Source: Bacteroidota bacterium (GTDB taxonomy: Bacteria; Bacteroidota; Ignavibacteria; UBA10030). From it: DNA of 64,000 nucleotides. The position numbers were made by a program, and so were the translations under genes. Below are positions 1 through 64,000 of the stretch, piece by piece. Numbering within the stretch: position 1 is the stretch's first letter; each line of letters begins with the position of its first letter. Under the pieces are notes generated by a model that did no database searches, was not told where the DNA came from, and saw only the letters and a list, made by a program, of their open reading frames with translations. The stretch lies in NCBI GenBank assembly GCA_021813905.1, contig JAKAJH010000011.1, positions 1 through 64,000 of the forward strand. The letters run 5' to 3'.

Positions 1-1178
1 GCCTTGATCGTGCCGGCGCTGATGGCGTTCAGGACCTCGTTGAGCGCCGTGTGATTATCGGGTAGCCCGGCCACCGTGCGTGCGCCGAGCCGGTTGGGCG
101 ACTTCTCCGCCCGCAAGAGGAGATCGTCCTCGCTGCCTGCAACGACATGATCCGCCAGGCCGATCTGCTTCACGCCAAGCACTTCCCTCATCAGCCGGAG
201 GAAGACGTAATTGTCTTCGTTCGTGGCAAACGGCGAAGCGATGCCGGCGATTTCGTGTTTCTTGTATGTCCGCAGTTCGGACACCACGCGCGAGATGGCT
301 TCGTCCCAGCCGACCTCCACATGCGCGCCGTCCTTGCGGACGAGCGGCCCATGCAGCCGGCGATCGCTGTTCACCTGCTTGAACGTCGAGAGCCGTCCTT
401 CGTCGCACATCCAGGAAGAATTCACTTCGTCGTTCTGGCGCGGGGTCAGCCGCAGAATCTCGTTGTTGCGCACCCAGACCGAGGTGTTGCAGCCGCGCTC
501 GCAGCCGACACACACGCTCTCGGTGGCGGACATTTCCCATACACGGGAGCGAAAGCGGAAGTCACGGCTCGTCAGCGCGCCGACGGGGCACAGTTCGATG
601 ACGTTCATCGAGTAGGGATTGTCGAGCTGGGTGCCCGGAAACGTCGCCAGCACCACGTGAGTGCCGCGTTCGGTGAATGTCAGCACGGGTTGCCGGGCGA
701 TCTCGTCCGAGAACCGGATGCACCGGGAGCACATGATGCAGCGCTCGACGTCGAGCATCACGCGCGGACCCAGCTCCACCCGCTTCGGCTTGTGCACCTT
801 GTCCTCGTCAAAGCGGCTCGTGCCGACGCTGTACTTGTAGGCGTAGTCCTGAAGCTTGCACTCGCCGGCTTCGTCACAAATGGGGCAATCGAGCGGATGA
901 TTGATGAGCAGAAACTCCATGACGGCGTTGCGCGCCTTGCCCACGCGCTCCGTGTCCGTATGCACGACCATGCCGTCGGCCACCTGCGTTGCGCAGGCGA
1001 TCGCCAGCTTCGGCATCTTTTCGATCTCGACGAGGCACATGCGGCAGTTGCCCGCGACGGACAGCTTGGGGTGCCAGCAGAAATGGGGGATCTCGATGCC
1101 GTTCTCCCGCGCGGCCTGAATGACCGTCAGCTTCGGATCGACGTCGAACGTGCGTCCATCAATGGTGATCTTCGCCAT
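1..1178 (-). CDS. nuoG: NADH-quinone oxidoreductase subunit G (NuoG), 3' part cut by window edge
   Basis: The first 392 codons of a complex I subunit G / iron-sulfur molybdopterin-fold protein; the C-terminus lies off the left edge. Visible cluster ligands, in order, are an N-terminal 2Fe-2S ferredoxin fold (Cys34, 45, 48, 62), the His-Cys3 site (His94, Cys98, 101, 107), a 4Fe-4S site (Cys147, 150, 153, 197) and a CxxCxxxC-x27-C set (Cys223, 226, 230, 258) matching the extra N7 cluster known from E. coli and Thermus. It then enters the molybdopterin-oxidoreductase fold. It would carry electrons from NADH toward quinone in the peripheral arm. It starts at an ATG 12 bases after the aminotransferase stop, so the two are probably cotranscribed. 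NuoG is far more likely than a formate dehydrogenase or hydrogenase subunit, but the missing end and other nuo genes cannot be checked. Confidence 0.9.
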   Translation of the reverse strand, partial: MAKITIDGRTFDVDPKLTVIQAARENGIEIPHFCWHPKLSVAGNCRMCLVEIEKMPKLAIACATQVADGMVVHTDTERVGKARNAVMEFLLINHPLDCPICDEAGECKLQDYAYKYSVGTSRFDEDKVHKPKRVELGPRVMLDVERCIMCSRCIRFSDEIARQPVLTFTERGTHVVLATFPGTQLDNPYSMNVIELCPVGALTSRDFRFRSRVWEMSATESVCVGCERGCNTSVWVRNNEILRLTPRQNDEVNSSWMCDEGRLSTFKQVNSDRRLHGPLVRKDGAHVEVGWDEAISRVVSELRTYKKHEIAGIASPFATNEDNYVFLRLMREVLGVKQIGLADHVVAGSEDDLLLRAEKSPNRLGARTVAGLPDNHTALNEVLNAISAGTIK

Positions 1179-1190
1179 ACACTCCAATCC

Positions 1191-2423
1191 TCAGGAACCG
1201 AACTTCGCGTGATACGCTTCGAGCGCCGCCTTCAGTATCCGCAGCGATCGGTGCAGATGTGCCTCATTCAGCATGAACGCCAACCGCACCTCATTGGTGC
1301 CCTTGCCCGGCGTCGCGTAGAATCCGGGCGCCGGTGCGACCAGCACCGTTTCATTCTCCAGCGTGAACTCTTCGATAAGCCATCGGGAAAAGTGCTCGGC
1401 GTCCTTCACCGGAAGACCGACCACGATATAGAAAGCGCCCTCGGGCTTGTAGTAGGTCACGCCGGGAATGCTTCGGAGCCCGTCGATTACGACATCCCGT
1501 CGGCGGCGGAATTCCTCCACGATCGGCCGGGTGTACGTCTCAGGATCGCTGAGCAGCGGCGCCACTGCGAGCTGATCGACGGTGGCCACAGAGAGTCGCG
1601 CCATGCCGAACTTCAGCGCGGCGGAGACCACGTCCGCATTGTGGCTGGCGAGCGCGCCGATTCGGGCACCGCACACGTTGAAGCGCTTGGAGCAGCTGTC
1701 CAGCACGATCGCGCGGTCGCGGATCTCCGGGAAGTCGGCGATGCTGATGGCAGGAGCGTCGTATGCGAACTCCCGGTAGACCTCGTCCGACAACAGGAAG
1801 AGTCCGTGCTTCCTCGACAGGTTGACCAGTCGCTGCAGTTCCTCCCGCGTGTAAATCGTGCCGGTGGGATTGGAGGGATTGCAGAACAGGATGGCCCGTG
1901 TGCGAGCGGTGATATGGCGCTCGATCTCTTCTTCCGGCGGAAGATGGAATCCGTTGCTGATGCTCAGCGGCACGGCGCGCAGGCGAACGTTGGCGATGGT
2001 GGCGAAGCCGTTGTAGTTCGTGTAGAACGGCTCGAAGACGATGACCTCATCGTCCGTGTCGCAGACCGCGCATAAGGCAAAAATGATCGCTTCCGACCCG
2101 CCGGCCGTCACGATGATCTCATTCTCGGCGAAGCTGACGCCGTGATGCGTGAAGTACTTCTTCCACGCGGTGACCGCGGGTGCGAGGCCGTTGGAGGGCG
2201 CATACGCGATCGTCGTGTGATCGAAGTGATGGATCGCGTCCAGCACGGCCGGGGGCGTCGGAAGGTCGGGCTGCCCGATGTTGAGATGGTACACCGTGAC
2301 GCCCTGCCGCTTGCGGGCTTCCGCCACGGCGGCAAGCTTCCGGATGGGCGATCCCTGAATTTCTCTGCCCCGCCGCGAGATATCGATGGACAGGGCGACC
2401 TCAGTCTCTTCCGTGGTCGGCAT
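1191..2423 (-). CDS. PLP-dependent aminotransferase, class I/II (AspC-like)
   Basis: A full-length fold-type I aminotransferase of about 410 residues. Family marks are the NPSNPTG loop near residue 184, the Asp of SDEVY near 213, the PLP-binding lysine in SCSKRFNVCG near 246, and the RLAF motif near the C-terminus containing the substrate-carboxylate arginine. These are typical of aspartate/aromatic aminotransferases, but the exact amino-acid substrate cannot be read from sequence. An in-frame TTG at 2435 overlaps the stop of the upstream M16 peptidase (TTGA); the ATG at 2423 is the more conventional start and adds only four residues less. It sits between the peptidase and nuoG in one minus-strand run and is probably translated from a common transcript. 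Confidence 0.88.
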   Translation of the reverse strand: MPTTEETEVALSIDISRRGREIQGSPIRKLAAVAEARKRQGVTVYHLNIGQPDLPTPPAVLDAIHHFDHTTIAYAPSNGLAPAVTAWKKYFTHHGVSFAENEIIVTAGGSEAIIFALCAVCDTDDEVIVFEPFYTNYNGFATIANVRLRAVPLSISNGFHLPPEEEIERHITARTRAILFCNPSNPTGTIYTREELQRLVNLSRKHGLFLLSDEVYREFAYDAPAISIADFPEIRDRAIVLDSCSKRFNVCGARIGALASHNADVVSAALKFGMARLSVATVDQLAVAPLLSDPETYTRPIVEEFRRRRDVVIDGLRSIPGVTYYKPEGAFYIVVGLPVKDAEHFSRWLIEEFTLENETVLVAPAPGFYATPGKGTNEVRLAFMLNEAHLHRSLRILKAALEAYHAKFGS

Positions 2424-2431
2424 GGATGTTC

Positions 2432-3784
2432 TCAATCGTCAGAGGAGTCATCCCGCTCCGGTTTGGCGCTGGGGGCGGCGGCTCCGTTGGGTTTGAAGAT
2501 GACTGTCGTAAATCGTTCCGGACGGAACAGCGATCGGGCGACCTCGCGCAAGTCGTCGGGCGTGACCGCCTCGATCCTGCGGAGCATCGCGTCGAGCGAC
2601 ATGAATTCACCGAAATACAGCTCCGCGCTTCCCAGCCGCATCATCCGGTTGGGAATGTTCTCCAGACTGAGCATCATGTTGCCTTTGAGCTGCTCCTTCG
2701 TCCGGGCCAGCTCCTGTCGGGGGACGAGGGTGCGCACCAAACGGTTGAATTCGTCCCAGATCAGTCCGATGCACCGGTCGATGTGAGCGGTGTCAGTGCC
2801 GATGTACGCGCCGACGGTGCCGGTGTCGGAGATCATGTTGGCGAAGCTGTAGACCGTGTACGCGAAGCCGTACTTCTCGCGGATGTTCTGGAACAGGCGT
2901 GAACTCATTCCGTCGCCGAGCAGCGTGTTCAGCACCATCAGTGGAAACCGCTGCTCGCTCATCACGCTGCAGCCGGTGGTTCCCATGGTGATATGCGCCT
3001 GCTGGATGGGCCGGGAGAACACGCGCCGCGAACTGCCGGCGGCCGATGGAGCAGGAACCCGTGCGACCGGTCCGGGATCTCCGTTCGTGGGGATGTGCCG
3101 GAAGGCTTTCTCCGCCAGGCGCACGATCGCGTCATGGCGCAGATTGCCCGCGGCGGCCACCACGATGCGCGATGCGGTGTATCGTCGGGAACGAAACTCC
3201 GCGACTGTTCGGCGGTTCCATGCGCGAATGTTCGCTTCCGTGCCGAGCACGGGATAGCCGAGCGCGTGCGCGCCGAAGAGTTCCTTCTCGAAATAATCGT
3301 GGATCACATCGTCCGGATCGTCCTCAGTCTGCTTCAGCTCTTCGATCACCACCCCCTTCTCCTTCTCCAGCTCGCGGGACGGGAAGGTGGGATTCATCAC
3401 CAGGTCGGACAGGACGTCGAGCGCAAGCGGCAGATGCTCATCGAGCACGCGGGCGTAGTAGCAGGTGTGTTCCTTGCCCGTGAAGGCGTTCATGTAGCCG
3501 CCCACCGATTCGATGCTTTCCGCGATCTCGCGGACGGAGCGATGCGTCGTTCCTTTGAACAGCATGTGCTCGATGAAGTGCGAGATGCCGTTCAGGTCCG
3601 GGCTTTCATCCCGCGAGCCGTTGTCAATCCAGATCCCGACCGAGACCGAACGGACGTGCGGGATCTCCTCGGTGACGATCCGGAGGCCGTTGGGCAGGAC
3701 CGATTTCCGGTATGCCGCCGCCACCCGGCCGAGGACGGTGCCGGAAAGACGGGCCTGAGAGCGCGATTTCAATGACTTGGCCAA
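2432..3784 (-). CDS. M16 family zinc metallopeptidase (processing-peptidase type)
   Basis: A 450-residue insulinase/mitochondrial-processing-peptidase-like protein. The inverted zinc motif HxxEH is present (His69, Glu72, His73), with the distal glutamate in VVIEELKQ near 147, so it should be catalytically active. The C-terminal half is the second, inactive M16 domain with the usual YxVY region. Its length equals that of bacterial PqqL/YmxG-type single-chain M16 peptidases. It has no obvious signal peptide. The only start available ahead of the conserved region is TTG at 3784. It is the first gene of the minus-strand operon leading to the aminotransferase and nuoG, with a good promoter at 3835-3863. 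Probable role: degradation of peptides. The substrate is unknown. Confidence 0.88.
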   Translation of the reverse strand: MAKSLKSRSQARLSGTVLGRVAAAYRKSVLPNGLRIVTEEIPHVRSVSVGIWIDNGSRDESPDLNGISHFIEHMLFKGTTHRSVREIAESIESVGGYMNAFTGKEHTCYYARVLDEHLPLALDVLSDLVMNPTFPSRELEKEKGVVIEELKQTEDDPDDVIHDYFEKELFGAHALGYPVLGTEANIRAWNRRTVAEFRSRRYTASRIVVAAAGNLRHDAIVRLAEKAFRHIPTNGDPGPVARVPAPSAAGSSRRVFSRPIQQAHITMGTTGCSVMSEQRFPLMVLNTLLGDGMSSRLFQNIREKYGFAYTVYSFANMISDTGTVGAYIGTDTAHIDRCIGLIWDEFNRLVRTLVPRQELARTKEQLKGNMMLSLENIPNRMMRLGSAELYFGEFMSLDAMLRRIEAVTPDDLREVARSLFRPERFTTVIFKPNGAAAPSAKPERDDSSDD

Positions 3785-3834
3785 TTCTTCTCGAAAGACT
3801 GATCAGCGTACGGACGCGAAATACTTCAAAAAAT

Positions 3835-3863
3835 AAGATATCGGAAATTTGACGGAGAGTCAA
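3835..3863 (-). promoter_or_regulatory. Sigma70-type promoter for the M16 peptidase operon
   Basis: On the minus strand TTGACT (3858-3863) is followed after exactly 17 bases by TATCTT (3835-3840), about 50 bases ahead of the TTG start at 3784. It matches the classical -35/-10 pattern and not the TTTG/TAnnTTTG pattern of Bacteroidia. Confidence 0.55.
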
Positions 3864-3918
3864 GAAACGAGGGTGAGCGGACGCGGAGTGCCGATCCGCG
3901 AACGAGCGAGGCGAATCG

Positions 3919-4551
3919 TTACGCGACTCTTCCCCGCTCTCGCAGCATCGACTTGATCTTCGTGACAACCATGTCGATGGCGACGGTGTTGTCGGCGCCG
4001 CGGGGAATGATGATGTCCGCCCAGTGCTTGCTCGGCTCCACGAACTCGAGGTGCATCGGCTTGACGGTGCTGAGGTATTGCGCCATCACGTTCTCCACCG
4101 ATCTTCCCCGCTCGAGGATGTCGCGACGAATGCGCCGGACGAGTCGTTCATCCGCGTCGGTGTCGACGAAGATCTTGATGTCCATGAGTTCGCGCAGGCG
4201 CTTGTCCACGAAGATGAGGATTCCGTCCACGATGATGATCTCGCGTGGATCGATCCGGTTCGTCTCCGGCAGGCGGCGGTGCGTCGTGAAGTTGTAAATC
4301 GGCTGGTCGATTGCGTTTCCATCGCACAGCATCCGGAGATGCTGAATGAGCAGATCGGTTTCCAGCGAATCCGGATGGTCGAAGTTCACCCGGTCGGGCG
4401 TGAGGTCCCCGTGCCGGCTGATGTCCTTGTAGTAGGAATCGTGCTGAAGAACCTGCACATGGCTGGGATCCAGCTGCTGCAGGATGCGATTTGCGACCGA
4501 GGTCTTCCCTGAGCCGGTGCCGCCGGCGAGTCCGATGACGAGAGGTTTCAT
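3919..4551 (-). CDS. udk: Uridine kinase
   Basis: A 210-residue P-loop kinase of the uridine kinase/phosphoribulokinase family. The Walker A motif GGTGSGKT is at residues 10-17. It is followed by the LQHDSYYKD stretch, the FDHPDS motif and the YNFTTHRR segment that are characteristic of Udk. It phosphorylates uridine and cytidine to UMP and CMP in pyrimidine salvage. Length and start (ATG 4551) agree with the family. It is divergent from the glycosyltransferase at 4657, and the 105-base gap between them must hold promoters in both directions. On the minus strand that gap contains TATATT with TTCCAT 17 bases upstream, a weak candidate. Confidence 0.95.
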   Translation of the reverse strand: MKPLVIGLAGGTGSGKTSVANRILQQLDPSHVQVLQHDSYYKDISRHGDLTPDRVNFDHPDSLETDLLIQHLRMLCDGNAIDQPIYNFTTHRRLPETNRIDPREIIIVDGILIFVDKRLRELMDIKIFVDTDADERLVRRIRRDILERGRSVENVMAQYLSTVKPMHLEFVEPSKHWADIIIPRGADNTVAIDMVVTKIKSMLRERGRVA

Positions 4552-4656
4552 GGATTGGATCGCTGTGATGAATGTACGTGCAATATACGCGATTCTTGCG
4601 CGAGATGGAATCCTTCTGCGTTGAAAAAGAAGCCATTATTTGCGATACTGCCCTCG

Positions 4657-5802
4657 ATGAATCTCGCCGATCCGCTCCTCGCCGTGCCTCTCCTGGCAGG
4701 CATCTGGTATCTGTCGGTCCATGCGGGCCTGCTCGCGGGACTGCGACGAATCTCGCGGGGACGAACCGCAACGGCGCGGCCGCGTGTTTCGGTGATCGTC
4801 GCCGCGCGCAACGAAGAACCGGTGATCCCCGCTCTTCTTGAGGCGCTCCGCCGGCAAACCTATCCGGAGATCGAATTCGTGATTGTGGATGACCGCTCGG
4901 AGGATCGCACAGCGGCGATCGTGACCGAACTGTGTGCGCATGATCGTCGGTTCCGGCTGGTGCGCATCACCGAACCGTCGGAGGACATGCCGGCCAAGAA
5001 GCACGCGCTGCGCAGCGGCATCATCGCCAGCGCGGGTGAACTCTTGTGCTTCACCGATGCCGATTGCCTCCCGGGGCCGCGATGGGTCGAGCGCCTGGTC
5101 GAACTGTTCGATGAGAGGACAGGGTTCGTGGCCGGCTATTCCCCCTACCGGATCCGCCTCGCCGACGGGAAGCCGGCGTCCACGGGCAATGCCGGCAAGT
5201 GGCTCGATCGGTTCATTGCATACGAGGAATTGCGCGGTGCGATCTGGTCGGCCGGGGCCATCGGCATGAATCGCGGCTGGCTCTGCACGGGGCGCAATCT
5301 TGCGTATCGACGTGCGGCATATGACGAGGTCGGCGGATTCGAACCGATCAAGATGTCGGTCTCCGGCGATGACGATCTCTTTCTGCAGGTGGTGCGCCGG
5401 AAGACCCGGTGGGACATCCGGTATTGTCTTGCGCCGGACAATTTTGTGCCGACGTTTCCTCCGGAGTCGTTTGGCGATTTCGTCCGTCAGCGCACGCGCC
5501 ATTTTTCCGCCGGCAAGCATTTCCGCGCGCTGCAGAAGCTCTTCTTTCTCTCCTATCACGGCGCGAATCTCATCCTGTATGCTTCTCTGATCGCTGTCGC
5601 GATCGGCGCTCCCATTGCCGCATTGGCCGGATTCGCCCTCAAGTTCATCGCCGACGGGGCGCTGATCCTTCGCGGTGCGTCGGCCTTCGGGGAGCGCGCA
5701 TTTCGATTCCGGTTCCCGCAGATGGAACTGCTCTACCTCCTCTACAATACCTTCATTGGTCCGCTCGGATTCGTCGGGAAGGTGAAATGGAAACAGGCGT
5801 GA
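4657..5802 (+). CDS. Membrane glycosyltransferase family 2, first of three in cluster
   Basis: A 381-residue protein with an N-terminal membrane helix, a cytoplasmic GT-A domain (VSVIVAARNEE start, FVIVDDRSED nucleotide-binding stretch, FTDADC metal site) and hydrophobic segments at the C-terminus. The acceptor-side motif reads QRTRH in place of the processive-synthase QxxRW, a notable His for Trp change. The open frame runs further upstream, but the sequence before ATG 4657 is not family-like, so that ATG is chosen. It transfers a sugar from an activated nucleotide donor to a membrane acceptor; donor and acceptor are unknown. Its end overlaps the following flippase-like gene, and the next five genes follow with overlaps or tiny gaps, so this is the head of an operon. 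Confidence 0.85.
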   Translation: MNLADPLLAVPLLAGIWYLSVHAGLLAGLRRISRGRTATARPRVSVIVAARNEEPVIPALLEALRRQTYPEIEFVIVDDRSEDRTAAIVTELCAHDRRFRLVRITEPSEDMPAKKHALRSGIIASAGELLCFTDADCLPGPRWVERLVELFDERTGFVAGYSPYRIRLADGKPASTGNAGKWLDRFIAYEELRGAIWSAGAIGMNRGWLCTGRNLAYRRAAYDEVGGFEPIKMSVSGDDDLFLQVVRRKTRWDIRYCLAPDNFVPTFPPESFGDFVRQRTRHFSAGKHFRALQKLFFLSYHGANLILYASLIAVAIGAPIAALAGFALKFIADGALILRGASAFGERAFRFRFPQMELLYLLYNTFIGPLGFVGKVKWKQA

Positions 5803-6779
5803 ACTCCGTTCCGGTGACGCCCGCGGTCTCCCGTACCCGGCGAATTCTCGTCGGATTTGCGCGCACGGTCATCGCCGTACTGACATTGTACTTCGTCGTC
5901 GAGTCGGTGAGTTGGAAGAATGTTCAGTCCGCATTCCTGAGCGCCCGCTTAGGTCCGATGGCGGTCGGAGCCGTCCTGCTGTTGCTGAATCTCGCTGCGC
6001 GGACCCGGAAGTGGCAGATGATGGTGGACTCGCTGCGTTCGGGAACGACCTTCGCGGAGTCGGCGCGGTCGCTGCTGCTCGGTATCTCGTTCGGGAGCGT
6101 GACGCCGGCGGAGATCGGCGAGCTGGCGGGCCGCACGCTCCATCTTCCGGGTGCACGCCGGTCTCACGTTGTCGGTCTGACACTTCTCGACCGGCTCCAG
6201 ATTATGCTTGTCTGGGTGCTCTTCGGTGTGGGAGCGCTTGCGTTCCTGCTGATGCGTCCCGGACCGCTGCAGTGGCTCTCTGTGATCGCGGCGCTGATCT
6301 TTCCTTCGATCGTAGCGTGGCGTCTGGATCTGTTGGGGCGTCTCGGCCACGCCGTGAATGACCGGTGGATGCAGCGGGGATGGATCACGCGGGTGCTGGA
6401 CGGATTCAGTTGCCTGACGCCGCGCGTGCGGGCACGAACGCTCGCACTCACGGTGGGTTTCCATCTGATCCTCTGCGCGCAGCTCTATGCATTTGTGAAT
6501 GCGTTTGCCGTTGTCAGCGTGATCGATGCCGTGCTTGCCGCCTCGGCGGTGATGTTCGTGAAGGCGATGCTGCCGATCTCGCTCGCGGATCTGGGCGTGC
6601 GGGAAATGGCCGCGGTGTACTTTTTCGGTCTCGTCGGCGTTCCGGCCGCTGCGGCGCTCAACGCATCCCTCCTTCTCTTTGTGGTCAATATCGTCGTGCC
6701 CGGCACGGTAGGTGCCCTGGAGTGGTGGCTTGTCCGTTCCCGCCCCAACACGACACCCGATGCGGAGCGACAACGGTGA
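5787..6779 (+). CDS. Flippase-like integral membrane protein (UPF0104 / LPG-synthase TM family)
   Basis: About 330 residues, almost all hydrophobic, with roughly eight membrane spans. The ARxRKWQMM segment after the second helix and the SFGSVTPAEIGELAGR stretch are typical of the AglD/MprF-transmembrane (COG0392) family. The APAG-like conserved glycine region near the C-terminus (LPISLADLGVREMA) also fits. Such proteins are thought to move or bind lipid-linked sugars; MprF flips lysyl-phosphatidylglycerol. The start is ATG 5787, preceded by GGAAGGTGA; a GTG at 5799 giving a GTGA overlap with the upstream stop is an alternative. It lies between two GT2 genes, which suggests translocation of the glycolipid they make. 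Confidence 0.82.
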   Translation: METGVNSVPVTPAVSRTRRILVGFARTVIAVLTLYFVVESVSWKNVQSAFLSARLGPMAVGAVLLLLNLAARTRKWQMMVDSLRSGTTFAESARSLLLGISFGSVTPAEIGELAGRTLHLPGARRSHVVGLTLLDRLQIMLVWVLFGVGALAFLLMRPGPLQWLSVIAALIFPSIVAWRLDLLGRLGHAVNDRWMQRGWITRVLDGFSCLTPRVRARTLALTVGFHLILCAQLYAFVNAFAVVSVIDAVLAASAVMFVKAMLPISLADLGVREMAAVYFFGLVGVPAAAALNASLLLFVVNIVVPGTVGALEWWLVRSRPNTTPDAERQR

Positions 6780-7888
6780 ACACGCTGAGCGTTCTTCTCG
6801 TGACGGCTCTGGGGATCTTCACCCTGCACTACGTGTATTTTCTCACGCGTGTGCGCTTGGGACTTCTGGCGCTCGGCACGCATCCGTGCTCGTCCGACGA
6901 TCCGCCGGTCACGATCGTCATCGCGGCGCGGAACGAAGAAGATCGGATCGCACCGTGTCTGGAATCGCTCTGCCGGCTGGACTATCCCGCCGGCCGCCTG
7001 GAGGTGATCATCACGGACGATCACTCCGGGGATCATACTATCGCCGTGGCGCGCTCCTTCACCGGATGTCTGCACGGACTGCGCATCCTCGAGCCGGATT
7101 CGGCCGGCAGTACGGCGTCCCGCGGAAAGACGGCGGCGCTGCGGCGCGGGATCGACCTGGCAACCGGGGAGATCATCCTGACCACGGACGCGGATTGTGT
7201 CGTTCCCTCCGGCTGGGTGCGCTCGATGGTCGCGCACTTTCGGAGTGATGTCGCACTCGTGTCCGGACCGGTGCGTGAAGCCGGCGGCCGCAATTTCTTG
7301 GGCCGGCTCGAATCGCTCGAATTCCTCGGACTCATCACCACGGGAGCCGGACTGATCGGCGCGGGACGTCCCATCATCTGCAATGGCGCGAATCTCGCCT
7401 ACCGTCGGACCGCATACGAGGCGGTCGGAGGATTCACGGGCACGAGCGACGACGAGTCGCTGATGAACGCCATCGTACACCGGAAGGTGGGCACCGTGGC
7501 GTTTGCGGCGGATCCGTCCGCCATGGTCATCACGCGCTCGGAGAATACGGTCGGGCGATTCCTGCGGCAACGCATCCGTTGGGCCTCCAAGCGCGGACGG
7601 TATGAGGACCCAACAATTCTTGTCACGCTCGTGCTGCTGTATGCGTTCTTCCTGTCCGTGCTGGCCACCGCCTGTCTGATCCCGCAGGACGCGCTGCTTG
7701 CCGTACCGTTGGCCGTGGTGCTCGTCGGAAAAGCACTGATCGAGTGGGCGGCGCTTCGTGCGGGCGCGCGCCTCCTGGGCGATCGCGTGCCGCTGCTTCC
7801 CTTCCTCGTTGCAGAGCTGTTGCACGTTCCGTACATTGTGATCGCGGCCGCTGTCGGTCAGATCGCGGCGCTGCGCTGGAGGCACTGA
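6776..7888 (+). CDS. Membrane glycosyltransferase family 2, second of three
   Basis: A 370-residue GT2 enzyme with an N-terminal helix, a VTIVIAARNEED start, the LTTDADC metal-binding motif, an acceptor motif QRIRW matching QxxRW of processive synthases, and C-terminal membrane spans. It starts at GTG 6776, which overlaps the upstream TGA by four bases (GTGA), with GGAG-like sequence a few bases before. Protein architecture resembles poly-GlcNAc/hyaluronan-synthase-like enzymes, but the product cannot be named. Its own stop overlaps the start region of the deacetylase, which supports concerted action on one glycan. Confidence 0.85.
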   Translation: MNTLSVLLVTALGIFTLHYVYFLTRVRLGLLALGTHPCSSDDPPVTIVIAARNEEDRIAPCLESLCRLDYPAGRLEVIITDDHSGDHTIAVARSFTGCLHGLRILEPDSAGSTASRGKTAALRRGIDLATGEIILTTDADCVVPSGWVRSMVAHFRSDVALVSGPVREAGGRNFLGRLESLEFLGLITTGAGLIGAGRPIICNGANLAYRRTAYEAVGGFTGTSDDESLMNAIVHRKVGTVAFAADPSAMVITRSENTVGRFLRQRIRWASKRGRYEDPTILVTLVLLYAFFLSVLATACLIPQDALLAVPLAVVLVGKALIEWAALRAGARLLGDRVPLLPFLVAELLHVPYIVIAAAVGQIAALRWRH

Positions 7889-8520
7889 CGATCTTCCCCT
7901 TCCGATATCCGACGATCGCGCACCGCCTGCTCCTGCCCGAAGTCGTCTGTGCCACGGGAAGTGCCGGCGTGCATCTGACCTTCGACGACGGACCGGATCC
8001 CGTATCCACGCCGCGCCTGCTCGAGATCCTCACCGCCCATCACACGCATGCAACGTTCTTCTGCTCGGGGAGCGCCGTGCGCACATACCCGGATATCGCA
8101 CGGCGGATCGCCGAAGAAGGGCACGCCATCGGCAATCACGGTGATTCGCATCGGGGATTCCTCTTCCGTCCTGAAGAATTCATTCGCTCGGAGATCCACG
8201 CCGCGGACCTTGCCATTTCGTCGAGCACCGGAAAGACGCCGAACCTGCTCCGTCCGCCCTACGGCGCGTTCGGCGCCCGAACAGTGCGGATCGCGCGGGA
8301 GTCGGGCAAGCGGGTCGTGCTGTGGTCATACGATGCGCGTGACTTCGCATCCGCCAATGCAACCCGACTTTCCGCAAACATTCGAAACCATGTGCGGCCC
8401 GGCGCGATCATTCTGCTGCATGACACGCCGGCGACGATGCCGCTCTTCGAGGCGTACCTTCCTTCACTCCTGAACGATCTTGCTGTCCGTGGTATCCCCT
8501 GTCTCCCGGTGACGGTATGA
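7885..8520 (+). CDS. Polysaccharide deacetylase (NodB homology, CE4)
   Basis: About 211 residues of NodB fold. All catalytic motifs are visible: TFDDGPDP (base and metal Asp), NHGDSH (metal histidines), RPPYGAFG, LWSYDARDF and IILLHDTP with the catalytic His. It removes N-acetyl (or O-acetyl) groups from a sugar polymer or glycolipid. No ATG, GTG or TTG lies at a sensible place: the conserved N-terminus begins at the stop of the preceding GT2. A CTG at 7885 overlaps that stop (CTGA), with GGAGG just before it; an ATC at 7891 would sit eight bases after GGAGG. Translation is therefore probably coupled to the upstream gene with a rare start codon. The 3' end overlaps the next GT2 (ATGA). Confidence 0.85.
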   Translation: MTIFPFRYPTIAHRLLLPEVVCATGSAGVHLTFDDGPDPVSTPRLLEILTAHHTHATFFCSGSAVRTYPDIARRIAEEGHAIGNHGDSHRGFLFRPEEFIRSEIHAADLAISSSTGKTPNLLRPPYGAFGARTVRIARESGKRVVLWSYDARDFASANATRLSANIRNHVRPGAIILLHDTPATMPLFEAYLPSLLNDLAVRGIPCLPVTV

Positions 8521-9608
8521 TGTTCGAGACATTCCTGGTGATTGTCACCGTGCTCTATGTGGTTCAGGGCGTGCTGTTGCTCATCGGCCTTCGCCGGAAA
8601 CGGGACGCCGCGACGGATGATCGTCCGTTCGTGTCGGTCGTGATCGCCGCACGCGATGAAGCGCACAACATCGGGGCGTGTCTGCGTTCCGTGCTGGACC
8701 AGACATACGCCGCCGATCGGTATGAGATCATCCTGGCGGACGACGGATCGACCGACGGAACCGCGGATATTGCGCGCGGCACTGCGGCCGATGACGTGCG
8801 CTTCCGGTTGCTCACAGTCGTACCCGAACAACGGCTTCCGGGAAAAACCGGCGCGTTGGCGCAGGCGATCGATCAGGCGCGCGGTGAAATTGTGCTGATC
8901 ACGGATGCCGACTGTGTTGTTCCGCCGACGTGGGTGGAAGCCACCGCCAAGCGGTATGCGCCGGACGTCGCACTGGTGGGCGGTGTCACGCTGCATCAGA
9001 CGACGCGTCCGTTCGACGGGATGCAGTCGCTGGACTGGGCGTACATCCTCGGCATGGCGGCATCGACGGCAGGATTCGGATATCCCCTCGGGAGCATCGG
9101 GAACAATCTCTCCTTCCGCAAAGCAGCGTATGACGCGGTGGGCGGCTATCGCGCGCTGAAATTCAGCGTGACCGAGGATTACACGCTGGTGCAGGCCATT
9201 GTGCGACACAGCCGATGGCGATATCTCTATCCCATCGATCCGCGCATCCTGGTGGAGACAAAGCCGTGTCCGACGATCTCGGCGCTGATCCGACAGAAGC
9301 ATCGATGGGGCACCGGCGGACTGGACATGCGCTGGGGCGGCATGCTGATCGGTATCATCGGTTACCTTGCCCACGCGGCGCCGTTCGTTATGCTGTGGTG
9401 GGGCGGTGTGATCGCAGCGGCCACGGCACTGCTCGTCAAGAGCATCGTCGACTACGCGTTCCTGTATTCCATCCTCTGGCGGCTCGATCGCACGGCCGAT
9501 CTGAAGTACTTCTGGTGGTTCGAAGTGTATTTCACCGCGTACGTTCTGGCGCTTCCGTTCCTCGTCTTCTTCGGCGGACCGGTTCGCTGGAAAGGACGAT
9601 CATTCTGA
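8517..9608 (+). CDS. Membrane glycosyltransferase family 2, third of three
   Basis: A 363-residue GT2 protein with one N-terminal helix, a VSVVIAARDEAHN start, DDGSTDGT nucleotide site, ITDADC metal site, ED general-base region (SVTEDYTL) and QKHRW acceptor motif, then three or four C-terminal helices. It is a paralogue of the two preceding GT2 proteins but clearly diverged from both. The start is ATG 8517, overlapping the deacetylase stop (ATGA); a second ATG follows immediately. Together with the deacetylase and flippase-like protein it probably builds a modified membrane glycan. Confidence 0.85.
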   Translation: MMFETFLVIVTVLYVVQGVLLLIGLRRKRDAATDDRPFVSVVIAARDEAHNIGACLRSVLDQTYAADRYEIILADDGSTDGTADIARGTAADDVRFRLLTVVPEQRLPGKTGALAQAIDQARGEIVLITDADCVVPPTWVEATAKRYAPDVALVGGVTLHQTTRPFDGMQSLDWAYILGMAASTAGFGYPLGSIGNNLSFRKAAYDAVGGYRALKFSVTEDYTLVQAIVRHSRWRYLYPIDPRILVETKPCPTISALIRQKHRWGTGGLDMRWGGMLIGIIGYLAHAAPFVMLWWGGVIAAATALLVKSIVDYAFLYSILWRLDRTADLKYFWWFEVYFTAYVLALPFLVFFGGPVRWKGRSF

Positions 9609-9618
9609 CGGGCCCGCA

Positions 9619-11208
9619 ATGATCTTTCCACCCGTTGTCCTGTATGCGGAGACACACTACCGGTTCCGCGCTCTGCCGAGCTTCCTCCGGAAACCCGAAC
9701 CGGAGGTCGTCATCGATGCGCCATTCCGCATCGAACCGGGTGCTTCCCTGCCGGTCCTGATTCTCGTCAAAGACGCGGATCGCTATCCGAGCCGCCTGCT
9801 TCGGGTGACCGCGACGCTCTCGTTGCGGGGCGGGATGCGACGCACCCTCGAACTGCTGGCGGAACCGTGGTCGTGTGAGGGACCGCTGCAGTGGAGGGTC
9901 GTGCCCATTTCCGTAGAAGGATTCCGGGGCACGATCGACTGCGACGTGGAGTTCGAGCTTGAGGCAGCCGGTCGCCGCACGATCTACCGGAACGACAACC
10001 ACCGGACGACCAGCCATGCGCCGCTGACGGTGCTCGTCGCCGAGGAGCCGCTGCCCGTCCTGCCGAACCTGCATCTCGGAGAGCCGCACGCGCATTCATC
10101 GTACACGAGTGACCAGGTGGAGTTCGGTGTTCCCCTCGACGCGGCGCGCGTACTCGCGCAGGCGGCGGGCCTCTCATATTTCTGCATCACGGATCATTCT
10201 TACGATCTGGATGATCACGCCGACGACTTTCTGCGAAACCATCCGGACCTTCCGAAGTGGAAGCAGTTTCAGGTGGAAGTGGATCGTCTGAACGCCCGGG
10301 GGGATGGACCCGCGATCGTACGCGGTGAAGAAGTCACATGCAGAAATGCTCGGGGCCAGAACGTGCATGTACTCCTGTACGGCATTCGCGGATTTGTCCC
10401 GGGGTCGGGCGACAGTGCGGAGCGGTGGCTTCGTACGCGAAGCGAGCATTCCATCACGGAGGTGCTGTGCGGACTCGAACCGCAGGCGGCGGCAGTCGCC
10501 GCCCACGCCCGGGAGCGCGTCTCGCTGCTTCAGCGCCTCCTGCTGGGCCGGGGGATCTGGGAGGTGGATGATCTGCGCGCTCCGGGACTTCACGGATTTC
10601 AGTTTGCGAACGGACGGCGCGATGCAGCCTTCGACGAAGGCTACACATGGTGGATCCGGCTCCTGCTGGAGGGCCGCCGCCTCGTCAGCATTGCGGGAGA
10701 CGACGCGCACGGAAACTTCAATCGCTTCCGGCAGATCCGCATTCCTTTTGTGCGGATGTGGGAGCATCACGACCAGCTCTTCGGACTGATGCGCACGGGC
10801 GTCTTCAGCGCAGGGTCAGACGAAGCGGCGATCCTGCATGGGCTTCGGAGCGGTAAGTCGATCCTGACCGACGGTCCCGTGCTGAATCTCCGGGTGAGCG
10901 GTGACGCGGATCCGGAGACGTCCATCGGATCGGAGGTCGTCGGATCTCGCGTGTCCGTTCGTCTTGAGGCGCGCTCGAGCACGGAATTCGGCGGCTTTGA
11001 AACGATCCGACTGCTGCACGGCGAGGTCGGCGCCGCGGCGGAGCGGGAGATTCCCACCGGTTCATTCCGAGGATTGACCGGCGCAGAATCGGCGGCGGTC
11101 ATCACCGTCGAGCGGAACGGCTACCTCCGTGCCGAGTGTTTCACGACGGCGCCTGACGGACGAACGCATTTCTGTTTCACGAATCCGGTCTGGCTTCGCG
11201 TCGGGTAA
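9619..11208 (+). CDS. PHP-domain metallohydrolase with an unassigned N-terminal domain
   Basis: A 529-residue protein. Residues 1-145 look like a beta-rich domain I cannot assign. From about 150 a PHP domain begins (LGEPHAHSSYTSD; then CITDHSYD; later AHARER and GDDAHGN), which supplies the His/Asp metal ligands of CehA/McbA-type phosphoesterases. The last 100 residues again look like a beta domain (DGPVLNLRVSG). No signal peptide is evident. It starts at ATG 9619, 10 bases after the third GT2, and is the last member of the glycosylation cluster. A phosphodiester- or phosphomonoester-cleaving role on a lipid-linked intermediate is possible but is inference. Confidence 0.75.
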   Translation: MIFPPVVLYAETHYRFRALPSFLRKPEPEVVIDAPFRIEPGASLPVLILVKDADRYPSRLLRVTATLSLRGGMRRTLELLAEPWSCEGPLQWRVVPISVEGFRGTIDCDVEFELEAAGRRTIYRNDNHRTTSHAPLTVLVAEEPLPVLPNLHLGEPHAHSSYTSDQVEFGVPLDAARVLAQAAGLSYFCITDHSYDLDDHADDFLRNHPDLPKWKQFQVEVDRLNARGDGPAIVRGEEVTCRNARGQNVHVLLYGIRGFVPGSGDSAERWLRTRSEHSITEVLCGLEPQAAAVAAHARERVSLLQRLLLGRGIWEVDDLRAPGLHGFQFANGRRDAAFDEGYTWWIRLLLEGRRLVSIAGDDAHGNFNRFRQIRIPFVRMWEHHDQLFGLMRTGVFSAGSDEAAILHGLRSGKSILTDGPVLNLRVSGDADPETSIGSEVVGSRVSVRLEARSSTEFGGFETIRLLHGEVGAAAEREIPTGSFRGLTGAESAAVITVERNGYLRAECFTTAPDGRTHFCFTNPVWLRVG

Positions 11209-11249
11209 GGAGTTTGGTTGCGAGCGTTCCTTTTTGTATCATGAGATGA

Positions 11250-12281
11250 ATGCCCATGAGCAGTACACATCCGATCACCACGAAACAAATCCTGACCCAT
11301 GGCGGTCTGTTCCTGCTGACGCTGTTCACGACGACGGTCGCCGGCGTGCAGTGGATCGGCGCCAATCCGTTCGAACTGACGAATCTGCCGTTGGGATTGC
11401 CGTATGCGCTGTCGATTCTGTTCATTCTCTCCTCCCACGAATTCGGACATTACTTCGCCACGCGGGCGCATGATGTCGATGCGACCCTTCCGTATTATCT
11501 GCCCTTCCCTCCCATCCCGTCACTGATGGCGATGTTCCTGAACTTCGGAACGTTCGGCGCGGTGATCCGGACGCGCTCGGTGGTGCCGTCGAAGCGGGCG
11601 ATGTTCGATATCGGCGTCGCGGGACCGATCGCAGGATTTGTGGCCTCATTGCTCGTGCTCGCGTACGGATTCACGCACCTTCCGGGCCGCGAGTTCATGC
11701 TGTCCGTTCATCCGGACTACGACTTCACGATCAACGCCTCGACGGGCGCAAAAGGCATGGGGCTTGCGTTTGGCGACACGGCGTTGTTCGACGGCTTGCG
11801 CTGGCTTCTGACCGATCCGGCGCGTCAGTTTGTCCCGCCGATGTCGGAGATCTATCATTATCCGTTCCTGTGCGTCGGATGGTTCGGGTTGTTCGTGACG
11901 GCACTGAACCTTCTGCCGATGGGACAGTTCGACGGCGGTCACATCGCGTACGCGATGTTCGGCGAGCGGCATCGCACCGTGGCGCGCTGGACATTTCTCG
12001 GACTGATGGTGCTCAGTCTTCCGTCGCTGCTCGACGTTGTCGTCCGGACGATACTGGAAGCGGTCCGCGGCCATGATCCCGGCACGCTTATTCCGTTCAC
12101 CGAATACAGCTGGTGGGCGTGGTTCGTCTGGGCGCTCATCGCGTTCTATGTGGTGAAGTTGTATCATCCCGCACTCCCCGACGAGACGCCGCTGGACCGC
12201 CGGCGCGTGATCATCGGCTGGATCGCCGTGGCCATCTTCATTCTCTCCTTCTCGCCGAATCCGATCGTCGTGTGGCAGTAG
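11250..12281 (+). CDS. Site-2 protease family (M50) membrane metalloprotease
   Basis: A 343-residue integral membrane protein with the zinc motif HEFGH (His63, Glu64, His67) inside a membrane segment and the third ligand Asp228 in LLPMGQFDGGH, exactly as in site-2 proteases. Between them is a PDZ-less loop with AGPIAGF, another S2P hallmark. At least seven hydrophobic segments are present. It cleaves other proteins within the membrane; it resembles the plant EGY/Bacteroidetes 'peptidase M50' type and not RseP, as no PDZ domain is seen. ATG at 11250 or 11256 may be used. It is separated from the glycosylation cluster by 41 bases and could be part of the same transcript. Confidence 0.9.
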   Translation: MPMSSTHPITTKQILTHGGLFLLTLFTTTVAGVQWIGANPFELTNLPLGLPYALSILFILSSHEFGHYFATRAHDVDATLPYYLPFPPIPSLMAMFLNFGTFGAVIRTRSVVPSKRAMFDIGVAGPIAGFVASLLVLAYGFTHLPGREFMLSVHPDYDFTINASTGAKGMGLAFGDTALFDGLRWLLTDPARQFVPPMSEIYHYPFLCVGWFGLFVTALNLLPMGQFDGGHIAYAMFGERHRTVARWTFLGLMVLSLPSLLDVVVRTILEAVRGHDPGTLIPFTEYSWWAWFVWALIAFYVVKLYHPALPDETPLDRRRVIIGWIAVAIFILSFSPNPIVVWQ

Positions 12282-12285
12282 CCGT

Positions 12286-12314
12286 TTGAATCTCGAGCGG
12301 ACATTGCGTATATT
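12286..12314 (+). promoter_or_regulatory. Sigma70-type promoter for the T9SS-linked operon
   Basis: TTGAAT (12286-12291), a 17-base spacer, then TATATT (12309-12314), located just after the M50 gene and about 115 bases ahead of the lipoprotein start at 12429. It reads in the direction of the following operon. Confidence 0.45.
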
Positions 12315-12428
12315 GCTGTCGTTCACCCATCACTTCCGGGATACGAAACCGCACGATTGGTACCGCTGTTGCGCCTGAACTTAACGAACCTGGGCCGGTC
12401 TCCCGTGCGACGTACCCGAACCTCCTGC

Positions 12429-13235
12429 ATGTCATTCCGTGCGGCCATTGCCGCCTTCCTTGCGCTTGCCCTTATCGGGTGTGAGCGCACGAGCGACGCC
12501 GTACTTGATCCGTCCGCAGATCCTCCCGTCCTGCTGTCGGGTTCGGTCACGCCGTCGACGATCAATACCGATACCATCAACGTTGGCGTCGTCCGTTCCC
12601 CGGACGATCAGTTGCCGCTGTCGCTGACCGCAACGGCCGATGTTCGCTTCCCGGCCGGAACGGCAAACGGCCAGGTGACCTTTGCGGTGACGGCGAACGA
12701 CGACAATGCAGTGCTGTTCTCAGGCACCCTCCCGAACCGGCGGCTTTCTCCCGATTCGCTTGCCGGCCTCGTTTCGGTCTCCGGAGCGATCGATGTGACG
12801 ATCCCCCGGAGTCTCGTGGGAACACTGTGGGTGACGATCCGCGGCGAGGATGGCGCCGGTCAGCAGAGCACGCAGGCCATCCTGCCGGTGCGTGTTGAGC
12901 GGCTGAACCATCCACCCGTCCTGACGAATCTGATCGCCCCGGACACCGTTGTGACATCGCGTGTTTCGGAGTTTCTGACCACCGTGCAGGCGAGCGATCC
13001 GGATGGTTCGGCGGACATCCGCACGGTAGTGCGGATCACCCCGAGCGGCAAGTCGTTCCCGCTGAACGACGCCGGCGTCAACGGGGATGTCAATGCCGGC
13101 GACGGAATCTATTCTGAAACGGTGTCCGTGAATCCCGCTCCATCCCCCGGCTCCTACCTGTTCCGGTACGTGGCAATCGACCGGTCGGGCGATTCCAGCA
13201 ATGTGATACTGCATACGATCGTGATCAAGCCATGA
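12429..13235 (+). CDS. Predicted surface/periplasmic lipoprotein with beta-sandwich repeats
   Basis: About 268 residues from ATG 12429. The first 20 residues form a lipoprotein signal peptide ending in the lipobox LALIGC, so Cys is acylated. The mature part has two or three beta-sandwich-like modules; the last contains DPDGSADIRTV and NDAGVNGDVNAGDGIYSETV, a pattern of calcium-binding-like repeats frequent in 'choice-of-anchor' extracellular proteins. The function is unknown. It overlaps the next gene by four bases (ATGA) and heads the operon that encodes T9SS cargo and PorV-like proteins, so a surface role is likely. The frame is open further upstream but without a plausible N-terminus. Confidence 0.75.
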   Translation: MSFRAAIAAFLALALIGCERTSDAVLDPSADPPVLLSGSVTPSTINTDTINVGVVRSPDDQLPLSLTATADVRFPAGTANGQVTFAVTANDDNAVLFSGTLPNRRLSPDSLAGLVSVSGAIDVTIPRSLVGTLWVTIRGEDGAGQQSTQAILPVRVERLNHPPVLTNLIAPDTVVTSRVSEFLTTVQASDPDGSADIRTVVRITPSGKSFPLNDAGVNGDVNAGDGIYSETVSVNPAPSPGSYLFRYVAIDRSGDSSNVILHTIVIKP

Positions 13236-14797
13236 CGCGTCTTCTTATCTCCACGTTGTTCTGTCTGATGGCCGGCCTGGCAACCGCGCTTTCGCAGCCG
13301 CTGCGCGAGTACCGGCTGAACGGGACGACGGCATTATCCACCCTTCCCCGTTCGAATGTCGTGAACGACATCCGCATCTTCCGTGACACAGTGTGGCTTG
13401 GGACCGAGAACGGCCTGACGGCCACGGCTGACGGCGGAGCGCATTGGTTCGAGTTCAGCGGTTCCGACGCTCCGGCGAACAATTCCATTTCCGCGGTGGC
13501 CATGAACGACAGCGTGATCTGGGCGGCCGCCGCCTTTACTTCAAAGCAGGCAGATCAGTCCCTCCCGGCGGGTGGCGGACTGTTCCGGTCCACCGATCGG
13601 GGCTTGCACTGGGTGCATATCCCGCAGCCGGTGGATTCCGGTCTGGTCGACACGCTTCGCGACTACGGAGCGACGGGCATTCGCTCGCTCGCGATCACGA
13701 CGGAAATCAACAACCTGACGTATGACATCGCGGTGACGGGCCGGGACGTGTGGATTGCCAGCTTTGCCGGAATGCTGCGACGCTCATCGGACGGGGGCGC
13801 GACGTGGCGAAAGGTCGTGCTTCCCCCGGACACCGGACAGGATTTCATCAGCGCTACTGATACGTTGCACTTTGATCTCGCGCCGACCGGAGGAAAGGCC
13901 GGGCTGACCGGGAACCTGAACCACCGCGTCTTCTCCGTGTATGCGCAGAACGATACGACGATCTGGGTCGGCACCGCGGGCGGCATCAACCGTACCACGG
14001 ACGGAGGCGTGAGCTGGCGGAAGTTTTCCCATCAGAATCAGGCGCAACCGATCTCGGGAAACTTCGTGGTCTCGATCTGCGGACAGGACTGGAACGGCCG
14101 TCACCTGATCTGGGCAGCCACCGTGAATGCCGAGGCCGCCGATGAAGTCCGCGGCGTGAGTTTTACGGACGACGACGGCGTTACCTGGAAGACCGCGCTG
14201 CACGGGACTTTTACGCACAATGTTACGGCGCATGATTCGGTGGTGTATGCGGCAACCGACGATGGGACCTTCCGCTCGGACGATTTCGGCGTGAGCTGGC
14301 ACCGATCGGGAAGCATCCGCGACGGGAAGACCGGGGCACGCATTGCGGATGCGGCCGCATACGCCGTCGCGGCGGCGGGTGATTCGGTCTGGATCGGCGG
14401 GCCGGAGGGACTCGCGGTGACACCGGACAATGCCGGCGAGCCGTTCGGTGCACGCTGGTCGGTGTTCCGGACGTATCAGCCGCTGGCATCGGGTGCGAGT
14501 ACGTATGCGTACCCGAACCCGTTCTCGCCGTCGCAGGAAGTCGTCCGCCTGCATTACCGGCTCAATGGCACCGCAGGGGCGTCGCCGAGAGCAACGACGA
14601 TCCGGATTTTCGATTTCGGGATGATGCCGGTGCGTGTTGTGGTGCAAAATGCACCGCGCCCCGTGGGAGTGGACCTGGATGATCTGTGGGATGGCCGCGA
14701 TGATCACGGCAACCGTGTGGCGAACGGAGTGTACTTCTACCGGATCGAAGACGGCGACGGATCTCCGTTCTGGGGAAAGATCATGGTGCTCCAATGA
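13232..14797 (+). CDS. T9SS cargo: photosystem-stability/sialidase-like repeat protein with C-terminal sorting domain
   Basis: A 521-residue secreted protein with a signal peptide (MTRLLISTLFCLMAGLATALS, then Gln at +1). The body carries several BNR/YCF48-like blades recognisable by repeats such as SSDGGATWRKV, TTDGGVSWRKF and RSDDFGVSWHRS, so a beta-propeller is expected. The last 90 residues form a FlgD-like/type A sorting domain beginning YAYPNPFSPS and ending with GNRVANGVYFYR, the signal recognised by the type IX machinery. It should be exported across the outer membrane and attached or released. It overlaps both neighbours by four bases, so it is cotranslated with a lipoprotein and a PorV-like protein. 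Confidence 0.85.
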   Translation: MTRLLISTLFCLMAGLATALSQPLREYRLNGTTALSTLPRSNVVNDIRIFRDTVWLGTENGLTATADGGAHWFEFSGSDAPANNSISAVAMNDSVIWAAAAFTSKQADQSLPAGGGLFRSTDRGLHWVHIPQPVDSGLVDTLRDYGATGIRSLAITTEINNLTYDIAVTGRDVWIASFAGMLRRSSDGGATWRKVVLPPDTGQDFISATDTLHFDLAPTGGKAGLTGNLNHRVFSVYAQNDTTIWVGTAGGINRTTDGGVSWRKFSHQNQAQPISGNFVVSICGQDWNGRHLIWAATVNAEAADEVRGVSFTDDDGVTWKTALHGTFTHNVTAHDSVVYAATDDGTFRSDDFGVSWHRSGSIRDGKTGARIADAAAYAVAAAGDSVWIGGPEGLAVTPDNAGEPFGARWSVFRTYQPLASGASTYAYPNPFSPSQEVVRLHYRLNGTAGASPRATTIRIFDFGMMPVRVVVQNAPRPVGVDLDDLWDGRDDHGNRVANGVYFYRIEDGDGSPFWGKIMVLQ

Positions 14798-15768
14798 GGA
14801 CCACGTCACCCGTTCGTTTCATGCTGGTCCTGAGCGCGTTGGTGGCCTTGGGCGCCGGCGTTCTTCGCAGTCAGGCGCTCTCCACCGTCGGCGGGAAAGC
14901 CGGGGCACCATTCCGGACGGGATTCGGTCCCCGTGGCATCGCAATGGGCAATGCGCTCGTGGCCGTCACGGACGGCGCCCTGACCGCGTACTACAATCCC
15001 GCCGTCCTCCCCTTTCAGGATGTCGCCTGGGCGGGCGCGTCGGTGAGTTTCCTTTCGCTGGACCGACATCTGAACGCACTCACGTTCGTGCAGCCGCTCC
15101 GGCCGCAGGCGGGATTCTCGCTCTCCGTGCTGAATGCCGGCGTCGGCGGCATTGAAGAGCGGAATCGCGACGGGATCCAGACCGGCACGCTGTCCACGTC
15201 AGAGAATGCGTTCCTGTTCTCGTTCGCCTTGCGCCCGGATCCTGCTGTTTCGCTGGGACTGACGGCGAAGCTGTTGTATTATCCGCTCTACTCCGGGGTC
15301 ACGAGTACGACGGCAGGACTCGATGTCGGCTTCCTGATTCGTCTCAGCGATTCGTGGAGCGTTGGCGGCACGCTGCAGGACCTCAATTCACGGTACCGTT
15401 GGGAGACGTCGTCGCTGTACGGCCAGAACGGCGCTTCCACGATCGATCGCTTCCCGGTGCGCCGCCAGATCGGCGTTGCATGGCACGCGAAAGAGGCCGG
15501 GATGACGGTCGCCGCCGCATATGAAAATACCGCGGGACTATCGCTCCTGAAGGCCGGTGCGGAGTATTCGCTCCTCGGCTCATTTGCGGTTCGTGCCGGC
15601 ATCGACCAGATGAGTACCGACCGAGCCGTCAGCGCGCGCCCGTCCTTCGGAGCATCGTTCGGGACCGCCGTCGGCGGTGTTCCGGTCCGAATGGATTACG
15701 CGTTTCAGTACGATCCGTACGGTCCCGGCGGAATGCATGTCGTTTCTCTGAGTGCGGCGTTCAAATGA
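14794..15768 (+). CDS. PorV/PorQ family outer-membrane beta-barrel protein
   Basis: A 324-residue protein with a signal peptide (cleavage likely before Gln-Ala-Leu) and the N-terminal signature GPRGIAMGNALVAVTDG followed by YYNPAVL, which is diagnostic of PorV/PorQ (UPF0164-like FadL-fold) proteins. The rest alternates hydrophobic/polar like a beta-barrel and ends in an aromatic-rich strand. PorV shuttles T9SS cargo from the translocon to the PorU sortase; PorQ belongs to the attachment complex. Which one this is cannot be decided. It sits between the CTD cargo and a second family member with ATGA overlaps on both sides. Confidence 0.82.
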   Translation: MRTTSPVRFMLVLSALVALGAGVLRSQALSTVGGKAGAPFRTGFGPRGIAMGNALVAVTDGALTAYYNPAVLPFQDVAWAGASVSFLSLDRHLNALTFVQPLRPQAGFSLSVLNAGVGGIEERNRDGIQTGTLSTSENAFLFSFALRPDPAVSLGLTAKLLYYPLYSGVTSTTAGLDVGFLIRLSDSWSVGGTLQDLNSRYRWETSSLYGQNGASTIDRFPVRRQIGVAWHAKEAGMTVAAAYENTAGLSLLKAGAEYSLLGSFAVRAGIDQMSTDRAVSARPSFGASFGTAVGGVPVRMDYAFQYDPYGPGGMHVVSLSAAFK

Positions 15769-16661
15769 AGACATTTCCGTTCGTCTCTCTGATATTCGCA
15801 GCGTCGGCTTCACTCTTTGGCCAGGGCGTCAGCACGGGCGGCACGACGCTGAAGCTACCGCTGACGGCCGCCTCGGCAGCCATGGGAGAATCGGATGTTG
15901 CCGTCCCGGGTCTGGCGGGAACGCTGGCCGGCAATCCGGCGCTCATCGCGGGTCTGCAGGAAACGCAGATCGTGTTTACGCATCTCGCCTGGATCCAGGA
16001 GACGCAGGGACAGGCGCTCGCGGCAGCGACACCGGTGTGGAACGGTCTGGTCGGTGCGCTGGGGGTGAGTTCGGTCAGCATCCCGGGCATCGAAGTCCGG
16101 GAGCAGCCCGGTCCGCCGATCGGTTCGTTCACGGCGCGGTCGCTCGCGATCCGCGGGGCGCTGGCCTATCCGTTGTCCGATGAGATCGTCGCCGGCGTCG
16201 GGATGAAGTATCTGTATGAGAAGCTGTACGTCGATGATGCGTCGGGGACGGCGTTCGACCTCGGCGGGTCCTATGCACCTGCCGACGCACCGTATGCCCT
16301 CGGCGTGAGCGTAAGCAATCTGGGTTCGATCGGAGCGTTCCGGTTCGCAAGGACCTCCCTGCCCACGTCCGTGCAGGCCGGCGGGATGTACCGGGCGGAT
16401 CTTGCCGCGTTCGAATTCCTCGGTACGGCGGCGGTCGTGCGGGAAACACATCCCGGTGAGAACCGGCTTCGCCTCGGCGGGATGGTATCATTTCGCGGAT
16501 TCGTCGCCCTGCGCTTCGGATACGAAACCGGATATGACAGTCGCGGCCTCTCGGCCGGGATCGGTCTGCGTCTGCAGTTCGTCCGGCTGGATTACGCGTA
16601 CATTCCGTTCAACTACGATCTGGGAAACGCGCACATGATCTCGGTGGGGCTTCTGCTCTGA
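15765..16661 (+). CDS. Second PorV/PorQ family protein
   Basis: A 298-residue paralogue of the preceding protein. A short signal peptide ends LFG with Gln at +1. Next comes SAAMGESDVAVPGLAGTLAGNPALIAG, in the style of the PorV/PorQ N-terminus, here pairing AMG with a GNPA motif in place of the YNPA seen in its neighbour. A beta-barrel follows, with aromatic girdle residues near the end (LDYAYIPFNYDLGNAH). It starts with ATG overlapping the previous stop. Two tandem members in one operon with a CTD cargo suggest a dedicated shuttle pair for this cargo. Evidence is family resemblance only. Confidence 0.78.
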   Translation: MKTFPFVSLIFAASASLFGQGVSTGGTTLKLPLTAASAAMGESDVAVPGLAGTLAGNPALIAGLQETQIVFTHLAWIQETQGQALAAATPVWNGLVGALGVSSVSIPGIEVREQPGPPIGSFTARSLAIRGALAYPLSDEIVAGVGMKYLYEKLYVDDASGTAFDLGGSYAPADAPYALGVSVSNLGSIGAFRFARTSLPTSVQAGGMYRADLAAFEFLGTAAVVRETHPGENRLRLGGMVSFRGFVALRFGYETGYDSRGLSAGIGLRLQFVRLDYAYIPFNYDLGNAHMISVGLLL

Positions 16662-16703
16662 TCCGCGGAAGGTTTGGATCACACACGAAAGGATGGCGAC
16701 AGC

Positions 16704-17276
16704 ATGGCAAAGGTGAAGGAGAAGGAAACGGTGAAGAAGACGGACAACAAGAAGACGACGAACCGGTCGCGGCTGGCCATCGGTGCTGTGGTCCTGGCGA
16801 TTGCAGCACTCTGGATGCTGTACAACATGAGATCGTCCGATGAGGAACGGGTGAACGGGGCGGTCCGCTGGGCGTCGTTCAACGACGGCATGGCCACGGC
16901 GCGCGCAGAGCACAAAATGGTCATGGTCGATGTGTACACGGACTGGTGCGTTTGGTGCAAGAAGCTGGACAAGGAGGTCTATCCTGATCCTCGGGTTAGC
17001 AGCGCCATCGCGAGTCAGTTCGTGCCGATCAAAGTGAACGCGGAGTCGGGTTCAACCATCGAATTCAACGGAGTGCGCATGACGGAAGAGCAGTTCGCTC
17101 GTCAGGCCGGCGTCACCGGCTATCCGACAGTCCTCTTCCTTGACGATCAGGGGAAGGTAGTCACGACGCTGCCCGGATTCCTTCCCGCGGACCGGTTCGT
17201 CCGGGTGCTTCAATATGTGTCAGAGCACCGGTACCGCGAGCAGAGCCTCGACGATTTCCTGTCGCGCAACTCCTGA
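16704..17276 (+). CDS. Membrane-anchored thioredoxin-like protein
   Basis: About 190 residues from ATG 16704 (the frame is open to a TTG at 16674, but AAAGGA precedes the ATG). A lysine-rich cytoplasmic tail of some 25 residues is followed by one membrane helix, then a periplasmic thioredoxin fold with the active site WCVWCKK and the cis-proline in GYPTVLF. The extra segment between strand and helix (IEFNGVRMTEEQ) resembles the thioredoxin-like DsbD-gamma/DUF255 type. It probably reduces or isomerises disulfides of exported proteins, perhaps the T9SS proteins encoded just upstream. Regulation is not visible. Confidence 0.82.
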   Translation: MAKVKEKETVKKTDNKKTTNRSRLAIGAVVLAIAALWMLYNMRSSDEERVNGAVRWASFNDGMATARAEHKMVMVDVYTDWCVWCKKLDKEVYPDPRVSSAIASQFVPIKVNAESGSTIEFNGVRMTEEQFARQAGVTGYPTVLFLDDQGKVVTTLPGFLPADRFVRVLQYVSEHRYREQSLDDFLSRNS

Positions 17277-17282
17277 GCATCC

Positions 17283-18146
17283 ATGCGGGTCTGTGGATTC
17301 ACATTCGTCCGAAACGGCGTCACGTTCGATTATCCGTTCGTCGAGTCGCTCCGCTCCCTCCTTCCGCTCTGCGACGAAGTGATCGTCGCCGTCGGTGATT
17401 CGGACGACGACACGCTTCAGCGCGTCGAAGCGCTCGCCGATCCGAAGATCCGCATCCTGCACACCGTCTGGGATCCGTCGCGCCGCTCGGGCGGACTCAT
17501 CCTCTCCGATCAGACCAATCTTGCCCTCGATCGGGTGAACGGTGACTGGGGAATCTATCTGCAGGCCGACGAGATCCTCCACGAGAAAGACTATCCCGCC
17601 ATCAGCGCGGCCATGGCGGCGGCGCTTCCTGACCGGAAGATCGAGGGCCTTCTCTTCCGGTACGTACATTTCTACGGTAGTTATCGGTACGTCGGGAATT
17701 CACGGCGCTGGTATCGTCGCGAGATCCGCATCGTGCGACCCGGGACGGGGGTGCGCTCCTGGGGCGATGCACAGGGTTTTCGCGTCGACGGCCGGAAGCT
17801 GCGTGTGCGACTCATCGATGCCGATGTGTATCACTACGGATGGGTCAAGCCGCCGGAGATCCAGCAGCGAAAGCAGAAGCATTTCAACAAGCTCTGGCAC
17901 CCGGACAGCTGGGTGGACAGCCATGTGCCGGATGTCCCGCACTTCGATTACTCGAACGGCGGGCGGTTGAAAGCGTTCGAAGGGACACATCCGTCCGTCA
18001 TGGCGGATCGCGTCCGACGTGAGGACTGGAAGTTTGACTACGATCCGGGGAAGGTCCGACAGGCGCCGGGAGAAGCGATGCTGGACTGGATCGAGCGCCG
18101 GTCTGGCGTTCGTCTCGCTGAATACCGCAACTACACCCTGCTCTGA
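17283..18146 (+). CDS. Glycosyltransferase family 2 (WaaE/Lgt-like, soluble)
   Basis: A 287-residue soluble GT2-like enzyme starting MRVCGFTFVRNG. The donor site region includes VIVAVGDSDDDT, then LQADEIL replaces a canonical DxD and functions as the metal site in this subfamily. The C-terminal part is rich in aromatic and basic residues (HYGWVKPPEIQQRKQKHF), as in LPS core beta-glycosyltransferases. It begins six bases after the thioredoxin-like gene. Its 3' end overlaps the convergent O-antigen ligase by 16 bases. A role in glycosylating LPS or exported protein is likely; the exact sugar is unknown. Confidence 0.78.
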   Translation: MRVCGFTFVRNGVTFDYPFVESLRSLLPLCDEVIVAVGDSDDDTLQRVEALADPKIRILHTVWDPSRRSGGLILSDQTNLALDRVNGDWGIYLQADEILHEKDYPAISAAMAAALPDRKIEGLLFRYVHFYGSYRYVGNSRRWYRREIRIVRPGTGVRSWGDAQGFRVDGRKLRVRLIDADVYHYGWVKPPEIQQRKQKHFNKLWHPDSWVDSHVPDVPHFDYSNGGRLKAFEGTHPSVMADRVRREDWKFDYDPGKVRQAPGEAMLDWIERRSGVRLAEYRNYTLL

Positions 18147-19336
18147 CTCTCCGAACCTGCCGGTCCAGTGATGCTCCCGGTGGCATGCATCAGCATCGCC
18201 AGGAGCAGCGACGTCAGCATAATGATGGTGATGTCGAGGAAGCCGCTGCCGAGCAGCGATGAGAGCATGATGGCGGTGAGCCCGGCGGAGAGAGCCAATA
18301 TGCGCGGGCGATCAGCCGATTCCGACCCGGATCGGCGAATTCCCCGAATGACGGTACGCACAGCCGCTACAAGCAGCCAGAAGAGCGCTGCGAGACTAAT
18401 CAATCCTCCCTCCATGTAGACCCGCAGAAAATCGTTGTGCCATCCCCCCACCTGCTTGTCCTCAAGCTCGCCAAGGAGCGGAAAGATCTCGCGAAAGGTC
18501 CCCGGACCGAAACCGAACAGCGGATGATCGAACATGATCATCCGGGCGCCCCGCCAGATCACGTCGCGTCCGCTGAGATTTGAGGCAAAATGGATGGTCT
18601 CGTAGAGCCGCACCGCTACGGACGGAAAGATGGCGACGACCGCGATCCCCGCCACGACGGCACCGATGAGGAGTTTCCGCTCGCGGTGGATGCCGGCGAG
18701 AAGAATCATCCCCGCCACGATCCCCCAATGCGCACGATTCAGGGTGAAAACAAGGCCGATGCAGAGCAGGATGATCGTGGCTGACCACCAGATGCGATTT
18801 CTGAACATCTCCCGGTCGGTCCCGAGGAAGAGCAGCATGCTGATCGTCGCGGCCAGGTAAGTCCCGAGTGTATAATAGCCGGCGCTGATGGATTGAGCCC
18901 GCTCAAGGTGGCCGGTGAGAACACCGACGGTTCCGTACAGCGAACCGACGATTCCTCCGATGGCCAGACACCAGAGAATGACCGGGATGAAGTCGGGCTT
19001 TTCATCAGCGATGATCCTCAGCAACGCATAAAAAAGGATGAAGTAAGGTATTTCCGTATAAAGACTTCGCAGGCTTTGCGAAATATCTGTCGAAAGCACA
19101 ACGGCCAGAATACGCGTTGCGATGAAGGCACCCAAGGGGATGTCGACGAGACTCTTTCGGAACGAGCGCGTGCTGATCAACAATCCTGCCCCAAATACGA
19201 TCAGAAGAGCAGCGAAGAGTTGGGTCGGCGCGAAGAACAGGATCAGGCTAATTCCGAAAAACATCAGGAGTAATCGGCGAAATCGATCAGCGCGTCGGCC
19301 GGAGAAGATCCACATGCGAAGGTCCAGTTGCGTCAT
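18131..19336 (-). CDS. O-antigen ligase / polymerase family membrane protein (Wzy_C)
   Basis: A 401-residue protein with about eleven hydrophobic segments and one large periplasmic loop holding the Wzy_C signature: RDVIWRGARMIMFDHPLFGFGPGTF, then HNDFLRVYMEGG (broken here for length; the conserved His and the GxGxxTF stretch are visible). Such proteins join polymerised O-antigen to lipid A-core (WaaL) or polymerise repeat units (Wzy). With two GT9 enzymes and an MsbA-like exporter just upstream in the same orientation, WaaL is the preferred reading. The start is ATG 19336; the 42-base gap to the next gene shows nothing. Confidence 0.85.
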   Translation of the reverse strand: MTQLDLRMWIFSGRRADRFRRLLLMFFGISLILFFAPTQLFAALLIVFGAGLLISTRSFRKSLVDIPLGAFIATRILAVVLSTDISQSLRSLYTEIPYFILFYALLRIIADEKPDFIPVILWCLAIGGIVGSLYGTVGVLTGHLERAQSISAGYYTLGTYLAATISMLLFLGTDREMFRNRIWWSATIILLCIGLVFTLNRAHWGIVAGMILLAGIHRERKLLIGAVVAGIAVVAIFPSVAVRLYETIHFASNLSGRDVIWRGARMIMFDHPLFGFGPGTFREIFPLLGELEDKQVGGWHNDFLRVYMEGGLISLAALFWLLVAAVRTVIRGIRRSGSESADRPRILALSAGLTAIMLSSLLGSGFLDITIIMLTSLLLAMLMHATGSITGPAGSESQSRV

Positions 19337-19378
19337 TTGCCGGATGTTCTCCCTCGAGCAAGAATGAAATGGGTGATG

Positions 19379-20536
19379 CTAACGCGCAGCGCCGTCGGCA
19401 GTTGAGCGAATGAAATCATCCATCTGCGAGATGATCAATTCGACCGAAATATCGGATGCTGGATGACCGGACTCGGCCATGAGTGCCCAGAAAGGCACAC
19501 CCACCGGGAACCACTCATGCGCATCCTGAAGCGGCGTGTAGAGGGCGAGCAACGGAGTCTTCATCGCCGATGCGAAGTGGACGATGGCCGTGTCGGGGGT
19601 CAGGACGCCCTGGGCCTCACCGATCAGCGCAGCCACGTCCAGGATCGGAGCCGGGCCGCCTTTCTCCGGAAAGATCAACACACGGTCGCTCATTCCCAGC
19701 CGGCCCACGCGGACACGGAGCTCGGACAGGTCGCCCGGGGCAGAGATGAGCACCATTTTCCGCGCTTGCCAGCCAGCTCCGTGCTGAATGACCGCCTCGA
19801 TCTGTCCCCAGGAAAGCTTCCGGACGCTATCGGTGGCCGAAATGTTGAAGACAACGAACGGGCGGCCCCTTCCCGTGGCATCCCGTCCGACAAGTCCATG
19901 CAAAATCAGAAATTCGCCAATGCGTCTTCGGCTCGGCTCGGGGGGATACAGTTCAAACGTGTGGTCCCTCACCGGAACGCTTCCGCCGAATACATCGGAG
20001 ATGATGCTATCCAACGTCTCGACCATCCGTTTTTGACGACGCTCTAACTTCATCAATTTATTGAAGTAAAATCGATACTTCTCGTCTCCTTGTCCAACTT
20101 TCAAACCATGCGGGGCGACGATGTTGGCAAGGATCCCGGCGCTTGAAGTCCGGTTGAAAATGAAGTTGAGCACGACCGAGTAGCCCACCCGCCTGGCCCG
20201 TCGAAGCTCGCCGAAGAGCTTGACCCAGTTTTTGTAAAGGACGAAGACATCGTCCACATTCGGATTTCCGCTCAGCAGAACCGCATTTGCCTCGCTCGCG
20301 AACACACCGACCCGAAGACTCTGCGACGACTGTCGGAGCGCCCGAAGGATAGGCGTGGTGACCACCATATCCCCCAGGCGGTCGTACCGAAGAATGAGAA
20401 CGGATGCAATCGTCCGGATGTCGACCGCATCTTCCCGCTGCGTATTCCTGAAAAGTCGTTTCAGAAAAGGATAGGCAACTCCATGCCGCCATGCGAGTTC
20501 CAGCCGCCGTATGAACGCCAACGGAGGGGTACTCAT
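19379..20536 (-). CDS. Glycosyltransferase family 9 (heptosyltransferase-like), downstream copy
   Basis: A 385-residue GT-B enzyme of the ADP-heptose:LPS heptosyltransferase family. Features are ILRYDRLGDMVVTTPILRALR at the N-terminus (the GD of the acceptor loop is kept) and, in the C-terminal donor domain, GVLTPDTAIVHFASAMKTPL with the family's D-T-x-x-x-H pattern. ATG 20536 shares one base with the upstream stop (TGATG); a TTG one codon earlier is possible. It adds an inner-core heptose or similar sugar to lipid A on the cytoplasmic side. Next to a second GT9 gene and an MsbA-type transporter it belongs to the LPS core module. Confidence 0.87.
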   Translation of the reverse strand: MSTPPLAFIRRLELAWRHGVAYPFLKRLFRNTQREDAVDIRTIASVLILRYDRLGDMVVTTPILRALRQSSQSLRVGVFASEANAVLLSGNPNVDDVFVLYKNWVKLFGELRRARRVGYSVVLNFIFNRTSSAGILANIVAPHGLKVGQGDEKYRFYFNKLMKLERRQKRMVETLDSIISDVFGGSVPVRDHTFELYPPEPSRRRIGEFLILHGLVGRDATGRGRPFVVFNISATDSVRKLSWGQIEAVIQHGAGWQARKMVLISAPGDLSELRVRVGRLGMSDRVLIFPEKGGPAPILDVAALIGEAQGVLTPDTAIVHFASAMKTPLLALYTPLQDAHEWFPVGVPFWALMAESGHPASDISVELIISQMDDFIRSTADGAAR

Positions 20537-21636
20537 CAAGTATCTTTTCTCTCTTGCGTCGTTCGAATCAACCGCTCGACGGCTTCACATACCTTGTCCG
20601 CATCGATGGTCGAGAGATCATCCACGGGCGTGACAATGGCTTCGTGCGGGATGCGATACGGCTCCCAGATGCGGAGATTCGGGTCGGACTGGACATACAA
20701 CGCGACGGTTGGCACCCCGTATCCGGCCGCCAGGTGCACCGCAGACGTATCGGGTGTGACGAGCAGGGAAAGACGGGCAATGAACGCGGCAAACTCGTCA
20801 AAGGTCGTTTCAGGGGGCAGTGCGGCACGCGAATGACCGTTGGCGATCGCTTCTGCGCGAGACCGGTCCTTGGGCTTCGAGAGGATCAGGATACGCCATT
20901 CCGGGTGGTGCGCCTCGAACGTCGAGACGAGTTTTCGGAAGTTCTCCGTTCCCCAATAGCGCACTTCCCCGCCGGCCGAGATGTTTACCCCCACCACCGG
21001 TTTGCCTTCGAATCCGAGCGATTTCCAGTGACCGCTTACAGTCGTTTCTGCCGCCTGGGACGTGTGGTATTCAACGGGTCCCGGAGAGACGGACGGATCG
21101 ATGCCGAACGGGGCCAGCAGTTGCGCCAAGCGGTCGACGATATGCGCGTCCCGTCGCGAGAGCAATGGAACGACGATATCGTAGGAATAGTCGTTGGATT
21201 TGGCGATGCCGACGTTCCAGCGGGCTCCCGCAAGCAGGCAGAAGGACGTGGAAGTGGCTGATGGATTGTCCATCAGATCCACCGCGAAGTCATACCGTTC
21301 ACGGTGAAGGCCGCGGATCATCCGGAGCGACGAAATCAGGCGCTTGTCGTAGATCCAGCGCCTGCGCAGGTGCGGATTGTTGCGCACGGCGACCACATTC
21401 TGCGGACTCAGGATGATGTCAAGGATGATGCCGGGGTATTTCTGACGAAGGGTCCGGAATAGCGGTGTGGAGACCAGGACGTCGCCGATCTTATCCTGCC
21501 GAATAAAGAGGACTTTGCAGCGATTGAAATCGACCCGTCCGGGAAAGTCCGAGCGGCGCCGAACGAAGAATCGCAGCGCGCGCATGAACGCCCGCCGGAA
21601 AGTAAGTTCGATTCTTTTGGGGAAGGGATCGTTCAC
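20536..21636 (-). CDS. Glycosyltransferase family 9 (heptosyltransferase-like), upstream copy
   Basis: A 366-residue paralogue of the neighbouring GT9 protein with VLFIRQDKIGDVLVSTPLFR near residue 48 and the donor-site motif LLVTPDTSAVHLAAGYGVP. It starts at GTG 21636, which overlaps the ABC transporter stop (GTGA), so translation is coupled. Its role is to transfer a heptose or heptose-like sugar to the LPS core. Whether it uses an ADP-heptose donor is uncertain, because the only heptose pathway in this window makes GDP-heptose (63 kb). Confidence 0.87.
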   Translation of the reverse strand: MNDPFPKRIELTFRRAFMRALRFFVRRRSDFPGRVDFNRCKVLFIRQDKIGDVLVSTPLFRTLRQKYPGIILDIILSPQNVVAVRNNPHLRRRWIYDKRLISSLRMIRGLHRERYDFAVDLMDNPSATSTSFCLLAGARWNVGIAKSNDYSYDIVVPLLSRRDAHIVDRLAQLLAPFGIDPSVSPGPVEYHTSQAAETTVSGHWKSLGFEGKPVVGVNISAGGEVRYWGTENFRKLVSTFEAHHPEWRILILSKPKDRSRAEAIANGHSRAALPPETTFDEFAAFIARLSLLVTPDTSAVHLAAGYGVPTVALYVQSDPNLRIWEPYRIPHEAIVTPVDDLSTIDADKVCEAVERLIRTTQERKDT

Positions 21637-23498
21637 GCGGTCGTCTTGCGACGTGTTCGCTTGCGGGCCTTCGGCGCATCGGCGAACTGCAACGCGTGGA
21701 GCCGCTTGAACAGCCCGCCGCGGCGGTTCAGCAGCTCCTGCTGGGTCCCCAGCTCCACCACCCGTCCGCGGTCCAGCACCACAATGCGGTCGCAGTGGGA
21801 GACCGTTGAGAGCCGGTGGGCGATGATCAGCGACGTGCGTCCCTTCATCAGCCGATTCAGCGCGTCCTGCACCATTCGCTCCGATTCCGTATCGAGGGCC
21901 GACGTGGCTTCGTCCAGCAGCAGGATCTTCGGATCGCGCAGAATCGCCCGGGCGATGGCGATGCGCTGACGCTGTCCGCCGGAGAGCTGCAGACCGCGCT
22001 CGCCGACCTCCGTCTGATAGCCTTTGTCGAGCTTGGTGATGAACGAATCCGCGTTGGCCGCTTTGGCGGCGGCCTGCACGTCGTCCGACGACGCATCCAG
22101 CTTTCCGTACCGGATGTTTTCTTCGATCGTACCGGAAAAGAGGATGACATCCTGCGGCACCATGGCGATCTGTCCGCGGAGCGCCGTCAGACTGAACTCG
22201 CGGATGTCGTGTCCGTCCACGCGGATGGTTCCGGTATTGATCTCATAGAAGCGCGGGATCAGATTCAGCAGCGTTGTCTTTCCTCCCCCGCTCGGACCGA
22301 CCAGTGCAACGCGCTCGCCGGCGTGGATGTCGAGACTGACGTCCTTCAGAGCCTCGAGGCCGTCGCGGTATGAGAAGGAAACATGATCGACGCTGATCGC
22401 TCCCCGCTCGATGCGACCATCCGTGGAGTGCTCACCATGCGGCTCTTCATCCTGATCGAGGATCTCAAAAATGTAACCGGCCGACACGAGAGTCTTTTGG
22501 ATGCGGGCGGCGCCTTCCCCGAGAGCTTTCACAGGTTTAGCCAGATTGATCATCACGATCATGAAGAACAGCATCGTCTCGATCGTCATGATCCCTTCGA
22601 TGAAGAGATATCCGGAAAAGACCACCAGCAGCGATGCGGCGATCGTGTTGAACATCTCGTTCGTGGGGCTGAGCAGCGCGATAACCCGCACGATCTTCAT
22701 CGAAAAGTGATAATTGGTCTCGACCTTCTTCTTGAATCGCTCCCGCTCGTACTCCTCATGCGAGAACAGCTTGACGATGCGGATGGCGGCGATCTTCTCC
22801 TGCAGGAACGCGGAGATGTCCGCCAGCGTGTTCGTGAGATCGCGGCTGTATGAGCGGATCCGGTCGCCGAACTTCCGGGAAATCTGGCCGGACAGGCTGA
22901 AGATGAGGATCGTGACAATCGTCAGCTGCCAGTTCGTGTAGAAGAGCGCCGTGGCGAAGACGAGCGCGTAGATGGAGTTCTGGGCGATCTCGATCAGTTG
23001 AAACAGGGATTGCTCGATGTTGTTGACGTCGTTGGTCACGCGCGACATCAGGTAGCCGGTCTTATTTGCGTCGAAGTAGCGGACCGGCAGCGCCACGATG
23101 CGGTCGAAGAGGTCACGGCGGAAACGCATGAGGATCTTCTGCTGCACCGAGCTCATCACATATTCGCGGACGTAGACGAACGTAACTTTGACAAGAATGA
23201 TCACGATGACGGCGATGGCGAATTGCGTGATCATACGCAGGCTTTCCTGCTTGCCGTGGATCGTGATGCTGTACAGCACGTGATTCCAGACCTTGATTTC
23301 GACCGGCACAAGCAATTCCATCCCCGCCCGCACCTGCTCGCTGACCTTCTGGAGGACGTCAAACAGCCGCGCAATGAGGTACGCGGACGCCGTGTCCGCT
23401 CCGCTCATGATGGCCACGGAGATCAGCCCGGCGATGATCCGCCATTTGTACCGGACGAAATAGCCCAGGAGACGCAGGAAGGTTCGTTTGGATCCCAT
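21633..23498 (-). CDS. MsbA-like ABC exporter (fused permease and ATPase)
   Basis: About 621 residues from ATG 23498. Six transmembrane helices lie in the first 330 residues, including the coupling-helix region and the SxRIVKLFSHE stretch typical of lipid exporters. The C-terminal nucleotide-binding domain shows Walker A VGPSGGGKTTLL, signature LSGGQRQRIAIARA, Walker B ILLLDEATSAL and the switch histidine in IIAHRLSTV. It flips lipid A-core (or another lipid) from the inner to the outer leaflet. It starts 10 bases after the uvrC stop and is coupled to two GT9 genes, which points to LPS export. A longer N-terminal frame exists but is not family-like. Confidence 0.9.
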   Translation of the reverse strand: MGSKRTFLRLLGYFVRYKWRIIAGLISVAIMSGADTASAYLIARLFDVLQKVSEQVRAGMELLVPVEIKVWNHVLYSITIHGKQESLRMITQFAIAVIVIILVKVTFVYVREYVMSSVQQKILMRFRRDLFDRIVALPVRYFDANKTGYLMSRVTNDVNNIEQSLFQLIEIAQNSIYALVFATALFYTNWQLTIVTILIFSLSGQISRKFGDRIRSYSRDLTNTLADISAFLQEKIAAIRIVKLFSHEEYERERFKKKVETNYHFSMKIVRVIALLSPTNEMFNTIAASLLVVFSGYLFIEGIMTIETMLFFMIVMINLAKPVKALGEGAARIQKTLVSAGYIFEILDQDEEPHGEHSTDGRIERGAISVDHVSFSYRDGLEALKDVSLDIHAGERVALVGPSGGGKTTLLNLIPRFYEINTGTIRVDGHDIREFSLTALRGQIAMVPQDVILFSGTIEENIRYGKLDASSDDVQAAAKAANADSFITKLDKGYQTEVGERGLQLSGGQRQRIAIARAILRDPKILLLDEATSALDTESERMVQDALNRLMKGRTSLIIAHRLSTVSHCDRIVVLDRGRVVELGTQQELLNRRGGLFKRLHALQFADAPKARKRTRRKTTA

Positions 23499-23508
23499 CG
23501 TTGCCAAG

Positions 23509-25443
23509 TTAGGAGTTTTTGCCCGCAGGGTCAATCGAAGATGTCGGCGCATCTGTCTCCGGTGCCGTTTCGCCGTCGCTCTCTGCGCTGTCGAAGAACG
23601 TGCGGATGCGCTCCGTCAGCTTCTCGCCGACCAGCTCGATGAGCTGTTCCGTGGAGGCGAATCGCACACCCTGGACCGAGCCGAAGGTCTCGAGAAGTTC
23701 CTTTGCCCGCTTCTTCCCCACGCCCGTGATGAGGTCGAGTTCGGTCCGGAGGATACGCTGAGAACGAAGTTTTCGGTGATAGGTGATGGCGAAGCGGTGC
23801 GCCTCATCGCGGACCTGTTGGAGGAGGCGCAGGGCCACGGAAGCTTTCGGGAGCAGGATCGGTTCGCTGTCTCCGGGCCGGAAAATCTCTTCGAGCCGCT
23901 TTGCAAGTCCGATCATCGGAATGCCGTCGAGTCCGAGCGCGGTGCGGACTTCCAGGGCGCTCGAGAGCTGTCCTTTTCCCCCGTCCACCATAATCAAATC
24001 GGGCAAACGGGCCTGTTCGCGCAATTGGCGCTCGAACCGTCGCCGCACCACCTCCTGCATGCTCGCAAAATCGTCCGGTCCCGTCACAGTCTTGATGCGG
24101 AAGGTGCGGTACTCGCTGCGACGGGGCTTCCCGTCGACGAAGACGACCAGCGAGGCCACGGAGTCGGTTCCCTGCGTGTTCGAAATGTCAAAACACTCGA
24201 TGCGCCGCGGGGGTGAAGGGAGCGCGAGATCGCGCTGGAGATGCTGGAGCGCTACCGGAATACGTTCACCGCGTTTCGTCCGCTGAATCGCCAGCTCGTC
24301 GAGCCAGAACTCCGCATTCGTGCGAGCCAGCGAGACCAGCCGGAGTCCCTCGCCTCCGTTGGGCACGGCAAATTCAACCGAACGGCCGACACGCTCGCCG
24401 AGCCAGGCCGGGACCACCGACGACTCCGGCAGCGGCGCGGAGAGCAGGAATTCGGGCGGAATATCCTCTTCATCCGCGTACGTCCGCTCGATCACCGTTT
24501 CGATCATCTCGGACTCATCGGCTTCTTCCGTCTGTGTCAGATACAAATGCCGGCTCCCGATGAGCTTTCCTTCGCGGATCGCGAAGATCACAGCGCAGGC
24601 GTCGTCGTTGCGACGAACGACCACCAACACATCGCGGTCCACGTCCGCCGCGCCGAAGACTTTCTGCTTCTCGGCGTACACCGCCAACGCGCGGATCTGA
24701 TCGCGGATGCGGCCCGCTTCTTCGAAGCGAAGTCCCGCGGACGCCTTCTCCATCTCGGCATCGAGCGCACGCACAACCAGGTTCGTCTTCCCGCGGAGCA
24801 CCTGCGCGACCTGATCGATCATGCTCTGGTACCGTTCGCGCGCGACGAGCGCTTCGCACGGACCTTCACACTTGCGGATATGATAGTCGAGGCACAGCTT
24901 GAAGCGGTGACGGGCAATCGCGTCTTCGGTGAGATCGTAATTGCAGCTGCGGATCATGAAAATATCCCGCACGGTCTTGAGCGCAAACCGCATCGTCTTC
25001 ACGTCGGTGTACGGACCGAAATAGCGCCCCTGCCCCGGAATGCGTCGACGTGTCACCAGCACGCGGGGGAACGGCTCGCGCGTGATGACGATAAAGGGAT
25101 AGCTCTTGTCGTCCTTGAGGACAACGTTGTAGCGGGGCTTGAGCCGTTTGATCAGATTCGATTCGAGGATCAGCGCCTCCGCTTCCGAATCCGTGACGAT
25201 GATCTCCACGTCGGCGATCCTGGCAACCATTGCGTCGATGCGCGGGTCCGATGCGCGGGAGCGATGAAAATACTGGCGGACACGATTGCGCAACACGGAG
25301 GCTTTTCCGACATACAGCACGGCTCCGGACGAGTTGCGAAACTGGTATACGCCCGGCGTTGCGGGAAGCGCATTGAGCTTCTGCTCAAGGGTCAGATCAT
25401 CCGCGCTGAGAGGAACGGTGGTCGGCGAGTCCGTGCTCATCAT
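23509..25443 (-). CDS. uvrC: Excinuclease ABC subunit C
   Basis: About 644 residues. An N-terminal GIY-YIG nuclease domain (PGVYQFRNSSG then VLYVGKAS) makes the 3' incision. A Cys-containing linker follows, then a UVR motif (EMEKASAGLRFEEAGRIRDQ) that binds UvrB, an RNase H-like domain with ECFDISNTQGT for the 5' incision, and a helix-hairpin-helix tail (LITGVGKKRAKELLETFGS). This is full length for UvrC. ATG 25443 (or the next ATG 25440) overlaps the upstream transporter's TGA. The reading frame runs on upstream of this, but that part is not protein-like. It acts in nucleotide excision repair. Confidence 0.95.
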   Translation of the reverse strand: MMSTDSPTTVPLSADDLTLEQKLNALPATPGVYQFRNSSGAVLYVGKASVLRNRVRQYFHRSRASDPRIDAMVARIADVEIIVTDSEAEALILESNLIKRLKPRYNVVLKDDKSYPFIVITREPFPRVLVTRRRIPGQGRYFGPYTDVKTMRFALKTVRDIFMIRSCNYDLTEDAIARHRFKLCLDYHIRKCEGPCEALVARERYQSMIDQVAQVLRGKTNLVVRALDAEMEKASAGLRFEEAGRIRDQIRALAVYAEKQKVFGAADVDRDVLVVVRRNDDACAVIFAIREGKLIGSRHLYLTQTEEADESEMIETVIERTYADEEDIPPEFLLSAPLPESSVVPAWLGERVGRSVEFAVPNGGEGLRLVSLARTNAEFWLDELAIQRTKRGERIPVALQHLQRDLALPSPPRRIECFDISNTQGTDSVASLVVFVDGKPRRSEYRTFRIKTVTGPDDFASMQEVVRRRFERQLREQARLPDLIMVDGGKGQLSSALEVRTALGLDGIPMIGLAKRLEEIFRPGDSEPILLPKASVALRLLQQVRDEAHRFAITYHRKLRSQRILRTELDLITGVGKKRAKELLETFGSVQGVRFASTEQLIELVGEKLTERIRTFFDSAESDGETAPETDAPTSSIDPAGKNS

Positions 25444-26402
25444 CCGTCCGCCTTCGTGAAGGGCACCGGCGCATTCCGCGCGGGGAATGTTGCCGCCGCG
25501 ACACCGGCCAGAACGAGGACCCCCCCGAGGATGGTCCCGGCCGTCAGCGACTCGCCGAGGAAAATGACGCCGATGAGAACGGCGATGAGCGGCGTAAGGA
25601 AAGCACTCATCGAAAGGTAGACCGCCTTCACGTGTTTGGCAAGCCAGTAGTAGCCGACGTACGTGGCAACGGTCGCAAAGATTGCCAGATACACGATCGA
25701 AAAGATCCCCGCGGTCGTGAAATCCGTCGTCGAGACCGGTTCCCACACGAATGCCGCCCCCGTGAGGATGACGGCCCCCATGAGCATCGGAACGAGATTG
25801 AGCATCTCCGCGCTGTATGGTCCGCCGTACTTCCGGATGGCCACCAGGGCCGCCGCCTGATTGGCCGCGCCGAAGACAATGGCGAGTACCGGTAGCATGA
25901 CGCCGCCAATGGTGGTGATGCCGGCGCGGGAGATCAGCACAATCCCGGCGAATCCCACGACCACGCCTCCCCACGCCCGTCCCGTGAGGCGCTCGTCCTG
26001 CAGAGCAAAGCGACCGATCAGTGCGACCCAGAACGGAAACGTGGCAAAGACAACCGACGACAATCCGGAGTCAAGGGTACGCTGCGCCCAGTACACGAAT
26101 GCGTTCGGGACGGTCACCGCGGTGAGACCAAGAAACAGACACAGGCGCCAGAACCGCCGGTCCCGCGGCACACGCAGTCCGCGGACGGCGGCCAGAAAGA
26201 CCAGCGCGATCACCGCCAGGACGAAACGCAGACCGGAGGACAGCAGGACGGGGAGTGTGGTGAGGCCGACCCGAACGATCGACCAGCTGGATCCCCAGAG
26301 GAGACAGATCAGGATGAATGTCGCCGCAAGAACGAACGCCGACGGCCGCGCGCCCGGACCGACAGGTTCACTCGGCGCGGTATCCGAGGGCTTTGAGGGC
26401 AT
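25440..26402 (-). CDS. DMT-superfamily transporter, EamA type
   Basis: A 320-residue membrane protein with ten hydrophobic helices in two EamA repeats, the usual RhaT/YdcZ-like drug/metabolite transporter layout. The first helix has the family's LLWGSSW motif and the second repeat ends with FLGESLTAG and the AGVAAA helix. Substrate is unknown; metabolite or amino-acid efflux is common. The start ATG 26402 lies inside the 3' end of era (35-base overlap). The stop overlaps the uvrC start. Confidence 0.87.
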   Translation of the reverse strand: MPSKPSDTAPSEPVGPGARPSAFVLAATFILICLLWGSSWSIVRVGLTTLPVLLSSGLRFVLAVIALVFLAAVRGLRVPRDRRFWRLCLFLGLTAVTVPNAFVYWAQRTLDSGLSSVVFATFPFWVALIGRFALQDERLTGRAWGGVVVGFAGIVLISRAGITTIGGVMLPVLAIVFGAANQAAALVAIRKYGGPYSAEMLNLVPMLMGAVILTGAAFVWEPVSTTDFTTAGIFSIVYLAIFATVATYVGYYWLAKHVKAVYLSMSAFLTPLIAVLIGVIFLGESLTAGTILGGVLVLAGVAAATFPARNAPVPFTKADG

Positions 26403-27273
26403 GGTCGTCGTCGCGCCAGTGCTCGCGGACCTTGACGTGCAGTTCGAGGAAAACGGGGCGTTCGATGAAGCGTTCGATATCGCGGCGCGCGTCGGTACCG
26501 ACCCGCTTGAGATGTGCGCCGCCCGAGCCGATCAGAATGCCCTTCTGCGATTCCCGCTCCACGACGATATCGGCGTTGATAAGGATCTTCTTCCCTTCCT
26601 CCTCGCGATAGTCGCGGATATCGACGGCGGTGGAATACGGAATCTCCTCGCGGAACTGCTGGAAGATCTTCTCGCGAATGAACTCGGCGGCGAAGAACCG
26701 CTCCGGCTGCTCGCTGATGATGTCGGTCGGATACAGGGGCGGATGCTCCGGAAGCATCGCTTCGACACTCCGGAGCAGATCATCGACATTGACCTTTTTG
26801 AGTGCGGAGATCGGGATGACCTCGCGGAACGTCCCGCGTTTGATGAACGCATCCATCATCGGCAGGAGCGTCGGCTTGTACACCGCATCGGCTTTGTTGA
26901 TGACGAGCAGAAGCGGCTTTGCGGTGCCGATCGACGCCAGACGCTGCTCCACTTCCGGCGCCAATGAGGCGCCGCGCAACGCGTCCGTGAGGACCACGAC
27001 GACGTCCGCGTCCGCCAGAGCCGCATCGGCATGACGCAGCATCTCTTCATGCAGGCGGTACTTCGGACTGATCAGACCGGGCGTGTCGAGGAAGATCATC
27101 TGGGCCGCGTCCGTGCTGTAAATGCCGAGCACTCGCTGGCGCGTCGTCTGCGGCTTCCGCGTGACGATGGAAAGCTTCTCGTTCAGAACGGCGTTGAGCA
27201 ATGTGGATTTGCCGACATTCGGTTCGCCCACGATGGCGACGTATCCGCAGCGGTATGGTTTTGCGTCTGTCAT
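26368..27273 (-). CDS. era: Ribosome-assembly GTPase Era
   Basis: A 301-residue Era protein: G1 GEPNVGKST, switch region PQTTRQR, G3 DTPG, G4 NKAD, then a C-terminal KH domain with GILIGSGGAHLKRVG. It binds the 3' end of 16S rRNA and assists 30S maturation. Starts possible are ATG 27273 and two TTG codons immediately upstream. There is no Shine-Dalgarno sequence: the five bases before these codons are the U-tract of a strong hairpin terminator for the PII gene. Expression must come from readthrough, a leaderless transcript, or anti-termination. The stop lies 35 bases inside the transporter gene. Confidence 0.95.
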   Translation of the reverse strand: MTDAKPYRCGYVAIVGEPNVGKSTLLNAVLNEKLSIVTRKPQTTRQRVLGIYSTDAAQMIFLDTPGLISPKYRLHEEMLRHADAALADADVVVVLTDALRGASLAPEVEQRLASIGTAKPLLLVINKADAVYKPTLLPMMDAFIKRGTFREVIPISALKKVNVDDLLRSVEAMLPEHPPLYPTDIISEQPERFFAAEFIREKIFQQFREEIPYSTAVDIRDYREEEGKKILINADIVVERESQKGILIGSGGAHLKRVGTDARRDIERFIERPVFLELHVKVREHWRDDDHALKALGYRAE

Positions 27274-27277
27274 CAAC

Positions 27278-27313
27278 AAAAAGGCGTTCCGATCAGACCT
27301 GATCCGGAACGCC
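27278..27313 (-). terminator. Intrinsic terminator after the PII gene, abutting the era start
   Basis: Reading the minus strand, GGCGTTCC and GATCAG pair with CTGATC and GGAACGCC (one bulged base, short loop; 27283-27313), followed at once by five U residues (27278-27282). It lies 46 bases after the PII gene stop, and the era initiation codons follow directly. Confidence 0.8.
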
Positions 27314-27359
27314 GATCCTCTCTGGTGTCACATGCGATGCAGGACCCGCCGTGCGCGGG

Positions 27360-30824
<3,465 letters not shown>

Positions 30825-30852
30825 GGATGGTCGTGTGACTCCTTTCACTGTT

Positions 30853-30881
30853 AATATACCCCTTTTTTGAACCTCAGGCAA
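30853..30881 (-). promoter_or_regulatory. Sigma70-type promoter for secA
   Basis: Minus strand TTGCCT (30876-30881), 17-base spacer, TATATT (30853-30858), about 30 bases before the secA ATG. The divergent PBP4 gene starts at 30942. Confidence 0.5.
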
Positions 30882-30941
30882 GGCAGCGCGTTGCGCTTCG
30901 CCTTGCATTTCTGGCATTTTCGCTGGACATTCGTCGTGATC

Positions 30942-32432
30942 ATGATGACACATCGATCCGATTCCTTCCGACTTCTGCTCGTTCTCCTGCTTGCTTCAAC
31001 GACCAGCGGCTGTGCACTCATGGATGTCTTCAGGCCGCGCGATCCGGTGCGCGATCTCCGCACGGACATCGATCGCCTGGTGACCGATTCGCTCTTCCGG
31101 TCATCGCTTGCCGGTGTAAAGGTCGTATCCCTCCGGACGAACGAAGTTCTCTACGCGCACGACGATTCCCTGCTGCTGCGTCCGGCGTCAAACACGAAAT
31201 TGCTCACGACTGCGGCGGCGCTCTTCCTGTTGGGAAGCGACTATCGGTTCCGCACGACGGTGGCCATGGATTCGCTCCCGGCGGGCGGCATTCTTGAGGG
31301 CAATCTGTATCTGAAAGGATACGGCGACCCGGATCTCGCAACGGCCGACCTGGACTCTCTGGCGGACTCACTCGCGCACAGCGGCCTGACGCACGTGCGT
31401 GGCGATCTCGTCGTCGATGCGACGTATTTCGGACCGGAGTATTTTCCGATCGGTTGGATGTGGGACGATGAGCCGGATCCGGACGGCGCGCCCGTCTCCG
31501 CGCTGTCACTGAACAAGAATTGCGTGCGCGTGACCGTCGCTCCCGATTCGCTGACGCACCGCACGGCGACGCTCACCGTGACTCCCCCGACTTCCTACGT
31601 GTCGCTCGTGAACTGCTCAACGGTAGTCACGGATACCGTCCGAAAACGGATCTCCGTCGATCGGCAGTTCGAGGATCGGTCCAATACCATTGTGGTACGG
31701 GGAGAGATCCTTTCGGACAGTCCGCCGGTCACGCAGCGCACCACCGTGTGGCAACCGGAGCTTTACGCCGGCACGGTATTCCGTGAAGCGCTTGCGCAAC
31801 GCGGGATCGTGATCGATGGCGACGTCCGCTTCGGCCTTGAGCCGGACAGTGTCACCGTCGTTGCGCAGACTATCCAGCCCATGGATTCGATGCTGGTGAA
31901 TCTGAACAAGATCAGCGACAATCTCTCCGCCGAGAACACCCTGCGCGTGATGGGCGCCGTGACGTTCGGGCCTCCAGGAACCACGCCGTCCGGATTGTGG
32001 GCGCGGAATCAGGCCCTGGCCACGCTCGGCATCGACACCACGTCGTTCCGGTTCGTGGACGGGTCGGGCGTGTCGCATTACGATCTGGTCACGCCGGCGA
32101 CGCTCGTCGATGTGCTGCGGGCCATGTACCACCAGCCGTCGATCTTCCCCCTGTACTACGCATCGTTGCCGATCGCCGGTGTGGACGGGACGCTTTCCGG
32201 CCGCATGCGCGGCACAGCGGCGCAGGGAAATCTTCGCGGAAAGACCGGAACCATCTCCGGCGTCGCTTCCCTCTCAGGGTATGTCACGACGGCGGACGGT
32301 GAACTCCTTGCGTACTCGATGCTGATGCAGAATTTCATCCGCCGGACCGACCTGTACCGGGCCGTGCAGGACAGCATCGGCGCACGGTTGGCGGCGTTCT
32401 CCCGCTCCGGTCCGACGGTCGTACGCCGCTGA
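30942..32432 (+). CDS. dacB: D-alanyl-D-alanine carboxypeptidase/endopeptidase (PBP4, S13), lipoprotein
   Basis: About 496 residues from ATG 30942 or 30945. The signal peptide ends with the lipobox TTSGC, so it is probably a lipoprotein. Active-site motifs of class C PBPs are present in order: SxxK in PASNTKLL, SxN in [10 protein letters not shown] and KTG in [10 protein letters not shown] large insert between the first two motifs is normal for S13 peptidases. It trims or cleaves peptidoglycan cross-links in the periplasm. It is divergent from secA and followed after two bases by another lipoprotein gene. Confidence 0.92.
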
Positions 32433-32434
32433 CG

Positions 32435-33412
32435 ATGTCCCGGCTCCGGCTATCTCTTCCCCTCCTGCTCGGCGTATGGATCTGTCTTCCGGGATGCGGA
32501 TCGTCGCATGGAACGCTCGCGCGACGCGACGACGCACAGCCGCTTCCGGCATTTGATTCGACGAGGGCTTTCGGACTTTTGAAGCGGCAGGTGGAGTTCG
32601 GTCCGCGCGTGCCGGGGACGGAAGCGCATGCGCAGACCGTGCGGTGGCTCATGCGCACGCTGGAGCCGCTGGCGGATACGGTCGTCGAGCAGCCGTTTCC
32701 CGAGGAGCATCCCGGGATCGGTCCGACCGTCCTTCGGAATGTTGTTGCGCGGTTCCGGAGCGATCGTTCACCGCGGCTGTTGCTTACGGCGCACTACGAT
32801 ACGCGTCCATGGGCTGATCAGGATCCTGATCCGGCGAAGCGGCACACGCCGGTACCCGGCGCGAACGACGGAGCGAGCGGCGTGGCGGTGCTGCTGGAAC
32901 TGGCGAAGTGTTTTCGCACCGTCCCTCCGCCGATCGGCGTGGATATCGTTCTCTTTGATGGCGAGGATCTCGGCACACCGGGTCGCGGTGACGACTGGTG
33001 CCTTGGGTCGAGATTCTTCGCGCACCACCGACCCGACGGAGCCGTCATCGGTGGGGCGATCAATGTGGACATGGTCGGCGGTCGTTCGCTGATCATCCGG
33101 CGGGAAGGATATTCCGACTCGCGGGCGCGCGATCTCGTCGAGCGGGTCTTTGCGGCTGCGGCCGATGCGGGCGCGACCGCCTTTCGCGACGAACCGGGCA
33201 TCACAATCCTTGACGATCATGTGCCGCTGACTGACGCCGGGATCCGTGCGATCGATCTCATCGATTTCGGGAATGGCACCACGTCGGATCGCACCTGGCA
33301 TACGGTCTCCGATGTTCCCGATTCGTGCAGCGCGTCGAGTCTCGGGATGGTCGGGGCGACGCTCGTGGAATTCATCTATCACTACGGACCTGTGTGGGAG
33401 CAAGAGCAATGA
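32435..33412 (+). CDS. M28-fold lipoprotein, probable glutaminyl-peptide cyclotransferase
   Basis: A 325-residue lipoprotein (lipobox CLPGC). It has the M28 zinc fold: TAHYDTRPWADQ, then GANDGASGVAVLLELA, LFDGEDLG, and a late DDHVPLTDAGI and TWHTVSDVPDSCS. The spacing, the FDGED-LG plus WCLGSRFF arrangement, DHVPL and the WHTxxD motif resemble glutaminyl cyclases more than aminopeptidases. It would convert N-terminal Gln of exported proteins to pyroglutamate. This fits the Gln at +1 found in the secreted proteins of this window. A broad M28 aminopeptidase remains the alternative. Confidence 0.82.
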   Translation: MSRLRLSLPLLLGVWICLPGCGSSHGTLARRDDAQPLPAFDSTRAFGLLKRQVEFGPRVPGTEAHAQTVRWLMRTLEPLADTVVEQPFPEEHPGIGPTVLRNVVARFRSDRSPRLLLTAHYDTRPWADQDPDPAKRHTPVPGANDGASGVAVLLELAKCFRTVPPPIGVDIVLFDGEDLGTPGRGDDWCLGSRFFAHHRPDGAVIGGAINVDMVGGRSLIIRREGYSDSRARDLVERVFAAAADAGATAFRDEPGITILDDHVPLTDAGIRAIDLIDFGNGTTSDRTWHTVSDVPDSCSASSLGMVGATLVEFIYHYGPVWEQEQ

Positions 33413-34083
33413 ATGAAACGCGGGCGACCTCGTTCGGCCTCTATGAAGCGAGCCGGATCCTGATGCCGGGCTTCTACTTCACGACGCTGCTCCTGTTCTT
33501 CTGCCTCGCGTTTCTTCCGGCGCCTCTCTCCCCCGACCGCCTGGGCGGATGGATCTGGCCCGCGTTTCTCTTCCTGACGGTGGTGTCGGGACTGACGATG
33601 TATGCCAAGGAGACGCCGAAGCGACGACGCGCGTTCCAGCAGAACCAGCCGAGTACCTTCCTGCAAACGCTGGCGCGAACGATGCCCGACACAGAAGTCC
33701 TCAGCGATGCGGAAGCACAGCGGACGTACTTCTACATCTTGAACAATCACGTCCCGTCGCTCTTTCACGAGAAGATCTTTTTCTTCGGTACCGTGTATCA
33801 GGTAATGATCCAGGTGCGGCGGACAACATTCTGGTTCGCGCTGCTCGGACTCCTCGTCGCCGGGGCGATGCTCGCGGCTGGCAGCGCGCTCCCCGAGCGA
33901 TCGGGCGCGGTACTCTTCGTGATCGTCACGTGGATGATCTATCTCATCAATGTGCGGTACAACAAAGCCGACCGGAAGATGCAGGAAAACTATCAGGATC
34001 AGATCTTCTGGCTGCAGATGAACGCCGATCTGGTCCGCCGCATTCTGACCCAGGAACGATCAACCCGGACAAATCCCTCATGA
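33409..34083 (+). CDS. Unrecognised four-helix membrane protein
   Basis: A 224-residue protein I do not recognise. Two membrane helices lie near residues 18-62 and two near 143-186, separated by a polar domain of about 80 residues with a basic start (KETPKRRR). The C-terminal tail is polar and helical. Start ATG 33409 overlaps the cyclase-like gene stop (ATGA) and its own stop overlaps prmA (ATGA), so it is certainly translated as part of this operon. No catalytic motif is visible. Confidence 0.7.
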   Translation: MNETRATSFGLYEASRILMPGFYFTTLLLFFCLAFLPAPLSPDRLGGWIWPAFLFLTVVSGLTMYAKETPKRRRAFQQNQPSTFLQTLARTMPDTEVLSDAEAQRTYFYILNNHVPSLFHEKIFFFGTVYQVMIQVRRTTFWFALLGLLVAGAMLAAGSALPERSGAVLFVIVTWMIYLINVRYNKADRKMQENYQDQIFWLQMNADLVRRILTQERSTRTNPS

Positions 34084-34943
34084 CACGACGGACATGGTAT
34101 TGCATCCATCTTCTGCTCCCGACCCAGCTGCAGGATCTGCTCATCGGGCAGCTCGTTCCGTTGGGATTCGAAGGATTCGAGCAGTTGCCCGACAGCATCG
34201 ACGGCTACGTGCGGGCGAAGCGATGGGACCGGGCGACGGCTCGCCGCTTCCGGAACGTTCTCGAGCGGTTCCAGAGGGAATTTCCCTCCGCCCCCGTGCG
34301 CTCGACGCTCCGGCGCGTGCGCGAAGAGAACTGGAACAAGAAATGGGAAGCCCAGGCCGGGATCGTTCGCGTGACGAAGCAAATCCTCATCAAGCCGTCG
34401 TGGCAGACGCTGCCGGCGCGTGACCGCGGAAAGATCGTCCTCCACATCGATCCGAAGATGTCGTTCGGCACCGGACATCATGAAACGACGCAACTTTCCC
34501 TCCAGATGCTGGAAGAGACGATGTTCCGCGGCGCAACAGTGCTCGATTTCGGAACAGGCACGGGCGTGCTCGCCATCGCGGCCGCACGGCTCGGCGCGAA
34601 GCACGTCGATGCGGTGGACGTGGACGAATGGTCGGTGGTGAACGCACGAGAGAACATACTGCGCAATCGCGTTCAGCGAACGGTTCGGATCAAACGCGGA
34701 AGTGTCGCCGTGGTCCCCCGGCGCCGGTATGACATCGTTGTGGCCAATGTGGATGCACCGACGCTGGAGCGATTGCTGCCCGGCCTGGCCAAACGCATCC
34801 GTGCCCGCGGCACGGTGATCCTTTCTGGACTGCTGGTGACGGACCTGGATCGCATCCGACGACATGCTTCCCGGGCGGGACTGCAGGTCGGGGAGATCGT
34901 CCGAAAGAACGAGTGGATCGCCATTCTTTTCTGGGTGCAGTGA
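34080..34943 (+). CDS. prmA: Ribosomal protein L11 methyltransferase
   Basis: A 287-residue protein with a small N-terminal domain and a SAM-dependent methyltransferase fold. Motif I is VLDFGTGTGVLAIAA near residue 157, preceded by the PrmA-specific MSFGTGHHETTQL loop. A late NVDAPTL stands where the family usually has NILA, so the acceptor-binding loop is altered. It would trimethylate L11. Start ATG 34080 (ATGA overlap). N-terminal region slightly longer than in compact PrmA proteins. Confidence 0.88.
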   Translation: MTRRTWYCIHLLLPTQLQDLLIGQLVPLGFEGFEQLPDSIDGYVRAKRWDRATARRFRNVLERFQREFPSAPVRSTLRRVREENWNKKWEAQAGIVRVTKQILIKPSWQTLPARDRGKIVLHIDPKMSFGTGHHETTQLSLQMLEETMFRGATVLDFGTGTGVLAIAAARLGAKHVDAVDVDEWSVVNARENILRNRVQRTVRIKRGSVAVVPRRRYDIVVANVDAPTLERLLPGLAKRIRARGTVILSGLLVTDLDRIRRHASRAGLQVGEIVRKNEWIAILFWVQ

Positions 34944-35857
34944 TGCGGGTTGCGGCCATCGATATCGGAACGAACACGATCCTCATGCTCATTGCCGAGC
35001 AGGTGGACGGCGCGATGCGTCTCGTGCGCGATGAACACGCCATTGCGCGCATGGGAAGGCGCGTGGACCGTCAGCGGCGGATCCTGCCGGAATCGTTTGA
35101 TCGCGTGGAGGGAGTGCTGCGCAGCTATCTCGAGATCTGCCGGAGCGAGCGGTGCGACACGGTACTGGCGGTGGGCACCAGCGCGTTGCGGGATGCGGAG
35201 AACCGTGAGGATTTTCTCGACTACATGCGCACGAAGCTTGGGATCAGCGTGCGGATTCTGAGCGGTGATGAAGAGGCACGACTGTCGTACCGCGGAGCGG
35301 TGTCGGCGTTGCCGAAGGAGCCCGCGCTGCAGCGTCGGGTGGTGCTGGATATCGGGGGCGGAAGCACGGAACTGATCGAAGGGACCGGGGAGGAAGTACT
35401 GACCGCGCGAAGTACGAACGTCGGCTCCGTCCGGTTGTCAGAGCGGTTCCTTTCGAACCTTCCTCCAACAGCTGCGGCGCTCGAACAGGCGACCCGGGAA
35501 GTGGACACGGCGCTTTCGTTTGTGAAACCGATGGAATCCGATCGCTTGTGTATCGGCGTTGCGGGGACGCTGACGACGCTGGCATCGATCGATCTGGGGC
35601 TGGCGCGCTTCGACCGCGAACGGGTCGACGGTCATACGCTGGAGCGATCGCGCATCGAACAGATCTTCGAGAAGCTCCTCCCCCTCTCTCTTGCGGAAGT
35701 TCTTGCGATCCCGCAGATCCTGCCGCAGCGGGCCGATATCATTCTGGCGGGCGTGCTGATCCTGCGCATCTTCATGGACCGGGCCGGACTTCGATCCATC
35801 CGTGTCAGCGATCGCGGACTGCGCCACGGCCTGGCGCTCGAAGCGTTCGGTTCCTGA
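34943..35857 (+). CDS. Exopolyphosphatase / (p)ppGpp phosphohydrolase (Ppx/GppA)
   Basis: A 304-residue protein of the actin-like Ppx/GppA family, N-terminal two domains only, without the HD extension of E. coli Ppx. MRVAAIDIGTNTILMLI gives phosphate loop 1 and VVLDIGGGSTELIEG phosphate loop 2. It hydrolyses polyphosphate ends or pppGpp; short forms do both. ATG 34943 shares one base with the prmA stop (TGATG). It is convergent with the cysteine desulfurase, nine bases apart, with no clear terminator. Confidence 0.9.
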   Translation: MRVAAIDIGTNTILMLIAEQVDGAMRLVRDEHAIARMGRRVDRQRRILPESFDRVEGVLRSYLEICRSERCDTVLAVGTSALRDAENREDFLDYMRTKLGISVRILSGDEEARLSYRGAVSALPKEPALQRRVVLDIGGGSTELIEGTGEEVLTARSTNVGSVRLSERFLSNLPPTAAALEQATREVDTALSFVKPMESDRLCIGVAGTLTTLASIDLGLARFDRERVDGHTLERSRIEQIFEKLLPLSLAEVLAIPQILPQRADIILAGVLILRIFMDRAGLRSIRVSDRGLRHGLALEAFGS

Positions 35858-35866
35858 CGATCCCCC

Positions 35867-37033
35867 TCAGGTGCGCCGGGCTGTTGTGACGGACTCCCGG
35901 AGCGCCTCAACCGCGGCGGCGATATCCTCTTCCGAGGTCAGACGACCGAGCGAAAAACGGACGGTTGCGCGCGCCGTGTTGGCATCCCGTCCCATCGCCA
36001 GCAGCACGTGCGACGGCTGAAGACTTCCGGAAGTGCAGGCCGATCCGCTCGTCACGGCGACTCCGCGCAAGTCCATACCCATGATCAGGGCTTCCCCGTC
36101 GACCGGCAGTCGCGTCGCGTCGAATGAGATGCTCAGTATCGTCGGCAGGACCAATGCCGGGTGACCGTTGACGATCACGGCATCACCAAACTCCGCAATG
36201 ATCTTCTGACGAAGCATCTCGCGAAGCGCGGTGAGCCGCGTCATGAATGCATCATGATCGCGCCGCATGCGCCGCACCGATTCCGCAAAGCCGACGGCAA
36301 GGGCGACGTTCTCCGTGCCCGGCCGACGGCCTGATTCCTGCCCGCCGCCGTGAAGCAGCGGCAGCACTTTCGTTCCCTTCCGGATAAACAGTGCGCCGAT
36401 CCCCTTCGGCCCGTACAGCTTGTGCGCCGAGACGGAAAGAAGGTCAACCTCATCCTTCCGGACGTCGATCGGGATCTTCCCCAGGGCTTGAACCGCGTCT
36501 GTGTGGAAGAGCGCTCCGTGCTTGTGCGCCAGTCCGGCGACCTCGGCGACCGGCTGGATCGTTCCCACTTCGTTGTTCACCGTCATCACGGAGACCAGTC
36601 CGACCTCCGACGAAAGGCTGCCACGCAGTGCATCCATACGCAGGAGTCCCGAACCGTCCACCGGGAGTTCCGAGAGAGCAGCGCCCCACTGCCGCGCATG
36701 CCTGGCCGCGTGAAGCACGGCATGATGCTCAACGGAGCTCACGAGAAGCCGGGGCCGTCCTGCCGCCGCACTCCATGAGGCCACGCCGAGGATCGCCGCA
36801 TTATCGGATTCCGTTCCCCCACTGGTGAAGAACACCTCGTCCGGCGCCGCGTGGAACTCTTCCGCGATCGTTTCGCGGCTTTCTTCAAGAAGGGCCCGGG
36901 CTTCACGGCCGTACGAATGCACGCTGGAGGGATTTCCGAATGTGCGCGCGGCCGCGTCATCCATGGCACGACGAACATCGTCGTCCAGCGGCGTGGTGGC
37001 GCTGTAGTCGAGGTAAATGCGTTTTGGGGTCAT
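35867..37033 (-). CDS. Cysteine desulfurase (NifS/IscS type)
   Basis: A 388-residue PLP enzyme. The PLP lysine is in SVSAHKLYGPKG and the catalytic cysteine loop reads SGSACTSGSLQPSHV, the longer class I loop. The N-terminus YLDYSATTPLD and FGNPSSVHSYGR are standard. It removes sulfur from cysteine for Fe-S clusters and tRNA thiolation. No iscU is adjacent in the window. It follows the stress-response module after 73 bases and may be cotranscribed with it. Confidence 0.93.
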   Translation of the reverse strand: MTPKRIYLDYSATTPLDDDVRRAMDDAAARTFGNPSSVHSYGREARALLEESRETIAEEFHAAPDEVFFTSGGTESDNAAILGVASWSAAAGRPRLLVSSVEHHAVLHAARHARQWGAALSELPVDGSGLLRMDALRGSLSSEVGLVSVMTVNNEVGTIQPVAEVAGLAHKHGALFHTDAVQALGKIPIDVRKDEVDLLSVSAHKLYGPKGIGALFIRKGTKVLPLLHGGGQESGRRPGTENVALAVGFAESVRRMRRDHDAFMTRLTALREMLRQKIIAEFGDAVIVNGHPALVLPTILSISFDATRLPVDGEALIMGMDLRGVAVTSGSACTSGSLQPSHVLLAMGRDANTARATVRFSLGRLTSEEDIAAAVEALRESVTTARRT

Positions 37034-37106
37034 GAGGATACAGGAAGAACACCGCAGGAGACGGCGAAGTTCTCACGCCGTCCCCCCGGGAATACACGCG
37101 TGCGGA

Positions 37107-37604
37107 TCAGCGTCCCTGGCGGCGCTGCCAGCGATCCTGCGCCATCTCGCGCAGGGCGTCGCGCAAATTGCGGTTGAAATCACGTTCGAATACGACGTAC
37201 TGCGCAATCTGACGCGGCGTGAGAATCGAGTGGAGGTCGCTGAGGAAATTCTGTCGGACGCCTGCCAGCTTCGCCTCGACCTTTGTCAGATCGTCAATTG
37301 ACGACTGCACGACGGCATCCGTACCGCCCTGCTTCACCAGCGTCTCAATGCGGTCGACGATCGTGTTCCGTTCCTTACCGATCTGCCGCAGATCCTCCAG
37401 CTGCTTGTTATAGCGCGCCATGAAGCGGACCGAGGTCTCTTCGTCCAGCTTCAGGGCGTCCATCAGACGAACCTTCTTGTATTGCTCAAGCCGCTCCGCC
37501 GCCCTGCCGTGCATCGGGGGAGGGGGAACGTCCTGAGCCCACACGGCAGCGGTCACAACCGTGCTGACGAGTGCGACAATCCAGATAGTCGCAAATGGCT
37601 TCAT
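37107..37604 (-). CDS. Small Spy/CpxP-like periplasmic helical protein
   Basis: A 165-residue exported protein with a signal peptide (ending AVWA, Gln at +1). The mature part is entirely helical, with an LTPRQIAQYVVFERDF segment resembling the LTxxQ motif of Spy/CpxP/zinc-resistance chaperones. ATG 37604 overlaps the anti-sigma stop by four bases, so it is the third gene of the sigma/anti-sigma operon. It is probably an envelope-stress chaperone or a sensor for the anti-sigma factor. The family call rests on size, helicity and context. Confidence 0.75.
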   Translation of the reverse strand: MKPFATIWIVALVSTVVTAAVWAQDVPPPPMHGRAAERLEQYKKVRLMDALKLDEETSVRFMARYNKQLEDLRQIGKERNTIVDRIETLVKQGGTDAVVQSSIDDLTKVEAKLAGVRQNFLSDLHSILTPRQIAQYVVFERDFNRNLRDALREMAQDRWQRRQGR

Positions 37605-38231
37605 AAGACCGTCCTTTCCTTGAGGTGGTCGATCAACGCGTCACAATTTTCGTCGGGCAGTGTGCGCACGAGTCCCTCCACATCCGATTCGCTGAGTCCC
37701 GTCGTGGATGGCTCGGCCAGCAACGCCGCGGACACGGGAACCGATGCGGCGATCTGCTCCACGGCGGCTTCGCCGGTCAGATCGTGTCCGGTCACGTTGG
37801 AGAACAGCGGCTGCTGACTCTGCCCATCCAGCACGTCGCTCAATTCGTCCGCGGTCAGCGAAGAGATCAGCGGCGTCAGGCCGCGCGCGGATGAATGGGC
37901 GTGCTCGACGATCTGGCGAAATCGTGAGCACCATTGCGATGACCGCCAGCGTCGATACCAGAGGCGCCACGATGCGCGTCCACGCCGTGCGTACAGCGGA
38001 ACGTGTCCGCTCGTGACGCGCGATCCGCTCCCGGACTCTCGGGAGTATGCCGGTGAAGTACTCCGGCGGGGGCGCCGAAGGTGTCCGGCGCTCGCGGAGT
38101 ACCGGCTCGATCAGCTTCAGCGATTCGCGGCAGCGATCGCAGGCGAGAATGTGCCACTGCACCGCTCGCCGTTCCTCGGCGGACAGGCCGCCGCGGACGT
38201 ATTCGGGGAGTAACGCTTCAAGGTGTTTCAT
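37601..38231 (-). pseudogene. Zinc-finger anti-sigma factor with a frameshift after its membrane helix
   Basis: From ATG 38231 the frame encodes MKHLEALLPEYVRGG, a zinc-finger (HILACDRC) as in ZAS anti-sigma factors, and a membrane helix. At about 37919-37925 coding switches to the +1 frame: the helix frame turns arginine-rich, while the other frame reads FRQIVEHAHSSARG, LTADELSDVLDG and so on, to a TGA at 37601 that overlaps the next gene. One extra base or two missing bases would explain it. The intact protein would be about 210 residues. It overlaps the sigma gene end by 14 bases. Whether the break is biological or an assembly error cannot be told; no slippery site is seen. Confidence 0.85.
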
Positions 38232-38775
38232 GGGCATTCTGAACATAGCGTGCGATCTTCCGGATCGCGTGAAAATAGTTCGCTTTCAATCCTCCCACCG
38301 ACGTCTTCAGGATCTCCGAGATCTGCTCGTACGGCAATTCATCGTAGTATCGGAGCACGAAGACTGCCTTTTGTTTCTCCGGCAGACGCTCGATGGCTTC
38401 TTCGATCAGCCGCTGCTCCTCCTGCTTCTCCACCGCATCGTGCGGCGACGCTTCCGGACTCGCTTCCTCGTCATACACTTCGTCGAGCCGGAGCACTTCG
38501 CGGATCCGCTGACGCCGGATCGCATTCAATGAGGCATTGACCACGATCCGGTACAGCCACGTGAACACGCCCGACTCGCCACGAAAATCGCGGAGGGCCT
38601 GGTATGCTTTCACCAGGCTCTCCTGAACGATGTCGTCAGCCTGGGCGTGGTCGTTCGTGAACCGTCGCGCCACCCAGTACAACTTCTCCTGGTAGCGCAG
38701 TGCGAGTTCGTTGAAGGCACGCTCCTCGCCTCGCTGAAACGCTTCGACCAGCTCGGCGTCACTTCGCGTGCTCAT
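38218..38775 (-). CDS. ECF sigma factor (RpoE-like)
   Basis: A 185-residue sigma70-family factor of ECF type. Region 2 includes DDIVQESLVKAYQAL and FTWLYRIVVNASLNAIRR; region 4 has LPEKQKAVFVLRYYDELPYEQISEIL and a helix-turn-helix SVGGLKANYFHAIRK. An acidic linker lies between. It directs RNA polymerase to envelope-stress promoters. ATG 38775. The downstream anti-sigma and CpxP-like genes overlap it, and a sigmaE-like promoter sits just upstream, so it is probably autoregulated. Confidence 0.93.
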   Translation of the reverse strand: MSTRSDAELVEAFQRGEERAFNELALRYQEKLYWVARRFTNDHAQADDIVQESLVKAYQALRDFRGESGVFTWLYRIVVNASLNAIRRQRIREVLRLDEVYDEEASPEASPHDAVEKQEEQRLIEEAIERLPEKQKAVFVLRYYDELPYEQISEILKTSVGGLKANYFHAIRKIARYVQNAHETP

Positions 38776-38796
38776 GCAGGACTGACGAATCTACAG

Positions 38797-38826
38797 GTTT
38801 TGACAAGAGTGGCAGTCGGAAGTTTA
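38797..38826 (-). promoter_or_regulatory. Putative ECF (sigmaE-like) promoter of the sigma/anti-sigma operon
   Basis: Minus strand TAAACTT (38820-38826), about 15 bases, then GTCAAAA (38798-38804), 22 bases before the sigma ATG. It resembles the E. coli sigmaE pattern GGAACTT/TCAAA, in the 57-base gap between the Wzi-like gene and the sigma gene. Confidence 0.4.
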
Positions 38827-38832
38827 ACATCT

Positions 38833-40494
38833 TCAGCGAAGGGCGAGTCCTGCGGATATGATGAATTCCGGCCGATAGTCGTGATTTTGCAAGGGATACC
38901 GCTCGTCCTGGAGGGACCGATACCACAGACGCGCGTTCAGATAGACGTCCCGAATGGGCTCGTATGTTCCCCCGACGCCGAACGTGCGCTCGACGTGAAG
39001 AGGACCGTACAGGAACGGCAGGTCTCCGCCGTCCGGTTCGTACTGGTTGATGATATCCGCCTTGCCTCCCTTGCGATACACTTCGGAGAAAGCGGAGAGC
39101 TTCAGTCCGCGCACCGGCCGGAGTGAGGCTTCGAGATAGAGATCGTCCGCATTCTGACCGATCCAGTCGCCGAGGTCATAACCGTTGTTGGTGAAATTGG
39201 CGGCCGTGTATTTGTGGTTGTAGACCCAGGGATTGCCGCGCGAATATTCCGCCAGGAACTCCACGTTGTTCATCAGCAGATCGTACGTGTGGGCACCCAG
39301 CGTGAACGCGATCTGACGGCGTGACTTGTTCGGATCCAGGATCGCGTCGGTATTCAGCTCGTCAATGAAGAGCGACGTGTAGAAGTCGACGTTGCGCAGA
39401 GCGGTCACGTCGAGCGAGCCGAAGATCTGCGAATTGTCTTTGTCGCGGTTGTACCACTCCCCCGCCTTGAAGAACATCACCGGAATCATGTACATCAGCA
39501 GCGGGCCCCGGTCGCTGTACACGATCGACTCACCGAGCGAAAGGTCCACTCCGCGCACAACGGAGAACTCCAGCATGTGCGCCGCGATATATTTGGAGTG
39601 ATCCACCTGGCGAAAGACCGAGTACGAAGAATTCGGATAACTCGTGTAATAGGAACGGACGGAATCGACGACATTCGAGTTCAGTTCGCCGTGGAAGTAG
39701 ATGAAGTCGATATCGTCCGTCAGATTCACGCGCATCTTCACCTGCGGATACGACGGCGCCTTGTCCGAAAAGATCACCGTACCGTGCTCTCCGAATCCCC
39801 AGACGTTCTTCATCTTCTCCAGTGAGAAATCGAAGGCACCGACCCGGAATGTGAATTGCACATCGGCATCGTTGTATTCCAGCACGCCCGGATACTGCCG
39901 CGACGGTACCATGCCGGGCATGGGCGAATTGGCTTTCGTCAGGTTGACCCCCGGCCCGGTCTCCCGGTTATCGACTGCGTTCAGATAGAAGCCGACGTTG
40001 TCGAACGCGTAGCCGTACACACGCAGCCCTTGCGCCCGAAGACTCGCGGTGCCTGAGTCGGTCCGGGTGTGCGCGAGCTTGAAATCGACGTCGAGATTCA
40101 GCACGCCGCCGTTCAGCGGCGTCGAAATGACGTGCCAGCGGGTTTCGGTCGGCTCGGCATCACCCGCCAGCTTCAGCAGCTCGTACTGGAACTCGGTCTT
40201 CAGAAACTCGAACTCGTCCCGTTCCACGCGCGTCATCTGATCCTTGCGGGACTCGAGTTGCTTGAGCTGTTTCGCGAGCGTGAGACGCGACAGCGGCTTG
40301 GCGGCGTCGCGGTAGCCTTCCAGCAGATGGCGCGCTTCCATCCGCTTGAGGAAGGGATACACCTCATTGTCGGTGGGAAGATAGACCGGTTGCGCCGCCA
40401 CGCGGGGCCAGAGCGCCGCGACGAGCGCGAGCACGGCGATCAGCCGCCGGAGGGATGAACGGCGAACGGGACTTCTCAGCGGAACGATTTCCAT
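38833..40494 (-). CDS. Wzi-like outer-membrane beta-barrel protein (capsule assembly family)
   Basis: A 553-residue exported protein from ATG 40494. A basic N-terminus and signal peptide end VAA with Gln at +1. A helical segment of some 60 residues follows (LPTDNEVYPFLKRMEARHLLEGY resembles the Wzi N-terminus), then a long beta-barrel with many aromatic residues, ending in FIISAGLALR. Wzi binds capsule polysaccharide to the surface in E. coli. Its location downstream of PorU and a GT2 in the polysaccharide region supports an attachment or assembly role. The start overlaps the GT2 end by 19 bases. Confidence 0.72.
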   Translation of the reverse strand: MEIVPLRSPVRRSSLRRLIAVLALVAALWPRVAAQPVYLPTDNEVYPFLKRMEARHLLEGYRDAAKPLSRLTLAKQLKQLESRKDQMTRVERDEFEFLKTEFQYELLKLAGDAEPTETRWHVISTPLNGGVLNLDVDFKLAHTRTDSGTASLRAQGLRVYGYAFDNVGFYLNAVDNRETGPGVNLTKANSPMPGMVPSRQYPGVLEYNDADVQFTFRVGAFDFSLEKMKNVWGFGEHGTVIFSDKAPSYPQVKMRVNLTDDIDFIYFHGELNSNVVDSVRSYYTSYPNSSYSVFRQVDHSKYIAAHMLEFSVVRGVDLSLGESIVYSDRGPLLMYMIPVMFFKAGEWYNRDKDNSQIFGSLDVTALRNVDFYTSLFIDELNTDAILDPNKSRRQIAFTLGAHTYDLLMNNVEFLAEYSRGNPWVYNHKYTAANFTNNGYDLGDWIGQNADDLYLEASLRPVRGLKLSAFSEVYRKGGKADIINQYEPDGGDLPFLYGPLHVERTFGVGGTYEPIRDVYLNARLWYRSLQDERYPLQNHDYRPEFIISAGLALR

Positions 40495-41270
40495 ATGTCG
40501 GACCACGTGGTTGTCTCTTCGGATTTTGGATAGGATCGGGCAGACTTCCCGGTTACAAGATAACGAATATCGTTCAAGATGTGAAACAACACCACTGACA
40601 GCGCATGGGACTCGAGGCGGCGAGTGGAGACGGTCGCGTGCGCGTGCCGATCGATGAGGCACCGGCCGAGCCGCGCAATGCGCCGGCTGAGGTCGATGTC
40701 CTCCGAAATCCCGAGATCTTCCCGGAAACCTCCGACGGCCCGGAAGGCTTCGGTCCGATACGCGACGCAGATGCCGGGAAATAGCTCGATCCCCACAGAA
40801 TGGAACACGCGTACAAGCACGTACGTGCCGTGATAAACGAACCGCGCGAACCACGATCCTCCCCCCGGCTTCGGGACGCCGGTGAATGCGACGAGGGAAG
40901 GATCTTCAAACGCCCTGATGCATCGCGAGCCGAATTCCGCCTCAAGCGCGGTATCAGCGTCGACGAAGAGCAGGATCGATCCGCGTGCCGCTGCGGCTCC
41001 GGCGTTTCTACCCACGGCGATCCCGCGCTCGGGGCAAACGACAAGCCGATCGGCAAGACGATGCGCGATCTCCTGCGTGCCGTCGGGCGACTCGGCGTCC
41101 GAGACGATGATCTCCAGACTTCCGGGAGAAAGATGCATCCCCCGGACCGCGCGGATGCATGACTCGAGGTACGCTCCCTCGCGGTATGTCGGGATCACCA
41201 CCGAGAGAGCCGGAGCAAGGGCCTCAGCGGACCTTTGCAAGTTTTCCGATGGATTCTTCGACTGTCCCAT
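40476..41270 (-). CDS. Glycosyltransferase family 2 (PorU-adjacent)
   Basis: A 264-residue GT2 enzyme from ATG 41270: SVVIPTYREGAYL, IIVSDAESPDGT, LLFVDADTALE metal motif, GGFREDLGISEDIDLSRR acceptor region and a C-terminal hydrophobic segment. Similar to TIGR04283-type and carotenoid/hopanoid-sugar GT2s, but not assignable. Its start lies 47 bases inside the 3' end of porU and its stop inside the Wzi-like gene, so all three are one operon. Confidence 0.85.
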   Translation of the reverse strand: MGQSKNPSENLQRSAEALAPALSVVIPTYREGAYLESCIRAVRGMHLSPGSLEIIVSDAESPDGTQEIAHRLADRLVVCPERGIAVGRNAGAAAARGSILLFVDADTALEAEFGSRCIRAFEDPSLVAFTGVPKPGGGSWFARFVYHGTYVLVRVFHSVGIELFPGICVAYRTEAFRAVGGFREDLGISEDIDLSRRIARLGRCLIDRHAHATVSTRRLESHALSVVLFHILNDIRYLVTGKSARSYPKSEETTTWSDIWKSFR

Positions 41271-44200
41271 CAACCGTGACCGTCACCTTATAGAAATACA
41301 CGCCGTTCGCGAGTTCATCCCCTTCTGTGTCGCGGCCGTCCCACCGGATCGAATTGAAGCCGATGCGCAGATCACTCTGCGGGACACGTTTCTCGCAGAT
41401 GAGACGGCCGGCGACCGAGTAAATCCGGATGCGCCCCTCGTCCGGGACACGCGAGCCCGTCACATCAAATGTAATATACGTTTCTGTTGCGAAAGGATTG
41501 GGGAAATTGATGACGTTTCTCAAGGATGGCCGTTCCTCCACTCGAAACACGAGCGCGGACGCGGCGGAATCCGCGGCGTTGCCGCTGGCATCGATAGCCT
41601 GCAGTGACATGGAGTGCTCTCCCGAGGTGAACCGAGGACGCACCACCACCATCGCCTTCCGAGCGCCGGTTCCCGACTCAAAGAGACTGTCCGGTGTCAC
41701 GGTCGAAAGCGCAACCCTCCGTCCGTCGAACAACAGGACGACGTTTTCCGGATCATCATACGGCAAAGGATTGTCGTCGAAGATGGAGATGCGCACTTCC
41801 GGTGCGGCGGAGACGTAATCCCCATCCCGCACCACCTGTCCGTCGAATGTCACTTCGAATCCCGGACGGAGCGTATCGCGGACGACAAAGATACCCGTGG
41901 CGAAGCCGTCGTTGTTCCGATACAACTCAGGGATGAGTCGGGACGGATCAACGATCAGCATGAGAACGTTCTGTCCCGCTCTTCCGGCCGTTGCGTACGG
42001 AACGACCAGCGGCACGGCTGCGCCCGGTGCGAGATGCGGTACCACCACGGTGTCGACGGGATGGATTCCCGATCGATCCATGGCAGTGATGACGACGGTG
42101 ATACTGTCCGCCGGAGATGCACCGGCGTTAAGAAGGGTCGCCGAAAGTGTCGCCACGGTTCCTTCCAGGAGCGTATCGGCGTCGAGATGGACGGACTGAT
42201 AATTCAGCGCCAGCTCGGCGGGCGGCACAGCCACGACGGACCATCCCTGAAGTACGGGCGGCTCCGGAGCGCATCCTGTCGCGAGAGACGCAGCCAGCTG
42301 CAGTTCGGGATAGGCTCGTGCGGACACGGCTGAGAGATCGAGCGAGCCATTGAGGGGGACGACGCCGATGGTATCGATCGTGCCGCCCGAACGAATGCCG
42401 AGAACCACGCCCGTGATGGACGCATCCGGGGAGACGATGCCGCGCAGCGAAGCGGAGATCCACGCTCCGGCCGGACCGATCCGCGGACTGGTGATCGAGC
42501 CCCCGGTTCCCTGCCGCGTGAATGTTGTATCGATGATGACCTTTCCCTGCCCCGATCGGAGATATCCCTCGGGCATACGTCCGACAGGAGCGCCGCGTCG
42601 TCCCAGAAACGCCCAGGAGGCACGATATGCCGCGGGATAGACGACGCTGTCGATCATGACGCTTCCGAACTGACGGATGGCCGTCCGGGCGGCAGCGGTG
42701 AGATTCATGCTTCCTTCATCGATGATCGCGAATGCCACGAACACGCCGCTCGAAATGAGCGCCAGGTCCGAGGCGAGTTGAGTCGAGGAGGCACTGCCGG
42801 CATATGTGTCATACGTTTTGCTGGAGATCACGCGAAGCGACGCCGAGTCAAGCAGCGTTATGCTGATGCCGCGATTGAAGGAACTCGGCAACACGCCCGT
42901 TCCGTTGATCTCGACCGATCCGAATCCACCGTCGTTGAATCCCGAGGAAATCAGCCGAACGTGGTACGGACGGTCGAGCAGTGTCACGGTAGAATCCCGC
43001 ACAGTCGCGGCCCCGGTGCGGATCGCCCGAGCCCAGTCGGTGGAATCACGGGGCGTCCAGCGGGTCACGGAGTCCGGCGAGATCCGGAAGCTTCCTGAAG
43101 AGGACCGCCGAGCGGAATTCTTCACACGCGCCCTCCAGTAGTACGTCATGCCTGGCTGCAACGCCGGGCCGGAGATGCGTGTGGTCGTCATGTCCAGCGG
43201 TGCGACGATGTGGTACGGCCGCGGAAATGTGGCCACCGTATCGAGAAAGCATTCCAGACTGTCGCCGGCGGGATCACGTTGGACCGGATTCAGAAACTCG
43301 AGCGCGGACGACGGACTCTCAAAGCACCGAGACGGCGAGATGAGTCGGACTGCGTTCGATGCGACGACGGCGTGCACTGTGCTCCGGTTGTTCGTCCGGT
43401 CGTCCTCGTCAATTGTTCCGTCCGAATTCAGATCGACGGTAAACGTGTACAGACCGGGCCGATCCCTGATCCCGTACCGGATCCGCACGGTGTCATCGAA
43501 TGCCGGCAGCGGACGCCGGAGAACGGAATCAGACGCAACGGCGTCAACCGCGCAAGTGATCCTGATGTCGACCGAATCGATCGGATAGGAACCTGTGTTC
43601 CGGTACGGGATGACCACCATCAGCGAATCGGTGTCGTCGGCGGGATCCGCCGGAATCGTCGCCGGCGCCAAACCGCTCGTGGAAAATTCCGGCCTGGTCG
43701 GAACAGCCAGCCGGAGGGCTGGATCACCGAGCAGGGTGTTGGTGAGCATCATGATTCGATTGACACTCGGCGGAAAGTACGCCCCGGCTCCCCCGGATGC
43801 ATTCAGCCGCGTGATCTTTGCCCGAAGGTGGGCACGCCCGATCTCCCTCACGCTGTCATTCAGGAATTGCCGGTAGAAATCGACCGGCAACGTTGTCCCG
43901 ATCGACGTGAACCCGAGCGACGAATTGCCCACGTAGCCAATGGCCGATCCGAGCTCGCCGACCGTGAACAGCTCGCCGAACGCGCGAATGTCCGGCTCGG
44001 CGAAACGGGCAGTCGAACATCCGAAATCCGAGATCAACGGGAACCGACCTCGTGCATTCGCCAGCCGGGCAGGATCTCCGATCCCGTTGTCCCACGTCTG
44101 CGTGCCGCTGTGGCCGATATAGTTGATGAAGAGCGCGCCGTTGTCCAGCGTTCTGCGGACTTCATCCGCGGTGTAAGGTCCGAAATCGCTTCGCGGGTTT

Positions 44201-46575
44201 GCGGTTTTGTAGAAGCTGACAGCCACGCCGCCGAACGGATGGGATCGCACGGAACCGGAAATGATCTGATCCGAGACGGCCCGAAAGGATTCGGTCTGCC
44301 CCGGCGTGGAGGGATCGCCGCCTGCGAAGAAGATCGTGCGCTTGTTCCAGTCGTCGTTCTTCTGAGCGAGATACGTCGTCACCTTGTCGATGAAGCGCTG
44401 AAACTCAGCCGGATCGCTCGCGGGTACGCGCCCGATACAGTACTGCGGAGTGACGGAAGAATCATCCAGCACGGCCAGCCACGGATCGCTCACTGGATAA
44501 CCGAAGGCCGGAACGATGTTCACGGGACGCAGCGCGGGGTTCGGTACGGAGATCTGATTCTTGAAATCCCATGAGGCCTCCCCCACCAGGCAGACGTACA
44601 AGGGCATAGGCGAGCGCCAGCCGGAAGCGGCTTTCAAGAAATTCCGGATGGCTTCCGGTCGCGGATAGCCGAATCCGAACTCATCGAAGATGTCCTTCAT
44701 ACGCACGACGGCCGTGGTCAGTTCATACGCGGAAGCAATCGTCGCCGCATAGCCGGTCGCCTGCGGCAGAAATTCATCGTCTGTCACGAGAATATAGTCC
44801 GCCTGGCGTGTCGGGTTCCGGAGATTGGCGAAGGTCTTCAGCGTCATGCTCAACGGCGTACGGATCTTCGCGCTGTCCACGATCACGAACCGATCTTCCG
44901 GCCCCACGGTGTCCGCGAATGTGACCGTGCGCGGCGCCGTGCCGGTGATCGCATAGTTTGTCACACGCTGCGGCGATCGTCCCGTTCGATAGATGACCGG
45001 CGTCGATGTTGTGAGATTGGTGATACGTACGGTGCGCGGCGTACGAGACGCCAATCGCGGAAACGCTGCGAAGAGACTGTCATTGACAGCCTTCAGGAGT
45101 CGTGGATATTCGATATCGATCCAATCGACGATCATTTGATTGATGGAAGCTGCGGTTGGAAGCGAATGAATCACTGCGGTGTTCGTTCCGCTGGTGAGAA
45201 GAGACGTCGACAGTGAGCCCTGCATCACCTGAACCTGGTATGGCGAGAAATCAGCGCGAGCAGCCGTATCGGATGAATTGATCCGAAGCCGAATCCGGTG
45301 TGAGGGGATCGCACCGGTGGTTCCCCAGCTTCCGAGTTTCGCCCGAATGACGGTGACCGTGTCACGCGCATCGATATCCGCCGCCTGAAATGTTTGCTGG
45401 AACGTTGCCGGCGTCGATCCGTTCACGATCAGCCATCCCCAACCCCAAAGATCCCCGGCCGTCCATCGTGGATCCTGCTGAGTCACCAGATCATTTCCGG
45501 CATACTGAACGAACGTATTCTCCTCGAGGTGCACGAGCTGCGTGAACGAGTCCAGCGTGTCCGGGGATGCGGGAATGGCGGCGTTCGTTTCCATACGCAG
45601 GCCGGGATCATCTCCCCATGTCAGCCAATAGATCGAAGTGTCGGTGAACGCGTCGAGGTATTCCCACGGTTCGCTCGCCGCCGTCGGCAGGAGTTTATAG
45701 TCGTTGCGCCCGTAGTTCCGGTGCGCGTAGAACTCGACGAAGTCGGATGGATCGAATATGCCGTCGTCTTCCCCGCTCACAAATAGTGGGATCTCCTCGC
45801 CGTGTTCAAACATCCGGAAGGTTCGCGGATCGATCATGCTGATGCCGGGATCGATCGCGACGAGACGCGCATACGTGAGCCGATAGATTCCGTCGGTGAC
45901 GACATTCATGCGGATGGCCCGGCCGTTCCATGGAATCCAGGTGCCGGTGGTATCCTGCCATTCGAGCGATGTGGTGGTGATGTTCGGCAATGATTCGGGA
46001 TTTGCCACCAGTTCCGAGACCAGACTCGTGTCGTTCGTGTTCCGACGGACGGGAGCGGAGACTGATCGGTCGCGGAAGCGCAGTTCGAGCTGAATGTCTG
46101 TGGCCATCGATCCCGAGGCGATTCGGTCGCCGAAAGGACAAATACCGATCTTTGCAAGCCGCACGCCGCGGTACCACTCGTAGCCGACGACGCGTGCGAG
46201 CGGCAGTCCGGCGGAGGAGAATCGTTGCGGTAGCTGCTGGACTTCAACGTCAAGGGCGGAGCTGTCTGTGCGACGAACGTATCGAACGGAAGAACGCATT
46301 GTCGCGGGAATCAGTGACATCGAAGGTTTTGCGGGAATTCGCACGTCCGCATCTTTATCGGCGGGAATGGCGAGATAGAGTACCGCTTCAGGGAACGACA
46401 TTCCGGCCGGATCGAGGTGCACGTGAAGTCCGATACCGGACGAAGTCTGCGCGGCCCTTATCGTGCCCCACGGATACACCCGCTGTGCGGAAGCCAACGG
46501 GCTAAGCAAGAGAATCAGCACAGCAAGAAGGCTACGGGGAAATTGACGATTGACAGTCAGCAATGGACAGTTCAA
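41224..46575 (-). CDS. porU: Type IX secretion sortase PorU-like C25 cysteine peptidase
   Basis: A 1783-residue exported protein. The signal peptide ends ASA with Gln at +1. The gingipain-fold catalytic domain (about residues 590-960) has His822 in INYIGHSGT and Cys853 in SDFGCSTARF, 31 apart as in gingipains. Beta-sandwich modules follow and the final 100 residues form a sorting-type domain (NFPNPFATETY through ANGVYFYKV). PorU cleaves the CTD of T9SS cargo and joins it to A-LPS. It is longer than the approximately 1160-residue Porphyromonas enzyme, and a gingipain-like cargo is an alternative. No ATG precedes the signal peptide: TTG 46575 or 46563 must serve. Confidence 0.82.
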   Translation of the reverse strand: MNCPLLTVNRQFPRSLLAVLILLLSPLASAQRVYPWGTIRAAQTSSGIGLHVHLDPAGMSFPEAVLYLAIPADKDADVRIPAKPSMSLIPATMRSSVRYVRRTDSSALDVEVQQLPQRFSSAGLPLARVVGYEWYRGVRLAKIGICPFGDRIASGSMATDIQLELRFRDRSVSAPVRRNTNDTSLVSELVANPESLPNITTTSLEWQDTTGTWIPWNGRAIRMNVVTDGIYRLTYARLVAIDPGISMIDPRTFRMFEHGEEIPLFVSGEDDGIFDPSDFVEFYAHRNYGRNDYKLLPTAASEPWEYLDAFTDTSIYWLTWGDDPGLRMETNAAIPASPDTLDSFTQLVHLEENTFVQYAGNDLVTQQDPRWTAGDLWGWGWLIVNGSTPATFQQTFQAADIDARDTVTVIRAKLGSWGTTGAIPSHRIRLRINSSDTAARADFSPYQVQVMQGSLSTSLLTSGTNTAVIHSLPTAASINQMIVDWIDIEYPRLLKAVNDSLFAAFPRLASRTPRTVRITNLTTSTPVIYRTGRSPQRVTNYAITGTAPRTVTFADTVGPEDRFVIVDSAKIRTPLSMTLKTFANLRNPTRQADYILVTDDEFLPQATGYAATIASAYELTTAVVRMKDIFDEFGFGYPRPEAIRNFLKAASGWRSPMPLYVCLVGEASWDFKNQISVPNPALRPVNIVPAFGYPVSDPWLAVLDDSSVTPQYCIGRVPASDPAEFQRFIDKVTTYLAQKNDDWNKRTIFFAGGDPSTPGQTESFRAVSDQIISGSVRSHPFGGVAVSFYKTANPRSDFGPYTADEVRRTLDNGALFINYIGHSGTQTWDNGIGDPARLANARGRFPLISDFGCSTARFAEPDIRAFGELFTVGELGSAIGYVGNSSLGFTSIGTTLPVDFYRQFLNDSVREIGRAHLRAKITRLNASGGAGAYFPPSVNRIMMLTNTLLGDPALRLAVPTRPEFSTSGLAPATIPADPADDTDSLMVVIPYRNTGSYPIDSVDIRITCAVDAVASDSVLRRPLPAFDDTVRIRYGIRDRPGLYTFTVDLNSDGTIDEDDRTNNRSTVHAVVASNAVRLISPSRCFESPSSALEFLNPVQRDPAGDSLECFLDTVATFPRPYHIVAPLDMTTTRISGPALQPGMTYYWRARVKNSARRSSSGSFRISPDSVTRWTPRDSTDWARAIRTGAATVRDSTVTLLDRPYHVRLISSGFNDGGFGSVEINGTGVLPSSFNRGISITLLDSASLRVISSKTYDTYAGSASSTQLASDLALISSGVFVAFAIIDEGSMNLTAAARTAIRQFGSVMIDSVVYPAAYRASWAFLGRRGAPVGRMPEGYLRSGQGKVIIDTTFTRQGTGGSITSPRIGPAGAWISASLRGIVSPDASITGVVLGIRSGGTIDTIGVVPLNGSLDLSAVSARAYPELQLAASLATGCAPEPPVLQGWSVVAVPPAELALNYQSVHLDADTLLEGTVATLSATLLNAGASPADSITVVITAMDRSGIHPVDTVVVPHLAPGAAVPLVVPYATAGRAGQNVLMLIVDPSRLIPELYRNNDGFATGIFVVRDTLRPGFEVTFDGQVVRDGDYVSAAPEVRISIFDDNPLPYDDPENVVLLFDGRRVALSTVTPDSLFESGTGARKAMVVVRPRFTSGEHSMSLQAIDASGNAADSAASALVFRVEERPSLRNVINFPNPFATETYITFDVTGSRVPDEGRIRIYSVAGRLICEKRVPQSDLRIGFNSIRWDGRDTEGDELANGVYFYKVTVTVDGTVEESIGKLAKVR

Positions 46576-46613
46576 TTACGGATGACGAAATACGAATTGA
46601 TGTTTGTTTGATG

Positions 46614-46641
46614 CGCCAACGGCAGCCTGAAGGCTGCGGTT
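46614..46641. repeat. Dispersed palindromic element, copy 1
   Basis: A hairpin around GCAGCCTGAAGGCTGC (perfect 7-bp arms, 2-base loop) lies in the gap upstream of porU. Its minus-strand sequence matches the element at 53725-53752 over about 27 bases with three or so differences. The rest of the 46576-46753 gap shows no gene. Confidence 0.7.
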
Positions 46642-46753
46642 AACGGATTCTGCGTCTTGTCGACGTCCTTGTGTGAATGGAATTTCCTGGATTCTGATTC
46701 CATCGCTTCTTCTCACCGGCCCCGAATGACGACCTAACGCATTTCCTGCTTCT

Positions 46754-47941
46754 TCATTCGAATTTCCTTCGCATGCCCGACGGTCGCGACCCAACGCCGT
46801 CGGCGCAGGCGGAGATTTCGGATTTGGTCCTTCGGATTTCCTCTTCATACACCCGATTTGTCTTCTCGATGAACTCTTCATAGCCGAAGACTTCCGCCAC
46901 TTTGTCGGCAGCCTTCTCCCCCATCCGCATCCGGAATTCCTGATCCCCGATCACCCGCTCGATCGCTGCGGCCAGTTGCGTCACATCGCCCGGAGGCACC
47001 AGTAGTCCCGTCTTTCCATGCTCGATGAACTCAGATATTCCCCCGACATCGGCGGCGATGTGCGCCTTTCCCACCGTGGCCGCTTCCAAAAGAACATACG
47101 GCATCTCCTCCTGACGCGATGCGAGCACCAGCAGATCACTCACGTTGCACACGGCTTCCACGTCCGATTCAGGCGGAAGAAATCGGACGACTTGCCCAAG
47201 TCCCAGCTGCTGCGAAAGCGCGACCAGCTTTCCTTTCTCCTCCCCGCCGCCGACGAGCAGCACGATCGCATTTGTCTGCTGCAGCACCGGGGAACACCGG
47301 CCGAGCGCTGCAAGAAGCGTCCGATGATCTTTGCGCGGTTCGAAATTCGCGACACTGGCGAGGACTAAAGCCTTTTCGGAAATCCCCAGATGCGCACGGC
47401 TGAAAGCCTTCTCGCCAGGCGTATAACGCCGGAACGGACGCACCCCGGCGTGAATGACGGAAACACTCTCCGCTCGCTTGCGATATCGCCTCACGAGATT
47501 CTCCTTCCCCGCTCCAGTCAGTGCGATCGTGCGCTGACCGAAGACAGAAAAGAGCCGCCGGTCGGAGAATCTGTTGTGACACGTTGAGATATGGGGGATG
47601 TTCAACCACAGCGCCACAAGCCGCCCGACGGCATCGGAGAATCGCTTGTGCGAATGGATAGCCCCGATGTTGCGCGATCGGCAGTACGATGCGAGCGTGA
47701 ACAATGAACGCACCAGCACGCTCGCGCCGTTGTGGCCGAAGTGAAGTCCCGTGGCGGAAAGGTCCACGAACTCCACCGACGGCTGAAGTTGCCGCACGAG
47801 CGGACCGTGAGCCGCCGCGACGGAAACACGCCAACCTCTGCCGGCAAGTCCGTGGGCGAGATCGACAACGTGCCGCGGGACGCCGCCGATCTCCATGTCG
47901 TCCGCAAGGAGCAGAATGCCCCTTTCCCGTTCAGCCGGCAT
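46754..47941 (-). CDS. Glycosyltransferase family 4 (downstream copy)
   Basis: A 395-residue GT-B enzyme. The N-terminus (LLADDMEIGGVPRHVVDLA) has the acceptor-side glycine loop of GT4. The C-terminal domain shows LASVANFEPRKDHRTLL and the EX7E donor motif in EEMPYVLLEAATVGKAHIA. It transfers a retaining sugar to the growing polysaccharide; the sugar is unknown. ATG 47941 overlaps the upstream GT4 stop by 11 bases. About 180 bases without a gene separate it from porU. Confidence 0.86.
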   Translation of the reverse strand: MPAERERGILLLADDMEIGGVPRHVVDLAHGLAGRGWRVSVAAAHGPLVRQLQPSVEFVDLSATGLHFGHNGASVLVRSLFTLASYCRSRNIGAIHSHKRFSDAVGRLVALWLNIPHISTCHNRFSDRRLFSVFGQRTIALTGAGKENLVRRYRKRAESVSVIHAGVRPFRRYTPGEKAFSRAHLGISEKALVLASVANFEPRKDHRTLLAALGRCSPVLQQTNAIVLLVGGGEEKGKLVALSQQLGLGQVVRFLPPESDVEAVCNVSDLLVLASRQEEMPYVLLEAATVGKAHIAADVGGISEFIEHGKTGLLVPPGDVTQLAAAIERVIGDQEFRMRMGEKAADKVAEVFGYEEFIEKTNRVYEEEIRRTKSEISACADGVGSRPSGMRRKFE

Positions 47942-49223
47942 GTTCCCCCGCCTGACGCCGCGAATGCCGATCGATCGTCGTCTGAATGACCTCCCGAAGG
48001 GCTTGGCGATGCGTGCTCCACGAAAAACGCTCCGCCGCGATTCGTCTTGCGTGATCGGCGATCTTTCGCCGGGCGGATTCGTTCCGACATAACGTGCGCA
48101 AGACTCTTTGGATCTCTTCGGGAGTCAGCTCTGCAAGACGAGTCACGCGTCCGTCGTGCTCCTGAAATTCCCCGACGATACCGACCGTGGGCAGTCCGAC
48201 GACCGGAAGTCCGACTGCCGCTGCCTCAAGCACAACATATCCGAATGTCTCCTCGCGGGAAGCGCACACAAACACATGCTGTGTCCGCATGAGCCTGTAC
48301 AGTTCGGATGGTGCGAGCCATCCGGTGAACGTGACGTTCTCGCGGATGCCGCAGCGTCTCGCCAGCCGCCTGAGCGCCGGAAGCTCGCTTCCGTCGCCCG
48401 CGATCGTGAGATGTGCGGGATCTTCGCTCTTGCGGATGAGTTGCGCAAAACCTTCCACCAGTACGCCGATATCCTTCTCATTCCCCTCAACTCGCGCCGC
48501 GGTCATGACATTGAAGGTTACTCCACGATCGGGAAGGTGATCGCCCGCCTCCACATCGATGCCGAGGGGCACAACAGAGCATGGGATGCCCGGGAAATGC
48601 CGCTTGAGCTGCTCGGAATGAAGAGAAGTGAGCGCAATGAGCGAATCGGCCGCCCGGAGGCTCTCGGACATCGCATTTGAGGCTTCGCGGCCGAAGTACT
48701 TTGGGTACAGCTCGAAACCTTCATGGTCGTACATCAGCACCGGGACGCCGGCCTCCCCGGCGATTTCGACGGAACTGAGCCCGATCGGATACGCGCCATG
48801 GCTCAGGACGGCGTCAAATCGATGGTCTTGAAGGAGTCTCCTTGCGTGCGGCATGACCTGGGCACGAATGAGCCGCGGAAGCAGCGTCCACGAAAGTCTG
48901 GCCGGTGTCCCGAGCACCCTCACATGCGTCACCGGGACCGGTGATGTGACGCGAAAATGACTTGCGCCCCGGACCACCGCGCCAAAGACCATCCTCTCCC
49001 GTTCGCTGGAGAGAATGTTTCTGAGCCTCGGAAGGACGTTCAGCACCGACAGGACGTGCACATTCGCGAATGAGGCGAGCTCGGATAGACTCCTCATCAT
49101 CCATAAAGACGAAGAATAGCCGTCAACCACCGGCAAGCGATCCGTCACGACCAGAATCGCCGGTCTTGGTGGTCCAGCCGCGATGGTCCCACCCGCACGG
49201 TGCGCAAGATCAGCGTAGTTCAT
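47931..49223 (-). CDS. Glycosyltransferase family 4 (upstream copy)
   Basis: A 430-residue GT-B protein. Key features are RLPVVDGYSSSLWMMRSL in the acceptor domain, AARVEGNEKDIGVLVEGF and the EX7E motif in SREETFGYVVLEAAAVG. ATG 49223 (the frame is open slightly upstream) overlaps the GT2 end by 14 bases. It belongs to the same chain of overlapping polysaccharide genes as its neighbours. Confidence 0.86.
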   Translation of the reverse strand: MNYADLAHRAGGTIAAGPPRPAILVVTDRLPVVDGYSSSLWMMRSLSELASFANVHVLSVLNVLPRLRNILSSERERMVFGAVVRGASHFRVTSPVPVTHVRVLGTPARLSWTLLPRLIRAQVMPHARRLLQDHRFDAVLSHGAYPIGLSSVEIAGEAGVPVLMYDHEGFELYPKYFGREASNAMSESLRAADSLIALTSLHSEQLKRHFPGIPCSVVPLGIDVEAGDHLPDRGVTFNVMTAARVEGNEKDIGVLVEGFAQLIRKSEDPAHLTIAGDGSELPALRRLARRCGIRENVTFTGWLAPSELYRLMRTQHVFVCASREETFGYVVLEAAAVGLPVVGLPTVGIVGEFQEHDGRVTRLAELTPEEIQRVLRTLCRNESARRKIADHARRIAAERFSWSTHRQALREVIQTTIDRHSRRQAGEHAG

Positions 49224-50160
49224 CGATCGTCCGCCAACGGGCGCGATAGAAATCCATGTAACCCAGCGCCACAAGTCGCATCGATTGAACGATATGTGTC
49301 AATCCATATCCCAAAATGATTCGGATCAGTTTCCAAGGGAAGATCAGAATCTGCATGGTGTGAAAGAGCAGCCGTTCCCACCCGTCGAAATACGAATCAC
49401 CGCAAAGGAGCAAATTCCTGACCTGGAAGTAGAGCCGTTTGTGAGGAATCCGGGTTGTGCTTGCCGATCCGCGATGTTCAATCCACACAGAAGGCACAGC
49501 CACAAACCGGTATCCTCGCTTCACGAGCCTCAGGCAGAACTCCGTATCATCGAAATACAGGAAGAACCGCTCGTCAAATCTTCCCACCTCGTCGAACACT
49601 GCCCTTCTAAACAAACAGCACCCTCCCGAGAGCATGGCGAGCGGTTGACCAAAGGATTTGAAGTCCGGATATGTGAGGTATCTTAACATCTTCGTGTAGC
49701 GCCGTAATCCGCGGATGAACACGGCTCCGACCGGATCTTCACGCTGCTCTGATACATTCAAATATCGTCCGGAAGCTCCTGCAATATCACGACTTGCCTC
49801 TATCGCGCTAATTAATTCGCTGAGAGTGTTCGGAGGCGTAACGATGTCGTTGTCGAGCTTCCAGATATACTTGGAAGCTGCCGAAACTTCAGCCAGCGCC
49901 CGGTTATATGCCGCGGGAGCGCCTTCGTTGTCACGATTGCGAATAAGCAGAAGCCGTCCGAATCCCATTCCCCGCATGCGCTCAAATGATTCCTCTACCG
50001 CCTCCGCAGAGCCGTCTGTGGAGCCGTTATCGACGATGATGACCTCCAGACGCTCTTTCGGATACTCGAGCGCCTCCAGGGCTCTCAGAAGCGCCAAAAC
50101 GTGCTTCCTGCCGTTCCAGTTCGGGACAATTGCGCTGACGAGTGGATATTCAGGTCCCAT
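49210..50160 (-). CDS. Glycosyltransferase family 2 (rhamnosyltransferase-like)
   Basis: A 316-residue GT2 enzyme: SAIVPNWNGRKHVLALL, IIVDNGSTDGS, IWKLDNDIVTP as the metal site, and ERFFLYFDDTEFCLRLVKRGYRF, a pattern shared with rhamnosyltransferases and dTDP-sugar GT2s. A C-terminal amphipathic/hydrophobic segment may bind membrane. ATG 50160 overlaps the flippase gene by 11 bases. Its codon and base use are slightly AT-richer than the 10-kb region. Confidence 0.86.
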   Translation of the reverse strand: MGPEYPLVSAIVPNWNGRKHVLALLRALEALEYPKERLEVIIVDNGSTDGSAEAVEESFERMRGMGFGRLLLIRNRDNEGAPAAYNRALAEVSAASKYIWKLDNDIVTPPNTLSELISAIEASRDIAGASGRYLNVSEQREDPVGAVFIRGLRRYTKMLRYLTYPDFKSFGQPLAMLSGGCCLFRRAVFDEVGRFDERFFLYFDDTEFCLRLVKRGYRFVAVPSVWIEHRGSASTTRIPHKRLYFQVRNLLLCGDSYFDGWERLLFHTMQILIFPWKLIRIILGYGLTHIVQSMRLVALGYMDFYRARWRTIDELR

Positions 50161-51415
50161 GAGTTCCTTTCGGCCCGGTCATGGATCGTTGCCGGCGCCA
50201 ATAACCGATCATTGACGATAAAGCGATAGAAAATTCCGTCAGAACGACGCACGTGGCCATGCCGGTGGCTCCGCCACGAAATGCACCCACGACGACGGGC
50301 GAGACAATCAGAAACAACGCAGCGGAGCGCAGGAGCGTCCGGGTTCGGGCAGATTCCAGGTTCAGACATAAATGGATCGTGTCGTTGAAAAGGAATACTC
50401 CGACGAGGATCACGGGCAGGACACTGAACCGACGCATCACCGAGGCGGTCTCCGGAGCGTCGGCTCCGCTCAGAAGATGCGAGAGACCTTCCGGAAAGAT
50501 CCCCATGACCGCCGATGCGCCGATCGCAATGGTCAGCGCGATCACCAGAAGCCTCCGGATCAATCGGTTGGAGAGACGCACCTGATCGGGCGGAAGTTTG
50601 GCGATGCGGGGGAAATACACCTGAAACACCGGCATTATTCCCCCCTTGGCGGCCGTGAGTGTCTTGTCCGCCGCAGTGTAGTAGCCGACAACCTGCGGGG
50701 ATGTAAAGGCACCCAGGAGAATGGTTGGACCGGCTGTGTACGCCGCCACTGCCGCGACAGAGGCGAACGTCCCCGCTCCTCTTCTCAGCTCCTCGCGGAT
50801 CATACGCCACGATGGACGGGGCCATCTCGCCGGGAGACGCGACCGAACCAGCACAAGCGCGAAGATCGCGAAAAGCAGGTACGTGCCGGACTGCAAGCCG
50901 ACCGTAAGAGCCGTGTGGGTTGGTTTGCGGACAAGCAGAAAGATCAGAGCAGCCGGCACGATGCGGGAGCCCAGCGAGAGCTTCGCGACAAGATCGAACT
51001 CTTGAAGCCCGTACAGAACCGCTGTCGGCATCAGAGTCGTTCCGATGACATTCAGAAACGCGAAGGCAAACAGCGACCAACGGCACACCGGCAGGAGCCA
51101 AATGCAAGGAACCAGAACGGCCAAACAGATCACAAGAAGGACAAACCGAGCGGTATAGAAGGAAGATACATAGCTCTCAAGTCCTCCCGGCTGATCAGCA
51201 GCGCGGGAGACGTCCCGCGGTCCGGTGATCCCGTACGAATATTCCGTGATCACGGAAAGATACTGCATCACTGTCGTCGCCAGCATCAGCCATCCGTATT
51301 CGGAGACGCCCAGCGTGCGCAGGAGGAACGGCACCGTCATCCACGGGACGAGCAGCCCGACGATCTGTGCAACAGAGAGCTTCGCCAATCCGGTGTTGAC
51401 CGTCCGCTCACTCAT
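50150..51415 (-). CDS. Polysaccharide flippase (Wzx / MATE-like)
   Basis: A 421-residue integral membrane protein with about twelve helices, starting MSERTVNTGLAKLSVAQIVG and continuing RTLGVSEYGWLMLATTV, typical of the Polysacc_synt (Wzx/RfbX) family. It moves undecaprenyl-linked repeat units to the periplasm. ATG 51415 overlaps the oxidoreductase stop by eight bases. Equivalent to PorS of Porphyromonas, which is needed for A-LPS; whether it serves that role here is inference. Confidence 0.88.
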   Translation of the reverse strand: MSERTVNTGLAKLSVAQIVGLLVPWMTVPFLLRTLGVSEYGWLMLATTVMQYLSVITEYSYGITGPRDVSRAADQPGGLESYVSSFYTARFVLLVICLAVLVPCIWLLPVCRWSLFAFAFLNVIGTTLMPTAVLYGLQEFDLVAKLSLGSRIVPAALIFLLVRKPTHTALTVGLQSGTYLLFAIFALVLVRSRLPARWPRPSWRMIREELRRGAGTFASVAAVAAYTAGPTILLGAFTSPQVVGYYTAADKTLTAAKGGIMPVFQVYFPRIAKLPPDQVRLSNRLIRRLLVIALTIAIGASAVMGIFPEGLSHLLSGADAPETASVMRRFSVLPVILVGVFLFNDTIHLCLNLESARTRTLLRSAALFLIVSPVVVGAFRGGATGMATCVVLTEFSIALSSMIGYWRRQRSMTGPKGTHGT

Positions 51416-52727
51416 GCGGGACGTTCGTGCGCAGTTCTGCGCCAACCTGAAGTCCTTCCCGAAAGCAATCGGCGATCCCTTGAAACTTCCAGCGCGCGTA
51501 GCGTCCGGCCTGTCGGATGCCGTTATGCGCCAGCAGCGCGATCCCTTCTTCCACCCACCTGGAACCGGGAATATGCCAGGTATAGGCCGTTTCAATCCAA
51601 GTCATGTCAATCACATCCACCGATCGGATGAATTGCCAATCCTGAAGCTCGCGCATCGCCATGTCGGCGTACGATCGCAGATCGTCATCGGAGGGACGTG
51701 CTCCGCCCCGGTATGCGCGTTCCACATACAGCGATACATACTTACTTCCTCTGCGAATCCTTTTGGGGAGAAATTCCGACGTTACGTTGCTGTAGAAGCC
51801 GATACGATAGAAGCCTGATCGCGACCTGGGAACGTAGATCCAGTGTTGGGCCGGACATCGTGACCCGCGACAAGCTCCGATGTTCAACACACAAACAGAG
51901 GTGTACGGATCCGGCGCACTGTCTGTATCGAGATGCGCGAGAGCCAGCGTGCGATCAAGCGAGAGCGTCGAGAGAAGGGATTCGTATGGCCATACCGTTC
52001 CGTCTTCTGTGCGCACGATACGTTCGGAGACGTCGAGAGCGGTGGCGCGGCTGTTGTAGCGGACATCGCAATCTTCCGCGATGCGCTTCATGAGCGTTCC
52101 GAGTCCGTGGCAAGGATACAGATATCGCGCGTTGTATCCGACCGGAGAGCCTCGTCGCTCAAATGCCCCACGGAATCGGGGAAGATCAACCGGAGACTTC
52201 TGAGCATCCTGCGGAGCGATGTGCCGGAACAAACCCGCGGTATACAGCTCGTGAAACGGAGTGAAGAACAACTCGCAGAGTGTTGGACCGAAAGAGTTCT
52301 GGAGCCAGGCATCGAGCGTGCCCCCTTCGGTCGATCGCGGGGCGAGCATTTCCCCGGCCGCACGACGTGCGATCGTTTTGGGAAGTGCTAAGAGATGATT
52401 TTGGATCGGATACGGAACCGTCAGTCCGGTCTCCGGAAAGAAGACTGCGGCGTTGCGCGAATACTCGCACAAAGACGAGTATTTCTCCAGCATTCCGCGC
52501 AGTGCTTGATCCACGCCAAACATCCAGTGCCCGCCGCCCATCTCGAAGCGATACGAATCCGGAGTATCCGGTCCGCTCATACGGAGATTCGGGGTTTGGG
52601 GATCGATGAAGTACGTTCTGCAAAGGCCGCCCGGTTCCGCTGTTGCTTCGAGAACCCTCCAGCCGCTTGTCCTGGCCGCAGCCAAACCCGTAATTCCTGC
52701 GCCAAGGATGAGATTCCGGCGCTTCAC
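51408..52727 (-). CDS. FAD-dependent amine-oxidase-fold oxidoreductase of polysaccharide cluster
   Basis: A 439-residue flavoprotein: dinucleotide fold NLILGAGITGLAAAR at residue 5, EPGGLCRTY loop, and a C-terminal FAD-binding part ending near GIRQAGRYARWKFQG. It resembles protoporphyrinogen-oxidase/UDP-galactopyranose-mutase-like proteins often found in O-antigen clusters, where they modify nucleotide sugars. It starts at GTG 52727, overlapping the WecG stop (GTGA). The exact reaction is not assignable. Confidence 0.8.
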   Translation of the reverse strand: MKRRNLILGAGITGLAAARTSGWRVLEATAEPGGLCRTYFIDPQTPNLRMSGPDTPDSYRFEMGGGHWMFGVDQALRGMLEKYSSLCEYSRNAAVFFPETGLTVPYPIQNHLLALPKTIARRAAGEMLAPRSTEGGTLDAWLQNSFGPTLCELFFTPFHELYTAGLFRHIAPQDAQKSPVDLPRFRGAFERRGSPVGYNARYLYPCHGLGTLMKRIAEDCDVRYNSRATALDVSERIVRTEDGTVWPYESLLSTLSLDRTLALAHLDTDSAPDPYTSVCVLNIGACRGSRCPAQHWIYVPRSRSGFYRIGFYSNVTSEFLPKRIRRGSKYVSLYVERAYRGGARPSDDDLRSYADMAMRELQDWQFIRSVDVIDMTWIETAYTWHIPGSRWVEEGIALLAHNGIRQAGRYARWKFQGIADCFREGLQVGAELRTNVPHE

Positions 52728-53518
52728 AGGCTAAGCCGTTCAAGAAGGATGCGGAACAGGAATCGGGGATTTCCGATGAGATACCGGCGCCACAATCGAC
52801 GCGGTTCCTGGAGGAGCCGGAAGAGCCATTCCAGTCCTGAACGCGACATCCACATCGGACAGCGGCTGCGATTTCCGGAAAGATACTCGAGGCACGAGCC
52901 GGCGGTGAGGATGGTTGCCGGCGGCAGCTGGTCGAACACGCGTGCGATCCAGCGTTCCTGGAGAGGCATTCCCATTCCGACGATCAGAAGATCCACGTTG
53001 AGCCGGTTCACTTCGCGGACGATGTGGGCGCTCGACTCGTCGGTAAGATATCCGTGATGCCAGCCTGCGATGCGGAGACGGGGATATCGCATCCGGAGCC
53101 GTTGCGCTGCAGCATCTGCTACTCCCTCCGCTCCTCCGAGCAGATACACGCGCACGCGGAGCTGTTCGGCGCACGACATGACGTCGTCGACCCAGTCCGT
53201 CAGGGCGATGCGTTGCGGGATGTTCCGGCGCAGGAGGATGCCGGCATATCGCAGACCCATTCCGTCGCAGTAGAGCACATCAGATCGGTTCAGGACGTTC
53301 AGGAAGTCCGGATCGTCGTGCGCCACATTTGCCGCGTGGACATTGGCGTAGCAGAAGAGCGATGTTGTTCGGCGCCGAAGCGACGTCTTGAGCTGTGCGG
53401 TGAGTTCATCACGTGTGAGGCATGAAACCGAAAGTCCGTCGATGGTGACGGTCGGCTCGGTTTCGAGCGGGATCGATGGAGCGGGTATCCTCCCCTGCCA
53501 TTGCAGAGCATGCTGCAT
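52724..53518 (-). CDS. WecG/TagA/CpsF family glycosyltransferase
   Basis: A 264-residue GT26 protein: YCDGMGLRYAG, VYLLGGAEGVADAAAQR, GMGMPLQERWIARVF and the tail LEWLFRLLQEPRRLWRRY are all family signatures. Such enzymes add ManNAc(A)- or Glc-type sugars to a lipid-linked acceptor as the second sugar. ATG 53518 has a strong ribosome site (AAAGGGGG). It is the first gene after the repeat-rich 1-kb gap and leads a long overlapping operon toward porU. A second family member is fused to GmhB at 60.7 kb. Confidence 0.9.
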   Translation of the reverse strand: MQHALQWQGRIPAPSIPLETEPTVTIDGLSVSCLTRDELTAQLKTSLRRRTTSLFCYANVHAANVAHDDPDFLNVLNRSDVLYCDGMGLRYAGILLRRNIPQRIALTDWVDDVMSCAEQLRVRVYLLGGAEGVADAAAQRLRMRYPRLRIAGWHHGYLTDESSAHIVREVNRLNVDLLIVGMGMPLQERWIARVFDQLPPATILTAGSCLEYLSGNRSRCPMWMSRSGLEWLFRLLQEPRRLWRRYLIGNPRFLFRILLERLSL

Positions 53519-53724
53519 GCTTTCCCCCTTTCAACGAAAGACCTGCTGCAGTGACGACGGATGCTTACAATACGGGGAGAAGGATGGGGAGACTACAGAG
53601 AGGTTGAATTAATGATACGATCGGCCTGACTGAGAAGCAAGTCCTCGGTCGCAAACACTGTCTGGTCGCAAGGTCGCTCGCAGATTTACTGTCACAGGTG
53701 CGCGAAGCCACGCGAACGCATAAT

Positions 53725-53752
53725 GACCGCAGTCTTCAGGCTGCGGTTGGCG
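53725..53752. repeat. Dispersed palindromic element, copy 2
   Basis: CCGCAGTCTTCAGGCTGCGG with one mismatch in the arms, followed by TTGGCG. It nearly matches the minus strand of the element at 46614-46641. Confidence 0.7.
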
Positions 53753-53772
53753 TACCAAAACAATATTTAGCC

Positions 53773-53805
53773 GGCTTTAGCCGCATGACTGGGGGCTAAA
53801 GCCCC
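53773..53805. repeat. Inverted repeat GGCTTTAGCC / GGCTAAAGCC
   Basis: Perfect 10-bp arms at 53773-53782 and 53794-53803. The right arm extends to GGGGCTAAAGCCCC, followed by TTTCTTT on the plus strand, like a terminator, although no plus-strand gene ends nearby. Confidence 0.65.
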
Positions 53806-53928
53806 TTTCTTTGGCAGAGATACGTCCTGAGCATGCCTGCCCGCCGCAACGACCTGTCCGCCGAAGTGAAACCAAGGCGGAAGTGGAGGCGGGCTTGCCC
53901 GCCGAAACGACGTGAAGGCGGGTCGAAG

Positions 53929-54329
53929 GACCTGTCCTGAGCCTGTCGAAGGACCTGTCCCGAGCGTGTCGAAGGACCTGTCCCGAGCGAGCCGAGGGAC
54001 GATTCGAACCATACCTGACCTGTTCGACACGTGGTTCGACAAGCTCACCACGTACCCGGATTTCTGAAGGCCGGCCAATTCCCACCTAGGTACGTCCTGA
54101 GCCTGTCGAAGGACGATTCGAACCATACCTGACCTGTTCGACACGTGGTTCGACAAGCTCACCACGTACCTGCCTTTGGGGGACTTGCCACCAAATACCT
54201 TGGTACATTCTGAGCTCGACGAAGGACCTGTCCCGAGCGAGCCGAGGGACCTGTCCCGAGCGAGTCGAGGGACGATTCGAACCATACCTGACCTGTTCGA
54301 CACGTGGTTCGACAAGCTCACCACGTACC
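53929..54329. repeat. Composite repeat cluster: 23-bp units plus a 59-bp unit, three blocks
   Basis: A 59-bp unit (GACGATTCGAACCATACC at its left end, ACCACGTACC at its right) occurs at 53998-54056, 54112-54170 and 54271-54329, essentially identical. Each copy is preceded by 23-bp units of type AAGGACCTGTCCCGAGCGTG: three before the first, one partial before the second, two to three before the third. Inside the 59-bp unit ACGTGGT and ACCACGT form a hairpin arm pair. The 23-bp unit is related to the widespread CCTTCGACAGGCTCAGG-type intergenic repeat. Confidence 0.9.
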
Positions 54330-54530
54330 CAGACACGCTGACGTGAGCGGATCCTGCGCAGTAAAAAGGCACCGCTCAACATGAAATTAGCACGGGGAGA
54401 AATGAATGGAGGGGCTTATAGAAACGGAGCTCACAACAAACAATCGCGCAGAATCAGAGTCGTCGGTATCCAAGGATCCTGTAGTTCGCGTCCGGTCGAG
54501 TATCCATTGTCAATCAGAATGATTATCGTC

Positions 54531-55475
54531 TCACTTCACCTTCGCCCTAAAGTATGCCAGCGTCCGTTCCAGCCCTTGTCTCCTCTGCACCTTCGCTTCC
54601 CACCCGAGGATAGACCGAGCCTTCGTCGTGTCCGGCTGCCGGACTTTCGGATCATCCGTCGGGAGCTCTTTGAACACTATCCGGCTCTTGCTTCCGGTGA
54701 GCGCTACGATCTCTTTCGCCAGCTGCAGCATCGTAACTTCGTCCGGATTGCCGATATTGACGGGAAGCGAATAGTCGGACATCATGAGCCGATAGATGCC
54801 GTCGATCAGATCCGAGACGTAGCAGACGCTACGGGTCTGGCTTCCGTCTCCGAACACCGTCACGTCCTCGTTCCGCAGTGCCTGGGACATGAACGCGGGG
54901 ATGGCGCGGCCGTCATTCAGTCTCATCCGCTCGCCGTACGTGTTGAAAATGCGGACGATACGTGTTTCGACGCCGTGGTAGCGGTGGTACGCCATGGTCA
55001 TCGCTTCGGCAAAGCGTTTCGCCTCATCGTAGACCCCGCGAGGACCGACCGGGTTCACATTTCCCCAGTATTCCTCCCGTTGGGGATGTTCCAGAGGATC
55101 ACCGTACGTTTCGGACGTCGACGCCAGGAGAAACCGCGCCTTCTTCGCCTTTGCGAGACCGAGGGCCTTATGCGTCCCCAACGATCCGACCTTGAGTGTC
55201 TGGATGGGCAATTTCAGGTAGTCGATGGGACTGGCAGGAGAGGCAAAGTGAAAGATGAAATCCACCGGTTCCGGCACGTGGATGAAATTGGTCACGTCGT
55301 ATTGCACGAAGCGAAACCGCGGATTTAAAAAGAGGTGGCTGATGTTCTCGATCGATCCGGTCACCAGGTTGTCAAGGCAAACGACCGCATGCCCCTCGTT
55401 AAGGAGCCGCTCGCACAAATGCGAGCCGAGAAAGCCGGCACCGCCGGTTACTACGGATGTATGGGACTGGGGCAT
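54531..55475 (-). CDS. UDP-glucuronate decarboxylase / UDP-xylose synthase family SDR
   Basis: A 314-residue extended [18 protein letters not shown] at the N-terminus, [12 protein letters not shown] (a hallmark of UXS), [15 protein letters not shown] with the catalytic Tyr/Lys, and VDSL-type ending region [11 protein letters not shown]. It converts UDP-glucuronate to UDP-xylose with bound NAD. Ugd, two genes upstream, makes its substrate. ATG 55475; its leader is the 7-bp repeat array, so it has no Shine-Dalgarno sequence. It ends at the repeat-rich spacer. Confidence 0.9.
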
Positions 55476-55479
55476 TGGC

Positions 55480-55514
55480 AGTAAGTAGTAAGGAGTAAGA
55501 AGTATGAAGGAGAG
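55480..55514. repeat. 7-bp repeat array A1 (AGTAAGA type on plus strand)
   Basis: Five successive heptads AGTAAGT, AGTAAGG, AGTAAGA, AGTATGA, AGGAGAG, lying between the UXS start and the 3' end of the four-helix-bundle gene. Confidence 0.8.
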
Positions 55515-55522
55515 GACCTGAG

Positions 55523-55894
55523 TTAGAAGCAGAACTTATCGGCCTTCGTGATGATTCCGTGAAGCATCCGGCTTACCTGCAGGTAACCCTCTGTCAGTTG
55601 TGTGTGTTCTGTTGTTCCAAGGTATTGCGCATCTTTGGCAAAGTCCAGCCAGACTGAAACTTCAGAAGCTTCTCCGGCGCAATCGATCATCTTGCTGACA
55701 AAAAGACGCTGGTATCGTCGTTTGGGCCACCCCTCGGCCAGATTTGCCGGAATAGAACGTGAAGCGCGACGGATCTGATCGGTAAGCGAGTACTTTTCTT
55801 CCTGCGGAAATCGTTTCGAAATTTGAAAGATCCGTTGCGCAAGTTCGTACGCGAGCGTATAGACTCGAAGATCGCGGAATCCATTGTATTCCAT
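55523..55894 (-). CDS. Four-helix-bundle protein (23S rRNA intervening-sequence protein family)
   Basis: A 123-residue protein of the IVP/S23-like four-helix-bundle family: [19 protein letters not shown], the [20 protein letters not shown] motif and [14 protein letters not shown] near the end. Homologues are encoded inside 23S rRNA intervening sequences and also scattered as free genes, as here; biochemical function is unknown. It has a good ribosome site (GGGGGGAG). Inverted 7-bp arrays flank it, and a truncated copy follows upstream. Confidence 0.9.
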
Positions 55895-55907
55895 GCTCCC
55901 CCCTTTC

Positions 55908-55942
55908 GACTTCTTACTGCATACTTCTTACTCCGTACTTGT
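55908..55942. repeat. 7-bp repeat array A2 (TACTTCT type on plus strand)
   Basis: Heptads GACTTCT, TACTGCA, TACTTCT, TACTCCG, TACTTGT directly upstream of the intact four-helix-bundle gene and joined to the broken end of the truncated copy. Confidence 0.8.
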
Positions 55943-56118
55943 CACCGCTTCCATCCTTCGGCAAGATTCGCAGGCACAGAACGAGACGAACGGCGTATCT
56001 GATCTGTCAAGGCGTACCGTTCTTCGCGTGGGAAGTCGCGGGTCGTTTGGAAGAGCTCCGTTGCGAGGCCATAGGCAAGCTTATAGACAATGAGATCTCT
56101 GTATCCCCGGTATTCCAT
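55942..56118 (-). pseudogene. Truncated four-helix-bundle gene
   Basis: From ATG 56118 the frame reads MEYRGYRDLIVYKLAYGLA and continues to [15 protein letters not shown], about half of the family length, then stops at TGA 55942-55944. It is roughly 60 percent identical to the first half of the neighbouring intact copy. The break coincides with the edge of array A2, as if the rest was lost in recombination between arrays. Confidence 0.8.
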
Positions 56119-56140
56119 TTTTCCCCCTTCGTTTTCTGCC

Positions 56141-56176
56141 TACTGCCTACTGCATACTGCTTACTTCCTACTTCTT
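56141..56176. repeat. 7-bp repeat array A3
   Basis: Heptads TACTGCC, TACTGCA, TACTGCT, TACTTCC, TACTTCT on the plus strand. The ugd stop codon (56175-56177) is formed at its edge. Confidence 0.8.
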
Positions 56177-57491
56177 ACGCACCAACATCCGCCCTTCTCC
56201 CAATCCCATGATACACAAATCCCTGTTCCTTCATCTCCTTGGGATCGTAGATATTGCGCCCGTCGAAGATGAGAGGCTTTTTCATCATCGCCTTCATGCG
56301 GCCGAAGTCCGGTTTCCGGAACTCATTCCATTCCGTCACGACCAGGAGCGCATCCGCTCCCTTCAGGGCGTCATACGCGGACTCGAAGAACTCCACTTTG
56401 CCGTCGTAGATCGACTTGGCGCGGGCGATTGCGATCGGATCGTGCGCGCGGACACGCGCCTTGGCCTCCAGGAGTGAGTTGATCACATTGATTGCAGGCG
56501 CCTCACGCATGTCGTCCGTTTGGGGCTTGAACGCGAGTCCCCACAGGGCGATGGTGCGGTTTTCCAGGTGCTCGTCGAAGTGCTTGTTCAGTTTGCGCAC
56601 AAGTACGCTCTTCTGTCGGTTGTTTGCCTCATCGACGGCCTGCAGGATGCGCAGGTCACTTTCATGGTCCCGAGCTGTATGAATAAGCGCTTTCACATCC
56701 TTCGGGAAACAGGAGCCACCATAGCCAACGCCCGCGAAAAGAAACTGTTGTCCGATGCGCGGATCGCTCCCCATTCCTTTGCGGATAAGATCCACATCGG
56801 CGCCCGCAGCTTCACACAGATTCGCCAGCTCATTCATGAACGAGATCTTCGTGGCCAGGTAGGCATTGGCGGCATACTTCGTCATCTCAGCGCTTCGCTC
56901 ATCCATGACGATGATCGGATTGCCCGTCCGCATGAATGGGGCATAGAGCTCACTCATAGCCTGTATCGCACGTTTGCTTCTTGAGCCGATAACGATTCGG
57001 TCAGGCTTCATGGAGTCCTCGATCGCCGCGCCTTCTTTCAGGAACTCCGGGTTAGACACAACTTCAACCTCGTATCGGGCCTTCTTTCGCACGATCGTTC
57101 GGATCTTGTCGACCGTTCCGACCGGTACTGTGCTCTTGCTGACGAAGATCTTTCGATCGTTGACGAACTCAGCGGCCTTTTCTGCGACTCCGAGCACATG
57201 CGTGAGATCAGCGGAACCATCTTCGGACGGCGGAGTCGGCAAGCACAGGAAAATGACCTCGCTCTTCTCGACCGCTTGCTTCAGGTTCGTGGTAAATTCC
57301 AATCGGCTGTTCTGCACATTGCGCTTCACCATTTCGGCCAGCCCGGGCTCATAGATCGGCATGATGCCTTTGCGAAGTCCGTTAATCTTTCGCTCGTCAA
57401 TGTCCATGCAAAGGACGTTATTGCCGGTGTCGGCAAAGACAGCGCCTTGGACGAGGCCTACGTAACCGGTGCCGATTATGGAGATCTTCAT
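56175..57491 (-). CDS. ugd: UDP-glucose 6-dehydrogenase
   Basis: A 438-residue UDP-glucose/GDP-mannose dehydrogenase: MKISIIGTGYVGLVQGAVFA Rossmann start, SKSTVPVGT, NPEFLKEGAAIED, the catalytic cysteine in GYGGSCFPKD and the C-terminal UDP-binding part AFKPQTDDMREAPAI. It oxidises UDP-glucose to UDP-glucuronate, feeding UXS. Full length. ATG 57491; its stop codon lies in array A3 and array A4 begins 10 bases before the start, so cassettes flank it tightly on both sides. Confidence 0.95.
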   Translation of the reverse strand: MKISIIGTGYVGLVQGAVFADTGNNVLCMDIDERKINGLRKGIMPIYEPGLAEMVKRNVQNSRLEFTTNLKQAVEKSEVIFLCLPTPPSEDGSADLTHVLGVAEKAAEFVNDRKIFVSKSTVPVGTVDKIRTIVRKKARYEVEVVSNPEFLKEGAAIEDSMKPDRIVIGSRSKRAIQAMSELYAPFMRTGNPIIVMDERSAEMTKYAANAYLATKISFMNELANLCEAAGADVDLIRKGMGSDPRIGQQFLFAGVGYGGSCFPKDVKALIHTARDHESDLRILQAVDEANNRQKSVLVRKLNKHFDEHLENRTIALWGLAFKPQTDDMREAPAINVINSLLEAKARVRAHDPIAIARAKSIYDGKVEFFESAYDALKGADALLVVTEWNEFRKPDFGRMKAMMKKPLIFDGRNIYDPKEMKEQGFVYHGIGRRADVGA

Positions 57492-57500
57492 AGGGAGATC

Positions 57501-57535
57501 AGTGAGATGTGAGAAGTTGGAAGTGAGAGGTTGAG
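57501..57535. repeat. 7-bp repeat array A4 (AGTGAGA type)
   Basis: Heptads AGTGAGA, TGTGAGA, AGTTGGA, AGTGAGA, GGTTGAG between the ugd start and the end of the next four-helix-bundle gene; the same period as the other arrays but a diverged sequence. Confidence 0.65.
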
Positions 57536-57548
57536 TCGCGGCGCGGGC

Positions 57549-57917
57549 TCATGGGTTGGTCGACCTGAGTTTACGCATTGGTCCGCTGAGCAGCTTCTCC
57601 ACTTCGCTTAAGGGTGATTGGAGCTTCTGGAACTCGTCAGGGCCAAGATACTGAAGAAGAACGGAGATTTCAATCTGTGTGTCGATTTCGCTCAAGGAGG
57701 CTCGTGCGATGTTCAGAAATCGGAAGTTTTCTGGAATGGTCGTTCGTGTCAAGCCTTCTGTGATATCGGACGGGACAGACACAGTTGCCCGCCGCAATTG
57801 AAGCCTCAGACCAAAGAGCTCGGATTTGGGGAACGTCGCTGAAACCCGGTAGGCGCGAACAACAAGTGCGGTCGCTCTCTCCCAAAGCAGCAGCCGCTCA
57901 TGCGGCTTCCCCTCCAT
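57549..57917 (-). CDS. Four-helix-bundle protein, diverged second intact copy
   Basis: A 122-residue member of the same four-helix-bundle family, with LLLWERATALVVRAYRVS, the LRLQLRRATVSVPSDITEG motif (diverged from the IRRAS-PANLAEG form) and a helical tail SPLSEVEKLLSGPMRK. It is only distantly similar to the 55.5-kb copy, so it is an independent insertion and not a duplication. ATG 57917; GTG is one codon earlier. Confidence 0.87.
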   Translation of the reverse strand: MEGKPHERLLLWERATALVVRAYRVSATFPKSELFGLRLQLRRATVSVPSDITEGLTRTTIPENFRFLNIARASLSEIDTQIEISVLLQYLGPDEFQKLQSPLSEVEKLLSGPMRKLRSTNP

Positions 57918-57929
57918 CACCCCGGCCTC

Positions 57930-57957
57930 CCCTTCTTACTCCTTACTTCATACTTTT
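57930..57957. repeat. 7-bp repeat array A5 (TACTTCT type)
   Basis: TACTCCT, TACTTCA, TACTTTT preceded by CCTTCT, between the four-helix-bundle start and the end of the sugar transferase gene; opposite strand sense to array A4. Confidence 0.7.
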
Positions 57958-57971
57958 CAGCTGCAACATCT

Positions 57972-59393
57972 TCAGTACGCTCCTTTTCCAAACAGCACCG
58001 CCGGAATGGTCTGGAAGAGGATCTCAAGATCGAACATCAGCGAATAGTTCTCAACATAGTAGAGGTCCAAAAGGATCATGTCTCTGAACTTCACATCACT
58101 CCTTCCGGACACTTGCCAGAGTCCCGTCATTCCGGGCTTCACCGATGCGCGGTCCTTGACGGCTTTCCAGAACTCATCCGATTCTCCTGCTTTCACAAAA
58201 TCGTTCACCGGGAGGGGCCGCGGACCGACGAGACTCATGTCGCCCTTGAGCACATTGAAGAGCTGTGGCAGTTCATCGATGCTGTATTTGCGGATGAACT
58301 TACCGACTTTCGTGACTCGCGGATCATACTTCATCTTGAACAACGCGCCATCGGAATGATTGTTCTTTTGGAGTTCGTCCTTGAGCTCATCAGCTCGATT
58401 GATCATGCTGCGAAACTTAATGAAATAGAACTCCTTCCCTCCCTTGATCGATGCGCGCTTTTGCAGGAAGAAGATGGGCATCCCCGACTCGATAAGAATG
58501 CCGACAATGGTGGCAACAAATATCGGACTGAGAAGAAGGATGATGCAGAATGCACCGATGGAATCGAATGATCTCTTTATGATCCGTTTGGCCTTGTTTA
58601 CTCGTCTTCGAGGAGGAGATATGAGGGTAATTCCGGCCATTTCGTAGACTCGTGCGATACTAAGAAGCCGCTCGGCTTCGGGTGACAAGACTTTTAGCTT
58701 GATGTGGTGACGTTTGCACGCCTCGCGAACATGGCCATGGCCATTCACGACGAATTCGGCCGACGGAATGAATATACGGTCGACGGACTTCTCCTTGATT
58801 ACATGATCCAGATCGTCATAGGAGAAGGTTGCAGGGGAGGCATTTCCGTGCAATTTGTTCTTTGTGATCAATCCAACCATTCTGTAGCCAAGATCCGGAA
58901 ATTGCTCAAATCGGGAAATCAGCCGCATCGCGCTTTCGTCATCACCCACCACGAGGGACGGATGCAAGCCCAGGCCGATTCTTTGAAAGGTGCGGTTGAC
59001 AGCGCGCAACAGCAGCTTCAAGAGAATCAAAGCTGGGAAGAGTGTGCTGAAGAAGATCGTCATCGCGCGACGATCGATATTAACATCCTTCAGGAATGAA
59101 ACAAGTGCGAGGCTCAGCAACATGGTATAGAAATACTTTTTCACCAGCAGCATAATTTGGAGCCTCAGGTTCTGGTGAAAAGCCCCCCGATAGATACCCA
59201 TCATCATGCCGAGCGTGATAAAGAGCAAGGCGAACACGATAAGACCGGCGCGAAGGCTTGCTTCCGAAGAGTGGGTTCCGAAGGCATCCCAATTCCTCGC
59301 AAGAATGACCATCCAAGCCGAGGAGCCTATTGCAAGGAGATCGAAGAGTTGGGAGATGCCAACAAATACTATTTTCCAGTTCCGTTTCAGCAA
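57972..59393 (-). CDS. Polyprenyl-phosphate sugar-phosphotransferase (WbaP/WcaJ type)
   Basis: A 473-residue initiating transferase. Four N-terminal membrane helices, a CoA-binding-like domain (LHPSLVVGDDESAMRLI), a re-entrant helix after KRSFDSIGAFCIILL and the catalytic bacterial-sugar-transferase core with KFRSM, KYSIDELPQLFNVLKGDMS and GPRPLPV. It puts the first sugar-1-phosphate on undecaprenyl phosphate. The only start ahead of the first helix is TTG 59393. A promoter candidate lies upstream. Confidence 0.92.
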   Translation of the reverse strand: MLKRNWKIVFVGISQLFDLLAIGSSAWMVILARNWDAFGTHSSEASLRAGLIVFALLFITLGMMMGIYRGAFHQNLRLQIMLLVKKYFYTMLLSLALVSFLKDVNIDRRAMTIFFSTLFPALILLKLLLRAVNRTFQRIGLGLHPSLVVGDDESAMRLISRFEQFPDLGYRMVGLITKNKLHGNASPATFSYDDLDHVIKEKSVDRIFIPSAEFVVNGHGHVREACKRHHIKLKVLSPEAERLLSIARVYEMAGITLISPPRRRVNKAKRIIKRSFDSIGAFCIILLLSPIFVATIVGILIESGMPIFFLQKRASIKGGKEFYFIKFRSMINRADELKDELQKNNHSDGALFKMKYDPRVTKVGKFIRKYSIDELPQLFNVLKGDMSLVGPRPLPVNDFVKAGESDEFWKAVKDRASVKPGMTGLWQVSGRSDVKFRDMILLDLYYVENYSLMFDLEILFQTIPAVLFGKGAY

Positions 59394-59460
59394 GTGTTCT
59401 TAATGTGCAGGCAGGATCGAGCGTAGATCTCGAAGAACACGTGAGAGAATGGTCACACTC

Positions 59461-59488
59461 AAGATAGCATGTGACATTTATGGTCTAA
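59461..59488 (-). promoter_or_regulatory. Possible promoter for the WbaP-type gene
   Basis: Minus strand TTAGAC (59483-59488), 16 bases, TATCTT (59461-59466), about 65 bases before the TTG start. Confidence 0.35.
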
Positions 59489-59631
59489 GCAGCTGTGGTA
59501 ACTTTAGACGAATGCTGATCGTTGAACGTGTTCTCATTTGCCGTATTCAAAGACTCCAAGGACGTCTGCACCGGTGTCCCGCTGCCGCAGATCTTCCCGA
59601 AGTGAAGTCGCCCGTGAATACACTCAGGAAT

Positions 59632-59655
59632 GGGGCGCGGCATTCGCCGCGCCCC
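59632..59655. terminator. Perfect GC-rich hairpin downstream of the epimerase gene
   Basis: GGGGCGCGGC, loop ATTC, GCCGCGCCCC: a 10-bp perfect stem 20 bases after the epimerase stop. There is no U-tract on the minus strand, so it may act as a pause/3'-end-stabilising structure and not a simple terminator. Confidence 0.5.
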
Positions 59656-59674
59656 CTGGGCTTCCCAAAATGGT

Positions 59675-60667
59675 TCAGCGCGCAAGAGCGGCAGCTTTCG
59701 CTTTCTCGACCTGTTCGCTTATCCATTTGTAAGTCTTCTCCATCCCCACCTTGAGCGGCTGAGAAGGAGCCCATCCAAGCTTCTGCTTGATGAGATGGTT
59801 ATCGGAATTTCTACCCCGAACTCCGAGGGGACCTGGGATATGCTTTATTGATAGCTTCTTTCCGGCCACTTCCATAGCTATTTCGGCCAGCCGATTTATG
59901 GTAACCATTTCTTCGGATCCGATGTTTACCGGCCCAGTAAAGTCTGAGTCAACGAGTCTCCGGACCGCTTCAAGGCACTCGTCGATGTAGAGGAAGGAGC
60001 GTGTTTGCTTACCGTCGCCCCAAACTTCAATTTCTCCGCCATCTTTCGCCTCGGCAACCTTTCGGCACATTGCAGCCGGAGACTTTTCCCTTCCACCAGT
60101 CCAGGTCCCTTCCGGACCAAAAATATTGTGGAACCTCGCGATGCGCACATTCAAACCGTAGTTGCGTTGGAATGACAAGTAGAGCCTTTCACTGAACAAC
60201 TTTTCCCAGCCATACTCACTATCGGGCGCAGCCGGATAAGCGGAATCTTCGGACAGCTTCGGATTATCAGGGTCCTCCTGATTGTACGCGGGATACATAC
60301 ACGCAGATGAAGAATAAAAGATCTTCTTCACGCCTGCTTTCTGAGAATAATAAGACATATTGAGATTAATGGAAGCCGAATTGTGCATAACATCGGCGTC
60401 ATGTTCACCGGTAAAGATATACCCGGCACCGCCCATGTCTGCTGCCAACTGGTATACCTGGTCGAAAGGCTTATCGAGAATGTTCTTGCAGATTACGGGA
60501 TCGCGAAGATCCCCAATAATGAAGTCATCGGCAGGGAGCTTGGAATAATCGTGTTGTTTGAGATCGATACCGCGGACCCAAAATCCTTCTTTCTTCAGGC
60601 GTTTTACTAGATGGCCGCCGATAAATCCACCGGCACCGCATACGAGAGCATATTTGTGATTAGGCAC
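59675..60667 (-). CDS. GDP-mannose 3,5-epimerase-like SDR epimerase/dehydratase
   Basis: A 330-residue extended SDR. ALVCGAGGFIGGHLVKRLKK, DMGGAGYIF, SSSACMYPAYNQ, the catalytic YGWEKLFSERLY and HNIFGPEGTWTGGREKSPAAM closely follow the plant GDP-mannose 3,5-epimerase pattern. It would make an L-galactose or L-gulose-type GDP sugar; a related epimerase activity on GDP-heptose is possible given the neighbours. GTG 60667 follows GGAGG at good spacing and overlaps the previous stop by eight bases. The frame is open a little further. Confidence 0.85.
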   Translation of the reverse strand: MPNHKYALVCGAGGFIGGHLVKRLKKEGFWVRGIDLKQHDYSKLPADDFIIGDLRDPVICKNILDKPFDQVYQLAADMGGAGYIFTGEHDADVMHNSASINLNMSYYSQKAGVKKIFYSSSACMYPAYNQEDPDNPKLSEDSAYPAAPDSEYGWEKLFSERLYLSFQRNYGLNVRIARFHNIFGPEGTWTGGREKSPAAMCRKVAEAKDGGEIEVWGDGKQTRSFLYIDECLEAVRRLVDSDFTGPVNIGSEEMVTINRLAEIAMEVAGKKLSIKHIPGPLGVRGRNSDNHLIKQKLGWAPSQPLKVGMEKTYKWISEQVEKAKAAALAR

Positions 60668-61988
60668 TATAGTCTTCCTCCGTCTTAGTGACAAAGAATT
60701 GTCCGTTCAAGAGTTCAATCAAGTTGTAATAAATAAAGAGAGGCACGATAGTGAAGTAGCGTTTCCAAAGTCTTCGAGGTTCCATGAGTAACCGAAAAAG
60801 CCACTCCATACCCAATGTTTGCACTACCTTGGGCGCTTGCTTTACTCTTCCAGTGTGAAAGTCGAAAGCAGCACCCACCGTGACGATGAAACGCGATGTC
60901 ACATATGGTGCTAAAGTTGCCGCAAAGAATTCTTGCTTTGGTGTGCTTAGTCCAATCCAGACGATATCGGCATTCGAAAGTGTAATTCTATTCCCTAGTG
61001 ACTCAAATTCTTGTTGGGACATTTGCCGAAAAGGTGGTGAAAATGTTCCTACGCAATTAACATTACTAAACTTCAACTCACAGACTCGTCGAAGTTCATC
61101 TGCTACACCGTCTTTGCCACCGCATAAGAAATGTTTAATCCCAGTGCTTGCTGAGTAACGCATTACCAATTCAAAAAAAACGGGACCGTAGCACCTCTGC
61201 ATCTTACGTGCACCTTTTAGTTTCCCTAACCACACTGCTGGCATACCGTCCGGTAAGTTGAGACAGAAACTGTTTAGCAGCTGGTGGAAATAAGGTTGGC
61301 TTCTTGACACGACCAAACCGTGAGCGCCGGTAGCACTAATACATCTATTTGGCTTGCCTACTTTGTGTTTTGCGAATTGAACGACGGCAGCGACGGCACT
61401 TGACAGCGAGTCGGAATACAAGTTCACGCCCAAAATTTCAGTTTTCGCATTAAAAGTGGCAAGGCTGACGATCGTTCCAGCAAGTTCCCGGAAATCATTG
61501 AAGTTCTCATATCCTTGGACGCTGTGATTACCCCAAAGAAAAGCTTGCACACCGGCGGATTGAGCAGCCATCATGTCCTTCTCGCGGTCACCAACCAAAA
61601 CGGAATTATGCAAATCAATATTCAAGTCCGCGGCTGCTTGAAAAATCAAGCCTGGTTTTGGTTTTCTGCAATCACATCCAGTATCATTATCGTGATAGCA
61701 CACATAGAAATGATGGATATCAGCTTCAGCCTCGATCCGACCGTGAAATGAATCAACTGTTTCTCGGGTAACAAGACCCCTAGCAATTTCTGGCTGGTTG
61801 CTCACTATTACAGGTAAGTAGCCTGCATTTTTCAACCCGCGCACAAATTGAACTAGGCCAGGAATAAGACGAAACTCTTCAGCAGTGCGAGGTGACCTGT
61901 ACAAGCCATTCTGCTTGACAAGCTCATTCACAACCCCATCCCTATCGAGGAACAGCGCATTCACATTGCTTTTCAGGCCGGGAAGCAT
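60660..61988 (-). CDS. Fusion: heptose-bisphosphate phosphatase (GmhB) + WecG/TagA glycosyltransferase
   Basis: A 442-residue two-domain protein. Residues 5-170 are a HAD phosphatase of GmhB type: NALFLDRDGVVNE, VSNQPEIARG, the zinc loop CYHDNDTGCDCRKPKPG and LVGDREKDMMAA. Residues about 190-425 are a GT26 domain: LNLPDGMPAVWLG, HFLCGGKDGVADELRR, IGLSTPKQEFFAA, FDFHTGRVKQAP and MEWLFRLLMEPRRLWKRY. GmhB dephosphorylates heptose 1,7-bisphosphate. The fusion suggests the transfer step is tied to heptose supply. ATG 61988; the start overlaps gmhA by 16 bases. The gene is clearly AT-richer than most of the window. Confidence 0.9.
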   Translation of the reverse strand: MLPGLKSNVNALFLDRDGVVNELVKQNGLYRSPRTAEEFRLIPGLVQFVRGLKNAGYLPVIVSNQPEIARGLVTRETVDSFHGRIEAEADIHHFYVCYHDNDTGCDCRKPKPGLIFQAAADLNIDLHNSVLVGDREKDMMAAQSAGVQAFLWGNHSVQGYENFNDFRELAGTIVSLATFNAKTEILGVNLYSDSLSSAVAAVVQFAKHKVGKPNRCISATGAHGLVVSRSQPYFHQLLNSFCLNLPDGMPAVWLGKLKGARKMQRCYGPVFFELVMRYSASTGIKHFLCGGKDGVADELRRVCELKFSNVNCVGTFSPPFRQMSQQEFESLGNRITLSNADIVWIGLSTPKQEFFAATLAPYVTSRFIVTVGAAFDFHTGRVKQAPKVVQTLGMEWLFRLLMEPRRLWKRYFTIVPLFIYYNLIELLNGQFFVTKTEEDYSA

Positions 61989-62566
61989 CTCGCATCGACG
62001 GTGTCTTGACCAAACAACTCACGCAATTGAAGAACGATGTAATGCAAAATGAGCGAGTGAATGCTCTCAACCGTACACATTTCATTCAACCGCACATGTA
62101 TCGACAAATCGGAAATTGTCAATAATTGGCCACCATCGTACCCGGTGATTCCCACGACGACCAAGCCCTTGGACTTCGCAAATTTAGCAGCCTTCAATAC
62201 ATTCGGACTATTACCTGATCCACTGATTGCTATCAGCACATCTCCCGCGCGATAGTAGGTACGCAACTGAGCTTCAAAAATATCTTCATATCCATCATCA
62301 TTTGCGAGAGCTGATATGTATGCCACATTATCAGTGAGACTTATTGCGCGAAAGCGTGGTTCGGTTTTCTGATCCGGGAATACTCCTTTCGCCAAGTCCT
62401 GGGCAAAATGGGAAGCGTTTGCTGCGCTGCCTCCGTTACCAATTACGAAAATATTGGCACTGCGACTATACGCATCGTGAAGTGCAGTCAGCACATCGTT
62501 AATCTCACTGCGATCGGTTCGATCAAGCGATTTCTTGATTCTCTCAAAATACCAACCTATTTCCAC
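61973..62566 (-). CDS. gmhA: Phosphoheptose isomerase
   Basis: A 197-residue SIS-domain protein: IGNGGSAANASHFAQDLAKG, ISGSGNSPNVLKAAK and the C-terminal catalytic-site helix CTVESIHSLILHYI are GmhA marks. It converts sedoheptulose 7-phosphate to D-glycero-D-manno-heptose 7-phosphate. GTG 62566, preceded by AGGAGA, overlaps the HddA stop. First step of the heptose branch. Confidence 0.93.
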   Translation of the reverse strand: MEIGWYFERIKKSLDRTDRSEINDVLTALHDAYSRSANIFVIGNGGSAANASHFAQDLAKGVFPDQKTEPRFRAISLTDNVAYISALANDDGYEDIFEAQLRTYYRAGDVLIAISGSGNSPNVLKAAKFAKSKGLVVVGITGYDGGQLLTISDLSIHVRLNEMCTVESIHSLILHYIVLQLRELFGQDTVDARCFPA

Positions 62567-63546
62567 CGATATCTCCTATAGTTAAAAATGATCTTTGAAC
62601 CATCTCTTTCTAGCATGAATGGCATCTCCTTCAGCCCGGCAAGTGCAAGGCGAACGCGATCCTGCGTCTCTGGACGACAATACAACAATAAGAATCCCCC
62701 GCCGCCCGCTCCGGCAATTTTGCCGCCAATCGCCCCGGCATTTCGCGCTTTGGCGTACAGCGCTTCGAGTGTCGGATTTGTGACACCCGAAGAAAGTTGC
62801 TTCTTGTATTGCCAATTCCTGTCCATCAAATCACCCAGTTGGTCAAAATCTCCAGCCATGAGTGAGTCTTCCGCCATTACTGCCAAGTCTCGGATTTGGT
62901 TGAGTTCAGACAGTTTTTCAGGCGTCTTTGTGACTTGTTCCATCAAGATATCACTGGATTTCCGTGTCACGCCTGTGAAGAATAACATCAAGTTGGAGCT
63001 AAGCGACATGATTTGCCGATTAGTCAATTGCATATGCGTGGCTACTACTTCTTCGCTTGCATGGAATCTAATAGAACATAGTCCACCAATGGCGGCAATG
63101 TATTGATCTTGTTTGCCGATGGGCTTCTTGCAGCGATTTATCTCAATGTCACAAGCTTCTTTGGCAAGTTCAACGTTGGGTTTCTGCACACCAGTAAAAC
63201 AATATAGCGCATTTAGCAACCCCACAGTGAGGCTACTCGAAGAACCTAAGCCAGAGCCTTCAGATGGAATATCAGCCAACATTGTGATTTCCACGCCCGA
63301 AGTAACACCGGTTTTGAGCATGGCCTCTCGGACCAACTCGTGGCTGATCTGATCTACTGAAGATGCTATCTCTTTACGAGAATAATTGACATAGATCAAA
63401 TCATCGAATCGTTCGCTGACGATGACAAAAACGTATTTGTCAATTGCACTTGATACGACCATTCCCATAAAATTGCGATAATAGGCACCGATATCTGTAC
63501 CTCCGCCAAGAAGACTTACGCGCAAAGGCGTTTGCACAATAATCAT
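62557..63546 (-). CDS. hddA: D-glycero-alpha-D-manno-heptose 7-phosphate kinase
   Basis: A 329-residue GHMP kinase: MIIVQTPLRVSLLGGGTDIG, the ATP loop EGSGLGSSSSLTVGLLNAL, KQDQYIAAIGG and a GAGGGGFLLLY third motif. It phosphorylates the alpha anomer at C1 and so commits heptose to GDP-heptose, not ADP-heptose. ATG 63546 overlaps the upstream stop (ATGA). Confidence 0.92.
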   Translation of the reverse strand: MIIVQTPLRVSLLGGGTDIGAYYRNFMGMVVSSAIDKYVFVIVSERFDDLIYVNYSRKEIASSVDQISHELVREAMLKTGVTSGVEITMLADIPSEGSGLGSSSSLTVGLLNALYCFTGVQKPNVELAKEACDIEINRCKKPIGKQDQYIAAIGGLCSIRFHASEEVVATHMQLTNRQIMSLSSNLMLFFTGVTRKSSDILMEQVTKTPEKLSELNQIRDLAVMAEDSLMAGDFDQLGDLMDRNWQYKKQLSSGVTNPTLEALYAKARNAGAIGGKIAGAGGGGFLLLYCRPETQDRVRLALAGLKEMPFMLERDGSKIIFNYRRYRWK

Positions 63547-64000
63547 GGTAGGCCTCTTGTGTTGCTCAAGCTTAGCCATTCAGCGCTGGCAGACACGTAG
63601 TCTTCGTATGTACCAATGTCCCGAATGTATGCGTTTGTCTCAAGACTATACATAGCACCTATGAGTTTTGGCATGACGTCTCGTCCGATGTCTTGCGGAA
63701 TCTTGTCTTCAATGTACTCGAATATACGAGCACTTGCCACGCCTATTCCGGAATTTGCCAAATTACTTCGAGGGGATTTGGGCTTCTCCTCAAATGAAAG
63801 AACACAACCTTGATCATCTACTGTGAGAATCCCTTTGCTCTCCGGGATGGGGGATCTATAACTCGCTAGCGAAAAAATTGAAGCCTTGTGCCGGGAATGA
63901 AACTTCCAAATATCACCAAGATCAATGTTGGTGAGATTATCTGCATACAAAATATAAAAATCCTCTTGCGCTTCAACAAATGATTTATTACGCAGAAGCG
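63543..64000 (-). CDS. hddC: D-glycero-alpha-D-manno-heptose 1-phosphate guanylyltransferase, N-terminus beyond edge
   Basis: The last 152 residues of a nucleotidyltransferase: FYILYADNLTNIDLGDIWKFH (metal Asp of the NTP-transferase fold), VLSFEEKPKSPRSNLANSGI and DIGRDVMPKLIG. With GmhA, HddA and GmhB adjacent, HddC (GMP transfer to heptose 1-phosphate) is the natural reading; a mannose-1-phosphate guanylyltransferase is the alternative. The start is outside the window. Confidence 0.82.
   Translation of the reverse strand, partial: LLRNKSFVEAQEDFYILYADNLTNIDLGDIWKFHSRHKASIFSLASYRSPIPESKGILTVDDQGCVLSFEEKPKSPRSNLANSGIGVASARIFEYIEDKIPQDIGRDVMPKLIGAMYSLETNAYIRDIGTYEDYVSASAEWLSLSNTRGLP

Follow-up and report, generated by a model that had tools for sequence, protein, structure and literature searches.

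A conserved six-gene cluster in Ignavibacteria that may direct the synthesis of an inner-membrane aminosugar glycolipid

The window analyzed here, a stretch of 64,000 nucleotides from a Bacteroidota bacterium of the Ignavibacteria (contig JAKAJH010000011.1), carries six consecutive genes at positions 4657 to 11208. All six are open reading frames, as originally predicted, and the families proposed for them were confirmed by profile matches (three GT2, LPG_synthase_TM, Polysacc_deac_1, and CehA/McbA). GT2A is the first gene of the cluster, with a uridine kinase gene divergent from it, and the last is followed by a gene for an M50/site-2-protease-like protein, which adjoins the cluster in most Ignavibacteria relatives and for which we claim no membership in the pathway. 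The features are as follows:

4657..5802, + strand: GT2A, membrane GT2 of 381 amino acids, ATG start, with hydrophobic segments at the N- and C-terminal ends
5799..6779, + strand: FLIP, flippase-like polytopic protein of 326 amino acids, PF03706 (UPF0104/LPG_synthase_TM), GTG start, about eight hydrophobic segments
6776..7888, + strand: GT2B, membrane GT2 of 370 amino acids, GTG start, motif QRIRW
7885..8520, + strand: NodB, polysaccharide deacetylase (CE4/NodB fold) of 211 amino acids, CTG start inferred
8517..9608, + strand: GT2C, membrane GT2 of 363 amino acids, ATG start, motif QKHRW
9619..11208, + strand: PHP, CehA/McbA-type PHP metallohydrolase of 529 amino acids, ATG start
11250..12281, + strand: M50/site-2-protease-like membrane protein, assigned by eye from the sequence, conserved downstream neighbor

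The genes had been described as a chain of 4-bp overlaps, and this holds for four of the five junctions. Ordinary start codons are found at the GT2A/FLIP, FLIP/GT2B, and NodB/GT2C overlaps; that between GT2B and NodB (CTGA) requires NodB to start at the CTG at 7885, and GT2C and PHP are separated by a gap of 10 bp. Of 22 relatives, 18 have a 4-bp overlap at GT2B/NodB in which the start codon is an ordinary one (nearly all ATGA), and 19 of 25 have a TTGA overlap at GT2C/PHP. Scanning of the locus for promoters and terminators gave signals at chance level.

The three glycosyltransferases match PF00535 with E values of 1e-24 to 1e-27 and are predicted to contain about four transmembrane helices; in the model, GT2C has a single helix at the N-terminus and three at the C-terminus. 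Along its entire length (6-363; E = 1.3e-17), the GT2 profile aligns with human ceramide glucosyltransferase, and this favors a lipid as the probable acceptor. Both the profile and GT2C display the architecture of this GT21-type enzyme (D, DxD, ED, and Q/RxxRW with helices), and GT2A departs from it at the final motif, with QRTRH where GT2B and GT2C have QxxRW. The resemblance to UGCG and HpnI-type GT21/GT2 lipid glycosyltransferases comprises a full-length match, an N-terminal helix, a GT-A domain with D, TDAD, ED, and Q/RxxRW, and C-terminal helices, but it is distant (E = 1e-17), and no convincing hopanoid cyclase was found in the genomes with the cluster.

FLIP matches LPG_synthase_TM (E = 1.7e-19) and has the conserved motifs GxxTPxxxGE...R and LPIS...DLG; its profile found no match among PDB sequences. 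NodB matches Polysacc_deac_1 (E = 6.5e-33), and its profile matches PgdA-type structures (E = 1e-54). All five CE4 catalytic motifs (TFDDGP, NHxxxH, RPPYG, D153, and LHD) are retained and are invariant across homologues. The protein has neither a predicted transmembrane segment nor a clear export signal, with no N-terminal hydrophobic segment above threshold, and the deacetylase is apparently cytoplasmic.

The match of PHP to the CehA/McbA metallohydrolases (NF038032; E = 2e-22) is borderline, its 80.0 bits falling exactly at the curated cut-off of 80, and a homologue (L146) reaches 96.5 bits, above that cut-off; the Pfam PHP profile itself does not match the protein. Its model (pLDDT 90.9) consists of an N-terminal beta domain, a PHP barrel, and a C-terminal beta domain, and the putative metal ligands (H157, H159, D192, H193, E237, H250, H296, D362, and H364) are invariant in 35 homologues. 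A structure search returned only low-scoring multidomain matches (TM of ~0.2), which were given no weight. Characterized CehA/McbA members hydrolyze carbamate pesticides. PHP shares the barrel and a complete set of metal ligands with this family, whereas its own group is distinguished by a strongly conserved N-terminal YAExHYxF motif and by gene neighbors of the glycolipid type.

Scattering of the genes in relatives would have spoken against a functional unit, but the gene neighborhoods revealed a recurrent order. It was found again in 17 relatives of the same family and in 6 further loci interrupted by contig ends, and it is partly kept in KSB1, Calditrichota, and Zixibacteria; recurrence in so many genomes places the cluster far beyond chance. 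Across phyla, the three GT2 paralogs group apart from one another, each with a preferred position. The GT2A ortholog clade (support of 0.97) includes members from KSB1, Calditrichota, and Zixibacteria, and GT2B orthologs lie mostly between FLIP and NodB, so that the order FLIP-GT2B-NodB is retained across phyla. With related genomes counted as independent and presence scored from a tblastn map, NodB occurs in 34 of the 35 genomes that have PHP and FLIP in 33 of them, versus none of the 26 without PHP for either gene. Neither NodB nor PHP is strictly bound to the other genes, since three relatives, of genera g14 and g15, have no NodB at the locus, and PHP is solitary in one relative (G011) and in several other lineages. 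Where NodB has been relocated outside the locus, it adjoins a GT2C-like gene. The enzyme providing the substrate sugar of NodB may be either of two candidates, GT2B as judged from the cross-phylum order or GT2C as judged from the relocation. The carriers of the cluster belong to several phyla of the Bacteroidota-related group and are known here from metagenome-type assemblies alone.

Two characterized operons resemble this arrangement. HexSDF of C. difficile encodes a synthase, a deacetylase, and a flippase-domain protein (PMC10128005), and its product is the aminosugar lipid aminohexosyl-hexosyl-diradylglycerol (PMC10128005, PMC11898633). The aminosugar is placed on a lipid already bearing a hexose, this first sugar coming from UgtA, which is encoded elsewhere; acetylated lipid builds up without the deacetylase, and HexS carries an MGDG-synthase-type annotation (PMC10128005, PMC11898633). 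The cluster has in common with HexSDF a glycosyltransferase, a polysaccharide deacetylase, and a protein with an MprF-flippase domain, but HexSDF has no PHP. HexS is a GT28 enzyme, whereas the glycosyltransferases of the cluster are GT2; a GT28-type gene is present in related loci only, between NodB and PHP. GpgSDF of P. aeruginosa directs the synthesis of glucosaminyl-phosphatidylglycerol, in which the lipid receives GlcNAc and is then deacetylated (PMC12713373). This operon likewise combines a glycosyltransferase, a predicted cytoplasmic deacetylase, and a UPF0104-family flippase-like protein, but it has a single glycosyltransferase, of GT4 type and predicted to be cytoplasmic, in place of three membrane GT2s, its GpgD belongs to COG3233, and it has no PHP hydrolase (PMC12713373).

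In the cluster, as in these operons, a glycosyltransferase, a deacetylase, and a PF03706/UPF0104 gene are adjacent in one unit, and all three of its glycosyltransferases are GT2, not GT28 as HexS or GT4 as GpgS. FLIP may be likened to HexF/GpgF and NodB to HexD/GpgD at the level of published family annotation only. The original prediction that no characterized pathway has this set must accordingly be narrowed: the synthase-deacetylase-flippase logic is shared with HexSDF and GpgSDF, but no characterized match was found for three GT2s combined with a CehA/McbA-type PHP. A search of open-license papers retrieved no published account of the cluster.

The genes, their conserved order and co-occurrence, and the intact catalytic residues make it fairly probable that the six genes are one biosynthetic unit for an inner-membrane aminosugar glycolipid. 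The membrane GT2s would attach sugars, of which one or more would be N-acetylated, onto a lipid acceptor at the cytoplasmic face. Cytoplasmic NodB would then strip the acetyl group to leave a free amine, a deacetylated product being suggested solely by the intact NodB active site, and translocation of the lipid to the outer leaflet would fall to the PF03706 protein. The least certain step is that of PHP, which most likely cleaves an ester or phosphoester bond, either in a precursor or in the product, for example in supplying or finishing the lipid acceptor. For PHP only, a model is suggested by PlcP-Agt lipid remodeling, in which PlcP releases diacylglycerol for glycosylation and a hydrolase gene likewise adjoins a lipid glycosyltransferase gene (PMC8528852). 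PlcP, however, is annotated as a phospholipase C and not as a PHP protein, and the two are compared by gene context, not homology. The synthesis, deacetylation, and translocation predicted at the outset had been left open to a glycolipid or a polymer; the former has the best support, and a polymer is less favored.

Such a polymer would be a poly-GlcNAc-like polysaccharide, with one GT2 polymerizing an aminosugar chain that NodB partly deacetylates. A short polymer is possible given QxxRW in GT2B and GT2C and the similarity of the GT2C model to the processive hyaluronan and cellulose synthases (TM of 0.6 to 0.7 in the structure search), and a protein with weak similarity to Wzi (PF14052, under the cut-off) adjoins the relocated NodB/GT2C genes. 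We nonetheless consider this improbable. The cut-offs for PgaC, NodC, and CelA are missed widely, the enzymes have only about four transmembrane helices, the deacetylase appears to be cytoplasmic, a channel-forming synthase would make the flippase-like protein superfluous, and the three GT2s are separately conserved. Identity with the poly-GlcNAc systems PgaABCD/IcaADBC, which would have overturned the original prediction, was not found: the PgaC/IcaA equivalog scores are 58.5 to 75.4 bits against a cut-off of 422.3, and NodB, without a predicted transmembrane segment, does not fit an exported deacetylase. The Nod factor backbone was also rejected, with equivalog scores of 136.8 bits against 240 for NodB and 38 to 42 against 550 for NodC.

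Little probability likewise attaches to a supply of polyprenyl-phosphate aminosugar, in which a GT2 forms Und-P-HexNAc, which is deacetylated by NodB and flipped by FLIP before a remote transferase attaches the sugar to lipid A or a glycan. The Arn and FlmF2-NaxD routes employ the same enzymatic logic of a GT2, a NodB-type deacetylase or deformylase, and a flippase; the structure search gave a fold match to PcManGT, and LpxC in most genomes makes lipid A a likely available acceptor. Against this, the ArnC model, where it matched at all, gave 26 to 33 bits versus an equivalog cut-off of 529, the unit contains no gene for a periplasmic transferase, and one GT2 would suffice where three are present. 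Replacement of LPS by the cluster lipid was rejected, as 57 of the 61 relatives have LpxC, whether or not they carry the cluster.

It is very unlikely that the type IX secretion sortase PorU uses the deacetylated glycolipid, with its free amine, as the acceptor for cargo attachment. Genes of the PorV type are found about 3.6 kb downstream, a PorU-related gene is about 30 kb away, and synteny with PorV/PorQ-like genes is conserved, but PorU occurs in all 61 relatives, including the 26 without the cluster, which leaves the cluster and type IX secretion without a phyletic link. Glucosamine-bearing hopanoids of the HpnI-HpnK type, suggested by the near end-to-end HpnI profile match of GT2B and GT2C, are largely refuted and extremely improbable, as the HpnI scores are 48.5 to 62.6 bits against a cut-off of 310 and squalene-hopene cyclase was not convincingly found in the cluster-bearing genomes, where one 27-bit fragment (G007) was detected.

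Returning to the aminosugar glycolipid, a bolder and rather doubtful extension is that Ignavibacteria, KSB1, Calditrichota, and Zixibacteria share an undescribed class of amino-oligoglycosyl lipids, built by three position-specific GT21-like synthases and a CehA/McbA-type PHP performing a dedicated lipid-biosynthetic hydrolysis, an activity of such proteins for which no description was found in the literature searched. Both characterized synthase-deacetylase-flippase systems, from C. difficile and Pseudomonas, are recent and make cationic aminosugar lipids. The cluster points to a third system of this kind, which would use another family of glycosyltransferase and occur in several phyla. If so, a free-amine glycolipid would be predicted in the envelopes of the carriers, the genes would serve as markers for it, and a widespread PHP metallohydrolase would gain a testable role.

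The cluster is a real, well-conserved and uncharacterised biosynthetic unit, and its product is most likely an aminosugar glycolipid. Its six consecutive genes lie exactly where the original prediction placed them, and Pfam and NCBIfam assignments agree with the families proposed, as follows:

4657-5802, plus strand, membrane GT2 enzyme (GT2A)
5799-6779, plus strand, flippase-like PF03706 protein (FLIP)
6776-7888, plus strand, membrane GT2 enzyme (GT2B)
7885-8520, plus strand, NodB-type deacetylase (NodB)
8517-9608, plus strand, membrane GT2 enzyme (GT2C)
9619-11208, plus strand, CehA/McbA-type PHP metallohydrolase (PHP)

The predicted chain of 4-bp overlaps holds at three junctions with ordinary start codons and at a fourth (CTGA) only with a CTG start for NodB at 7885, and it fails at PHP, which follows a 10-bp gap. 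ATG, GTG and TTG are all absent near the expected NodB start, and the CTG at 7885-7887 is the likely start codon, at a place where most relatives carry ATG (ATGA to CTGA). Because 4-bp overlaps are common among relatives' loci, both for GT2B/NodB (18 of 22) and for GT2C/PHP (19 of 25), the ancestral arrangement was probably tightly coupled, with the window copy deviating from it at these two junctions. An M50/site-2-protease-like membrane protein (11250-12281) lies 3' of the cluster, as in most Ignavibacteria relatives; in several (e.g., L080, L085 and L086), an opposite-strand sigma-54-type regulator and a membrane protein separate the two.

PHP homologues were found in 35 of 61 searched genomes, including the source assembly (3.08 Mb); the named relatives are metagenome-assembled genomes of Ignavibacteria, Ignavibacteriales and Bacteroidetes. 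Among 27 PHP-bearing relatives of the same family, gene order is complete in 17, six loci are truncated at contig ends but keep the order as far as they go, and three lack NodB at the locus. One genome, G011 (L042/L158), has lost all GT2, flippase and NodB genes and retains only PHP, which sits there between a uridine kinase and a regulator pair. In family f5, a GT28-type gene is added or substituted between NodB/GT2C and PHP, sometimes with a radical-SAM gene.

With NodB presence defined as >90 bits, a threshold set after the score gap had been seen, NodB occurs in 34/35 PHP-positive versus 0/26 PHP-negative genomes (Fisher 2e-16), and FLIP in 33/35 versus 0/26 (3e-15); within the same family, the NodB-PHP association gives 1.4e-4, all three values ignoring relatedness and reflecting few independent gains or losses. 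In genera g14 and g15, NodB lies away from the locus, adjoining a GT2C-like gene, with a weakly Wzi-like protein and a sugar-nucleotidyltransferase-type gene nearby. The minus-strand protein at 38833-40854, which has no NCBIfam match, resembles by eye the Wzi-like protein beside the relocated NodB-GT2C of L154-L156. Since PHP stands without partners in several lineages besides Bacteroidota family f21, it is a frequent but not obligate partner.

A wider scan (one genome per species, 84,980 species) gave 269 PHP relatives, of which 80 were retained. GT2, flippase and NodB genes precede PHP in many, but not all, loci of KSB1, Calditrichota, Zixibacteria and others, where a radical-SAM gene often comes before PHP. 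KSB1-type loci and some from Ignavibacteria carry such genes inside the cluster (L146, 8854-9867; L142, 8892-9947; L110, 5926-7023), those of L146 and L142 best matching the PTO1314 family below cut-off; in Zixibacteria and KSB1, the cluster also encloses genes for DUF3108 proteins (L125, 9182-9949; L142, 6794-7708). In a midpoint-rooted tree of 125 GT2s, GT2A and GT2B each have a clade of their own that includes other phyla (support, 0.97 and 0.89), and the GT2C group is the remainder, without a useful support value. GT2B-group genes lie mostly between flippase and NodB, and GT2C-group genes mostly immediately 5' of PHP, GT28-PHP or radical-SAM-PHP. These cross-phylum groups with preferred positions imply either that the unit was assembled long ago or that it was transferred whole.

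No catalytic motif is missing from NodB, and its sequence shows no clear segment for membrane insertion or export, which suggests that deacetylation would be cytoplasmic. Against the PDB, the GT2 profile aligned essentially end to end with human ceramide glucosyltransferase (6-363, E 1.3e-17), the remaining chains (E <1e-10) aligning mainly across the GT-A domain. The GT2C model (pLDDT 92.9), with one N-terminal and three C-terminal helices, also resembles PcManGT and the cores of hyaluronan and cellulose synthases; this last likeness would fit polymer synthesis, which the end-to-end match to a ceramide glucosyltransferase disfavours relative to a glycolipid. In the PHP model (pLDDT 90.9), the PHP barrel lies between two beta domains, one at each terminus; the putative metal ligands are invariant across 35 homologues, and the model's closest structural matches in the PDB were uninformative. 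By analogy with PlcP, which frees diacylglycerol that is then glycosylated (PMC8528852), PHP might supply diacylglycerol for glycosylation, a role offered as hypothesis only.

Tested against models of the poly-GlcNAc, Nod, Arn and hopanoid pathways, the cluster fell short of each, and phyletic support was absent both for LPS replacement and for a link to type IX secretion. Genus g7 relatives G007 and G020 (97% and 88% complete) carry the complete cluster and no LpxC match; their LPS may be absent or diverged. Elsewhere, the window encodes two PorV/PorQ-family proteins (14794-16661) and a PorU-related protein (41224-46575; PorU2-like, below cut-off) of the type IX secretion system, and a polysaccharide-synthesis island (46754-63579; GT4-like, Wzx-like, polyprenyl glycosylphosphotransferase and UDP-sugar dehydrogenase-like, mostly by eye) in which GC declines, from ~0.59 to 0.46, as the end of the window is approached.

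By composition, the cluster resembles the characterised synthase, deacetylase and flippase-like operons HexSDF (PMC10128005, PMC11898633) and GpgSDF (PMC12713373), which produce aminosugar lipids and accumulate the acetylated lipid when the deacetylase is removed (PMC10128005, PMC11898633, PMC12713373); here, the deacetylase and flippase are compared by description. It is set apart from membership in either, because its glycosyltransferases belong to another family and its product is predicted from gene content. The synthase-deacetylase-flippase scheme itself is already known, and the cluster would be a further version of it; what is new are the PHP partner, the GT21-like synthases and the conservation, from phylum to phylum, of their three-way division.
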